Source of the DNA: Opisthocomus hoazin
Taxonomy: Eukaryota > Chordata > Aves > Opisthocomiformes > Opisthocomidae
Assembly: GCF_030867145.1 (NCBI RefSeq)
Contig: NC_134429.1
Coordinates: 15,562,677-15,626,676 of the forward strand
Direction of reading: 5' to 3'
DNA: 64,000 nt
Shown here: positions 1 through 64,000 of the stretch, in pieces
Position numbering within the stretch: the stretch's first letter is position 1
Layout: each line of letters starts with the position of its first letter
The notes under the pieces: generated by a model
Database searches by the model: none
The model's input: the letters and a program-made list of their open reading frames with translations, nothing else
Told to the model about the DNA's origin: nothing
Position numbers and translations under genes: made by a program

Positions 1-150
1 GGAGGTGGCCCTGGGGAGAGCAGGGGGACATGAGGGGGAGATGGGGAGAGATGGCGCTGGGGAAAGTGAGGGGACATAAGGGGGACGTGAGGGGAGATGG
101 CACAGGGGAGAGCGAGGGGACATGGGGGGAGATGGCACCTCGGGGTGCTG
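1..150. repeat. G-rich minisatellite, cut by window edge
   Basis: About three degenerate copies of a roughly 45-bp purine-rich unit built from the words ggggagag, gaggggacat and gggagatggc. The array runs off the left edge, so its full length is unknown. The G runs on the plus strand could form G-quadruplexes. No coding role is visible. Confidence 0.7.
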
Positions 151-2606
151 GCAGGGGCGAGCCTCAAAGGAAAGAGAAATAGTGGCGTGAAGGAGAAATA
201 GGGGGTCCACATGGCACCCCAGCACCCAGGGCTTCCATCTCTGCTTGGTCATGCAGCACTTTGGGGCCAAAAATGGGCCAGAAAAGTGTTGCTCCTAAAA
301 ACCCCCAATATAAGCCGCACTCGCCATCACAGGACAGAGCTAGGAGTTGTGGCAAAGGCTTAGTGGAGGAGGGGGTGTAAAGAAATAAAAGATTAAATGA
401 ATAATAAGTACTCCTCCTGAGATTCAGGTGAAAGGTCCTGAGGCTGGGGCAGTCCTTGGGGCTGGCTGATCGCCCTTCCACCATTCAGCCCCGATAACTG
501 AAAATGGAACCGAAAGCAAAAGCAATTAAAAAAGGAAAAGCCAGCAGCTCTCCGGAGCTCGTTCCCTGCCCCGTTCCCACCCCTTCCTCTGTAAAGAGCC
601 TGCTGGCAGGGAAGGCACGAGCTGAGCGAGGACTTGGATGGAGAAAACACGCCAGGCCAAGCCTGCTCTTTCCCTGTGGTCGCTGGAAACTGGGAAAAAC
701 TCCCAGGGAATGGAAGAGAGCGCAGCTTGTTGGTGCTTGGGTTAAAACTGAGCCAAACCATAAAACTCTTCTTTTCTCAGCACCGTACCAGCGCCCAGAG
801 AAGCAGAAATGTTGTGTTGAGCGAGATCCCAACAAGGATCGGAGCTTGTCTTGGCACCTGGGGAAGAAGGTAAACCTCTCCTGTTGAACTGGGGGGAGAT
901 GAGAGGGAAACGACCCCACTAAAACGCACACACAACTACTTACCAGCAGTCTTGAGCAGGACACGTGTAAGCCTGAGCCCTAACGAGTCGCTGGAGAGAC
1001 CAGCAAACTCAAGTCAGCCCCTTTTAAAGAAGCCCACACGGATCCAACGCACCATTTAATTCTTTCCTGGTGAATTTTAGGATTTAAAGCGTGCTCAGGG
1101 TATAAAGGAAACAGGCTGCGCGGCCCCAGCCAGCGGCTAAGGGCTGGTGTGTGCACCCCTCGTTGCTCCAGAGGCACCAGGCGCAGCACAGCGTATGCAC
1201 CGGTATAATCCCACGCTGTGGCAGACTTCCTGGTCTCCTACAGCTTTCCTCGATGTTTTGAATGCCCCAGTCTCTGTTTTGCTCCAAGTAAAATGAGTTG
1301 GTTGTAATCCCTTCAAGCACCCACCGCACAATTATGGATTTACATGGAAAATTCCCTGCTCCCAGCGTTTAAAGACAGCTCCCATTCTCCCCGGACAAGC
1401 TCAGGAGGCACCATCCCACTCCCACCACACGATCATCTGCTTACTGCCCTCTTCCCAAGAGATTTTTAACTCTTTGCTCAGTATTTACAGCCCAAACTTA
1501 GCATGAAGAACATTTCCTGCAAAGAGAGGAGCCATCAGGCGTCCGTCACATGTGGATAGCAAGGAAGGACAGAGTGAGTCACTGAGGTGTAGCCCTTCTC
1601 CTGCAGCAAAGCGCGTTAAGTGCGAGATACCGCCCTCCTAAGATACAGACCTTATCCTGCCGTGCAGTCATAGGGCACTTCAATAATATTGCCAGTGATC
1701 TGGAAATTAAAGAGGCACAAGAAACATTTCAGGAGGTAGCAGAATAGATTTAGGCAGGAAAAAAATTAGTATTAGGAAAAAACAAGGAAGAAACGGCAGG
1801 CTTATCGGGATAAGGAAACAGCGAGCCCTGCATCTTATGACCAACATGTAGCCTGGTGAGCACACCTCCATTGCCACAACCAGGCACAAGCGTTTGATTT
1901 TAAAACGCTTCCCATTTGTTAACAAAGGGACTCAAAACAAGACGCTCCTTTGGCAGCTGGTGTTGTGAGGGATTTCAACCTCCAGCTCACATCCTTGTCT
2001 GCGTGACTCAATGCTTTTATTGGCAATCATGACAGCACCTTGTAATTAGTAAGCTTGGTTGTCAGAGACAATTATGCAAGAGTGGAGTGATTACTCTTCC
2101 GAGGGGATCCGTCACCCCCAGTTTACCTCCCAGGAAAGAAGAGGTAGAGCAGATAATTGACGTAAGGCTGCAGTGAATCAAAAGCCAGCCTGGCCAGCAG
2201 GATTTCCCAAATCCCGTTCTGGTGACAAACCTGTCCCAAAACTGGCTCACTTGGCAAAGCAACGCCAGGCACGTGCTAAAACCGTGAGGCTGCAGAGAAG
2301 CGAGGCAGCGGACTTGAGTGAGTGGCACTGCGGCATTTATGAGTGATGGCTCAGTCACATCTCTTCTGCTGACCACTCTCTGAACCATTCCGGTGCAGGA
2401 AGCTGTACCATGCAACGCTCACCTCTCTGTATCCGGCTCCTGCTCTTGGTGCAGCTTTTGCACCCATGTGACTCCTCAAAAAACCCTTCATTTGCCTTTT
2501 TTAAATGCTAAACCTCTGGGGGAGTCCCTTGCCCTACTCCTAAGCGTCCATAAAAGACATCCAAGAAAAGCACATGAACTTGTGGTAAGCTTTACATTTA
2601 TTACTT

Positions 2607-2668
2607 AGAATCGTAGAATCATTAAGGTTGGAAAAGACCTCTAAGATCATCAAGTCCAACCATCACCC
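2607..2668 (-). mobile_element. CR1 LINE 3' end fragment
   Basis: The minus strand carries the CR1 3' tail signature: the words ggttggactt, gatcttagaggtc and ttttccaacc, followed by repeats of gattctacgattct. Only about 60 bp can be assigned. The insertion is old and heavily 5'-truncated, the usual state of avian CR1 copies. Confidence 0.8.
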
Positions 2669-2830
2669 CATCAGGGTCTGAACCTCTCTTGGCCATATAA
2701 AGGGCTGCAGATTTAAAAGTGGTAATGCCCCAATTCAGACTGGGACCATCCCAAACAGGAACACAACTGTCACTGTGGTGAATTTGCACTTGTAGGCAGT
2801 ACCACAAGAAAGCCACCTTCACAAAGTAGA

Positions 2831-3165
2831 ACAGACAAAGCCAACTGCTCAAAATAGTTTTCAAACAATCAGAGCATTTAGTCTTTAAACCATCTCCCCA
2901 CAGAAGAAACTGCAGCCAACATTTGGCTGAATGAAAATGAACAGGGCTGTAGCAGCCCACACATTAAAACCTTCCCCTTTCCCACCTCGAGAAAGGGTGG
3001 TCAGAGAGACAAGGCCAACCGCTCAAAATAGTTTTCAAACAATCAGAGCATTTAGTCCTTCAATCATCTCCTCGCAGAAGAAACTGCAGCCAACATTTTG
3101 GCTGAATGAAAATGAACGGGGCTGTAGCAGCCCACACATTAAAACCTTCCCCTTTCCCACCCTGA
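2831..3165. repeat. Tandem duplication, unit about 175 bp
   Basis: Two head-to-tail copies at about 2831-2990 and 3006-3165, offset by 174-175 bp. Shared words include gctcaaaatagttttcaaac, cagaagaaactgcagccaac and gctgtagcagcccacacatt. The copies differ by scattered substitutions and a one-base indel, so the event is not very recent. I recognise no gene or transposon in the unit. Confidence 0.9.
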
Positions 3166-4059
3166 GACCAGAATTCAAATTGTAGTTTTGCCCTCCTAAT
3201 TAATATCTGCCTTAATGACGTAACTTAGCTAGAATAGTGACAACAGCATCCCATGTAGAGCTCTGAGCACGTGAGGAGGAAACCACTGCCCAAGAAGTGC
3301 TTTGTCACAGCAACTGATGCACAACCCTTCGCGTTTTTCAGTGTCTCCGCTCACCTGGTACTAACACCGACTGCTCTCTGCATATCTGAGATTTAAAATG
3401 GTCAACAAACTCAGTGCTTGTCTCAAGGAAAAGTGCATCTGTTTGACATGCTATGAAAAAGGAATTACTACTCCCCGAGATAGGTGCTGCCGCTTTGGGT
3501 AAGCTGACTGCGCCACGAGTTTCAGAGGAGGAAGATCCTCTACTCCCCCTTTCCAAAAGCTGTTCTGTTACATGACACGAAGAGAATGGGACTTTAAAAA
3601 AGTTATTTCTAACTAAAACTGCCATGAGCTTTCTAGGGATATAAATGCCAATTTGTTGATGTCCCAAGAGATTAGCTTCCAGCTCCAGAAAAATCAAACC
3701 GACCGTCTCCTGGCTGGAAATCAGGGGTTTACCCAGGAGAGACGAGGAGTGCCTTGCTCATTTTTCCAGCAGACAGCGCAGCGGCCAAGCGCTACGTTTT
3801 ATATCGTGCTCTAATGCTCTTCCACTTCCAAGTCCTGTCTGAAGGATTCCACAGCCCATGCCCGTAGAAGGGGAATACCTGCATTTCTCACATCTGTTCT
3901 CAGGCCCTGCCAACTGGAATCATTTTAGCCACAGATTTCTACTCGTTATGTTCAAAATGGTAACTTTTATGTTAAGGAAATTCTCTTCGCTCTGGAAAAA
4001 GCACCAGAGAAGGATTTGAGTGCAGGGACGCTGACCTCAGAAATACAGACAGACCAATC

Positions 4060-7000
4060 AAGCAACATTATGATAAAGTGTTTATTCATTTTTTTTTTAA
4101 ATATCAAATTTTTTTACACATCAATTTCGTTGATAAACAGTCCCCCAATATTAATAAAAAAACAAAAATCAAAAAAAAGAATCAAGTGTGTATTACTTTG
4201 GGCAGAACCACATCCCATTCTCTGATGACACGACCACTCCTCCCTTCAGCCACCTGCGAGGACAGCCGCAGTATGTTCAGCCCAGAAGAGTAAATGACAC
4301 AAATGCAACCAACTTTAGGATTCCTGAGTATTGATTCCCTCAAGTTCCTTAAGTGAGTCTGTAAAACTCTTAAGCTAAAAAGCATCAGTCAGAGTAACCC
4401 AAACGGCTACGCATTTGGATCACGGGCTAAGCCTCGTCTACACAGTGCAGGAAGAAATCTCTTGAGTGCTTCAGAAGGGAATGATGTACACGAAACCGAC
4501 CCCATTTCCCAAGCTGGCTTCCAAGAGAGGCAGGCAGAAATACCTCGATTTCTCCTCTTAGAATTCACGTTAGAATTCTGGGGAGCAGTTCGGCAAGAAG
4601 TCCAAGTCTGGTGAAAAGACCTCTAGGGTCCGTTCCTCCTTCTATTTGTAAATGGCATAGTGTTTTAAAGAAAACTTATATGGAAGTTAAGCATTCAGCA
4701 AGTACACTTGAATATTGCTACTTCTGAGGAAAGGAGGAGGCAAGAGGGAGAGACAAAGACAGAAAAAAGGGAACGTACCTAGGAGGTACAAGGTTAACAG
4801 TCCTGGAGACCAAGTGTCTACGTAGAAAGTTGAACATACGTAGCAACAAGGCAGAGATTGTCATGAAAATGCAGCATAGCTCAGCTCTGTCCAGCTGCAG
4901 GTAAACATGCCAGGGACCATCACCAGGATATATTTCCTCCTCTTGTCAGAATTATCTGTGCCCAGAAACTTTCAGATGTCGATATTTCACTAAACACCAC
5001 CTCTAAACTCACCTAGAGCCCCACATACAGAAACACGCATCCTGTGAGAGGCTGAGCAAATTCCTTCAGTATCTTTACAGAAGGGAATACATCTCAGAAA
5101 CCAACAGCAAGGTACATGACCACAGTGGCTTCAGGAACACCCAGAGACAAGCTCTACAGACCAACGAGGGTCCCCACAGGTGCTGGCATCTTTATGAAGC
5201 AGCTTCCCAGTGTTGCTTCGTTCTCTACAGATGGACTTTCCATACTGAAGTCCTTTTGCTGAGCTGATGTGACATTAGTACATTGGAGCACTGACGGACG
5301 AGGAGGGGGAAGAGAAGAGAGTGAAGAGCCTTATTTTAGGCCAGGGTACACGGCTGCTTGGAAACCTGAACAGCTTTTGACGCTCACTTTGTCCCCTGCT
5401 CTGGCCAACAAGCTGTAGCAGTCTGCCATCTGTGCTTAAACCAAAGTATTCCCACCTCATGGGCCAGGTAAGCACAGAGACCAGTTAAGGGATTGCTAAA
5501 GGCTGAGCAGAGGATGCATGCATACAGCAGAGAGGACACACATGCACATTAAAACAGAAGACAACTTTTAGACAGCATTTGCTAAATACATGTCCTATTA
5601 CATTTTATTTTAACCTTAAATACTCACCACTGCCCAGATTTTCTCCAGCATAAGTCTTGCTCCTAAAAAAACTATTCTCTAATTTAGCAGCATGTAGCCG
5701 TTCACTCAAAGCAAGGCTCCGAAATTAAGAAATTCAAATCACCAGGCTTGGACCAACTTGATGAAATAGTTTTACAAGTATTTATCGGTTGGGGGTCAGG
5801 CTTTGTTTCTAGCAGTTTGGAGAAAGTTACCCAGGAAATTCTAGCACTATTGATAAATGCTTCAGTACAGCTTTGGCAGAAGGGCAGATTTCAAAAATTG
5901 TATTTGACAAAGAATAAAACTGAGCATTGAAGCAAATTGGCTGATGCTCTAAAGCTTTCATAGCATAAATTCTGTATATGCAATCTAAGTAAATGTGGCC
6001 ATAAAACTAGAGCCTTTAACCAGTTTGGTACAAAGCAGCAGCACTTCATCTAGCTATTAGCAATTGCTTCTAAAAACATAAAGTGTAAATACGGAAAGGG
6101 TATAAGATTGAATGGCTAACATTGGATGCTTCACGAAGCTGGCAGCAGATGAACCAGCAGGCTACGGGCGCAAAGTCAGCTCTCGTGCATCCGAGGGCCA
6201 ACCTGCAGCTGGTATCTGCATACCAGATCGGGGCTGCTCCAAGGACCCCCTCATTGAGACCCGTAGCGGGAGGCAGGAGCAGACTCGGCCACTGAGACTG
6301 AGCATGCGAGAGCTGGGAGCTTCATTCTTGTTGCTGCTTTTGAATGTGAACCAGATGCAGAGGGGAATGGGTCTAATACATCTTATCTCCTAAGGCTTCT
6401 AGAGAGAGATCTGATGACACTGTACTCCTGTACCAGCACAAGCGTTACCCTTTGCAGAGGGGGCTCTCGCTGATTTGAGGTGCCTATCGTAAGGAGAATA
6501 TTTTAAAAACTTCAGCAGGGGTAACTGACCACCCGCCCAGTAAAGATCACAAAGCTGTAGTCTTGCCTCAGTAACTCATTTTGAACGGAGCTTCAAGCAA
6601 ATTACAGGATGCTGCTCTGGCAAGGGGTCCCCGAACACTGCTTCCTACATACGCACAGAGCAATGCCTGCTGCCAGCATCACAAGTAGTGGGATATGAGC
6701 TAAACGTGCCTGGGAGCCGCAGGCCTAACTGGTACGTCCACAGCTCAGGCAGAAGCTCCATGTGACAGACAGAGGAATGCCTTAAAGCTCTTCGTTATTC
6801 TAAAGGATCTCCTGACTGCCCAAGCGCCTAAGAAAAATCTGACAACCACCGCTCACTGACATCAGAAACTCCTGCAAGTTCACAGATGAAACCAAATTTG
6901 CGTTGTTTTTGAATGCTACCCTGAATGAAAAAAGCCTAGCATACACATAGGCAAATCTGCTAAGCAACAGGGAAAACAAAACACCAGGGACACAGGCCGG

Positions 7001-8516
7001 AGACAGTGATAACAACAAATGAAAGCCATGAACAAAAACGTATTTCCAGCCGCTGCTGACCCATCGCTTCAGGTTTAGCTCAAAGCAGAAAGTTCAAGAT
7101 GAACACTTGACACAAAGCCACTTCTCAGATTTGCAAGTGGGACTAAGTAAAAGTTCCTACTTAGAATTTGGTATCGTGTTTCAGCCACACTTTCCTTCCC
7201 CTTCCCCAGCCCCAACAGTGTTCTGGGGCTCTGCAGAGCATCACAAAGTAGCTCATCCCCCCCCCAAAAAAAAGCACCTGGAAAGGGCATCCCACAGCAC
7301 AGCCTCGGTGAGTCCTCATCGTGCAGGCAACTCACCAGGGACTTCCCAGAAGGCCACGATGGTTGTAACGCAGAAGCCACGTCAGTGCATTTGTTTCATC
7401 AACCCTATTGGGGAGCCCTCACTCTTTAAGAGGTCTCAAATTCGTACCCCAGCTCCAGGCTTTCTGCAGTTTGCATTTCCACAGCCGAGAGGCTGATCAT
7501 CCCCAAACATCGAGACAAACCAGAGCAGAGCAGACTTCTTCACTCCCCGGATCACATCCCCGCTCGGTGCGTAGAGAACGCAGCCACTGAAACAGTTCAT
7601 TCTTCCAGGGGCAGAGGGGGATTAAGAGCTGTAACACATGGTTGGTTTGCTAAACAATTTCACTGTTAAGGTTTTGCCTTAAAGTGGTTGAGCTTGTTCT
7701 TTTGTATGGGGGAAACATGATGTGGGCAAGAATAGGAAAAAAAAAAAGTAAAATACTCCTTTTCCCTTCCCCTCCCCGCTACAATTAATACCAGCACATC
7801 TTCAAATAAGTTAAAATGTCTCTTAAGTTTTGGTAGCACCAAATTCTATCCCTTCCCTTCTTCTATCCCCACGTTGTAAACTTGAACACGCTGGCCCAAG
7901 AGCATAAAAGGGTTTGGCAATAATAGGCATCAGCCTTCCCCATGCACACACAAAAACGCCCTCCACCCCTCGCTCCGCTTGCCGTGCTATGCGTCTGTGG
8001 GCACCTACATACCTTTAGTAGCTGCCACAATAGTTTCACCAGCGTCGCCGATGGACAGTGGGTTACAAAGCGCAGGAGAGCTAAAACAAATCCACAAAGT
8101 TCATTGGGGCAAGCGCTGTTTCGCGTCCGCACCGTACCGAACTCGGCGTGCAGCTCCTGTCCCGTGCGCACGGTCAATTCACTTCGCAATCCGCTTCGCG
8201 CTGGACAGGGCGGTGACCTTAAATGGCTTCTACTTTTTATTCGTAACATTGGAGCTTCCTCTAAAATTGTACATTTAAATGAAAACTTTAATTTTAATCC
8301 AGTATGCATAATTAAAAGCTATCCTGTCCACGCAATGCTAGGAAGCTTTCTTTCTTTTAAAAGGCCAAATCTAATGAGTGAAACAGAAGAGACAAGTTAC
8401 TTTGGCTGCAAATAATTAAAAATTGAGCTCAGCATTCTGCTTGTACATGATGATGTACATAATTCAGATATGTCCTTTGAAAGAAAAGATACCCTAGTCA
8501 GCTACCTCTTCCGTAG
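4060..8516 (-). other. Probable 3' UTR of the DDI2/RSC1A1 terminal exon
   Basis: This AT-rich stretch follows the RSC1A1 stop codon and shows no convincing coding segment or splice pattern. Minus-strand AATAAA hexamers occur at 8236-8241, 5604-5609 and 4081-4086. The last has a GT-rich region just downstream and is my choice for the distal end, giving a 3' UTR of about 4.4 kb. From memory, human DDI2 transcripts also have a long 3' UTR. Shorter forms ending at the nearer hexamers are possible. Confidence 0.5.
4081..4086 (-). terminator. Poly(A) signal AATAAA, candidate distal end of DDI2/RSC1A1
   Basis: Minus-strand AATAAA, followed about 30 bases downstream by a GT-rich segment (ttgattggtctgtctgt). 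This is the usual arrangement of a vertebrate cleavage and polyadenylation site. Use by this gene is inferred from position. Confidence 0.5.
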
Positions 8517-10414
8517 TTACGCAGGAACAACAATACTCTTGGCTAGCAAAATGAGAAGAGCCAGATCTGCATTTCCATCTGCTTGTTCCAAAGCCTCAAG
8601 AGCTTCCTGCGCGGTAAAACCTGCGCCGAGGATCCGATCAACATCAGCCACGGGGAAAGCAGGCGGTGGAGAAACACCCGAGGTCAGTCCAGCACAGCCA
8701 GCTGGTGGGCTCAGTAGTGGTTCCTCAGGCCCACCCAAAGGCTGCGGACCCTCAGGAGCAGAACTGCTGCTTTCCCCAGGTGCTCCTGTGCACAGGCACC
8801 CAGCATCTTGAGGCGCACCCTCACCCAAAGCAGGTTTAGAGAAAACGGATGCGTTTTGCTCCAAAGTCGGACTAGCTGGACTCCAACAACCTTCTGCCAA
8901 AACCTCTGCCTCCTCAGAGCTCTGCTGCTGGTCAGAAGTCGCCGCAGAATTCACCACGACCAAATCACTCTTACCTGAAAACTTCTGACTCTCTAACACA
9001 CCTTCTCCGAGAGCTGACTGCATGTGACTGACAGACCCAACGCTGATGTCTGCGCCAGAAACACAAGGCTGTTTCCCCTCCGCTCTCCCACCTTCAGACC
9101 TCACCTCACAGAAGGAACAACGCTGTTCCTGGCTGGCTGCATCTGAGCCTTTCTGCTCATCATCAGAAAGCCCCTTCTGTTGTGCTGCTGGCTCTGTGGG
9201 AACCATTTCCAGCTGAGAGACTTCTTCAGAGGTGAGGATTTTACCTTCTCCTTTCCGACTGATAATCAAGAGTTTGTGCAGCTCTTTCAAGGCTGATGCT
9301 AGAGAGAAGCATGGGTCTTCTGCAGGCCTTCCTGGATCCATATCCAGCTGATGGAAGCTGGAGGGAGAAAAGCTGTCTTCAGCTGCCAAATCAGACAATT
9401 GATTATACTTTGTAGGAATTTCACTAGTGCTTTTAGACTGCAGGACATCACCGGTGGACAGCGGATCACTCAAGGAGGATGCAGACTTCAGCGACTCCAC
9501 CTCCATGGAAAAGGCGTCTGAGTTCAGGTCAGACACACTTCTGTCCTCAGCCTGTTGCTGTAGCTCACTTGCTGAGCTGTGCGCTTCATCTACAGACTGC
9601 TCAGCGACATCTATTTCCATGAAGGCTTCCGTATGCGTGTAGCTACAGGAGGCTGACATTCGGATACTCCCTTTTACAGAGCAAAGACCCGTGTTCTCCA
9701 GTCCATCTCTGCTTGTTTCTGTAGGAGGATTTTCTGGTTGGCTGGCTTCTTCCACAACGGGTTTCTCCACCCCACCACGGCAAGGAGGTTCTGGGTCAGT
9801 TGTCTCTGTTTGCTTCTCCAGATGATCCTTCTCTGGTTCTCTGCACATCTGATGGTCTACAGGAAGCTCACGCTCTTGCTCCTGTTCCGCCCGTTCTGAA
9901 GACAGACATTCACCTTTATTTTGCCCATGCTTAGCAGCAGTGTCAGCCAAACTATTTTCTTTTCTCACTTCCAAAGGATGTTCCTGACCACAGTCTTGTT
10001 CTTTAGCGTTACATTCCTTTAGACTGTCAGCAATAAATGTTTCTTTGAGTGTCTTCTGTGAAAGGCAAGCTGGATTGCAACAGGTTTCCTCCCCCGTCTG
10101 GGGAGAAGGGTCGTTATTTGCCAAGGAAGCGTTATTGGAAGGATGCTGTAATAAGAGAGGATGCTCTTTTTCTGGGGATATCTGGCATTCAGTTGAAGAC
10201 TCAAAAGACTTGACGGCTCTAGGATCAATGGGCTCTGCGAGACTAGATTTGGATGAGCAAATTGAAGCAGGGGCAGAGACAGAACGATCAAGTAATTGAT
10301 TTGTGGGATTACAGATCTTGGAATTTAGTCCTGAAGACTGGACTGGATTTTGAAACCCATCAGAAGCTGGTAATGAGGGCATTTCCAGTGAGGTAGTTTC
10401 TTTGTCACTATTCT
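8517..10414 (-). CDS. RSC1A1: RSC1A1 (RS1) reading frame in one exon, in phase with DDI2
   Basis: Regulatory solute carrier protein family 1 member 1. The human protein (617 aa, described as intronless) modulates SGLT1 and other transporters and carries a C-terminal UBA domain. Here the ATG at 10382 (MPSLPASDGF) opens a 621-residue frame. It is largely low-complexity, acidic and Ser/Glu-rich, with conserved islands such as TEAFMEID and SALKELHKLLIISRK. The last 44 residues are a UBA fold (DVDRILGAGFTAQEALEAL, then GNADLALLILLAK, ending IVVPA). The human regulatory tripeptides QSP and QCP are not present in this frame. The exon is open for ten more codons upstream to an acceptor (ctgccttctgttag, exon from 10414), so it can be the last coding exon of DDI2 as well as a stand-alone frame. 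Identity is secure; which product is made is inferred. Confidence 0.93.
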
Positions 10415-13400
10415 CTAACAGAAGGCAGAAAGAAAGAAGTGGTCAGGACACAGAAAAAAAACAGTTTTCACTGTAGTACCAAAAACTTATAAACCGATGG
10501 CTATAAATACCTGGTCTGTGGCCCACTCCAGCTGCAGTAAACACACACTACATGCATCAAGGCTTCTGACGTTCTGTTTGGGTTAGGAAACAAACACACC
10601 AAACTCGTGTTAGCACTCAGAGCACACCACATGCATGGTTATAGTCCTGCGACCTCGCAGCTCCCCTCCCGACTGTCCCTCCAGACAAGCGCACAAGCAG
10701 CAGGAGCTGCTCAGGGTCACTGCCTTCCAGAAGGAGTTCTGCCTGGGAAATTTGTTACATCAAGTCAAAAATAACTCTGCTGGAGAACAATTTAAAGGCT
10801 GTTCTGTACTACGTACACTGCAGAGTGCTCTGTGGGTGATGCTACTCGGCACAGGGCACGAGTCTAGCACTGTACTGGTTTGTCCTCCATACAGCTGAAG
10901 ATATTCAGGAGCCACATTTCGGGGAAACGAGAACTGAGATGGCACCACAATTCTCGGGGTGTGCTCCCAGCAGCTATGGCCTTGCCATGGCTAGTGTCAG
11001 CGCAGGACAGGGAAGGCGAGGAAACACCAGCTTGCTACAAAAGGGAAGCGTCAGGATCTTAGGGTGAAAGGCAGAAATCCCCAATAGGAACTGCTGCCCG
11101 AAGCTGGCACGAGCAAAGCAAAGGAAGGGAGAGCTAGCAGTCAAACCCAGCTCACTGCTCACTGCTCCACACGGAGAACGGATGAATTGCAGATCTCTAT
11201 CAGCAGCACCAAACACTGGGTCTCGTTATCAGGACAGTTTAAGCAAGTTCACTTATCTTGCTAATAGTCTAATCTTGCTAAGGTATCAGCTCTCCTGATC
11301 TTGTTAAATTTCTAACATGACCTTTGCTGTCAGAGCGCCTGGTCTTCCATTACAGCCCTACTGTCCAGTGTCAGACATCCGAACGGCGATCCAGATTTTC
11401 TGCTGCGTGATTTGTTGCACTAGTTCCCTTTCTCTTTCCAAAGGCCTCCAAACTCAGTGGTCTTAAACACTGTTTCACCTTAAGTCTTTCTCTTTTTACC
11501 GATACCCAGGTGCACTGGCGCACAACTAACCATGCTCACGGGTACAGCCAGGATTGCCTTGAAGTTCCACACCAGGGAAGAAGTCTGCCTTTTCCACCCT
11601 CAGCTACCTGTTTCTTTTATTCTCCGTTAAACAAAAACGGTGCGCTACATGCTGCGGGTACTGCACCTCTGATCGATACGCTTTGGTATAACGCACAGCG
11701 GCCGCTGCAGAGCGATCCCGTCTGTTGGCTGCACATCTGGTCTTAGTGCAGCTGCAATAACTTGGCAACGCTGGAGTACTAAAAAGCCAGAATTATCCTG
11801 CGGATTGTCAAACCGCTCCCCTTTCATAGGGGCGGCAAAGAGGCTTGCGACACCGGATGAAAAGCGGAGGGATCTTTTTCTGTTTCTGCGCGGCAGGATT
11901 ACGTTCCCGCTCTCTGCTGCCAAGCCAGTCCTTCAGAGAGGAAGCAGACCTGTCTTTTGACTCAGCGGTAACAAGGGTCTGGTCAGTCAAACCCGTCCCA
12001 GATTTGCAGTCACTCAGACAGCAGCAGCAGCTGGTGTTCTGCCAAGTGCTCCTCAGCGTCACCCTGCCGAGACCCACCACCATCCTCCTCCCAGGGTACC
12101 TACAGGGGTTGAATCCCAGCCCCATCGTGGGTATCGATCCAGCTAACGCCCCGAGCAAACCCTTCTCCACAAAGCGCACTATCAGGGATAAATTCCTCTC
12201 TGTATTAGGAAAAGCCCGAGTTGCGCAGGTGACGGCAGTGCCTTTCTTACACCGCGCCTGTCTGGATGAAAAGCTGTACAGGGGGTAAACTACCTGAATA
12301 TGCCTCCTCCTACAGCAACTGTCGTCTTGCTGCCAGTTTTGTAAATCCCCCGTAATCGCAGCCTTGTTACCAGTGGTGGTGGTGGGGAAAACACTGCATC
12401 TTGGCAGAAAAGAGCAAGCTCACAGACAGAAACGAAGCAGACGTGGAGGATCCAGACCGCAGTAAAACACACCAGGACTGCACTATCACCTCAGCTGCCT
12501 TGCCGTAGGTGTCGAAACACCAGCAAGCCAGCTGACAGAAATTATGAGGCTTGCTGAAGTGGGCTTTGGGGGATTAAATAAAGCTCAAGAACAATCCAGG
12601 TGTGTTCAGAATGAGAACTTTAATCGCCTACAGATGTACACAGCGATTTCTCTTGTACCATCTACCAGAAGGCAGCAAAAATTCAAGCTGTTATGAAAGA
12701 ACACAGGCCTTGAAGCGAGCTGAGCATCCTTAGTGCTGCATTTTGTGCTCTCTCTCTCCCTCTCCAGTTTCCTGTTCTTTCTCTCGGTTTTCCTGGCACC
12801 ATCTAGCAGCAGCTAATAGTTTTGGAAGAGGGGGAGAGGGTACACATTAGTATTTTGACATCTTAGGATACAGCCAACAAAAGCCTGTGGGCCAGAGGCT
12901 TATAATAAATCTACGACTTACACACGGTCCATCTGAACAAGACCTACCTTAGCTCTGTGCACTGGTGTTCTACCAGCATTAAGGGAATACAGAAAATGGA
13001 TTTCCTGTTCTCATAAATATTTTACATTCCTCTAGGGTTCAGCATCAATGGAGAGCGGCAGACTGCTGATTAGTCTGAACAAAGCCGCGTGGTCTTTAGA
13101 ACCGTATTGGTACATAAGCAGCTTTCATTTAAGTCATTTTAGGCACTTTTCATTTTAAAGCACTCGACTAAAATGCTTTTATTGTAAAAAAATCATATCT
13201 TTTGGGCCAAGGTTTGCTTTTTATTTGACAATTTCAGCAGAGAACTACATCCAGTCAACTACGATCTCTGCAAAATCTCATCCGAAATGGAGAGACACTG
13301 TAAAAATCAACCCAGGCTTCACCAGGCTCAAAGTTTTAACAGGAAAAGAACTAATATTTACATCTGCACATTTTCTCTGCCAGGTTATGTGGAGAGACGC

Positions 13401-15000
13401 AAGCCCAAGCTACCAAGTCCGACCTGTAGCTATGCCAAAAACTGACAGGGGCAAGGTCAAATCTATGTTTGCTTTCCTGTCTCCTTGCTGCAACTTCAGT
13501 TAATAAGCATTCAAATTTGCCTATAAAAGTCAAAGATGTAAACCATTTCTGGCTGATTCACTAAAGCCAGGCCTTCCTCTCGAGGCTTTTACATCTCTGG
13601 AAAACTTACATTCGTAGCATGGAAGAAAACTGGTCAAAGGGACTAACAAGTGCAGTCCCATGCTCCCCTTAATGTAAACAACTTTGTTCTTTGCAAGAAA
13701 GTCACTGCTTGCTCTTTGGAGCATCAAGCAGCAATTGTGAAGTGTTAAAGAAAAATTTCAGTGCATGACAAGTGCTTGTGCATATATACACACACAGTTA
13801 AATCCGGTCATTGCATTTCAATTTTAAACATGAGCGTGTTAAGAGTCTGAAAAAATAGCAATAAAAATGTTGAAGACATCAACCTTGTCAGCTTAAACAC
13901 GGCCTGGCAAAGAGTTTTGCATGTGTGTGGGAAGCGGGATCTTACTGTGTGCTCTCAGAGAAAAAAATAGCAGTAAAACTCGAAAGTCTCTATAAAACAC
14001 ACGCATACAAAATGTTATCTTTAAAAGTTTTGGAAAAGGCCTAAGGAATACACTTTGCAAGGTATTCACAGCTTCACTGTAACAGTGGGGGAAAATTTAA
14101 CGAAGCTTTCCTTTAGTCAAAAACACACGCTGAAGTTAAGGGAGGAGCTAAACAGAGAATCTGGGTTTCAGACAGTTTGGCTTGTGGCTCAGCTTTCAGC
14201 CATTCTGGCATCTCCACTTCACTGAATTTTGCAGCTACCAAAATCTTCTCTAGCCCAGTCACTCTGCATTTGTGCAGATATGGATTCCAGAGGCACAGGG
14301 AACAAAACTATGGCGAGGGTGAAAATTCTCCTTGCAGATCACATTGAAGGCTGATGATATACGTTAGGACTTGAATTCAGCTGCTTCTTTTTTGAAATCT
14401 GGAGCACCAGTAACCTTCAGCGAGAGGAGCAATTCACCTTCCGAGGGCACAAGCACCATTCCAAGGAAAAAACACTGAAACTATCTCTAAAAATTGTCAT
14501 GAACTTCTGTCCAGAAATTTGTATTTACTGCTACAGCTCCTCTATTTTTATACGCCACAGCTATTAAGAACAGGATTTGTGGAATCCTCCACAAAGCTGT
14601 CCTTACACGAGGCTGCTAAAACCCCACACAGCCGAACCACGTCCCTGCCTAGGCACTACAGCTCAACCCAGGTGAACGGGTGTCAGAGACAACCATTTAT
14701 CTCCACATCTTCAAAGGTCAAGAAACCAGAGCGGCTAGGAAGCTGCAAGGAGAGCACAAATTAAACAGCAAGCACCCCCAAACGCCTTCATGCAGACAGA
14801 TTTTACTGACAGAAAGGAAGAGAGAAGTGCAATTAGAGGCCACGAGCAAAAGTAAAGCCCCCTTCTCTCCGCCATTTACTTGCCGGTGCTGGCTTAGACT
14901 GTATCTCCTAGGAGATGAGAAGGGGGACTGCTGGCAGACATCCTCATGCACAGCAAGAAAACTAGGCAGATTACTATTTCAGCTGGGCTTCTCCTAGTAC
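10415..15000 (-). other. Intron between DDI2 exon 8 and the RSC1A1 exon
   Basis: A 4.6-kb intron with donor gcag|gtacta at 15001/15000 and the acceptor next to 10414. I looked for a separate short terminal exon giving the human DDI2 ending ERQKP and found none I could support. Reading through the donor adds 37 residues ([10 protein letters not shown]...) before a stop near 14894, so a short DDI2 made by intron retention is possible. The interior is AT-rich and shows no transposon that I recognise. Confidence 0.6.
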
Positions 15001-18000
15001 CTGCTTCCTCTACGGACTTCTGTATTGCTTCTGCTAGCTCCTGGTCTGCAATCTCCTCCGGCCGCACGTCTTCCCGCCCGGCCCCGTAAGCCAGCCGGGC
15101 ACACTCTGGGAGCTCGCCCTCCGGGAGGAAGGTGGTCTGCGAGCCAGTCGTGCCGATCACTAGTACATTCTTCTTGAGATCAATTGAACACTGCGAAAGA
15201 GCATCGAGACATCAGGGGCCTGCGTAAGAGCGAGTCAATTCCCAGAAAAAAAAGGAGAAACCAGGTTAAACAATCCATTTCCAATGGGAACAGCTCACAG
15301 CAGCCAAGCATCGGCCAAGAGCACCAGCTATAAGCAAAGGGCCCTGTATGACTTCATTTGTAATAAATCATTCAGTTGGAAAGCTCTGAGCATCTTTGAT
15401 CAGAGAAAAAAAAAAAAACTTCAGGGAGCAGCCAGACACCCTACAGCTACCCATGATGTACGTAGTGTACATGCTCCTTTCATAACTGGCTGGAAGATAA
15501 CCCACCACCAACTCTCCCCAGAAAAATCCTAATAAAGTCCCAGGCAAGGCATCTATGTTGCACTTAGCACTCAACTTGGATGAGCTAGTAACTATTTCAA
15601 AAGAGGTTTTGATACCTGATGCCTCTTAAGCATATCCAGTCCTAGAAGCATGTCCATGGGCTGCTCTTCAAGGATTGAGAAGGAGCACGCCAGGAAATCC
15701 CCTTCAATCTGGACCTGAGCTGAAACGCAAGTGAGAGGAGTTACCACCTTGCAATGCCACAGCACAACAAATCTACTTTCTGCTCCTGCATCTCCTGGGA
15801 AAGGTCCACACAAACCTGCTGGGCAAATCTGACGTGCTGTTTCGGTCACAGAAATCCTAGCCTTGTGCAAGCCCCAGGGACTGTCAGGCCTGCCTTGGTC
15901 TCCAGAAGTTAATTATTTTACAAGCTGACCTGCTCTAGAGCCTGAATTACTGCTTATCTAACCCCCCAAGCTAGGGGAGTTGCGTACAGCTCGTTAGAGC
16001 ACAGGTCTAAAAAGCAGAAACAGTGAAGAGAATCGATTTTTCAGACAATAAAGACAATCTTCTCTAAGAGCACACAGACAGCCTTCTCTTCCCAAAGGAG
16101 TATGAAACACTCCACAGTACTGGAACCCTCCCTCAGCAACTGCCCAACAGTCCCGCCCCAGCCAGCGAAGATCCTGCTATTTCACATTAGCCCTGTCTTT
16201 TGCACCCAGAGCGAACACGTCCTCTACGTCTGCAGGAGCTGAGGACTCCCTCACCTAAAAGTGTTACGGTAATTCCGTTAGAAAAGCATTAAACGAGACA
16301 GAAGGCAGAGTACCATGCCCGAGAGAAACAAACATATTGCAGATGCACTTTTATTTTGCTCCGCGGGAGTTTCTAACAATTGTAGCATTAAACCAGATAC
16401 TCCTCGGTGCCAAGACTGTGGGAAAGGCAGTCTAACTGCCTCTAAAGCTGCCCAAAGAAGAACACCGGTACTTACCTAAGTGCACTCTGCCAATTATTTT
16501 CTGCGTCCCTACACCTTTAGCAATGCCAGCCCACCGCCGATCTACCAGCCTCATTATGTTGCACCTTTCAGCACAAGCTTGGCTCATGATGGTCATCTGG
16601 GCACCTGCCGGCAACAGAATTCCTGTTAAATCCTGACAGCTCATCACAAATTAAAATTCACTCCTGGAAGGGCTTGACATCTTGCACTCAGCATCCGGGA
16701 AACCACCCTGCATCAGCAACTGCACTAGGGCACAAAGGCCTCCTGTGAATCCCACCGCGTGGAATCGACCGTGTACACTCAGATCAGCACGGACAGCACA
16801 GTACGTACTACTGCAGAGCTGGAATGACCCCAGGTACTTTCCCTTTAAGGCTGTGGATGGGAAGCAATACATTAGAGGCATGCAAAATCCCCCCCATCTG
16901 TAAAATGAGGTAAGACACAAAAGCGGCAGCGACCGTTCTGGCGTCGGAGCCCCAGAAATTCCCGCCGGAGCCTTGATCTGGGGTGTTCAAGCACTCAGTG
17001 CGCTGCTGCTCTCAGCAATTTGCTCTGCTCGCCTTAAACAACGCCCAGGCTGCTCCCAGGTTTTAGTTTGGTGCTTCAAAAGCCTGTGATGCGGTGCTTC
17101 GCGGAATTTCCGGGCAAAACTTCTGGAGCGTTTACCGTCTCCCTCAGTGAGGGAAAGGAGAGCGCGGAGAAAGCGATGAAAATGGGGGCAGCTCACCTGA
17201 GTCAACGAAGGCTTTCACTGGATGGCCGTTGACTTTGCAGTTAATATACAGCATCACCACCTGGCCAAAGCTCTCGGGGGCCTCTTCCATTGCTATTGTC
17301 ATATTTTCTTCAATGTTTTGTTGCCTGAATTTAGCAGAGAGAAGAGAAAACAATCAGACCTTCCAGCAGCCAAACACGACAAGCACCCCTGCGGTTTACA
17401 AGCAGATTGGTAATCCCACCCGCTGCAGCTCACCTTACAAACAGCACGCTTAAACCACAGCAAAGACTGCTTCGTTAGCTAAACACAGGCTTCTTAGCAC
17501 AGGGATTGCTAGTAATGATCTTCGGATTAATCCAGAGACACCAAGTCCCTCCCCAGCGGCCATGGAGACTGCTCCTTCCAACACCGCACCTGCCTCACCC
17601 TACAGCACCAAACGACCTTCTGTTAGCAATGGAAACCTGTCACCACAGTTAACCCAGAGAACTCATGAGCAAAATACCTGTCTATCTGTTCATCACTAAA
17701 ATACAGCGCTGAGGGCACACGATGAAGATGCTGCCAGCAGCTACAATGCTGGAGTCCCACACAGCAGCTGAATGTTCAAACCCTCCAACGTCTCCCTGGT
17801 ATCTTTCATTTTCCAGGCACAGGAAGGGAGGGAGGTGAGCAAAACCGCAGTGAGAACACCACCACAAGCACAAGCCCTCGCTGCAAATTCAAGCCTACAG
17901 AAGAAACGCTCTTCAAGAAGCCCATCACAGCCCCTGCAGTAATCTTGGAAGTGATGGGTGTCTGTAGCGACTGCCTCCAACATAGCTTTATCTACCAAAA

Positions 18001-21000
18001 AGGGAAAAGGCCTTCCAATTTTGATGCCATTGCAAGTTTCCCTCGTCAGTAGGGGAAGGGGGAAAACCCCAAGCTCATCTCTTACCCATCTTCTGTACCG
18101 TGGTAGCCTTCCCACAAGAAGATGAGTAGATGCGGTCTCTTGGTGGGGAAGGAAAAAGCAAATAGCATCAGAGACCTGGCTTGCCTGGGAGCCGAAGCAC
18201 CCTGCTACCCTACTGCCAGTCTGTCCTGCTCCACATACTCGTGAAACAAAGAGCCACAACATTTTTCTGCCTTTTATTATTTAGGCTTAAAATCGCATAA
18301 ACAGCAGTTAATCTCCAGTTTTGGTTTTTTTGTCTGATCTATTATTCTGTTTTTCTCTGTGCTTCATACTCTTTCCACCTAAGATACACCTGAAGGACAG
18401 AGATTTGTCTCAAAAAATATGCTGTGTGCGGTAGCTTACAACCGATCTTGGGCAGAGCGCAAGGAGTTCAGAGAACTGCGGGGCGGGGACAGGGGACTGC
18501 TGGGTGCCCAAACTGTTCCCTACCAGCTGCACAGCCTTGGGCACAGCGCCTTTGCCTTCTTCCACAGATGAGGGGACAGGTAAGCGTTCCTGTGCCTCCG
18601 AGCAATGTTCTGCTATCCACCAATGTGTATGTTCTGCTTTCCTAAGCTAAGCATTTCGCCGGCAGCGATCAGTCATAACGCAAGAACGACTCTTGCCACT
18701 AACGAATTTTGGTTATGACCAGCTAAGAGCCTGTATCACAAAGACATTTCTGTATCGGGGAAAAAAACACCAGTCATGTTCTGACTCAAGCATTTATCAC
18801 TCCATTTAAGAAATCAAGCCTCAGCCCAATGCAATTACATTTGCAAGACAGCAAGAGGGAGCGAGCGCTGATGAGCAGAACATATTCCTACAGAACATCT
18901 CTTCTGACAGCAGTGATGTTCCGAGTCTGGAATTAGCCAGAGACACAAAACAATTAGCAGCGCGCAAAACCCAATCTCGAAGGCAGTGGGGAGAAATGAC
19001 GCCACGTTGCTGTGCGGAGAGCGCAGCTTAGAGACTAACACAGGCCCAGCTCTTCGCTTCAGAACATGCCCAAGGCACCCAAGAACCGCCTCTCGGGAGG
19101 ATCTTGGCGAAGCGCTTTCCACAGGCGCTCTGGCTTCAGAGAGGAGCAGCTCAGACAGCTCTGGGACCGCGCACACGTGGAAAGCAGCGCTGCCACCTCA
19201 CGATCTGTGCTCAGCTCGGTACATATAAAGGACGGGGTGCGCCTACGCATCCCCGAATCCCAATCTTCCTGCATGCAAAGGTGGCTCAGAGCATTGCCCG
19301 CAAGCAAATGCATGTCTTAAGGCAGGATCTAAACACGCTCCTTGCATCCTCCAAGCAAAAAGGACCACGGGTGGCAGCACCCTGGGGAAAAAAAGCGCCA
19401 TGAAGACCTCCAGAGCCGACAAGTGACTTTGGTTTGCTACCTTATGTCTTCTTCGATCTTGGCCTGCGCCTCGAGATCAAAAGGGTCAGCTGAATAGAGT
19501 CGGATCCTCTCTTGCTCCCGCCGGGCTCGGTCCTGCTGCTGCTCCAGCAACACCCTGGTGAATTTCTCTGCAGTAACAAGGAGATACAGAAACGCTTTTG
19601 ACTGGAAATTACTCTGACAAATCAAGTTCTGGCACAGCAAACTCTTCTTTTTATGCCAGCACGCACTCAGGGGTAGACTCAGCAGCACACGCACAAATAG
19701 CTTCATCTGAAGGCAGCACGGACAGACCTCAAAGGATCGGTGGCAAACCTGGGAACCCGCTGAGATGAAAAGCAATGGGACAGAGCTCCTTCTCCTTGTG
19801 TCTGCCACCCAAACTCAGCACAATCAAACTCAATTTCCTTGCGCATACATTTTTATATGGGAAAAAAACAGCAAAAAACATGAAAGACGACAGTATTTAA
19901 AACAAAGAGCTGCCATTAAAATGGGAATTGATTCACGTACTGCAGCAAGAATTGCCTACACAATACTCCAAAAAACCCAGCTGCAAAACCAACAGATAAA
20001 TGAGACCCGGAGCAGAAATCAGGACTACAGATCTTGCATAATTCAAACAAGAAGCTTGAGTACACGTGCATTTTGAAACAGCTTCAGGCAGAGATAGAAG
20101 GGAGATTTCACAGCTCGCAGTAAGACAGCCCATCTACAAGAACAGCTTGCAAAATCCATGGCGTTTTACACTCAGCCATCCCCAGTATGACAACAGTCTG
20201 TAGATGCAGCAAAGAGCAAATGCAAAATTGTGAGACATAAAAAGGCTAACAACAAAACTTACTTTAAACCCAAGCAACATTGGCAAAACCAGAGACATTA
20301 CAATCCCTAAAGCTGAACGCCGACTGCTGAAATCAAGAGGTCCTAGGTGGGATGCCCGCTTCACAAAGCCCAGCCGCACGTTTTAAGGACACAGATTTTA
20401 CATCCCCACTCTTTGGATGGCCTCTGGCTGTTTTTTACTACTTGGAGGTGATCACATACGTTCCCAGCAGGACTTGGCAGTAAATTCAGTTCTGTAAACA
20501 CAGAAGGTTGTGGGTTTGCTTCCAGAAATGCAGTTCCCATGAAGAAGCTCTCTGGTTCTAAGGCTGTTACGTGTTCAGGAAGGCACTGGGTACGTTTTCT
20601 TGTTGTGCTTTTTTTTTTAAAAATTAGGCTTCTGTATAGCAGGTGCCTTCAAAAGTGCCTGCGGTGCACCCAGCAGAGTCACACAGCACCTATCTATGCG
20701 TCTATTTGGGCATCAGAGCCAGAGCTGAACTGGATCCGTGCCCAAACACCGACAGCTGCAGTACGGAACGAAGAGAGCAAAACCAGATCCAACCACTTCC
20801 TTCCGACAGCTCCCTGCGGCCACTTGGGACTACAAATGCACACCTGAATCAAAGTTTAATGCGCACAAGACATGGCAGATCAGCAGACGAGCCAGTTCGG
20901 GGTGTCTTGGGCTTAACCTCTCGTTTTTTTCTGCCAACAGCAGCGCATCTTCTCAGGTGATGTGAAAAATCTCTCTCCTGCACTACAGACGCAGCGCTCA

Positions 21001-24000
21001 CAGAAGTGTGACGAAGCTTGAGCGCGTAAGGGACGTGGTTTTAACTCTGGATATCAGCTAAAGTGAAAATTAAAAAATTAAACAGGCCGACAATATCCAC
21101 GCAAGTTCATTTCTAGCTTCCTTTGACCGAGAGAAATCACTAGGACGTAGCCCTGAAGAATGAAAAAAAGTCTCCTGCTAGAAGCTTCTCCTCTTCGTTC
21201 ATTTCCCCAAACTCCAAGGATTTATTTCCTAACTGCACGCCTCGCAGCGGTTTAGAAGCACATTTCCTGATGCCCAAACCTGCGCTGTTCTCATACTGAA
21301 AGGACATCAGAGCTCAACGCTGTCAGCACATGACGAATGGGGGACCAACATCAGCTACTCACCTGCAGAGGAGGAGAAGGACGCGGTACCAGGCTTCAGC
21401 CGCGCCCAAAATACCTCAACGCTTTCAAGATGAACACTTCAACATTTATGACCGTTCCTATGGGAAAAGCTCCCTGAAGGCACCATTTACTCATCCCTTT
21501 TCCTCTCCCTTGCTGACATCCACTTCCACAGCAGCTAACCATCATAGGCAGAGTAGGTTTCATAGCGTACTGCTCTCTGTTGAGGTCTCGGTGGGCTCTG
21601 GGGCGCAGCAAACGCTACACCACTATTGGAAAACATGCATTCAGGGAGTCTTCATACAAAAATTGGGAGCTGAGCCACCTGCGTACGCAGAAACTCGACT
21701 TAGCTGTGCATCTGATACTTGCCAGTAGGGGACAGAGGACATCAGAGAAGCCAAGCAGGAGAAATATGCCCAACTTGCCACAAACAGTCTTGTTAGAAGG
21801 AAAGGAGCTCCACCTTGAGTACTGCCAACTGGCACCTTTTACCAGCATCATCAATGAGCTGGCAGCGAACAGAGCAGCCCATTAGAAACCTGTGCCTGCC
21901 TTTTGTTAGAACTGAGCTCAAACAGATTTAAAGCCACCTCCCGCGGATTAAAAACCCAACTCACCGAGGTCTCCACTGAGCAACGCCTCCGCCAAGGGCG
22001 GGTTGCGCTCCTTCAGCAGGGACAGCTCGTGGGGATTCGCAAGCAGCATCTCCCGCAGCAGCACCGGGTTGTCCAAACCCTGAGGGAACGAAGGCGCATC
22101 GGGAGGCGAGGGGCGAGGACGCTGTGCTGGGGGCTGATGCTGCTGAGAGGACGTCCCGGGAACCGCGATGCTGCTGAAGTCTATCCTCGGCAGACCTGGA
22201 GGGGAAAGAGGGCAGAGGTGTCAGCACTTCACCTTTACAATTATGCTTGAAAAACACAGCGGAAAAACCACGGGAAGGATGAGCTGCTCTTAATGCTACA
22301 GTATTAGACCGCATTCTGCGAATGGCAATTCCTGCCAGAAGCGTGGCCGTGTGCTCAGGTCACTGGGTTAGCAACGGTAGCGCACATTTATGTAACTGGT
22401 CCAGCCTTCCGTCTGGCCTGTTTTTATATCCCCTGAAATGCACTTACTGAATCACAGGCTAGTTATTTCCAGCTTCACAAATGCCAATACCACACGGAGG
22501 GATCGCAAGGCTAAAGCCATGTCTCGAAGGCGCATCTGATTCTCTCAGATGAGAGAAAAAAAAGCAGGAGGGAAAAAAAAAAAAAAAAAAAAACAACAAC
22601 CCAAAACATTTCTGCAGACCTGCATTGCAGCTACCGACGCTCCAGCTGAGGCAGGAGGCTGGAGACCTCAAACAACGCTCCCACATCCCTCTCAGCCTGC
22701 GGTACCTCCTTTTCCAGCAACATTTTATGGCGGGGATTTGCTAGGAATCGCTGCAGCAGGCAGGGCAGAGGAGCAGGGCTCCGCTCAGGCGTTATCCGAG
22801 GAGCCTTTCGCATGCACGCACGATTGCATAACGGGGTTTGTCAAGACGCGGCTTCTCTGGGTATCCGTCACGGCAGAGATTCAGAGCCTGTTCACGCGTC
22901 CGAGCCGCACAGACCGCGCGTGACTGCGCCATTACACCGCGTGGGAAGGGAACCAGCGGTCGCAGGACAACTCACACGCCTTTACAAAAACGGCTCTTCT
23001 GGCCCAGTTACCTTTCTCGCTTTCTCTGCATTTCCCCCAAAAACAGTAAAATGGTATTCGCTTCCTTAGAATTAAAAAAACCATTAGATAACAAGCCCCT
23101 TGTCCAATTTTAAAAGCCCCCCACCTCATCCCTTGCCCCCTTCCTTCCTACGTGCTTTGCCCACGAGGTACTAGAGGGGACTAACACGACACGGAGTTGG
23201 CGTTTGACGAATATTGCGACGTTTGGATGCTCAGAGCAAAGGTTAGCTCAAATCCTTTCTCACCTGGGAAGCGGATGGAGGGCCGTGGCTCTACGGTCTC
23301 CTTCTGTCGCAGAATCACCACATCCCCGTCTTTCAAGCCATAGGAGGCCAACGATCTGTTGTTGTCAGTTAGAGGCCGCTCCGCATAGACTATCTGTTCA
23401 TGGAGAGAGGGAAGGGACAAACACCACGCGTGACAAAGTGGACATCACACCCTGGGGGTTTTTTATTCTTATTTTGTCAGGAAAGCGTTCTGGTAAATGC
23501 TCTGGACTCGTCTCACGCGTCGGAAGGGGTGCAATTCTCGCCACGGGCGCGGACAGGCCCTGCCAAAGCACCTGTACACCTTCAGGCACAGAAAGATGAC
23601 AACAAGGAAGCGGTGGGACAACACCACAGAATTGGTCTTAGCGAAACCCAGCAGCGGTTTCTCAAAACCCAGCGTCTCAGAGAAGGGCTGGTCTCTCTTT
23701 AATTAGAGGCCATGGTTTCAAAAAGCCTCGCACCAGGGCTGTTAGCCATACGTTTCCAAAATCCCATCTCTAGGATTACACAAGTCACAGCCGTCTCCTA
23801 CAGCGTTATCTCCCCCCACGTCAGCACCTACTGACCAAGGACCGACTGCATACATGCAGGCAGCGTCAATCAGGATTGATCCACGGATGATCCAGCCCAA
23901 TATCTACAATCTCTGCCTTCTCCCACAACGCAGTTCCCCAGAACAACCAGTTTTACAGGGACCTCAGTGATTAGCTCAGTGATTTCCAGTTTACTCCAGT

Positions 24001-27000
24001 GAGGTAACTCTATCCAGACTCGAAGGTTCAGCACCCAAAGACCCCACTCCCGAGACCTGCCGTCATTCCACGGCGGGGAGTTAACTTGTTTCGACTATAA
24101 AACACAAAAGTCACATCACTTTATGATAATCTGACTTAAAAAGGGGTCTGCAGATTAAACATAAAAACATATTGAGTTAAAAATGAATAATCACCATGGG
24201 AACATTTCTATTAACATTAGCTCCGCAATAACTACAGATTACAGGGAAGCAAAAAAAAATATGTATCTAAAGATGTGCTTTACGGGAACAAAAGTTCCCA
24301 GAAACGGCATCTGCTAAACATTGAGGTCTTTGTGCCTTCATCGGAGCGCCACAGGACTGGGCAGATCGGTTCAAGAGCCTCCCACCCCTGGCAGGAGTCC
24401 AAAGCAAGAAGCGCTGCAGAACTCGGCCTAAACCCCACGGGCGTACGATCAAATTTCACATTTCCCACCTGGTTTAGCAAGACCCGCGTCTCTCTGGGTC
24501 TGGAAAAGGCCGGCTCAGCAGCAACAGGTTTGCCGCAGGTCGGGACTGGCAGAGCTGCGTGGGAGAAGCTTTTGCAGCCGTTGCCTGAACGCGCTACGGC
24601 TCTAACCCGATGCTATCGTGAGGAGCATTAATTAATGCACTGGGGTGCATCAAGAGGAGTGTGGCCAGCATGTCAAGGGAGGTTACCCTCCCCCTGTACT
24701 CTGTCCTAGTGAGGCCCCATCTAGAGTTCTGTGTCCAGTGCTGGGCTCCCCAGTTCAAGAAAGAGGAGGAGCTACTGGAGAGAGTCCAGCGCAGGGCTAT
24801 GAGGATGAGGAGAGGACTGGAGCATCTGTCCTGCGAGGAGAGGCTGAGGGAGCTGGGCTTGTTCAGCCTGGAGAAAAGAAGGCTGCGAGGGGACCTTAGA
24901 AACGCCTCTAAATATCTGCAGGGTGGGGGTCAGGAGGACGGGGCCAGACTCTTTCCAGTGGTGCCCAGCGACAGGACAAGGGGCAACGGGCACAAACTGA
25001 AGCCGAGGAAGCTCCAGCTGAACCCGAGGAAGAACTTCTTCCCTCTGAGGGTGCCGGAGCCCTGGCCCAGGCTGCCCAGGGAGGCTGTGGAGTCTCCTTC
25101 TCTGGAGATATTCCAGCCCCGCCTGGCCGCGGTGCTGTGCAGCCTGCTCTGGGTGACCCTGCTTGGGCAGGGGGTTGGGCTGGGGGATCCCCAGGGGTCC
25201 CTTCCAACCCCTGCCATGCTGGGATTCTGAGCAGATATCCAAAAAACCCTATTGCTACGTGCCTTCAGGTCTGGATGACGCTACAGACTTTCACTGCTTT
25301 GCAAGACGTTAGCAGCATAATTCAGGTCAGCGTGTGGTGGGAAGAGCCCCAGTGCATCCTCTCACGTTGCCGGATGCGTCCTGCCTGGCCTGACTCAGTA
25401 ACGCCGCTGCCCGCAGAGAGAGCAAGCTTGCAATAAATCGCAGCCGCACGCGCAAATCTGAAATGGCAGTTTCCCTGCGCAGACACTTGGGAAGTGACAA
25501 GTTAATCAGCTCAGGTGAGGCTTTACCTCCGTCATCTTGCTGCGATTGGATTTGTGAGCATCTGGCCTTAACACCACACCGTGAATTAAGTGCCCAGCAC
25601 TCACTCTGCACCCAATAGCAGCACAGCTTAATACACTTGTGGCCCGTCCCGCTCTGCCGTTAAACCAAACCAATCTCATCTCACTGCGTTTGCGACTGTC
25701 TGGTGTGCAGCGTGTTTTTCTGCGGGAGCTCATACACCGGCCAGGTACCGGAGACAGGCTCTCCTGGAGGAGAGCTGGGCAGGGATGCTCCGATAGAGCT
25801 CGGTGGCTGGGTTTTGTGTGATGCCATGGGGCAGAACCCCCTCAGGGAGCAAGGAACCCCAATCAAGAGTGCTAAACACCACCAGTGACCACGAATCGAT
25901 CCAAACTCACAACCCGTTAAATCCTCCTGTGCACAGGCGAGGACGGGAGATGCACGGCGCGTAAAGAAAGAGAAGCAAAGGACGTCAGCCAGAAGAACGC
26001 GGTTCTGCCGGAAGCCTCCCCTTCCCCTCTCCAGAAAAGCCACGGCCTCCACGTGTGGAGGAAACTGCAGCGAGCCCAATTATTTCCCCACTCCTCACAC
26101 CACTGCAGCCAGCCGGAGCCGTCCCGGTTCCTCACGCCACTCTCCTCGCCATTCCTCAGACACCTCGCACCCCGGGCTCGCCTCCACCCCGAACTGCCGC
26201 ACGCTGCGTTCGCTTCACAAACCAGCGGAGAACAAGGCCGGGATGAACGCTCCTGCGCACACAGCTGGGCTTTACTCTGCCCTGCACAGCCCTCGCTATT
26301 AAATCCATCCTCTCTGCTGTGCCGATGCAACACCTTCAACGTGACGCACGCCTCGGTTACGGAAAAACGGCAGTAAACCACCGAGTCTGGTAGATGTCAC
26401 GCTGCCCATTTGTGGAAGATGGCTTGAGCACACAAAATCCTTCTACGCAACAAACCGCCTCACCGCTAACTTGTGTTTTGATAACCTTCTCCTACGAACA
26501 CTTCACAAACACTGGGCAGAAGCAGGAGGGAAAGGAACAATAAATACATGGCTAGAAAACATTAAAAGAAAGGAAGGAAGATGATGCATAAATGGGAGAT
26601 GGATGAGCAGAGGGGAAGCGGCGGTGGCTGCAGAAAGCACAGCGCTGATCCCCGTAACCCGCAGGTGATACCGCAGGTGATATAATAGCAAAACTCCACA
26701 GCAGTTTTACTGCAAAAGGAGGGAACTCCCGGCAAAAGCAAAGCAGAAAAGTCTGCGACCCCTCACTACGCTAAAACAGACCCAGAGCTGGCAGGGGTCA
26801 AGGGTGATGATGAGGAGTTCATGCTCCCCGTGCCCAGAGATATCGAGGCCACCATGCACCTGCTGAGTCCCATGCGTGGAGATCATACCCGCTGCAGAGA
26901 GGAACCTTTATGCCAGGCGATTCCACTCCTTCTACCTACCAAAAATCAAGAGTTTTTCCCCTAAAGAAGAATCCGCCTCACCTTGATTTTTCTACCCCAG

Positions 27001-28157
27001 CTTTGGAGACCGCTTCCCTCCCAGAACCAACCGAACCAAGCGGCTCGCTGCAGGCGGAGCAGAACGCCGCGGGCAAAGCGTCACGAATCGGCACGGCGAG
27101 GGAACGCGTCCACCTCACGGGCTGCCGGTTCAGCAGCTTTTCCGCCGCTGACTAATATTTGCCCAGCTGGAATAACATTTCATTACTTCAGACTCGGAAA
27201 AGGCTCAGGAAGCGAAAGCCACGGCCACAAAACTCGGCAAACTCTGCCGGGCACGGCCAGCACCCCGGGAAAAGGAGCTGGCATTGCCCCATCCGGCAAC
27301 GCATCGCCCCGCTGATAAACGAGTAGAAATCACAACAACAAAAAAAAAAAAAGGTGGGATGGAGCCCAACCCAGTGAGTGAACCCCAGCGCGAACCCCGG
27401 CGGGGCGGGCGGCAGCCCCACGCCTCGCGCTTTGGCGGAGCGAGCCCCCAGTTCGGGCTGGAGGTGGATATTTGGTGGGAAAACAGGCAGACGCGCCAGC
27501 CGGTCCCCGCACCTCTACTGAAAAAAAAAAGGGGGGAAAGCCTCAACCCGCCCTTCCCGCCCCAGGAATCTGACGGGACGGACAAACCCGCTCCTGGGCA
27601 TCTCGGCCGCGTTCGCTGGGGTCTGAGGAGACCGCGCAGCCTCACCTTCCCCGCTCCGACTCCTTCCGTGTCAAAACGCCAAATTCCTCTGAAAACTCAA
27701 CAAAAACCCTTGTTTTTTTTCTTCCTAATCTCCTTTCCAGCCCCACCGCGGGAGAAGACCGAGCCTTTCCCGGAGGGACCCCGTTGAGCCGTCGCGTCAC
27801 CGCGGACCCGGAGCCTTCTCCTGAGAGGAGAAGGAGGATCCTGAAGGCAAAAGGCCGCGATTCTCCCCAGAACCGAGGGCCACCCCCACCCCTGTGACCC
27901 CCACCGGGGGCTGCCGAGGGGACGCGAACCCTGCGGGAGGGGACAGGGCCGCTCGCAGCCCCGGGGACCCCGGCCCTCCCCCGCCTCTCCGCGGGTCCCG
28001 CTGGCGGGCAGGGCCCGACCTGGCTCTCGGCCGCCGGGATACCGGACTCCAGCTCGCAGAGCGCCCGGAAGTTCTGCAGCTCGAAGTCGGCGTCCACCTG
28101 GAGGGAGAAGGTCAGCTCGCTGCGGTCGCGGCGCAGGCAGAACACGGTGAGCAGCAT
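15001..28157 (-). CDS. DDI2: DDI2, ubiquitin-like and retropepsin-like protease/shuttle
   Basis: DNA-damage inducible 1 homolog 2, an aspartyl protease and proteasome shuttle that activates NFE2L1 and acts on ubiquitylated substrates in cytosol and nucleus. Coding exons: 28157-28020, 23393-23264, 22195-21965, 19567-19441, 17324-17197, 16604-16476, 15719-15616 and 15190-15001 (1,177 nt). All have GT-AG borders and the phases agree throughout. Residues 1 to about 76 are the UBL ([20 protein letters not shown]). A helical domain follows ([20 protein letters not shown]), then the RVP domain with the catalytic DSGA motif near residue 250, split across an exon border, and the flap/core segments [14 protein letters not shown] and [18 protein letters not shown]. 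The last exon ends [19 protein letters not shown] plus one base. That phase fits the RSC1A1 exon exactly. Human DDI2 is 399 aa and ends a few residues later. The RVP domain is a host domain, not a virus copy. Confidence 0.95.
24633..25230 (+). mobile_element. CR1 LINE, 5'-truncated, in DDI2 intron 1
   Basis: About 600 bp of the CR1 3' region in plus orientation, antisense to DDI2. It begins inside the ORF2 tail (words aggagtgtggccagca and gtgctgggctcccca) and runs through the 3' UTR to ttccaacccctgccatgctg and a short gattctg tail. The remaining open frame reads into typical CR1 reverse-transcriptase C-terminal residues ([20 protein letters not shown]). It is inert by truncation. Confidence 0.93.
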
Positions 28158-28340
28158 GGCCGCCCCGCCGCCTCCGCCACCGGCCGCCGCCAACTGCCGC
28201 CAAGCGCCGCCGTCGCAAAGCGCCCTCCCTGCCGGCCGGCTGTCAATCACGGGCGCTCGGCCAATCAGCGGGCGCCTGGCGGGGGCGGGGGGCCGGGCTC
28301 TCTGCCTGAAGCGGCAGCTGGGCGGGGCCTGTCGTCGTCG
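28158..28340 (-). promoter_or_regulatory. DDI2 CpG-rich promoter
   Basis: A GC- and CpG-rich segment directly upstream of the DDI2 start codon. It contains a CCAAT box (plus-strand ccaatcagcg, 28261-28270), a second caatca element at about 28244 and GC boxes (ggggcgggg, ggcggggcc) near 28275-28328. There is no TATA box, as expected for a housekeeping promoter. It lies only about 0.6 kb from the DDOST poly(A) signal. Confidence 0.6.
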
Positions 28341-28734
28341 TCCCCGTACCCCCTCCCGACGAGGGACCCCAGCGCCATTTCCCGCTCGGGTCGGCACCCT
28401 CCGCCGGCTCCTTCCCGCCCAAACCCGCAGGGTGCGGTTCAGGGGGCCCCGAGGGCCTCAGCGAGCCTTTAGGGCTGTCTCCGACCCCCCCCAGGTTGCT
28501 TTTGGGGGGCGCTGGGGTCCCCGGTACACCCCTGGGGGCAGCCCTGGTCCTGCGGGTGCTTTTCGGGGTGCCCCGAGCCCCTCCGTGCACCCCAGGCTCC
28601 CCCGGGGCCTCTGAGCGCGCGCCATCCCCCAGAGCCCACCCCACAGAACACCCCGAGGTGGCGAGGGTGAGTGGGGGACACGAGCCCCCCGCTGTGAATT
28701 CACTCGCTGCGGCCCAGGGCGAGAGGAAGGCGGC
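28341..28734. other. DDOST-DDI2 spacer
   Basis: GC-rich spacer with degenerate G/C-run repeats (gggtgc and ccccgg words). No gene is recognised. It joins the 3' end of DDOST to the DDI2 promoter, and PINK1, expected next to DDOST by comparison with human, is absent. Confidence 0.6.
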
Positions 28735-28740
28735 TTTATT
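28735..28740 (-). terminator. DDOST poly(A) signal AATAAA
   Basis: Minus-strand AATAAA about 300 bases after the DDOST stop codon, the first such hexamer downstream. It implies a short 3' UTR ending some 0.55 kb before the DDI2 start codon. Confidence 0.75.
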
Positions 28741-29034
28741 TCGAGCAGGGAGTCAGTCCGTCTCCAGTCACAACCAGTCCAACGCCCGACAAACACGGCG
28801 AGCTCGTCGCGGACCACCACGGGCGTCGCGGGGCCAGGCCTGCAGACACTTCGGCCACAGAATTTCCCCCTCCCCCCCAATTTCGGCTTTTCTCTCCCAT
28901 TAATCCCGTCACGTGTAAAAATAAGAGACCAAACGCAACCCCGCCATGTGGCTGGCACCTACCAGTCCTCGCACGGCCACAACCAAGGGGCCCTGCCCGG
29001 CGCCGGGGAAAGGCTCTTCCTCCCCCCCAGGCGC

Positions 29035-34399
<5,365 letters not shown>

Positions 34400-34406
<7 letters not shown>

Positions 34407-34600
34407 TTTGCTCGCCGGCGCCAAGCTTCCCCGGAAGCGGGACGGCGCGGACAGCCAATCACCGACAGCCAGCTCCTCACCGTCGGCCAATCAGCGGGGC
34501 GCCGTCATGATCCCCGAGCGGCCACCGTAGCACCACGGGGGCGGGAAGATGACGGGGGGGGAACAAGATGGCCGTGGGGTGGTGCCGCGGCGGTTGGGTT
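34400..34600 (-). promoter_or_regulatory. DDOST promoter with paired CCAAT boxes and YY1-like start
   Basis: Two CCAAT boxes at 34455-34459 and 34487-34491, 32 bp apart, lie just upstream of the DDOST ATG. The start codon itself sits in an AAAATGGCGGC word, a good YY1 site, and another YY1-like word (aagatggccg) lies on the plus strand near 34567. The segment is CpG-rich without TATA. It falls between the KIF17 poly(A) signal and the DDOST start, a gap of only about 230 bp. Confidence 0.6.
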
Positions 34601-34637
34601 CCCAGTAAAAGACCTCGAAATGGCGGTGTCTGACTGG

Positions 34638-34643
34638 TTTATT
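34638..34643 (-). terminator. KIF17 poly(A) signal AATAAA
   Basis: Minus-strand AATAAA about 135 bases after the final conserved KIF17 stop codon at 34777-34779. It indicates a very short 3' UTR and tight spacing to DDOST. Its presence also supports transcription through the exons that lie beyond the in-frame TAG. Confidence 0.75.
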
Positions 34644-34776
34644 GCCGCGGGGCGGGGGTACAGGGCGCGAGAGAACACGGTGACAGCGAGTTCGCCCTCT
34701 GCCCCGCAACCCCGATGCCGAGCGTTTTTTTTGGTGCAAAACCCCCGGGATTTGGCGTCTTCCCGCGCCGTCGGCG

Positions 34777-37700
34777 TCAGGGACGGCGGCCGCCCGGGTC
34801 GGCTTTGCCCTTTCTGCGCTTGGTGGGGGCCACGACGAGGGCCTGGAGGCGGAAGGGCCGGGGCTGGGGCGCGGGGCCGCTGCGAGGGCCCCCCGGCCCC
34901 GGGGCAGCTGGAGGGGAGAGGAGGGGGCGGCGGTGGGCTCCAGGCCTCAGGGGGTCGGGGGGCCGAGCCCCGACACCGCTCCCTCGCGCGGAAGGGGATG
35001 GGGGGAAAGGCGGCTTACCTGGGTCGGGACGGAGCAGGCGGTGGGCTCGCGGGGGTCCGAAGTAGCTGCTGGCGACACTGGCGCTGCCGTCCGCGGGCTG
35101 CAAGCGGAAAGCGCCGGGTTACGGCGTAGAAATATGGCAAAACCGGTAAAATACTAAAGAAAAAGGGAGGAGGAGTGCAGCGTACCATCAGCTCTGCGCT
35201 CTCGGCCGAGGGGCTCTTGCGGGCGGGTTTGGGCTGTGGCAGGGCTGGAACTGCTGAGAAGAGACAGTGTTAAAGGGTCGTGGTCTCGTTAAAACAATTA
35301 GCGCTGTCAGCTTTGGGCCCCTCACTCCAAGAAGGGCATGGAGGGGCTGGAGCGTGTCCAGAGAAGGGCAGCAAGGCTGGGCAGGGGTCTGGAGAACAGG
35401 TCTGATGAGGAGTGGCTGAGGGAGCTGGGGCTGTTCAGTCTGGAGAAGAGGAGGCTGAGGGGAGACCTTCTCGCTCTCTGCAGCTCCCTGGCAGGAGGGT
35501 GCAGTGAGGGGGGGTTGGTCTCTTCTCCCAGGTAAACAGCGATAGGACGAGAGGCAATGGCCTCAAGCTGTGTCAGGGGAGGTTTAGATTGGATATTGGA
35601 AAAATGTCTTTGCTGAGAGAGTGGTCAGGCATGGGAACAGGCTGCCCAGGGAGGTGGTGGAGTCCCCATCCCTGGAGGGGTTCAAAAAATGTGTGGAAGT
35701 GGCACTTCAGGGCATGGTCAGCAGGCGTGGTGGGGTTGGGTTGGCGCTTCGACTTCATGATCTTAGAGGTCTTTTCCAACCTTTGCGATTCTGTGACTGC
35801 GCTCCCCAATCCCCAGCACCGCTCCAGTCACTGATTATGGGCTCACAGAGGTTCCCGAAGGATCCATACCGCGCTTCGCGTTAGACGCTGTTATTATTCA
35901 GACTTTCTAGACAAAGTTTCCGTACGCGGCAGCTCTGACAAGCACGTGCGGCCCAGCCCCGATCCGCCGAGACGCCCCGCTTACCTGCGGGCAGGCGGGT
36001 TTTTTGAATGACGGGCTACGGAATTTTCCAGCAGCCGTTTTCCTCGTCCCAGACGGATTCGCGCTTGACCTTCTCCAGGTTGCTGTAGTTGCAGTCGCGG
36101 CGGACGAGGGACTGCGCCCGACCCAGCAGCTGCTGGCAGAGCAGCAGGTCTCGCTCCAGGCGGCGGATGGTGCCGAGGTAGTCGATCTTTTCCAGCTCAA
36201 ACTCCGACTGCAGGTCTTTGATCTCGGTCTCGGCAGCCCGCAGCTGAGACACAGAAATGATGCCGTGAAAAGGCGGAACTGAAGACTACTTTAGATCCTA
36301 ATTGAAGGATCTACTTTAATTACAATCACTCTAGTAAGTGGAAATTTTACATTTACAGGTATCAAAACCAACGTAACTCGCTGGGGTTATAAAGGAGAGA
36401 CCGATGGTTACTGCGAGTACAGGAATTTGTCAGGCAGTGTCAAGACGCACACAAAAGCTTCAATATTTGGGAAAATTTCTAATGTATCATTAAGAATTAA
36501 CACGAGATTTGAGTGGAGAGATTATTCCACGTCTGTTTTAATGAAAGATTTCTTGCGTTTCTCCAGTGCTGAGGCTTGGAACGCACCTTAAGTTAATCTC
36601 ACTAGTGTGGGCTGTGTCCAGTGCTAACGAACTCTTGGGAGTTCCTAATTTCAGTGAAAAAGCTGCAATATTTCTTTGATAACCTAAATACAGAAATAAA
36701 GCAAGCTCTTAACGTGCAGATTTAGGACTGCACACACACACACACACACACTTATTTTCTTTTTTTGAAGCTCCTCTGATTCTGCCTCACCTCATCAAAG
36801 CAAAACTGATTTTCAAGAGTGCCTAAAATTTAAGAGCGTTGCTTTTATATCTATTTTTTTTTTCCCCTGGAAGATTTCTCCGGGTGCAGTTCCTGCCGGG
36901 AGCCCAGGGGTGGTATCCGGAGAAGGCTGTGCTGCAGGTTGTGCAGGTCAGCAGAGGGAGTCGCAGCCTCTCCCACCACCGGTCGGGATCCTGCAGCCAG
37001 CCTGCAGCCCAGCAAGGACACCCGCCTTTAAAACAGGCCGCGTTTGGGGTTTCCACGACTTAATTCACCATAAAAATACACGCAACCAACCTTACGGGTA
37101 CTAACGCGGGCACACGCGTGAAATACTTCACGCAGCCAGAGTTATTCTCTAAATGTAACTGCCCGAAAACCTAAACCTAAACCTAAAAATCCCGGGTAAG
37201 CAGAGGAGGAAGGCGATGCTCCCTGAGCCTTCAGCAGGGATGGCAGGGAGCTGCTCACCTTCTTCTGCATCTTCTCCAGAAGCTTGCTTTTGTCTCGAAC
37301 CTCCTCCTGGATGGAGTCGTAGACGTTCAGCAGAACCCAGTCGCTGCTGTCGTCGTCAGCTTGCTGCAGCGCGGCCGCCAGCTGCGCCCGCCGCTCGTCC
37401 GCATATTTTTTCCGGCGTTTGTGCTTTTCCTTGAGGTCCTTGTTTTCAGCCTGTTCCCCCCCTACCACCTGGCGCTCCAGCATCTGCAGTCTGCAAAAGG
37501 CAAAGCCTTCTCGCAGCTCAGCAGTACAGACAGCCGGCCGCGGAAGTGTGGAGGCCACACGTCCTTACCGGAGCAATATTTGGGAAGGCACAGGACAGAA
37601 ATAGTGATTTCTGACAAGATTTGCTGCCCTGAGTAATCATGCCACTTTAATAATTAATAATTAGTTAATACTTCCACTTTTATTAACAGTTTCTGTCATA

Positions 37701-40700
37701 GATACTCCCATGGACCCAAGGCAAAGTGTGTGTTACTCCGAGCACCTTTGTCAACAAGTACATCCGGAAAGCTGCATCTACGCTCACAGAATTCTTTTTA
37801 AAAACCCTGTTTTGTGGAATTTCGATTTCAATTCTTACTTCTCGTTTTGAAAGACTCTCAAGGCAAGCACAAAATGTGCCAGAATTACTCAAACAAACAT
37901 TTTAAATGGTGGCTACGGGAGCAGTATGGCTTGAAGCCACAGTGTGATTTCTTTCTTGGGGCAGTATCAGGCAGGGTTGATGACTTGGGTGACCTCAGCG
38001 TCTCTCCTCGAGCGCTGGCACAGGCCCACATTTGAAATCAAGCTTGTCTCACATTCATGCCGCACAGCCCCGTACACTCCAACATGGAAATAAAGCTGTG
38101 CTCCAGAGCCCTTCTCTTTGTCTGCATGGGGATCTGCAGCAGAGCAGATAGCTCAGGTTGGCAAGCACTGGCTCAAATTGGAGAAAATCCCACTGCTGAT
38201 CAAAGCTCCGCTGATAACAGCCTCTTAATTATCTTCAAACCCATCCGAAAGAGCTCATTCTCCACCAGAGATGAGCTGCGATTCTCCTGTACTGCGCTTG
38301 CCAAGTAGCCTTCAGTTTCGTTTGCTTAATGAGCGCTGGAATCCTTGCTCTGCTGAGTGAGTATCGGAGATCTCCACAGCCGTCCTGATGTGTAAAGCTT
38401 TCAACAGGCAGCTTTGAAAATCCCCGTGCCTGTGGAATCCAACCCTCCTGCCTAATCTGCAGAGAGCTTTGATTTTAACAATGTGATTGGAAGAGCATTT
38501 TTTGCCTGTTTGTCACAAAGAGGAACTCTGCGATAGGACTATTAAGATTTGACATATAGTCAGAATGAATGGTTTCTTTGGAGACCTCTCCAGCAATAGC
38601 CAGAATTGCCCGCAAATTGCAGATGGTGCTGTTCCAGATTTCTTAATAGCTCCTGTTTCACCTGGGAGAGGCCCAACGGGGCAAGCACACGCCACAGGAG
38701 CTCACGATAAAGCTGAAAGACTGGTTAAAAACCACCAGACTTCTCAGAATCAAACTCTATCATCCACAATGTATCTTATCTTGAGCATTTCTAATTTTAT
38801 TATAATTCCACGCAACGGTGTAAAAGAGAGAAATCGGCAGAATTTGCTTAAAGCGTATGTTTCTGGAACAGCCCAGGCAGCCCTCACACCCCAGCCCTGT
38901 GCGTAATGCTGCCCCTAAAATGTGCTTGTTGGAAATTTTGATGTCAGTTCTGGCTGACGTCTTGCAAACATTGTCAGATGCGTGAGCTGGAGGCAAGAGT
39001 GACCTGAGTGACAAGGGAGAGTCGTGGGGGACACGCTCCCCTCCATCCACATGCACAGCGAGCAGCAGCAAGGCTTGCTGCCTTACTTGTACTGGTATGA
39101 GCAGGCGCTAAGTGCCCTTCGATAACCTTTTCTAAGAGGAAAAGGAGGCCACCTCCATAACCTGGGCACCTGAGCTCTGTCAGCGACTGCCAGATTCAGC
39201 TTTGTAAACTCCTCATAAATTACACCTGCAAAAAGCCAGAGAAGGAAGAGACTTCCGTGCCTACAGATCTAGGCGGGATTTGTTATCAGGAAAGGATGGT
39301 TTTTTACATCCGCATCTGCTGACACAGGCCTCTCCAGATTTATGTCTCATAATTCTGGCACCTGACAGCATCGAATGCTGCAGCTAAGAGTTATTTATCT
39401 GCCCAGATACGACAAGGTTAATTTTGGGATAAAGAACATGTGTCTGCCTCGTTTTGTGCTGCGCTGAGCACAGAGCTGGAGCTCGAGTTGTAAGACTGTG
39501 GAAGAACAGGGTTGCTTCTTGCCAGCGTGCGTGGTAAGCAGCGTGCAGGAGGCAGTTAGGAGCAGCGTAGTCACCAACCTGGCGAGCACCTGCTGCTGGT
39601 CTGCAGGCAGTGAAATCCCCTCAGCAGCGACAGACAGCTCTGCTCCAGCACGGCCCCCGCTCACACCGCCTGCGTCTGGGACAGTCCGAGGTGCTGCTGG
39701 GTCCTGAGGACAAGAAGAAACCAAAGACTGCGGCTCTGAAAAGACGCAGGGCAAGTGGTGGGGTAGGTGAAGCACAATGCTACCCGCTTGGGTTTATTCA
39801 GCCCGGTGGGTAAAGTAGCCTGAAGGGTACCTGGGCTGATGTTGGTTCTTCATCCGCTGCAGCAACAGAGTCTTTACGCAGAGGTGTCTCTTCAGGAGTT
39901 GTTTCGGTCCTCACAGCAGCTGAAGAGTAAAAGAGGAAATACCCACAATGTCAGTAATGAGCTCTGCGAAACCAGAGCATAAATCTGTGAAAACATGACA
40001 CGAAGTCTTTGCCAACAGCTAAAAAATACGTGTCTGGGAGGAAAGGGTCTGTTATTTAGGCTGGTGAGGAAAAGCCATCACAGACCCAGAGGGCATATCA
40101 GGAAAGGAACGCAGTTTTTACAGGGTTGGGAGAGCCTGGGTCCTGGTGTTCGCACACAAATAATCTGCAGAGGCCCGGGAGGTGCACATTTGTGATGAAA
40201 AAAACCAAACAAAACCTCCACCTTAGAAAGTGATAGCATCAAAAATGAAGAATATAGGTTGAAAAATTAATATTGGGTGAGAAGCGCTGTACAAGCAGAT
40301 TGCGAAACATGCTCTGAGGCACTGCGGAAGTATAAATGAACAGCAGTAATGAAGAGGCTAGCTGGCAATAATTTATAGGTATGCAAGAGGAATATCCACC
40401 CTCCAGCAAAGCGATGGTGTTGATAACCCACCGGGAGACCACGGGCTGCATCACATCAGCACACGATGGAAGTGACTGCCGCAGCCACCCTCGTCTTGGG
40501 CGTGCGAGTTGCGCAAAGCCCGTCGGGTCAATGCGGAGCAGCGCCTGCCGAGACCAGTCATCTCTGCAGCCCAAACCTCTGCTCGAGAGAAACGCTGCGC
40601 TAAGTCAGAAGACACTCACAGCTACATGGGCAAAAATCGCATTTCATCGCCTCAGGGCTTACAGGGTAGGGCCAGGCTGGTCCTGACAGGGAACAGAACA

Positions 40701-43700
40701 TGGGGACATAGGGAAGTGGACAAAGCTGGGACAGAGAGTCTCATGAACGGCCTGGGAGAGCCAGAGGCACTGTTCCTGCTGTCAATAAGGGAGGGTTGAG
40801 AGCACGGACTGCTGTCGCTGCCAGGCAGCACTTGCTGCAGCAGCAGTCGTTGCCACTTTATAAAGGTTGCAGTGGCTGTCACAAATCTGACTTTGCAAAG
40901 ACAGTCTGTGCGTGCCCGTGCCTAAAGCCAACCTCTCAGCATATTAACAGCACCGGGGGACCTGCTGTCCGCACTGCGCACCCTCCACACCTGCTTCCTT
41001 CCTGAGGTTCTCCTCGAGAGCAGACAGCTTGAGATCGTAGCGATTCCTCAGGCTGCTGATGTCCTCTTCGAGGCGGGCACGGGACGCCTGCTCCGCTTCG
41101 TAGCTGGCCTTTAGCTGGGCCAGCCTCTCTTCGTACTCCTGAAAGGCACAGCAGACAGCCTGACGCGACAGCCCTGCTCCTGACTGCACACAAGGTCACA
41201 TCTAGGTCCAGTCTAGGACGCGTCTTATGTCCACCCCAATAAAACTTTACCATCTGGTTATTCATCAACTTTTCCTGTGACTTAAGTTGACAGACTATTG
41301 ATGAGAGGTGACAGGTCAGCCCTAGAACCTGCTGTCTTGGGTGGATGTGGTGCCCTGGGAGGAGCTTTGTGAAGAGCAAGGAGAGAGTTTTATCTCCCAC
41401 TGCCCCTCAACTCCTCATTCTTTCTCCTGGCTCCATATCCCCTCTTTATCTTCATCCTTGTACCGTTCCTAACACCTCTGACTACTGCTTTCCTCGCCCC
41501 TGTTTCTTCCTCCTCTGACAGGAGTAATCTAAGTTTCATATGTAGTTTCCTCTTCCTGTTATATGTACTTCAAAAATTCTTCTTGGGAATCCATTCCAAT
41601 TCATCTCCAGAGTGACGGGAACAATGCAGAGAGAAAGTAGCATTGTAAGGCCTCCATCAGCACACATTCCGTCCAGACGAGAAGGCCAAGGACCAAAAAA
41701 TAGTAAGAGAGCGTTCTGCAAAGGCAGAACCACACAGCCCTACACCATGTTTGTAATGATTACTATAAAAACCCGCAAGCCTTAGTCAAAGACACTACAG
41801 GATACCCCCTCCTGACTTACTTCTCTGATCAGCTGCTTCTCTGCTTCAAGATCTAACTGAGATTTGAGGAGGGGAGCTGGCTTCGCTGCCAGGTAAGCAG
41901 TCTCAGCAGGTAGAAGCCCTACAAAACAAAGCAGAAATAAAAATCACTCGCAATTACTGGGTGGGACTGTCTGTAGAATGCCTGGAAACAGAATAAAGAA
42001 CCTGCTGCCAGCAAAGAACATCGCAATCCAAGTGCTCCTTTAAACTGCGCTCATGTGCCAGCATCTGGCCAAAACGCCCACTGGCCTGGGGCTCCAAAGG
42101 TGTGGGGAGAGGAGTCAGCGCAGAGCAGAGCAGAGGGGGGGAGGTTTAAGCTTCAGGTATAAGAAAGTGAATTTAAATCTAATCCATTTCATAGAACAAA
42201 ATGAGACTTGTTTCCAGGGCTATGCTAACAGATCTGGAAGATAAAAGACACTGGGAAGGAGATGAAAGGTGCAAGGAAATTGGCTTCTTTCTTCACAACT
42301 GTCTCTGAAAGGTGGCAGAAAGGGAGGGGAAAAAAAAAAAAAAAAATCTTATAGCCTTATTCCTCTGCTGAAAGTTGCCATTTTCTAGGGCATAATTCTA
42401 GAAAGGTGATCAGTTTCCTAAAGACTGCTCTTACAAAAAAAAAAAAAAAAATCACAGTGTAAAAGAACGGGGCTGAATGCCAACTTTGAAAACATATATA
42501 TATTTAATAAAGAATTCTACATTATTATTTCTTTCGCAGCTCATTTGTGCTCTGCCAGCTGAAACCTCTCTTCTGTGACTGACAAAATTCTAGCCAGAAT
42601 GACCAAGAAGAATCAACGATTTGAATCACATCAGCATTTTCTAATGGAATTTGTCATTATTGAAAATATTGTGTAACTCAGATGGACTTTACCAGCGGAA
42701 TAAGGTCAATTTGGCAACAGTGAAGGAAAAGTCCATTACCAGAATGGAGAACTCTTCCTCCAATAGGTGAGGGAAAGGTTGAGGTGAAATCCATTGAGCA
42801 TTTTATATGTAAAACCCTCTTTTTTCTGTCAAAGATAAAATATCTCTGCAGCCACTAAGAGCTCTCCTACCTGACAAGTTATTGGCGCTCATCTGTTCAG
42901 CTAGAATGGCCTTCAGCTTCTTAATCTCCTCCTGATACTCCCTCAGCAGAGCATCCTTGGGGTCCTCGTTGATACAGGGCCTGTTCCTGATGTTTTTCGC
43001 TCGATTAGCGTAGCGCAAAGTACTGAGGCTTTCGTCATAGTTGTTATCAGCCGGAGATAAGCACGCTACCATCAGCGTCTTGGTATTCCCTCCGAGGGAG
43101 TCTTGCAGCAGCCTGGTCAGCTTTGAGTCTCGGTAGGGGATGTGCTTACACCTGCCGTCGACCAGGGCTGAGATGACGTTGCCCAGAGCTGAGAGGGAGA
43201 GGTTGATTTTGGTGGCCTCTCTGAGCCGCTCCCCCGTGGCTCCAGTTTTTGACTGTCTCTCGCTTCCTGCCAGATCCACTAAATTGAGTTTTGCGGCCCT
43301 AAGGTGGTCCTGCCCTCGTTCATCTGCAAGAAAATAACTCCTGCTTAAGAGGAAGCATCTTAAGAGTCAAGAAACAGGACTCTCTTGGCATTATGTTCTA
43401 GTTCAAGCCCTGTTCTTTGTCTGCATTTGGGCCCTGACTCCCTTAAGTAAATAAATACCTACCTAATCTTAGAACTCCACATTTTAGTGCTTTCCTGAAC
43501 GAGATCCTGCACAGTAAGAATTTGTGCCCATTCTCACTCTCCCAGTAAGCTCTGAACACACACACACACACCCTCCACATATTTCCACAGAAGCTGAGTT
43601 TCATGCAAAGCCCTCTGCAAGTAACAAGCTCAGACCATGGGTTCATCCAACTTTTTCCCTCCTCAGATTGTTTCACGAAGTTAAACAATGTCTGACAACT

Positions 43701-46700
43701 GGAGAGAAAGAAGGGAGGAAGCACGAAATGAGGAGTCAACGGCCAGCAACTGGAGCAGGACTGGTTGAAAAGCACAGGCAAAAGAGCAGGCTCCCTAAAG
43801 AACGCCTACATTACACGGAGACAGGCAGGAAGGTCACGTCTACACGGGGAAAGGCTGGAGTAGACACTACGTTGGGAAACAGTTTTTCCATGAACTCCCC
43901 AACTACAGCTTTTCTCAAGACTGGAATCCAACCTACCCTAAGCAATGGATGTATTCAAGAAGTTTCTTGGTGTGCTTCAAAAGAAAAAGCACATCCTATC
44001 AGATACCATCAAGGTCCACCATCTGGCTCGAATGTTCAGGAAGCCCAGCTGATCTCCCCTCTCGCCCAGACGGCTGTAAAACTGCGCCGTGACTCAGCAC
44101 ACAGGCATGCTCGGCAGCATCTGTTCCTCCTCAACTCATGACATTCTTAGTGAGAAAGTAAAATGAAGGAACGCAGGCAAGAAACAGGAAAACTGCAAGA
44201 AATCGGGACTGCACTCGGCCCCAACCACCTGGATGAGGAGCTGGATCTCGGCGAGCGAGGAGTCAGACCCAGTGAGCTGGTGCCATTCCTGTCGTGCTGC
44301 TTTAAGGCAAGAGAAGACGTGAGCTGACGTTAACAGCCAGCTCCCCAGCTACCTGGACGCACACCTCACGCATATAATATCTGCTTCCTGACCTGCATTT
44401 TGAGGCTGGATCAACCTGGTGACACAAATCCTCTGTGACTAAGAGAGAGTGCGTTCGGTCACTTTAGGAACCCCTCGGTTTTGCTGGCTATGTAACTTTC
44501 CCAGCCTCAGGCAGAGCGAGGAGTTGGACACACATTCCCAAATCACAGACTACTCTAAGTAGTGGATGTCCACGTCCTGATCATCCCTAACGATTACAAC
44601 CCAAGTTCAAGGCAAAAGCTCCTTTAGCGCTCCAACCAAAAAGAACATCAAGGTTTTAACCAAGCCTGCCTTTTTCCAGACAGACTTCTAGAAAAACTAG
44701 CCTTAAACTTTGTCAGAGCTCAGATTTATGGCCGTGGACAACACCTAAACACGAGCAATGAATAATCTGATGCATGGGGAAAAGTTAAAAGTTTACACAT
44801 AAACACCAAAAAAATCTAAAATCTCTTGCCCCAGGATATCTCCCCAGTTACAGCAACAGATTGTTAACTGCGGAACTTAACGTTTGCCACGAGCAAACTT
44901 GTTTCACTCCAGATCTTTCTGGCATGTCAAGACATGGGAAAATTAGGGAAAAAAATCCCTAAAAAAATCCCACAGATGGGGCTTAAACAGAGAACCCTCT
45001 CACTGCCCCTGCTGAGAGCTGGGGTGAGCGGACAGTCACAAAAAGTAGCTTTTCTAACCCTTTCCCTCCTTCCCCCAGTTTATGTAAACACTGACAGGCA
45101 ATTAAAAAGTTGGTTTAGTTCCTGCCAGTGCTTTTACCCACGGAGGCTGCTTGTTTCCATCTTGGGGCTTAGTGGTTTAGTTTCCATGGTGTAACAAGGT
45201 CCCCAGACTCTTGCTAAAATGCCTGCAGCACCCCCAAAGTCTTGCCTGTCTAATTCTCATACAGCCCATGGGCCAGTGCTGGTGGCATAAGCACTGGCCA
45301 AATGTATATCTTTCTGATTAACAAATCAATCCCTAAGCATAATGTAAAGGAATAAAACATCTGCTACTTAAATACTGTAAAAATACCGATGGTAACTTGC
45401 GCATTTCATACACCTGCAGCCAGAGAGGAGGATATTTGCCATAATCCTGTTCCTGAATCTAAACTGTTACTTTAAAGAGTCATTTTAGTCCACATGATTG
45501 TGAAGAGATCCTTTAAAAGATCAGCTGCCTGTAAATCGTCATTTACTACAGGCTCAAATGGAAAATGAGTTTGAACTTCCCTGCGCACCTCTGCACAAAG
45601 CCTAAAGATGACAACATAAATACCAGCTTCATTAACTATTTCAACTAATGATTACTTTAGTGGAACCATCCAGTTACAGGGATTGTGCCAGAATCCTCAA
45701 CATTCTCCTCAAATATTCCAGCTGTCTTCCATTTAACTGCCAGAACTGCAAGTTTCCCTGCCTGCCATTCTGTTTGGTGTAACAAGTTTTCAAAGCCTGA
45801 AATCAGAGAAATTGTTTCAGGCTAGATTAAGAGCACTGCACCCATCTGGAACACGAGAGGAGTGTATGTTAGGATTAAAATTGGGAATTTACAGACCCAC
45901 ATAATGCAAGGATTAGCATCCACCAGCTGTGCTAATTGAGAAATTCCAAAAATTCCCCCCCCTCACTCCCCCCATTTTGGATAGAGAAAAATGAGATACT
46001 GTCACCAACATCTGGAACCACAACTTACAAAGAGATTGTGTAACTTCCCCCCAGACTGAACCAGCTGACGAAAACGAAGCCAAGCTGTTCACAGCCTCAG
46101 CCGGGGTCAAGGAGACAGAATTCTGTCTCGTAGACAGGATATAGGAGAGTAATTCCTTTCTTAGTCCCAGAAAAAAACCCTTTCGAAGTCCATGTTTGGG
46201 CTCAGCAAGGCAGCTTTATCAGCTAAAGAAACACCAGTGGAAAGGAGATGCTCAAGAAAGGAAAACTAGTCACTAAAATGTTATTAAGGGGTTCTTTTAT
46301 TCCATCTTTAGACCCAGATTAGCTGTTTGCTTGGAAGATGTGCCTGTGATTAAGCTCAGTGACGGAATCCTTGGGTGAAATGATCTGACTTGTGTTGTGA
46401 AGGAGGTCAGACAAGAACAAGACAGGTAACGACATAAGTTTCTCCAGGCTGCACAATGTATGAACTCCAAGCCATTCTATATGGGCTGTGAGATTCAGCA
46501 CCCTTTGCTGGAAATGAAGGTTTGAGAAGATAAAGAAATGGATGGAGAATTAAATATGATCCCAGTTTGAGCGTAAGACATTCCTCTCCCAAGGGGGAAT
46601 TGAGGAAAAAAATGAAGACTTTGAATACTCAGCCATTTCACACTGTGACAAATATCTGTGTCAGGGCACAATTCTGATTTCTACTGGACCTAAAATCATT

Positions 46701-49700
46701 TAGGATCTACGTTTTTCTGTGGGGTGACTGGTCAGACCGCACAGGTTCTGCGTTCCGCTAGGCCCAGGCCTAACACAGGACACCCGGCTACCTACCTACG
46801 GTGTAGATTTCCATATTAACAGTAAAGATGGAGTGGGAGCGGGAAGAGTCCTTATTCATGAGGGTGGAACCCACCGCTTGGTTCCTCCAGCCCGTCTCCA
46901 TGATCCGCTCGCACTGGACCACGCTGTGCACTGTGTGCAGAGAGAGCCCCTTCACGTACACCCCTCTCTCCGGGTGCTCCTTCAGCTGCAAACGGGGACA
47001 AGGCAGGACAGGTTAGAACAAGACGCACCGAGACTGCAGGAAGCCGTGCTGGAAACTGTCCTGAAGCTCGAGGACTACGCAACTTTTGCATGTGGAGAAA
47101 TTAAACTTCAGAATGGCAAAAACGTATCTGGCTCCCACCAAAAAGCTTTTCTGAAGCAGGGATAAAACCATACAAAAAGAGGGAACCACCTTCATGGCTC
47201 TGCAGGCAAAAAGAATTAAAAGTTTGCTGATTGATTCAGACATCTCCCAGGCCACAAGAAACCTGTGCTGAGCCACCTTCTACCTCCCCTATTATTAAGC
47301 TGCATATTTTAAAATAAGAACTGAAATGTTTTTCACCTATTATGGCAAAGGCTGCAATATCTCCTCAGTCATAGGGAGCTTTTTAAAAACCAAAGCACAG
47401 ATTCAACAGCCACAGATATTGTTAGCGGTGCTTTGCTGAACCCCTCCGCTCTGAGAGGGCGTCTTGATCTCCCTGACAAAACCCCCAAGTCACACCCATC
47501 ACGCACAGGCAAACTATAATAATTTTTCTCCAGATTAGTTCATCTTTAAGATACCTTAAAATCCTATTCAGGCACCTGGATAGAGACAGAGTGTGTACCT
47601 AACGGCATCTTTTCAGCAGTTATCAATCATGCAGAAGAAAAATTTCATATAGCATGCTAATAAATGATTGACATGTTCAAAATCTTGTTGAAACCTACAT
47701 AAAAAATACAAAACAATCAAGAGATCCCTGCACTCCTACACGAGCCCCCTCCGAAGCTCCCTCCACACTGGGAATTTTAAACGAGCTGAATTCATTTTCA
47801 ACAGCTATGTTACGCCCCACATCTGCTGAGTTCATAACCAAAGCTCTATCTTTATCGTGTCAGCTGGGATATCAAGATAGGGCTCTCATGACTCGGTGTC
47901 GCAGAGTGACAGATATCATGTTTGGTGGTGTGACTTCCAAAGAAGATCCTTAGATACTTTGGTGATCCATGCACCACAAGAAGCTATGTAAAACAGCGTG
48001 TTCGCTGTTAAATCGGCACAGAACGAAGCAGAACTAGCTAAAAACTAAACTAAGGCAAGGATTTAACCTTGTTCTAAAGCCGTGCTGCCCAGGAGGAGTC
48101 CAGGTACAGAATCACAGCCAGACTGTTCACACACTGTGACTTTTGCCTGTGCTACAGGAGAACCCCGCGGCTGGCCCGGCTGTACTCGAGGGTGCTGCAG
48201 AGTCCCTGAGGAACACCCAGCCGAGGACATGGCTGTTGTTTAACTCCGTAACAGACTGCCAGGGGCATTTTCCTTGCAAAACACCATAAAACCTGCTCTT
48301 CTCAGGGTTTCACGCCACAGGAGGCGACTGTGGGCTTCAGCGTCGCTAAAGTCACTGATGTTGAAAGGCAAAGGAACAATCAGAAATGGGGTTTTGGTGG
48401 AGAATTGGGAGGCACAGAAGGAAGCAGTGGGTCAGCCCGGGATTTTGGTCTCTGCAGGACTTAATTACTCGGTGGAGGCAGCAACAGGCAGCGGCTGTCA
48501 CCGGTGTGATGGTGTTACCCTGGAAACTGTTCTGCCCAACTCCTGCCCTCCCAGTGCCAACTGCGGTTGTCATGGAAACCGGTGTCACCGCTGATGTGGA
48601 ACTGCAGCGAGCGCCTTCCCAAACAGCAAGTCCTCTTTTCCCACCCTCCCTCTCCACACACACAAGTGAAGCACGCTTGGAACGCGGAGTGGAGAGGGTT
48701 TTGCCTCCCTTAAAGCCAGGAGCCTGTTAAAAACAATGTTTGGGTCTGTCACCACCTCTGCCCGCCTGTGCGGCAGATGGTGCTCACGCCTCGGTTTTCT
48801 TCACTGGGGCAGTCCTGCAGGGAGGTGAATTAGGACAGGAAATTTGCAGCTGCCCCCAGGAACACGTGCAAAAACATCTGCAAAGCCACCAAGAGACAAA
48901 TTTTATAAAAATCAAACCCCTGATTAGGATTTCCAGAAAGTTTACTCTCCTGCGCTCCTGGAAACTGCCCGCCTTCCCCATGCCTTCCCATGGGGAGTAA
49001 TGGCACCTGTGTACCCTCAGAAAAGATCAGCTTTTTTTGTTTTGGACAGATGAGATCATCCACAGCTACCCTGGATCAGATTAAACATTTAAGGCACAGA
49101 ATCCTCCTGCTTTAGAGACAGCCGTGAGATGAAGAGGATTAGGAAGAAACTGCCTCATGAGCACTTTATTCCATCCTTGTGCAGCAATGATTTTCACGCA
49201 GTTTCTGCTAAGTGACCGGCTGCTATCAACCAGGACACACAGGATATGTCTCTGACTGGATCCTGTTCCTTCTGCCCTAAACTTTCACTCAAGTCCCTTA
49301 AAATCTCCTCTCGGCTTCCACATTCATCACCATATCTTCATGTTCTGGCATTCAGCTTCTGACAGAGCGTACCATTGCACTTCTGCGAGGCTTTCACGAT
49401 AACACTTATCTGTACAAATTAAAGCACTTCCTAATTAAGACACATTGACTCGACCTCACCTCCAACTTCTGCTTGGTATCAGCTCCTAGAAGGTCGTGTA
49501 TGTCTTCATTGTAAATCTCCAGGTAGGAAGCTCTCACCAAGAACTTGGCATTTTCAGCACACTGCACAAAACGGGAAAGATTTTTGGGTAAGGTTCTCAA
49601 AATGAAGGCAAGTCGGCAGCCCACGCAGATCCCCAGTGCCAGCTGGGTGCCCACCTCCAGTCAGCACTTTGTCAAATCTCTCCCAGCGTTTCAGTCCCAG

Positions 49701-52289
49701 GTGTAACCACTCAACGCACTCGCTATAGGGACTTTTGGTCCTTAAACATCTCAAGTGCAAGTCCATAAAGTCAGCAGAGATGAGGGTGCTGTTCGTCTGA
49801 CTGTATGCGGGTCTCAGCTTTAGGATGAGAGGCAGCACACCCAAAATCCCGTCCCTACTCTTGCTCCCGAGTGTGATCAGCACTCAGTCCTTGGGGCATG
49901 ACACAAAAATCATCTTTCTTGATATCATGCCATCTTACAACAGGATCTCTTCCAGATCCTTACACACCTACCTGTATGCTCTCAAAAATGTGTTCAAATG
50001 CCCTGGGTATTATGCCTTTCTGTGTAGAAGAATCCACGATTCCCTGCATGGTGAACGACTTCCCACTGCCAGTCTGGCCGTAGGCAAATATGGTGCCGTT
50101 GTAGCCTTCAGTGACACCCTGGAAAGGGAGGAAAATCAAATAGCCATTATCTTCACCCTCTGCATAACTGGAAATACATTGTCCAGGTTCTATCCCACCT
50201 TGTAAAAGGTATTTTAAAGGAAGATCTGAAAGTAAAGCTCAAGCAGCTGTTTGATCTTCATATGCCATCTTCATGTGCCATCAGTGTATAATAATCTCAG
50301 CATGGCAGGGGTTGGCAGGGACCTCTGGGGGTCACCCAGTCCAACCCCCTGCCAAAGCAGGGTCACCCAGAGCAGGCTGCACAGGACCGCGGCCAGGCGG
50401 GGCTGGAATATCTCTAGAGATCGAGAACCCACAGATCCTCTGGGCAACCTGTTCTAGGGCTCCGTCACCCTCAGAGGGAAGAAGTTCTTCCTCATGTTCA
50501 GCTGGAGCTTCCTCTGCTTCAGTTTGTGCCCGTTGCCCCTTGTCCTGTCGCTGGGCACCACTGAACAGAGTCTGGCCCCGTCCTCCTGACCCCCACCCTG
50601 CAGATATTTGTAGGCATTTCGAAGGTCCCCTCTCAGCCTTCTCTTCTCCAGGCTGAACAAGCCCAGCTCCCTCAGCCTTTCCTCGCAGGAGAGATGCTCC
50701 AGTCCCCTCCTCATCCTCGTAGCCCTCCACTGGACTTTCTCCAGTAGCTCCTCATCTTTCTTGAACTAGGGAGCCCAGAACTGGACACAGCACTGCAGAT
50801 GGGACCTCCCCAGGGCAGAGTAGAGGGGGAGAAGAACCTCCCTCGACCTGCTGGCCACACTCCTCTGGATGCACCCCAGGATCCCATTGGCCTTCTTGGC
50901 ACCCAGGGCACGCTGCTGGCTCATGGTCACCCTGTTGTCCCCCAGGACACCCAGGTCGCTCTCCGCAGAGCTGCTCTCCAGCAGGTCAGCCCCAATAATA
51001 ATAATAATGATAATAAAATGCATTCTGCTAGCATATAAATTGATGGTTTTCTCTCAAAAATGGAAAACTTGAACAAATGCAGCTGTTGAAAAGTGGAAGG
51101 GCAGTTGACAGCGCTTAGAAGACCAGAATATTTTTGCCATAGGGCAGAAAAATCTTATAGAACCCAGAGAGACAACTATAGAATAGAATCATAGAATCAT
51201 TAAGGTTGGAAAAGATCTCTAGGATGGCCAAAATATGGTCTCTAGCTTAGAATAATTTTCTCTTGGAAAGCCAGCTGAAAGAGGGCCTCACTTTCACTTC
51301 TTCCTTTTTCAGAGAAGCACGGTAGCAACAAAGCATGTTTGGATTTCTTAAGGTTTAAATAAAATTTTTTAAAACCCCTATTAATCTAACAAACTACTGT
51401 TTCAGACCCTGCTTGTTCTCATGATGAGGAACTTCCATCTTAAAAATATCACCAGCCATTTTATCCCTGTTTCTTCTTCTAAAAAAATTGGGCTTTTTGG
51501 GGCGTTGGGGTTGTTTTGCTTAACTGGTTCCTTTCTCACCCTACCTGTTTACCACGCTGATGTGTTAAAAGGCAACAAACATACCCCCTCTCATTTTGCT
51601 AGTCTAAAACAGGCTGAGGTTCCCTAGCTCCTCAAAAGTTTCTCACCCAACAGTAAAAATGTCCCTAAAAACATCAGGAGTCTTGTTTGTACCCCTTCTC
51701 CTCACATCACTTGCCACTGCAGTTTCTGTCCAGCTACCATCTCTAGGGCCTGCCCAGAGAGGTTCATCTTTCATACAAACATCCACCTAAAACAATTAAA
51801 TGTAACCCTATCCTCAGCACCCTGCTGGCTGCTGAAAAAGTTCTTTTTTTCCTTCCTGATTTCCCAGCCTACCACTGGGACGCTCTTTTGCCCTCCTCTG
51901 CGCCCCAGGGTTGCAGCTAAGCCTCTTGAAGCACTGGACAGGGCCGTTTCTGTCCATAAATCAGTTCCACTTAGGGACCACCTACCCACACAAAACTCCT
52001 CAGCCCACGTCCCGAGCTACGTGTTGGCTGTGCGCGGCTTTCTTCGGCCGCCACTCACCTCCACGAGCGGGTAGGCGATCTCGTTGTAGATCTGCTCCGT
52101 GCTGTGCTCCTGGTAGTACGCCCCGTCGAAGGTGAACTGCTTCGGGGGCTCGACGGCTGCGGCGGGGTTTTGGAGGAAGCACTGGCCCCACGCGCTCTCC
52201 ATGCTGACGACTGCCTTGCAGCCGAGAGTCTGCTCGCGCTCGTTCATGGGCCGGCAGCGCACGATCACCTTCACCGCCTCCGAGGCCAT
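34777..52289 (-). CDS. KIF17: KIF17, kinesin-2 motor with an in-frame TAG before its tail
   Basis: Homodimeric plus-end kinesin of the kinesin-2 family, carrying NMDA-receptor cargo in dendrites and acting in cilia. Exons: 52289-52059, 50118-49972, 49561-49460, 46985-46796, 43323-42871, 41918-41821, 41138-40991, 39919-39831, 39703-39579, 37490-37259, 36243-35985, 35253-35186, 35097-35019 and 34907-34777; all phases agree. The motor has the P-loop GQTGSGKS, switch [10 protein letters not shown] and switch II DLAGSE, then a coiled coil ([19 protein letters not shown]). Exon 11 reads [19 protein letters not shown], where human has WKIPHPVITKTSLPVA. Later exons still give [20 protein letters not shown] and PQPRPFRL...TKRRKGK, matching the human tail and nuclear-localisation region. 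The product is 680 aa to the TAG, or 783 codons to the final stop; human is about 1,029 aa, so the middle of the tail is shorter or an exon was missed. Confidence 0.95.
35311..35797 (+). mobile_element. CR1 LINE 3' fragment in a KIF17 intron
   Basis: About 490 bp in plus orientation, antisense to KIF17. It runs from a ggccctcactccaagaaggg start through gctggagcgtgtccagagaa to ggtcttttccaacctttgcg and a gattctgtgac tail. Its 3' UTR differs from the copies at 24633, 30953 and 50299, so it belongs to another CR1 subfamily, related to the scraps at 2607 and 51183. Confidence 0.92.
36731..36751. repeat. (CA)n microsatellite in a KIF17 intron
   Basis: About ten uninterrupted CA dinucleotides in the intron between the exons at 37490-37259 and 36243-35985. 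Confidence 0.9.
50299..50996 (-). mobile_element. CR1 LINE, 5'-truncated, in KIF17 intron 1
   Basis: About 700 bp in minus orientation, the longest CR1 copy here. It covers the end of ORF2 (minus-strand words gagagcgacctgggtgtcct and atgagccagcagcgtgccct) and the 3' UTR to ccctgccaacccctgccatg. An ATT/ATA-rich run (51000 region) abuts its 5' edge. It is the same subfamily type as the copies at 24633 and 30953. Confidence 0.93.
51183..51228 (-). mobile_element. CR1 LINE 3' end scrap in KIF17 intron 1
   Basis: About 45 bp showing the CR1 3' terminus in minus orientation (words gagatcttttccaacctt and atgattctatgattctat). Too short to assign a subfamily. Confidence 0.75.
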
Positions 52290-53000
52290 TTTTCAACGCC
52301 CAGTTTGACCTCGCAAACACTCGCTTGGCTGGGGGGGCACTGGGGCCTGGGCAGGCCCGTGGGAAGGCCGGGGCGAGCCTGACCCCGCGGTCTGCACCCC
52401 TCGGCGGGGTGAAGCAGGGCCCCCCCTCAACTGAGTGTGAGGAGAGAGCCCGAAGGGCTGCGAGTGGCGGGGGGAGAAGGGGAGACTGAGGAGGAGGAAA
52501 GTTGGGGAGGGATGAAGGGAAAGGGGGAGACTGGGAGCAAGCCTGAGGGGAACCAGGGCAAGCCGGGGGGGGGAACCTGAGGGGAGGCTGCAGGCGGGAA
52601 AACCTGAGGGGAATCTGCACGGGAAAGCCTGAGGGGAGGCTGGGGAGCCGGGGCCAGCCCGAGCCGGACCGGGCGAGGGAAAAACCTGAGGTAAACGCGG
52701 AGACGCCGGTGAAGCCCGAGGGAGCGGGGCGCGCGGGGGGGGGGGGGGGGGGGGGGGAAGGAACCCGAGGCGAGGCGGAGGGCGCGGGGAGAGCCGGGTC
52801 GCTGTGGGAGGCGGGAAGCGGCGGCCGCCCCAGCGCGCATGCGCGCCTCGATCCCACGCGGTCGCCACGGCGACGAGGCGGCGTGGCGAGAGGCCCCGCC
52901 CCTCGCGGTGGGCGGGGCGGAGCGGGCGCGCGTGTGCAAAGGCGCGCGCGGGTGTGCAAGGGCGCGAAGGCACACGCACGTGGGGGGGGAAGAGGGGGCG
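52290..53000 (-). promoter_or_regulatory. KIF17 CpG-island promoter with 22-G run
   Basis: CpG-dense sequence upstream of the KIF17 ATG (ATGGCCTCGGAGGCG at 52289). It includes repeated cctgagggga words at about 52440-52700, an uninterrupted run of 22 G at 52736-52757, and dense CpG/GC boxes at 52800-52930. There is no TATA box. The transcription start is not visible from sequence. The island also separates KIF17 from the 3' end of SH2D5. Confidence 0.55.
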
Positions 53001-53157
53001 TGAAGTGAGCGAGGGCCGGGGTGCACAGCTGTGCCGGTGTGCAAGGCTGGGGCGTGCAAGGGGCTGAGTGTGAGCGCACAAACGCGTGAGCGTGCGGGCA
53101 CGTGGCGGTGGGAACACAAGGCGGCCGACAGCCCCCTCCTCGGTAGCACAACAGCTG

Positions 53158-53163
53158 TTTATT
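53158..53163 (-). terminator. SH2D5 poly(A) signal AATAAA
   Basis: Minus-strand AATAAA about 145 bases after the SH2D5 stop codon, giving a short 3' UTR that ends close to the KIF17 CpG island. Confidence 0.7.
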
Positions 53164-53307
53164 GCCCGAGGCGCGCCGTATAGCCCGCCGTGCACGCGCG
53201 TGTGCAAGCCCGCGGGAGGGGGGTAAATAAATAAGGCAGACAGCGGCGATTTAAAGCTGAGTGGGGGTCTCAGGGGGCGGCGGGGGGGTCTCGGGGGGCA
53301 GCCGGGC

Positions 53308-58576
<5,269 letters not shown>

Positions 58577-61500
58577 GGCAGCGGGGCTCCGGGGCGAAGG
58601 CTGGATCGGGATGGGGTTAAACGGCTCCGGTGCCACATCCGAATTATCCGGAGCCACCCAGGGTGGCAGGGAGCCCGGAGCTGGCCCCTGGTCACGGTCC
58701 CTGCGAGGAGGAAGGGGACAGACACAACCTGCCCCCCCCCGCCCCCCGAGCCCCGGGGAGATGCTGCGGTCCCCGCACGGTGGTCCCCAAGTCCTGACCC
58801 CAGTGCAGATGTCCTCAAGTGCCCACCTTGAAACAAGGGTCCCTCCAAAGCCACCCCAATAAAAGGGTCCCCAAGTCCTGACGCCAAACCCGACACAAGG
58901 GTCCCCAGGGTCCCACCCCGAGCATCACGCAAGCGTCCCCATGTCCCAACCCCCGTGCAAGGGTCCCCACATCCCGACTCCAGCACAAGGGTTCCCCTGG
59001 GACCCCACGTGCCATGCGAGGGTCCCCACAGCCTGCCCCCGACCCCACTGCAAAGGTCCTCACGTCCTGACCCCCCACTCAAGGGTCCCCACTTCTCGCG
59101 GGGGTCCCCACACGAAACCCAAGTGTCCCCACGTCCTGACCCCCACCAAGATGCAGGTGGTCCCCACACCCCGAGCGTACAGTTTGGACCCCGAGCAAGG
59201 CGCATGCAGTCTCCCACCCTTAACCCCAGCAAGATTTTGGGGTCCTCCCCCATCCTGCCCCCCCCCCCCCCCCAGTGCTCCGTCCCACTCCCCCCACAGC
59301 CGTCCTTCAGGAGTGATCCCCAAAACATCAGCGATGGAGGGTAGCAGGTTTGGGGGTGTTTTTTGGGCCGGAGCACCCACCGAGGGATGTGCCTGGCCCC
59401 TCTTCAGCCACCCAAAGGGGTTTTGCCCTCCGCAGCCCTTGGCCGGGCTGAGACCGACGCAACTCGTGTCACCGAGGCCACGCTGCAGCCGCCTGGGTGC
59501 AAACACAGGGGGAAGGGGGGGTCTGGCTGCCCCATCCGTGTCCTAACGGAGTGGGGGGTCCCTGTGGTGCCCCCATCCCCTTCACAAGCTCAGGGTTGCC
59601 CCTCTCCTTTCTAGCACAATCTGGGGGGTCTCTCCCCCCCGCCCCCCCCAGCCAATCCGCGGGCAGGCAGCCCCCAAGCCCCACCCCCTTTTTCCCACGC
59701 TTCATTTCTCAATGGAGCCCCCCCAGCCCACCCTGGAGGTCCCCAAAGCAGGGACACTGACCCCAAAATTGAAGGGGGGCTGTGCAACACCCAGGCCCCA
59801 AGCATCCCCCAGGACCCCCCCCATCCCGCTGGGTCCCCCCTCCCCAGCTCACGGGCAGCTGGCTCAGATGGCTCCGCAGAAACGCAGGCGATGAATTCCC
59901 CGGTTGCGGCTGTCGGCCTTGGTGAGTCGTCGTCCTTCTCCGGTGCGGCTGCTCCGGCAGCTCCCGCCGCGGCACAGGGATGCTCGACCCGTGGGCGTCA
60001 GGCCCTCGCCGCCAGCCAGGCCCCAGCGAGCCCAAGCCCACGCCGGGCACGGGGCAGGCAGCGAGCTCTCGTTTCCTGCCTCCGATCTGCCCGCGATGAA
60101 TCACTGCAATTTACCTCCCCGGTTTTCTCCGTTTCTTGGAAGCGACGGCGAGCAGCAATGCACAGGCTTTTTGGAAAATGCGGCTGCAACTGATTTCCCC
60201 CCCCCCCTCCTCTGGTGTGCTCAGTGGGAAGTGATTTCTAACCCTGACATGCACGCCTGCGGTCGCTCGCCACCCTCTGCCCCAATGCTCAGACCCTTTT
60301 CACTCCAATTTCTGAATTCCCCAGGGAGTTTTGCCCGCTGCTATCTGGAAAAAAAAAAAAAAATAAAGAGGGATGGCCCCGACCTCACTGCAAAGCAGCC
60401 GTGCAAATGCAGAGCCTCGGGTGCCCAAAATCCTCCGTCCGCCCAAATCCACGGGGCCGAAGCAAAAGCTACCCCCGGCCCCAGCGGTGTGCTTGGCTCC
60501 TAGAAAGGGAAAGCAGCGGTCTGGGGAGGAGATGGGGTCTAACCCCTTGGGGTGCATCCGAAAATCTCCGTCTCACGTCCTGGTGCTCCCGAGGGTGTGA
60601 GGAAAAGGGCGTAATCGGCAGCGTTCAAACCTTGGGCCACCGCCAGCTGCTTTTGAGATGCCCTGGCAGAGCCCATCGGAAGAGTCAATAACGTAAAAAC
60701 GGCGGAAAAGAAGAAAAAAACAGGACAGATGGGACCGAAGAAATAACATAACAGAGCCCAGTCTGGCCAGGAAGCCGAGATGGGAGAAGAGCGAGCGGCA
60801 GGGCAGCTGCCGGAGATGCCGACGCAAGCTGGAGATGTTCCCGTTCAACCCCAGTTGCTGCTCCTGGTAGGTGAGGATCGATCCTTCAGATACAACACAA
60901 CCCGACCCATGGCTTTTTTTTATGGCTTGGTGTGCAGAAATCGCCTAATTAGCAATTAAAGCCACAAGTTTGGTGACGAGTAAGGGAGCCAATGGCTGCT
61001 TTTAGCACAGCGCTCTAACTCGAGGCACCCCACAGCAAAATTAAGCTGTGGTCACGCGCAAAAAAACCCCGGTGGTACCCAGAGCGGTGTTTTAACAAAT
61101 ATCTGGGGGGGTTGTTGGCGTGGGAACATTACTGGGAAGAGGGAGGTCGCAAACTGCACCGCAGCTGGGCCAGGACTCCTCGTCCCCATAAATATCCTAT
61201 CGAGGAGAGAAGCTGGTTCTCAATTTTGGCTCACGGTAGCGCCCGCCTGGAGGAAAACACTGACAAAACCCCCCGTTTTGGTACAAGTAGCCCTAGGAAA
61301 GGAACATTAGTTAATGGCTCTAATTGCTTTACATCACGGTGAGGGGTTACTCTTTGATCGGTGCTTTCACTCTCTCCCAGCTCCATATCAGCTGTCATTT
61401 CTGTTAACCTGCTGTTTGCACCCTTGTTACAGGGCTGGGAGCAATTTCGGGCACTGCTATAAGAATTTTTTAAACTCCCGGTTGTTAAGAGGTAGCACAC

Positions 61501-62060
61501 TGGGAAGGCAACTGAAAAGAATACATTCAACACAGCTATTTTCTCCTTTTTGCATCTTATTTCTAGAGGTTCTTCCACTCCTCTCAGCGCTGTGCGTGCA
61601 AAGCTCTTTCCAGACGCACGTTAAGCGACAAGGCTGTCAGGTCACACTCGAATCGCCGGCATTGCCCGTCCAGGGGAGAGCCGGGGCCGTGTTCTGAACG
61701 CAGGCGCTGCTCTGCTGAGCAGGGCAGAGCGGGGAAGATTTCAGCTGGTCTTTTTTGTCCCCACTGGCCGCTGATTGGGGGCAGAGGGAGGAGAGGAGCA
61801 GCAAGAGGTTCAAACAGAGCTTTCTTCTTGCTCACCTTTGTCTCCAGTGAAAACGAGGAAGAAAAAGGTCACAAGTTGGTCCAGCTACAGAGCTTGGCAG
61901 TGGCGCAGGCTAAAATAGCTCCGCTCTTTCACGCTGGCACTTTACTTCTAACAAAGACTTGCGTCTGCAGCAATCCACGGTGACTGCAACTCCCTCCTCT
62001 CTACATTTCCAGGAGGAGAAAGCTGTGGCGAGGAAGAGAAAGGACACGCAAAGCGGGCCT
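58577..62060. other. SH2D5-HP1BP3 spacer with possible SH2D5 5' exons
   Basis: About 3.5 kb without a recognised protein gene. A good minus-strand acceptor (ccttcctcctcgcag, exon from about 58699) shows that the SH2D5 start codon lies in an exon with spliced 5' UTR. A possible upstream noncoding exon ends at the strong donor acaaag|gtgagc near 61837, and a weaker donor lies near 59850. The segment also holds a GC-rich minisatellite (58770-59170), a run of 16 C (59258-59273) and an A15 run (about 60350). Confidence 0.5.
58770..59170. repeat. Degenerate minisatellite upstream of SH2D5
   Basis: About ten degenerate copies of a roughly 35-45-bp unit with the core words gcaagggtccccac and gtcctgacccc (variants caagcgtccccatgtcccaa and aaaagggtccccaagtcctg). 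It lies just upstream of the SH2D5 start-codon exon. Confidence 0.85.
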
Positions 62061-62990
62061 GGAATCTAGTTTCATTTTATTTTAGCAAACTGCATGTTCT
62101 TCACTTATCAACATCTCTACATTAGCAATTGTATAGCTCTCCAACTTTTCTTTAAAAAAGGGTAAACAAGAGGTGACAAAACTCAGGCTCTTCATCTCTT
62201 AAAAACATTTGAAAGTTGGATTCAAGAAGACTTTTATATATTTTGGTTTTAAGGTAACAGATGTGGCGTGGAAATACTAATTCAAACCACCCGCCTAACT
62301 GAGAACTACCCCTCCTGGAGCCCCTCCGGCGTCAGACGATCAGCAGATGCTGCAGCCTCCGTTTACCGAAGACCTGACTCACCGTCAAACAAACCTTGCT
62401 GGTCTGCAGGAGCCGAGCGCGCCGCCTCCTCAGCCCGTCGCTCTACCGGCCGAGCAGAAAGCAGCACCTCCGGGACTCAGTGCAAGTGCTGTATATACAC
62501 TGCTTCTTCACAGAAGCGTTAAGGACCTCGTCATGCAGGGGGGGGATCTAGGGAGGACTCTTCTGCCGCTGTACCTTCTCGTTAAGAATCACGTTCCCCC
62601 AGTCATCCTGTTCCTGCTGTCTAAAGATATAAAGATCTTCTTTGAAGAATTTTTAAAAGCCAACCCTCCCCCCAAACCCAAGAGGAACACCGTAAAATGT
62701 ACAGGTTATATACGCCTTAGAAAAGTCCTAAAATTATTGCAGAAACTAAAGATGACTTGTTCCAGGGGAGGGGCAGGCACGAGGCACAGCACTGAGATCT
62801 CACAAACGGTCGGGTTGGTTTGACTTAGTTTTCAGCTTTTCCCCCATCATTCAAGGAAAACAAAACAAAACAAAACAAACAATAAAAAATAAAGAAGTGT
62901 TTAAGCATCAGAACTAAAATACAAATGCACGTTGACTTATAAAACAAGATTGTAGATTTGACCATGGGATTCCCTGACAGTGGAAAAATT
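62060..62990 (-). other. HP1BP3 3' UTR
   Basis: A 0.9-kb AT-rich segment between the HP1BP3 stop codon and the minus-strand AATAAA at 62076-62081. It contains an (aaaac)n-like run near 62865 and no coding signal. The assignment rests on continuity with the coding exon. Confidence 0.65.
62076..62081 (-). terminator. HP1BP3 poly(A) signal AATAAA
   Basis: Minus-strand AATAAA in the context gctaaaataaaatgaaact, about 0.9 kb after the HP1BP3 stop. It is the best-placed hexamer for the distal end. Confidence 0.6.
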
Positions 62991-63276
62991 TTACTTTTTT
63001 GCCCGGAGAGATTTCCTCATGGCGGATTTGCCCTTGGCAGCGGGTTTCACTTCCTTCCTCCCGCTGGCTGCTGGTTTCTTGGAAGAGCTGCCACCAGAGG
63101 GTTTCTTGATGGCTGGGGCTGCTGGTTTGGTTTTCTTAGCAGGGGTTTTAACCTTGGGAGGGGGCTTTGCTTTCCCCCGGCGGGCTGCGGGGGTTTTTCT
63201 TGGCTTGGGCTTGGACTCTCTTCGCTTCATCGGAGGGGCCCTGCTCCGTGATTTCGGAGGCGGTCTCTTCTGCATC
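62991..63276 (-). CDS. HP1BP3: HP1BP3 last coding exon (partial gene)
   Basis: Heterochromatin protein 1-binding protein 3, a nuclear linker-histone-related protein with three H1-like globular domains and a basic tail. Only the final coding exon is in the window: acceptor ctctttctgacag at 63276, then one base plus 94 codons to TAA at 62991-62993. The peptide (MQKRPPPKSRSRAPPMKRRE ... PPPKVKTPAKKTKPAAPAIK ... MRKSLRAKK) is a Lys/Pro/Ala-rich H1-type tail with PKPRK and AKPPPKVK words. Such a tail is not unique, so the name rests on composition together with the neighbouring SH2D5-KIF17-DDOST order known from human. 63277-64000 is intron, in which I see no further exon. The rest of the gene lies to the right of the window. 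Confidence 0.82.
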
Positions 63277-64000
63277 CTGTCAGAAAGAGAGACAGCACAA
63301 GATCTCAGTGGAGGCGCAAATGCTACCCAGAGCAGAGCTGCTGTCGTCAATTTGCATAAACGAAGCAGATCTTGGCATCCTTGTTCTTTACCACGGATGT
63401 TCCTTTATGCAGCAGAACATTTCATTAGCTAAATCCCAAAGAGCAAGAACTCTTCTGGTGGATCTCGCCACGCTAAGCACTTCTCAATCCCCACAGCGCT
63501 CTGCCAGCGAGGTTTCGAGCTCCTCCGTCAGGCATACAAACACACAAATAATGACAATGCATCACTGTCAATTGTCAGAACAATTAGAGACCTAAGCACT
63601 CTCTCTCCTCTCTACATGGAATTTTATTACTCAACAAACACCACTCATCTTAAATGCACATTCTGAGTAAGGCAGGTGTCACATCTGGCTACAGGACTGC
63701 AAACAATACTGCAGGGAGAAGTTTTCCTAAGGAAACACTCAATAAATACAAAAAGCCCCATATGAAACGCCACACTTTTGTAAAGCACAAAAGGCAACAT
63801 TAGGAGACTAAAGGCAATACAAAGAATAAATAAGGCTCTCTTCACATCTGGAGGAAAAAGAGGTTAGCTGCAAATCATGGAACGGGGGAGCTCATTATCT
63901 CTGGAGCAATGCATAATTAGAAGTTTCCTCTTCAACACCTCCTGAGCAACAGCCTTGTGGACAAATAACCCCAGCAAGAGACAAACCTGCACGCTCTACA

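Follow-up and report, generated by a model that had tools for sequence, protein, structure and literature searches.

Whether DDI2 and RSC1A1 are two genes or two parts of one is the question raised by a stretch of Opisthocomus hoazin DNA (NC_134429.1; "the window" refers to the whole 64,000 nt analysed) in which both lie on the (-) strand (Table 1). DDI2 is described as the protease that activates NRF1 on proteasome failure (PMC5001836). Vertebrate DDI2 is treated as UBA-less in the published accounts drawn on here, and the field asks how such a protein binds ubiquitin chains (PMC9062259). Derivation of the RSC1A1 UBA from DDI2 has already been published (Siva 2016, PMC4962041); in the wording of that paper, RSC1A1 was inserted early in vertebrates as a separate gene. 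What is new here is a predicted in-frame junction between the two and a candidate stop cassette.

Reconstruction of the DDI2 exons gives splice borders with AG at all seven internal acceptors and GT at all eight donors. The sequence-only reading had joined exon 8 of DDI2 to the RSC1A1 exon, and the frame that it described is exact to the base: the exons from 28157 to 15001 (1,177 nt) and the segment 10414-8517 (1,898 nt) together form 3,075 nt, open across the junction for 1,024 residues up to a stop ending at 8517. The last base of exon 8 (15001) is the first of a split codon and is followed by a GT donor. The acceptor at 10414, which follows ...CTTCTGTTAG, supplies the two bases that complete the split codon (G+AG = Glu), and the border residues of the predicted fused protein are EEA|ENSDKETTSLEMPSLPASDGF. 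Of the three reading offsets tried, offset 0 alone is open throughout, at 1,024 aa, against 421 for offset 1 and 393 for offset 2. Frame agreement by itself has a one-in-three chance. The ten codons between the exon border and the RSC1A1 ATG (10382) are all open; these were rejected as evidence by themselves, since so short a run is often open by chance.

Table 1. Features of the DDI2/RSC1A1 locus (window coordinates)
Feature	Position	Strand	Remarks
DDI2 exon 1	28020..28157	(-)	ATG at 28157; UBL
DDI2 exon 2	23264..23393	(-)	UBL
DDI2 exon 3	21965..22195	(-)	helical domain, PF24669
DDI2 exon 4	19441..19567	(-)	helical domain
DDI2 exon 5	17197..17324	(-)	protease; active-site D-S at exon end
DDI2 exon 6	16476..16604	(-)	protease
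DDI2 exon 7	15616..15719	(-)	protease
DDI2 exon 8	15001..15190	(-)	protease end and UIM core LAEAIQKS; donor at 15000
Exon 9 candidate	10511..10573	(-)	63 nt, E-R-Q-K-P-stop (stop 10559-10557); 3' end inferred
Exon 10 coding part	8517..10414	(-)	predicted in-frame fused tail: acidic linker, UBA, stop
RSC1A1 ORF from own ATG	8517..10382	(-)	621 aa
UBA domain	8520..8663	(-)	final 48 residues
Poly(A) hexamers past RSC1A1 stop	8236..8298	(-)	at 8298, 8292, 8241

Splice sites were scored with an approximate consensus table, on which acceptor 10414 scores 9.42, the fifth highest among the 373 AGs from 14990 to 10300. It outscores six of the seven DDI2 acceptors and nine of the 14 acceptors of DDI2 and DDOST combined. 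Four other AGs in intron 8 score higher still and are presumably unused, which counts against the fusion reading. The introns of the gene contain 20 equally strong AGs in 16,322 nt; at this density, chance alone would place 0.074 of them in the open 60 nt, or 0.025 once the right phase is also required. The junction at 10414 moderately exceeds chance.

A second acceptor, absent from the sequence-only reading, lies upstream of the first at 10573 (25th of the 373 AGs) and leads to E-R-Q-K-P-stop. As an internal exon this candidate exon 9 would be frame-neutral. Its end was placed at the best donor-like site between 10573 and 10414 (CAG|GTATTT at 10510; score 6.0), which outscores the donors of DDI2 exons 1, 4, 7 and 8 (4.22-4.88), scores below all six scored DDOST donors (7.14-10.52) and is outscored by nine donor-like sites within the RSC1A1 frame. 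With donor 10510 unused, exon 9 would continue into RSC1A1. The resulting short DDI2 would have 397 residues (44.5 kDa), lack the UBA and, counted past residue 358, carry a 39-residue tail. Human DDI2 (399 aa) has a tail of the same length (RVP construct to residue 360) and shares the UIM core. Because the ERQKP-stop exon is present and the human tail length agrees with it, the fused protein can be at most an alternative product. The earlier proposal that RSC1A1 is the ancestral C-terminal exon of DDI2 is therefore borne out in part: the layout of an in-frame last coding exon and a UBA whose best single-domain PDB match is that of yeast Ddi1 both favour it, but a single DDI2 end does not hold.

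No AATAAA or ATTAAA was found between 10573 and 10414, so RSC1A1 most likely lies in the last exon of a single DDI2 transcript. Three such hexamers occur within 280 nt past the RSC1A1 stop; intron 8 holds another four, which count against one transcription unit. Mammalian expression arrays place DDI2 and RSC1A1 under one target (human cluster TC01000193.hg.1, 'RSC1A1; DDI2'), and a mouse array probe is labelled 'Ddi2 /// Rsc1a1'. The bird's own genome (1.48 Gb, 415 contigs) has one RVP locus (three exon matches, all here) and one RSC1A1 match. The junction would be proved by a retrocopy of the long mRNA; no copy with a protease or RSC1A1 part was seen in this genome at E <= 0.001.

The proposed model for expression of the locus, which we consider on balance probable, is as follows. 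DDI2 and RSC1A1 form one transcription unit, from which inclusion of exon 9 gives the short DDI2 and skipping of exon 9 gives the fused protein; both forms are presumably made. Exons 1-8 would encode the UBL, helical domain, protease and UIM. Exon 9, spliced rather than retained, would bring the stop, and the RSC1A1 exon, as exon 10, would supply the ancestral UBA, preceded by a long linker rich in Ser, Glu and Pro. Inclusion of exon 9 would yield the 397-residue DDI2, as would use of acceptor 10573 with no splicing beyond it; either way, the RSC1A1 frame would remain towards the 3' end of the mRNA. Skipping of exon 9 (15001 joined to 10414) would give a UBL-HDD-RVP-UIM-linker-UBA protein of 1,024 residues. 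Its domains would be ordered as in yeast Ddi1, and it may act as a protease-bearing UBL-UBA proteasome shuttle.

It is possible, if unlikely, that the single transcription unit makes no fused protein. Acceptor 10414 would then be used only after exon 9 or never, RSC1A1 would be a second reading frame towards the 3' end of the DDI2 mRNA, poorly or internally translated, and the open frame from exon 8 would be a relic or chance. The ERQKP exon and the human tail length are consistent with this, as is the literature drawn on here, which knows the short form alone. As the 63-nt exon keeps the phase of exon 10, the in-phase border requires no selection for fusion; in addition, the exon 9 stop lies 46 nt ahead of the exon end, a position that usually escapes nonsense-mediated decay. 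However, the codons ahead of the RSC1A1 ATG are still open (little evidence, given their number), and the RSC1A1 frame begins 78 nt (spliced) or 174 nt (unspliced) past a long first frame, a distance at which a second frame is translated inefficiently.

The RSC1A1 ATG has G at -3 and human RSC1A1 begins at the same ATG, which makes a separate RSC1A1 product plausible. The CpG observed/expected ratio round the RSC1A1 start is low (0.37 in both 11000-10500 and 10500-10000); the block at 12000-11500, 1.1-1.6 kb upstream (GC 0.53, CpG ratio 0.74), could be a weak promoter. That RSC1A1 is a separate gene inserted early in vertebrates, driven from a promoter of its own within intron 8 of DDI2 and having a fortuitous in-frame border, fits the wording of Siva 2016 (PMC4962041), the own ATG, the end-to-end match to human RSC1A1 and this CpG-richer block, but is improbable given the low CpG near the start, the shared array target and an acceptor directly ahead of the frame (chance expectation 0.025) that an intronless gene does not need.

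The predicted long form (110.5 kDa) under the favoured single-unit model contains all four domains of yeast Ddi1 (Vsm1) and invertebrate Ddi1-like proteins in the same order: an N-terminal UBL (PF00240, 27.7 bits, cut-off 25.4; 2n7d, E-value: 1.2e-38), a helical domain ahead of the protease (PF24669, 2e-28; 5k57, E-value: 4.9e-46), a retroviral-type aspartyl protease (PF09668, 5e-52; D-S-G motif as FVDSGA) and a C-terminal UBA. The UBA scores 24.0 bits (PF00627, cut-off 22.4) when the final 70 aa are scanned alone and falls below the cut-off in the 1,024-aa protein (19.1) and the RSC1A1 ORF (scanned as 620 aa; 19.9). Among the nine PDB sequences matched, its best single-domain chain is the yeast Ddi1 UBA. 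Two single-sequence AlphaFold models of the UBA, both of low confidence (pLDDT 65.8 and 61.7), show three helices and were not used as evidence; Foldseek searches with them gave no PDB match at E<=0.001, and the 29 weak matches of one search include no UBA. An NCBIfam scan gave no match, and no Rfam family was found in the window at gathering score. Unlike in yeast and invertebrate Ddi1, some 590 residues of linker and the UIM core would separate the protease of the long form from its UBA, and an exon with a stop could take away both linker and UBA. Relative to human DDI2, it would gain 631 residues past the shared border Glu, including the UBA.

A doubtful extension of the model is that the DDI2 UBA was never lost in vertebrates: a frame-neutral stop cassette would split the ancestral Ddi1 gene into two products, skipping would restore a protease-containing UBL-UBA shuttle, and RS1 would be the free linker plus UBA, its reported brake on Golgi vesicle release corresponding to the exocytosis inhibition by the yeast linker. 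Yeast Ddi1/Vsm1 binds the t-SNARE Sso1, and its exocytosis-inhibiting activity is reported to map to the protease-to-UBA linker (PMC5028754). Against the exocytosis link, Siva 2016 (PMC4962041) reports that human Ddi1, which has neither the linker nor the UBA, rescues the secretion phenotype of Ddi1-less yeast, and that complementation depends on the UBL and on the aspartate of the protease. If a splice form does restore the UBA, the question of how DDI2 binds ubiquitin chains is altered, and two bodies of work on exocytosis control, hitherto separate, would be connected. Knock-outs of one or the other 'gene' may in that case have hit both products; an RSC1A1 deletion would take the long tail of DDI2.

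The sequence-only reading had also cast RS1 as a transporter regulator, a role weakened in O. hoazin: the QSP tripeptide, reported as the active motif of human RS1 in SGLT1 down-regulation (PMC7462918), is absent from the 1,024-aa translation. The transporter role is therefore not to be assumed here. The RSC1A1 ORF matched four viral_contigs stretches in pattern only, none being a relative, as expected for an animal gene. Compared with human RSC1A1/RS1 (617 aa), it lacks QSP and shares an open frame with exon 8 of DDI2. The two align end to end with 32% identity, a comparison weaker than a database match; by eye, the best-conserved stretch is the UBA end.

The minus strand of the window was read from 32000 to 8000 and its exons were reassembled by script. 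In this reconstruction the DDI2 coding part is 1,177 nt in eight exons with GT and AG at the borders, the open stretch 10414-8517 contributes 1,898 nt, and the spliced DDI2-RSC1A1 frame runs for 1,024 codons to a stop ending at 8517. Translation of the joined frame with the acceptor shifted by one or two bases gives 421 or 393 residues, and therefore the border at 10414 is the sole working one; the in-frame join of exon 8 to RSC1A1 proposed in the sequence-only reading is exact. Frame agreement by itself has a 1-in-3 chance, and the ten codons ahead of the RSC1A1 ATG are too few to be more than little evidence. Acceptor 10414 adds weight to the case. Using a consensus table, it scores 9.42 (rank 5 of 373 AGs in 14990-10300), above six of seven DDI2 acceptors and nine of 14 in a DDI2 and DDOST set (the seven DDOST acceptors picked by eye). 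AGs scoring at least as high number 20 per 16,322 nt in the introns of the DDI2 gene, a density that predicts 0.074 such sites for the open 60 nt, and 0.025 once the phase must also fit. Because four AGs in intron 8 score higher and are presumably unused, the score is no proof of use.

The UBL, helical domain and protease of the DDI2 part are covered by Pfam and PDB matches. The 621-aa ORF aligns end to end with human RSC1A1 (32% identity, E-value: 1e-47). The second half is likely to be RSC1A1, a name that depends on this alignment. The hoatzin's own 1.48-Gb assembly has a single RSC1A1 match, and protease matches at the DDI2 locus only. The C-terminal UBA is a modest match: scanned by themselves, the last 70 residues reach 24.0 bits (cut-off 22.4), but the scores for the full protein (19.1) and the 620-residue ORF (19.9) stay under the cut-off. 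Among the nine PDB sequences matched, the top single-domain chain is that of the yeast Ddi1 UBA (18.5 and 19.1 bits); NUB1 is higher in total (21.3 and 23.3), with a best single stretch of 14.3 bits. Predicted structure models of the UBA are too weak to serve as evidence.

A second acceptor at 10573, preceded by ...CCTAACCCAAACAG, was overlooked in the sequence-only reading. Exon 8 joined to it translates by script as AA-CGT-CAG-AAG-CCT-TGA (Glu-Arg-Gln-Lys-Pro-stop). This acceptor is weaker (score 6.5, rank 25 of 373; above three of the 14 DDI2 and DDOST acceptors). The resulting short form has 397 residues, 39 of them after GELPE, the end of the solved human protease chain. ERQKP is presumably also the C-terminal end of human DDI2, the computed match being one of tail length. 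The human Ddi2 tail is likewise 39 residues, as the protease construct is reported to stop at 360 of 399 (Siva et al. 2016; PMC4962041). Given ERQKP-stop and the matching tail length, ordinary UBA-less DDI2 is also encoded.

The final codons of the short form begin 159 nt 5' of the RSC1A1 exon. Between 10573 and 10414, the strongest candidate donor is CAG/GTATTT at 10510 (score 6.0), which outscores the donors of DDI2 exons 1, 4, 7 and 8, scores under all six DDOST donors scored, and is outscored by nine donor-like sites within the RSC1A1 frame. If it is used, the exon 9 candidate is 63 nt, a multiple of three, and so the RSC1A1 exon keeps its phase whether exon 9 is skipped or included. The exon 9 stop sits 46 nt from the exon's 3' end, close enough that nonsense-mediated decay would usually be avoided. 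The following intron would be 96 nt; if it were retained, 10573 and 10414 would be alternative acceptors of a single last exon, yielding the same proteins. By eye, an ATG overlapping the stop of the short form (TGATG, 10559-10555, minus strand) opens a small frame that closes ahead of the RSC1A1 ATG; this frame could hinder re-initiation at RSC1A1.

No AATAAA or ATTAAA lies between 10573 and 10414. Downstream of 10414, one is within the RSC1A1 frame (9920) and three are closely 3' of its stop (8298, 8292, 8241), and the short DDI2 mRNA therefore most likely spans the RSC1A1 frame. Four more lie in intron 8, 5' of exon 9. CpG o/e is 0.37 in both 11000-10500 and 10500-10000. Within intron 8, CpG is raised in a single 500-nt block, 12000-11500 (CpG o/e 0.74, GC 0.53); it is the only place there that could be a weak promoter, or it is nothing. 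No long convincing coding frame was seen by eye in 1-8000, which may be a long 3' untranslated region of DDI2/RSC1A1.

The proposal that RSC1A1 is part of DDI2 is partly right and partly already in print: the predicted long form has the yeast Ddi1 domain order, but the stop-bearing end at 10573 had been missed. Siva et al. describe vertebrate Ddi as UBA-less and already trace the RSC1A1 UBA to DDI2. Likewise UBA-less is vertebrate or human Ddi in PMC5028754, PMC9062259 and a 2024 review (PMC11012796). The UBA in RSC1A1 is pointed out in PMC11774587. Published array tables give human RSC1A1 and DDI2, and the mouse pair, one shared target; another table gives them as separate entries. No mention of the in-frame splice was found in the portions of the open-licence literature covered, which is no proof of absence. 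What is new here is the candidate exon 9 with its stop and the probable 3' end common to DDI2 and RSC1A1.

The mechanism that we propose is that DDI2 and RSC1A1 are most likely a single gene of ten exons. Inclusion of exon 9 would give short DDI2, and skipping would give a predicted 110.5-kDa protein with domains in yeast Ddi1 order; as acceptor 10414 beats that of exon 9 (9.42 versus 6.5), it is plausible that exon 9 is sometimes skipped. A free RSC1A1 protein could still start at its own ATG, which lies 78 nt past the short stop in spliced mRNA and 174 nt past it in unspliced mRNA. We infer the RNA, protein and shuttling steps.

In yeast Ddi1/Vsm1, the linker between protease and UBA is reported to bind the t-SNARE Sso1 and inhibit exocytosis (PMC5028754), and RS1 is reported to slow SGLT1 vesicle release from the Golgi (PMC7462918). 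Because both activities fall in the same ancestral segment, these exocytosis brakes may be a single old activity. Two points speak against the idea: human Ddi1, which lacks the linker segment, is reported to rescue yeast (Siva et al.), and the 1,024-aa translation has no QSP, the motif to which the activity of human RS1 is attributed. Among five open-licence papers naming two or more of the three proteins RSC1A1, Vsm1 and Sso1, RSC1A1 appears in Siva et al. alone.

Neighbouring genes and repeats in the window
Feature	Position	Strand or orientation	Remarks
DDOST exons	31812-29035	minus	head-to-tail, 5' of DDI2 (by eye)
Kinesin motor domain exon	42806-43366	minus	PF00225, E-value 1.8e-49; presumably KIF17
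Long degenerate minisatellites	53946-55167 and 56767-57340		24-nt and 15-nt units
Interspersed repeats, taken to be CR1-like	25227-24622 and ~31500-30970	opposite orientation	by eye

By eye, under 1 kb separates the DDOST stop from the ATG of DDI2. Of two DDOST exons scanned, one passed the OST48_N cut-off of 36 with 56.3 bits, and the other, at 19 bits, fell below it. The minisatellites produce long, probably spurious ORFs.
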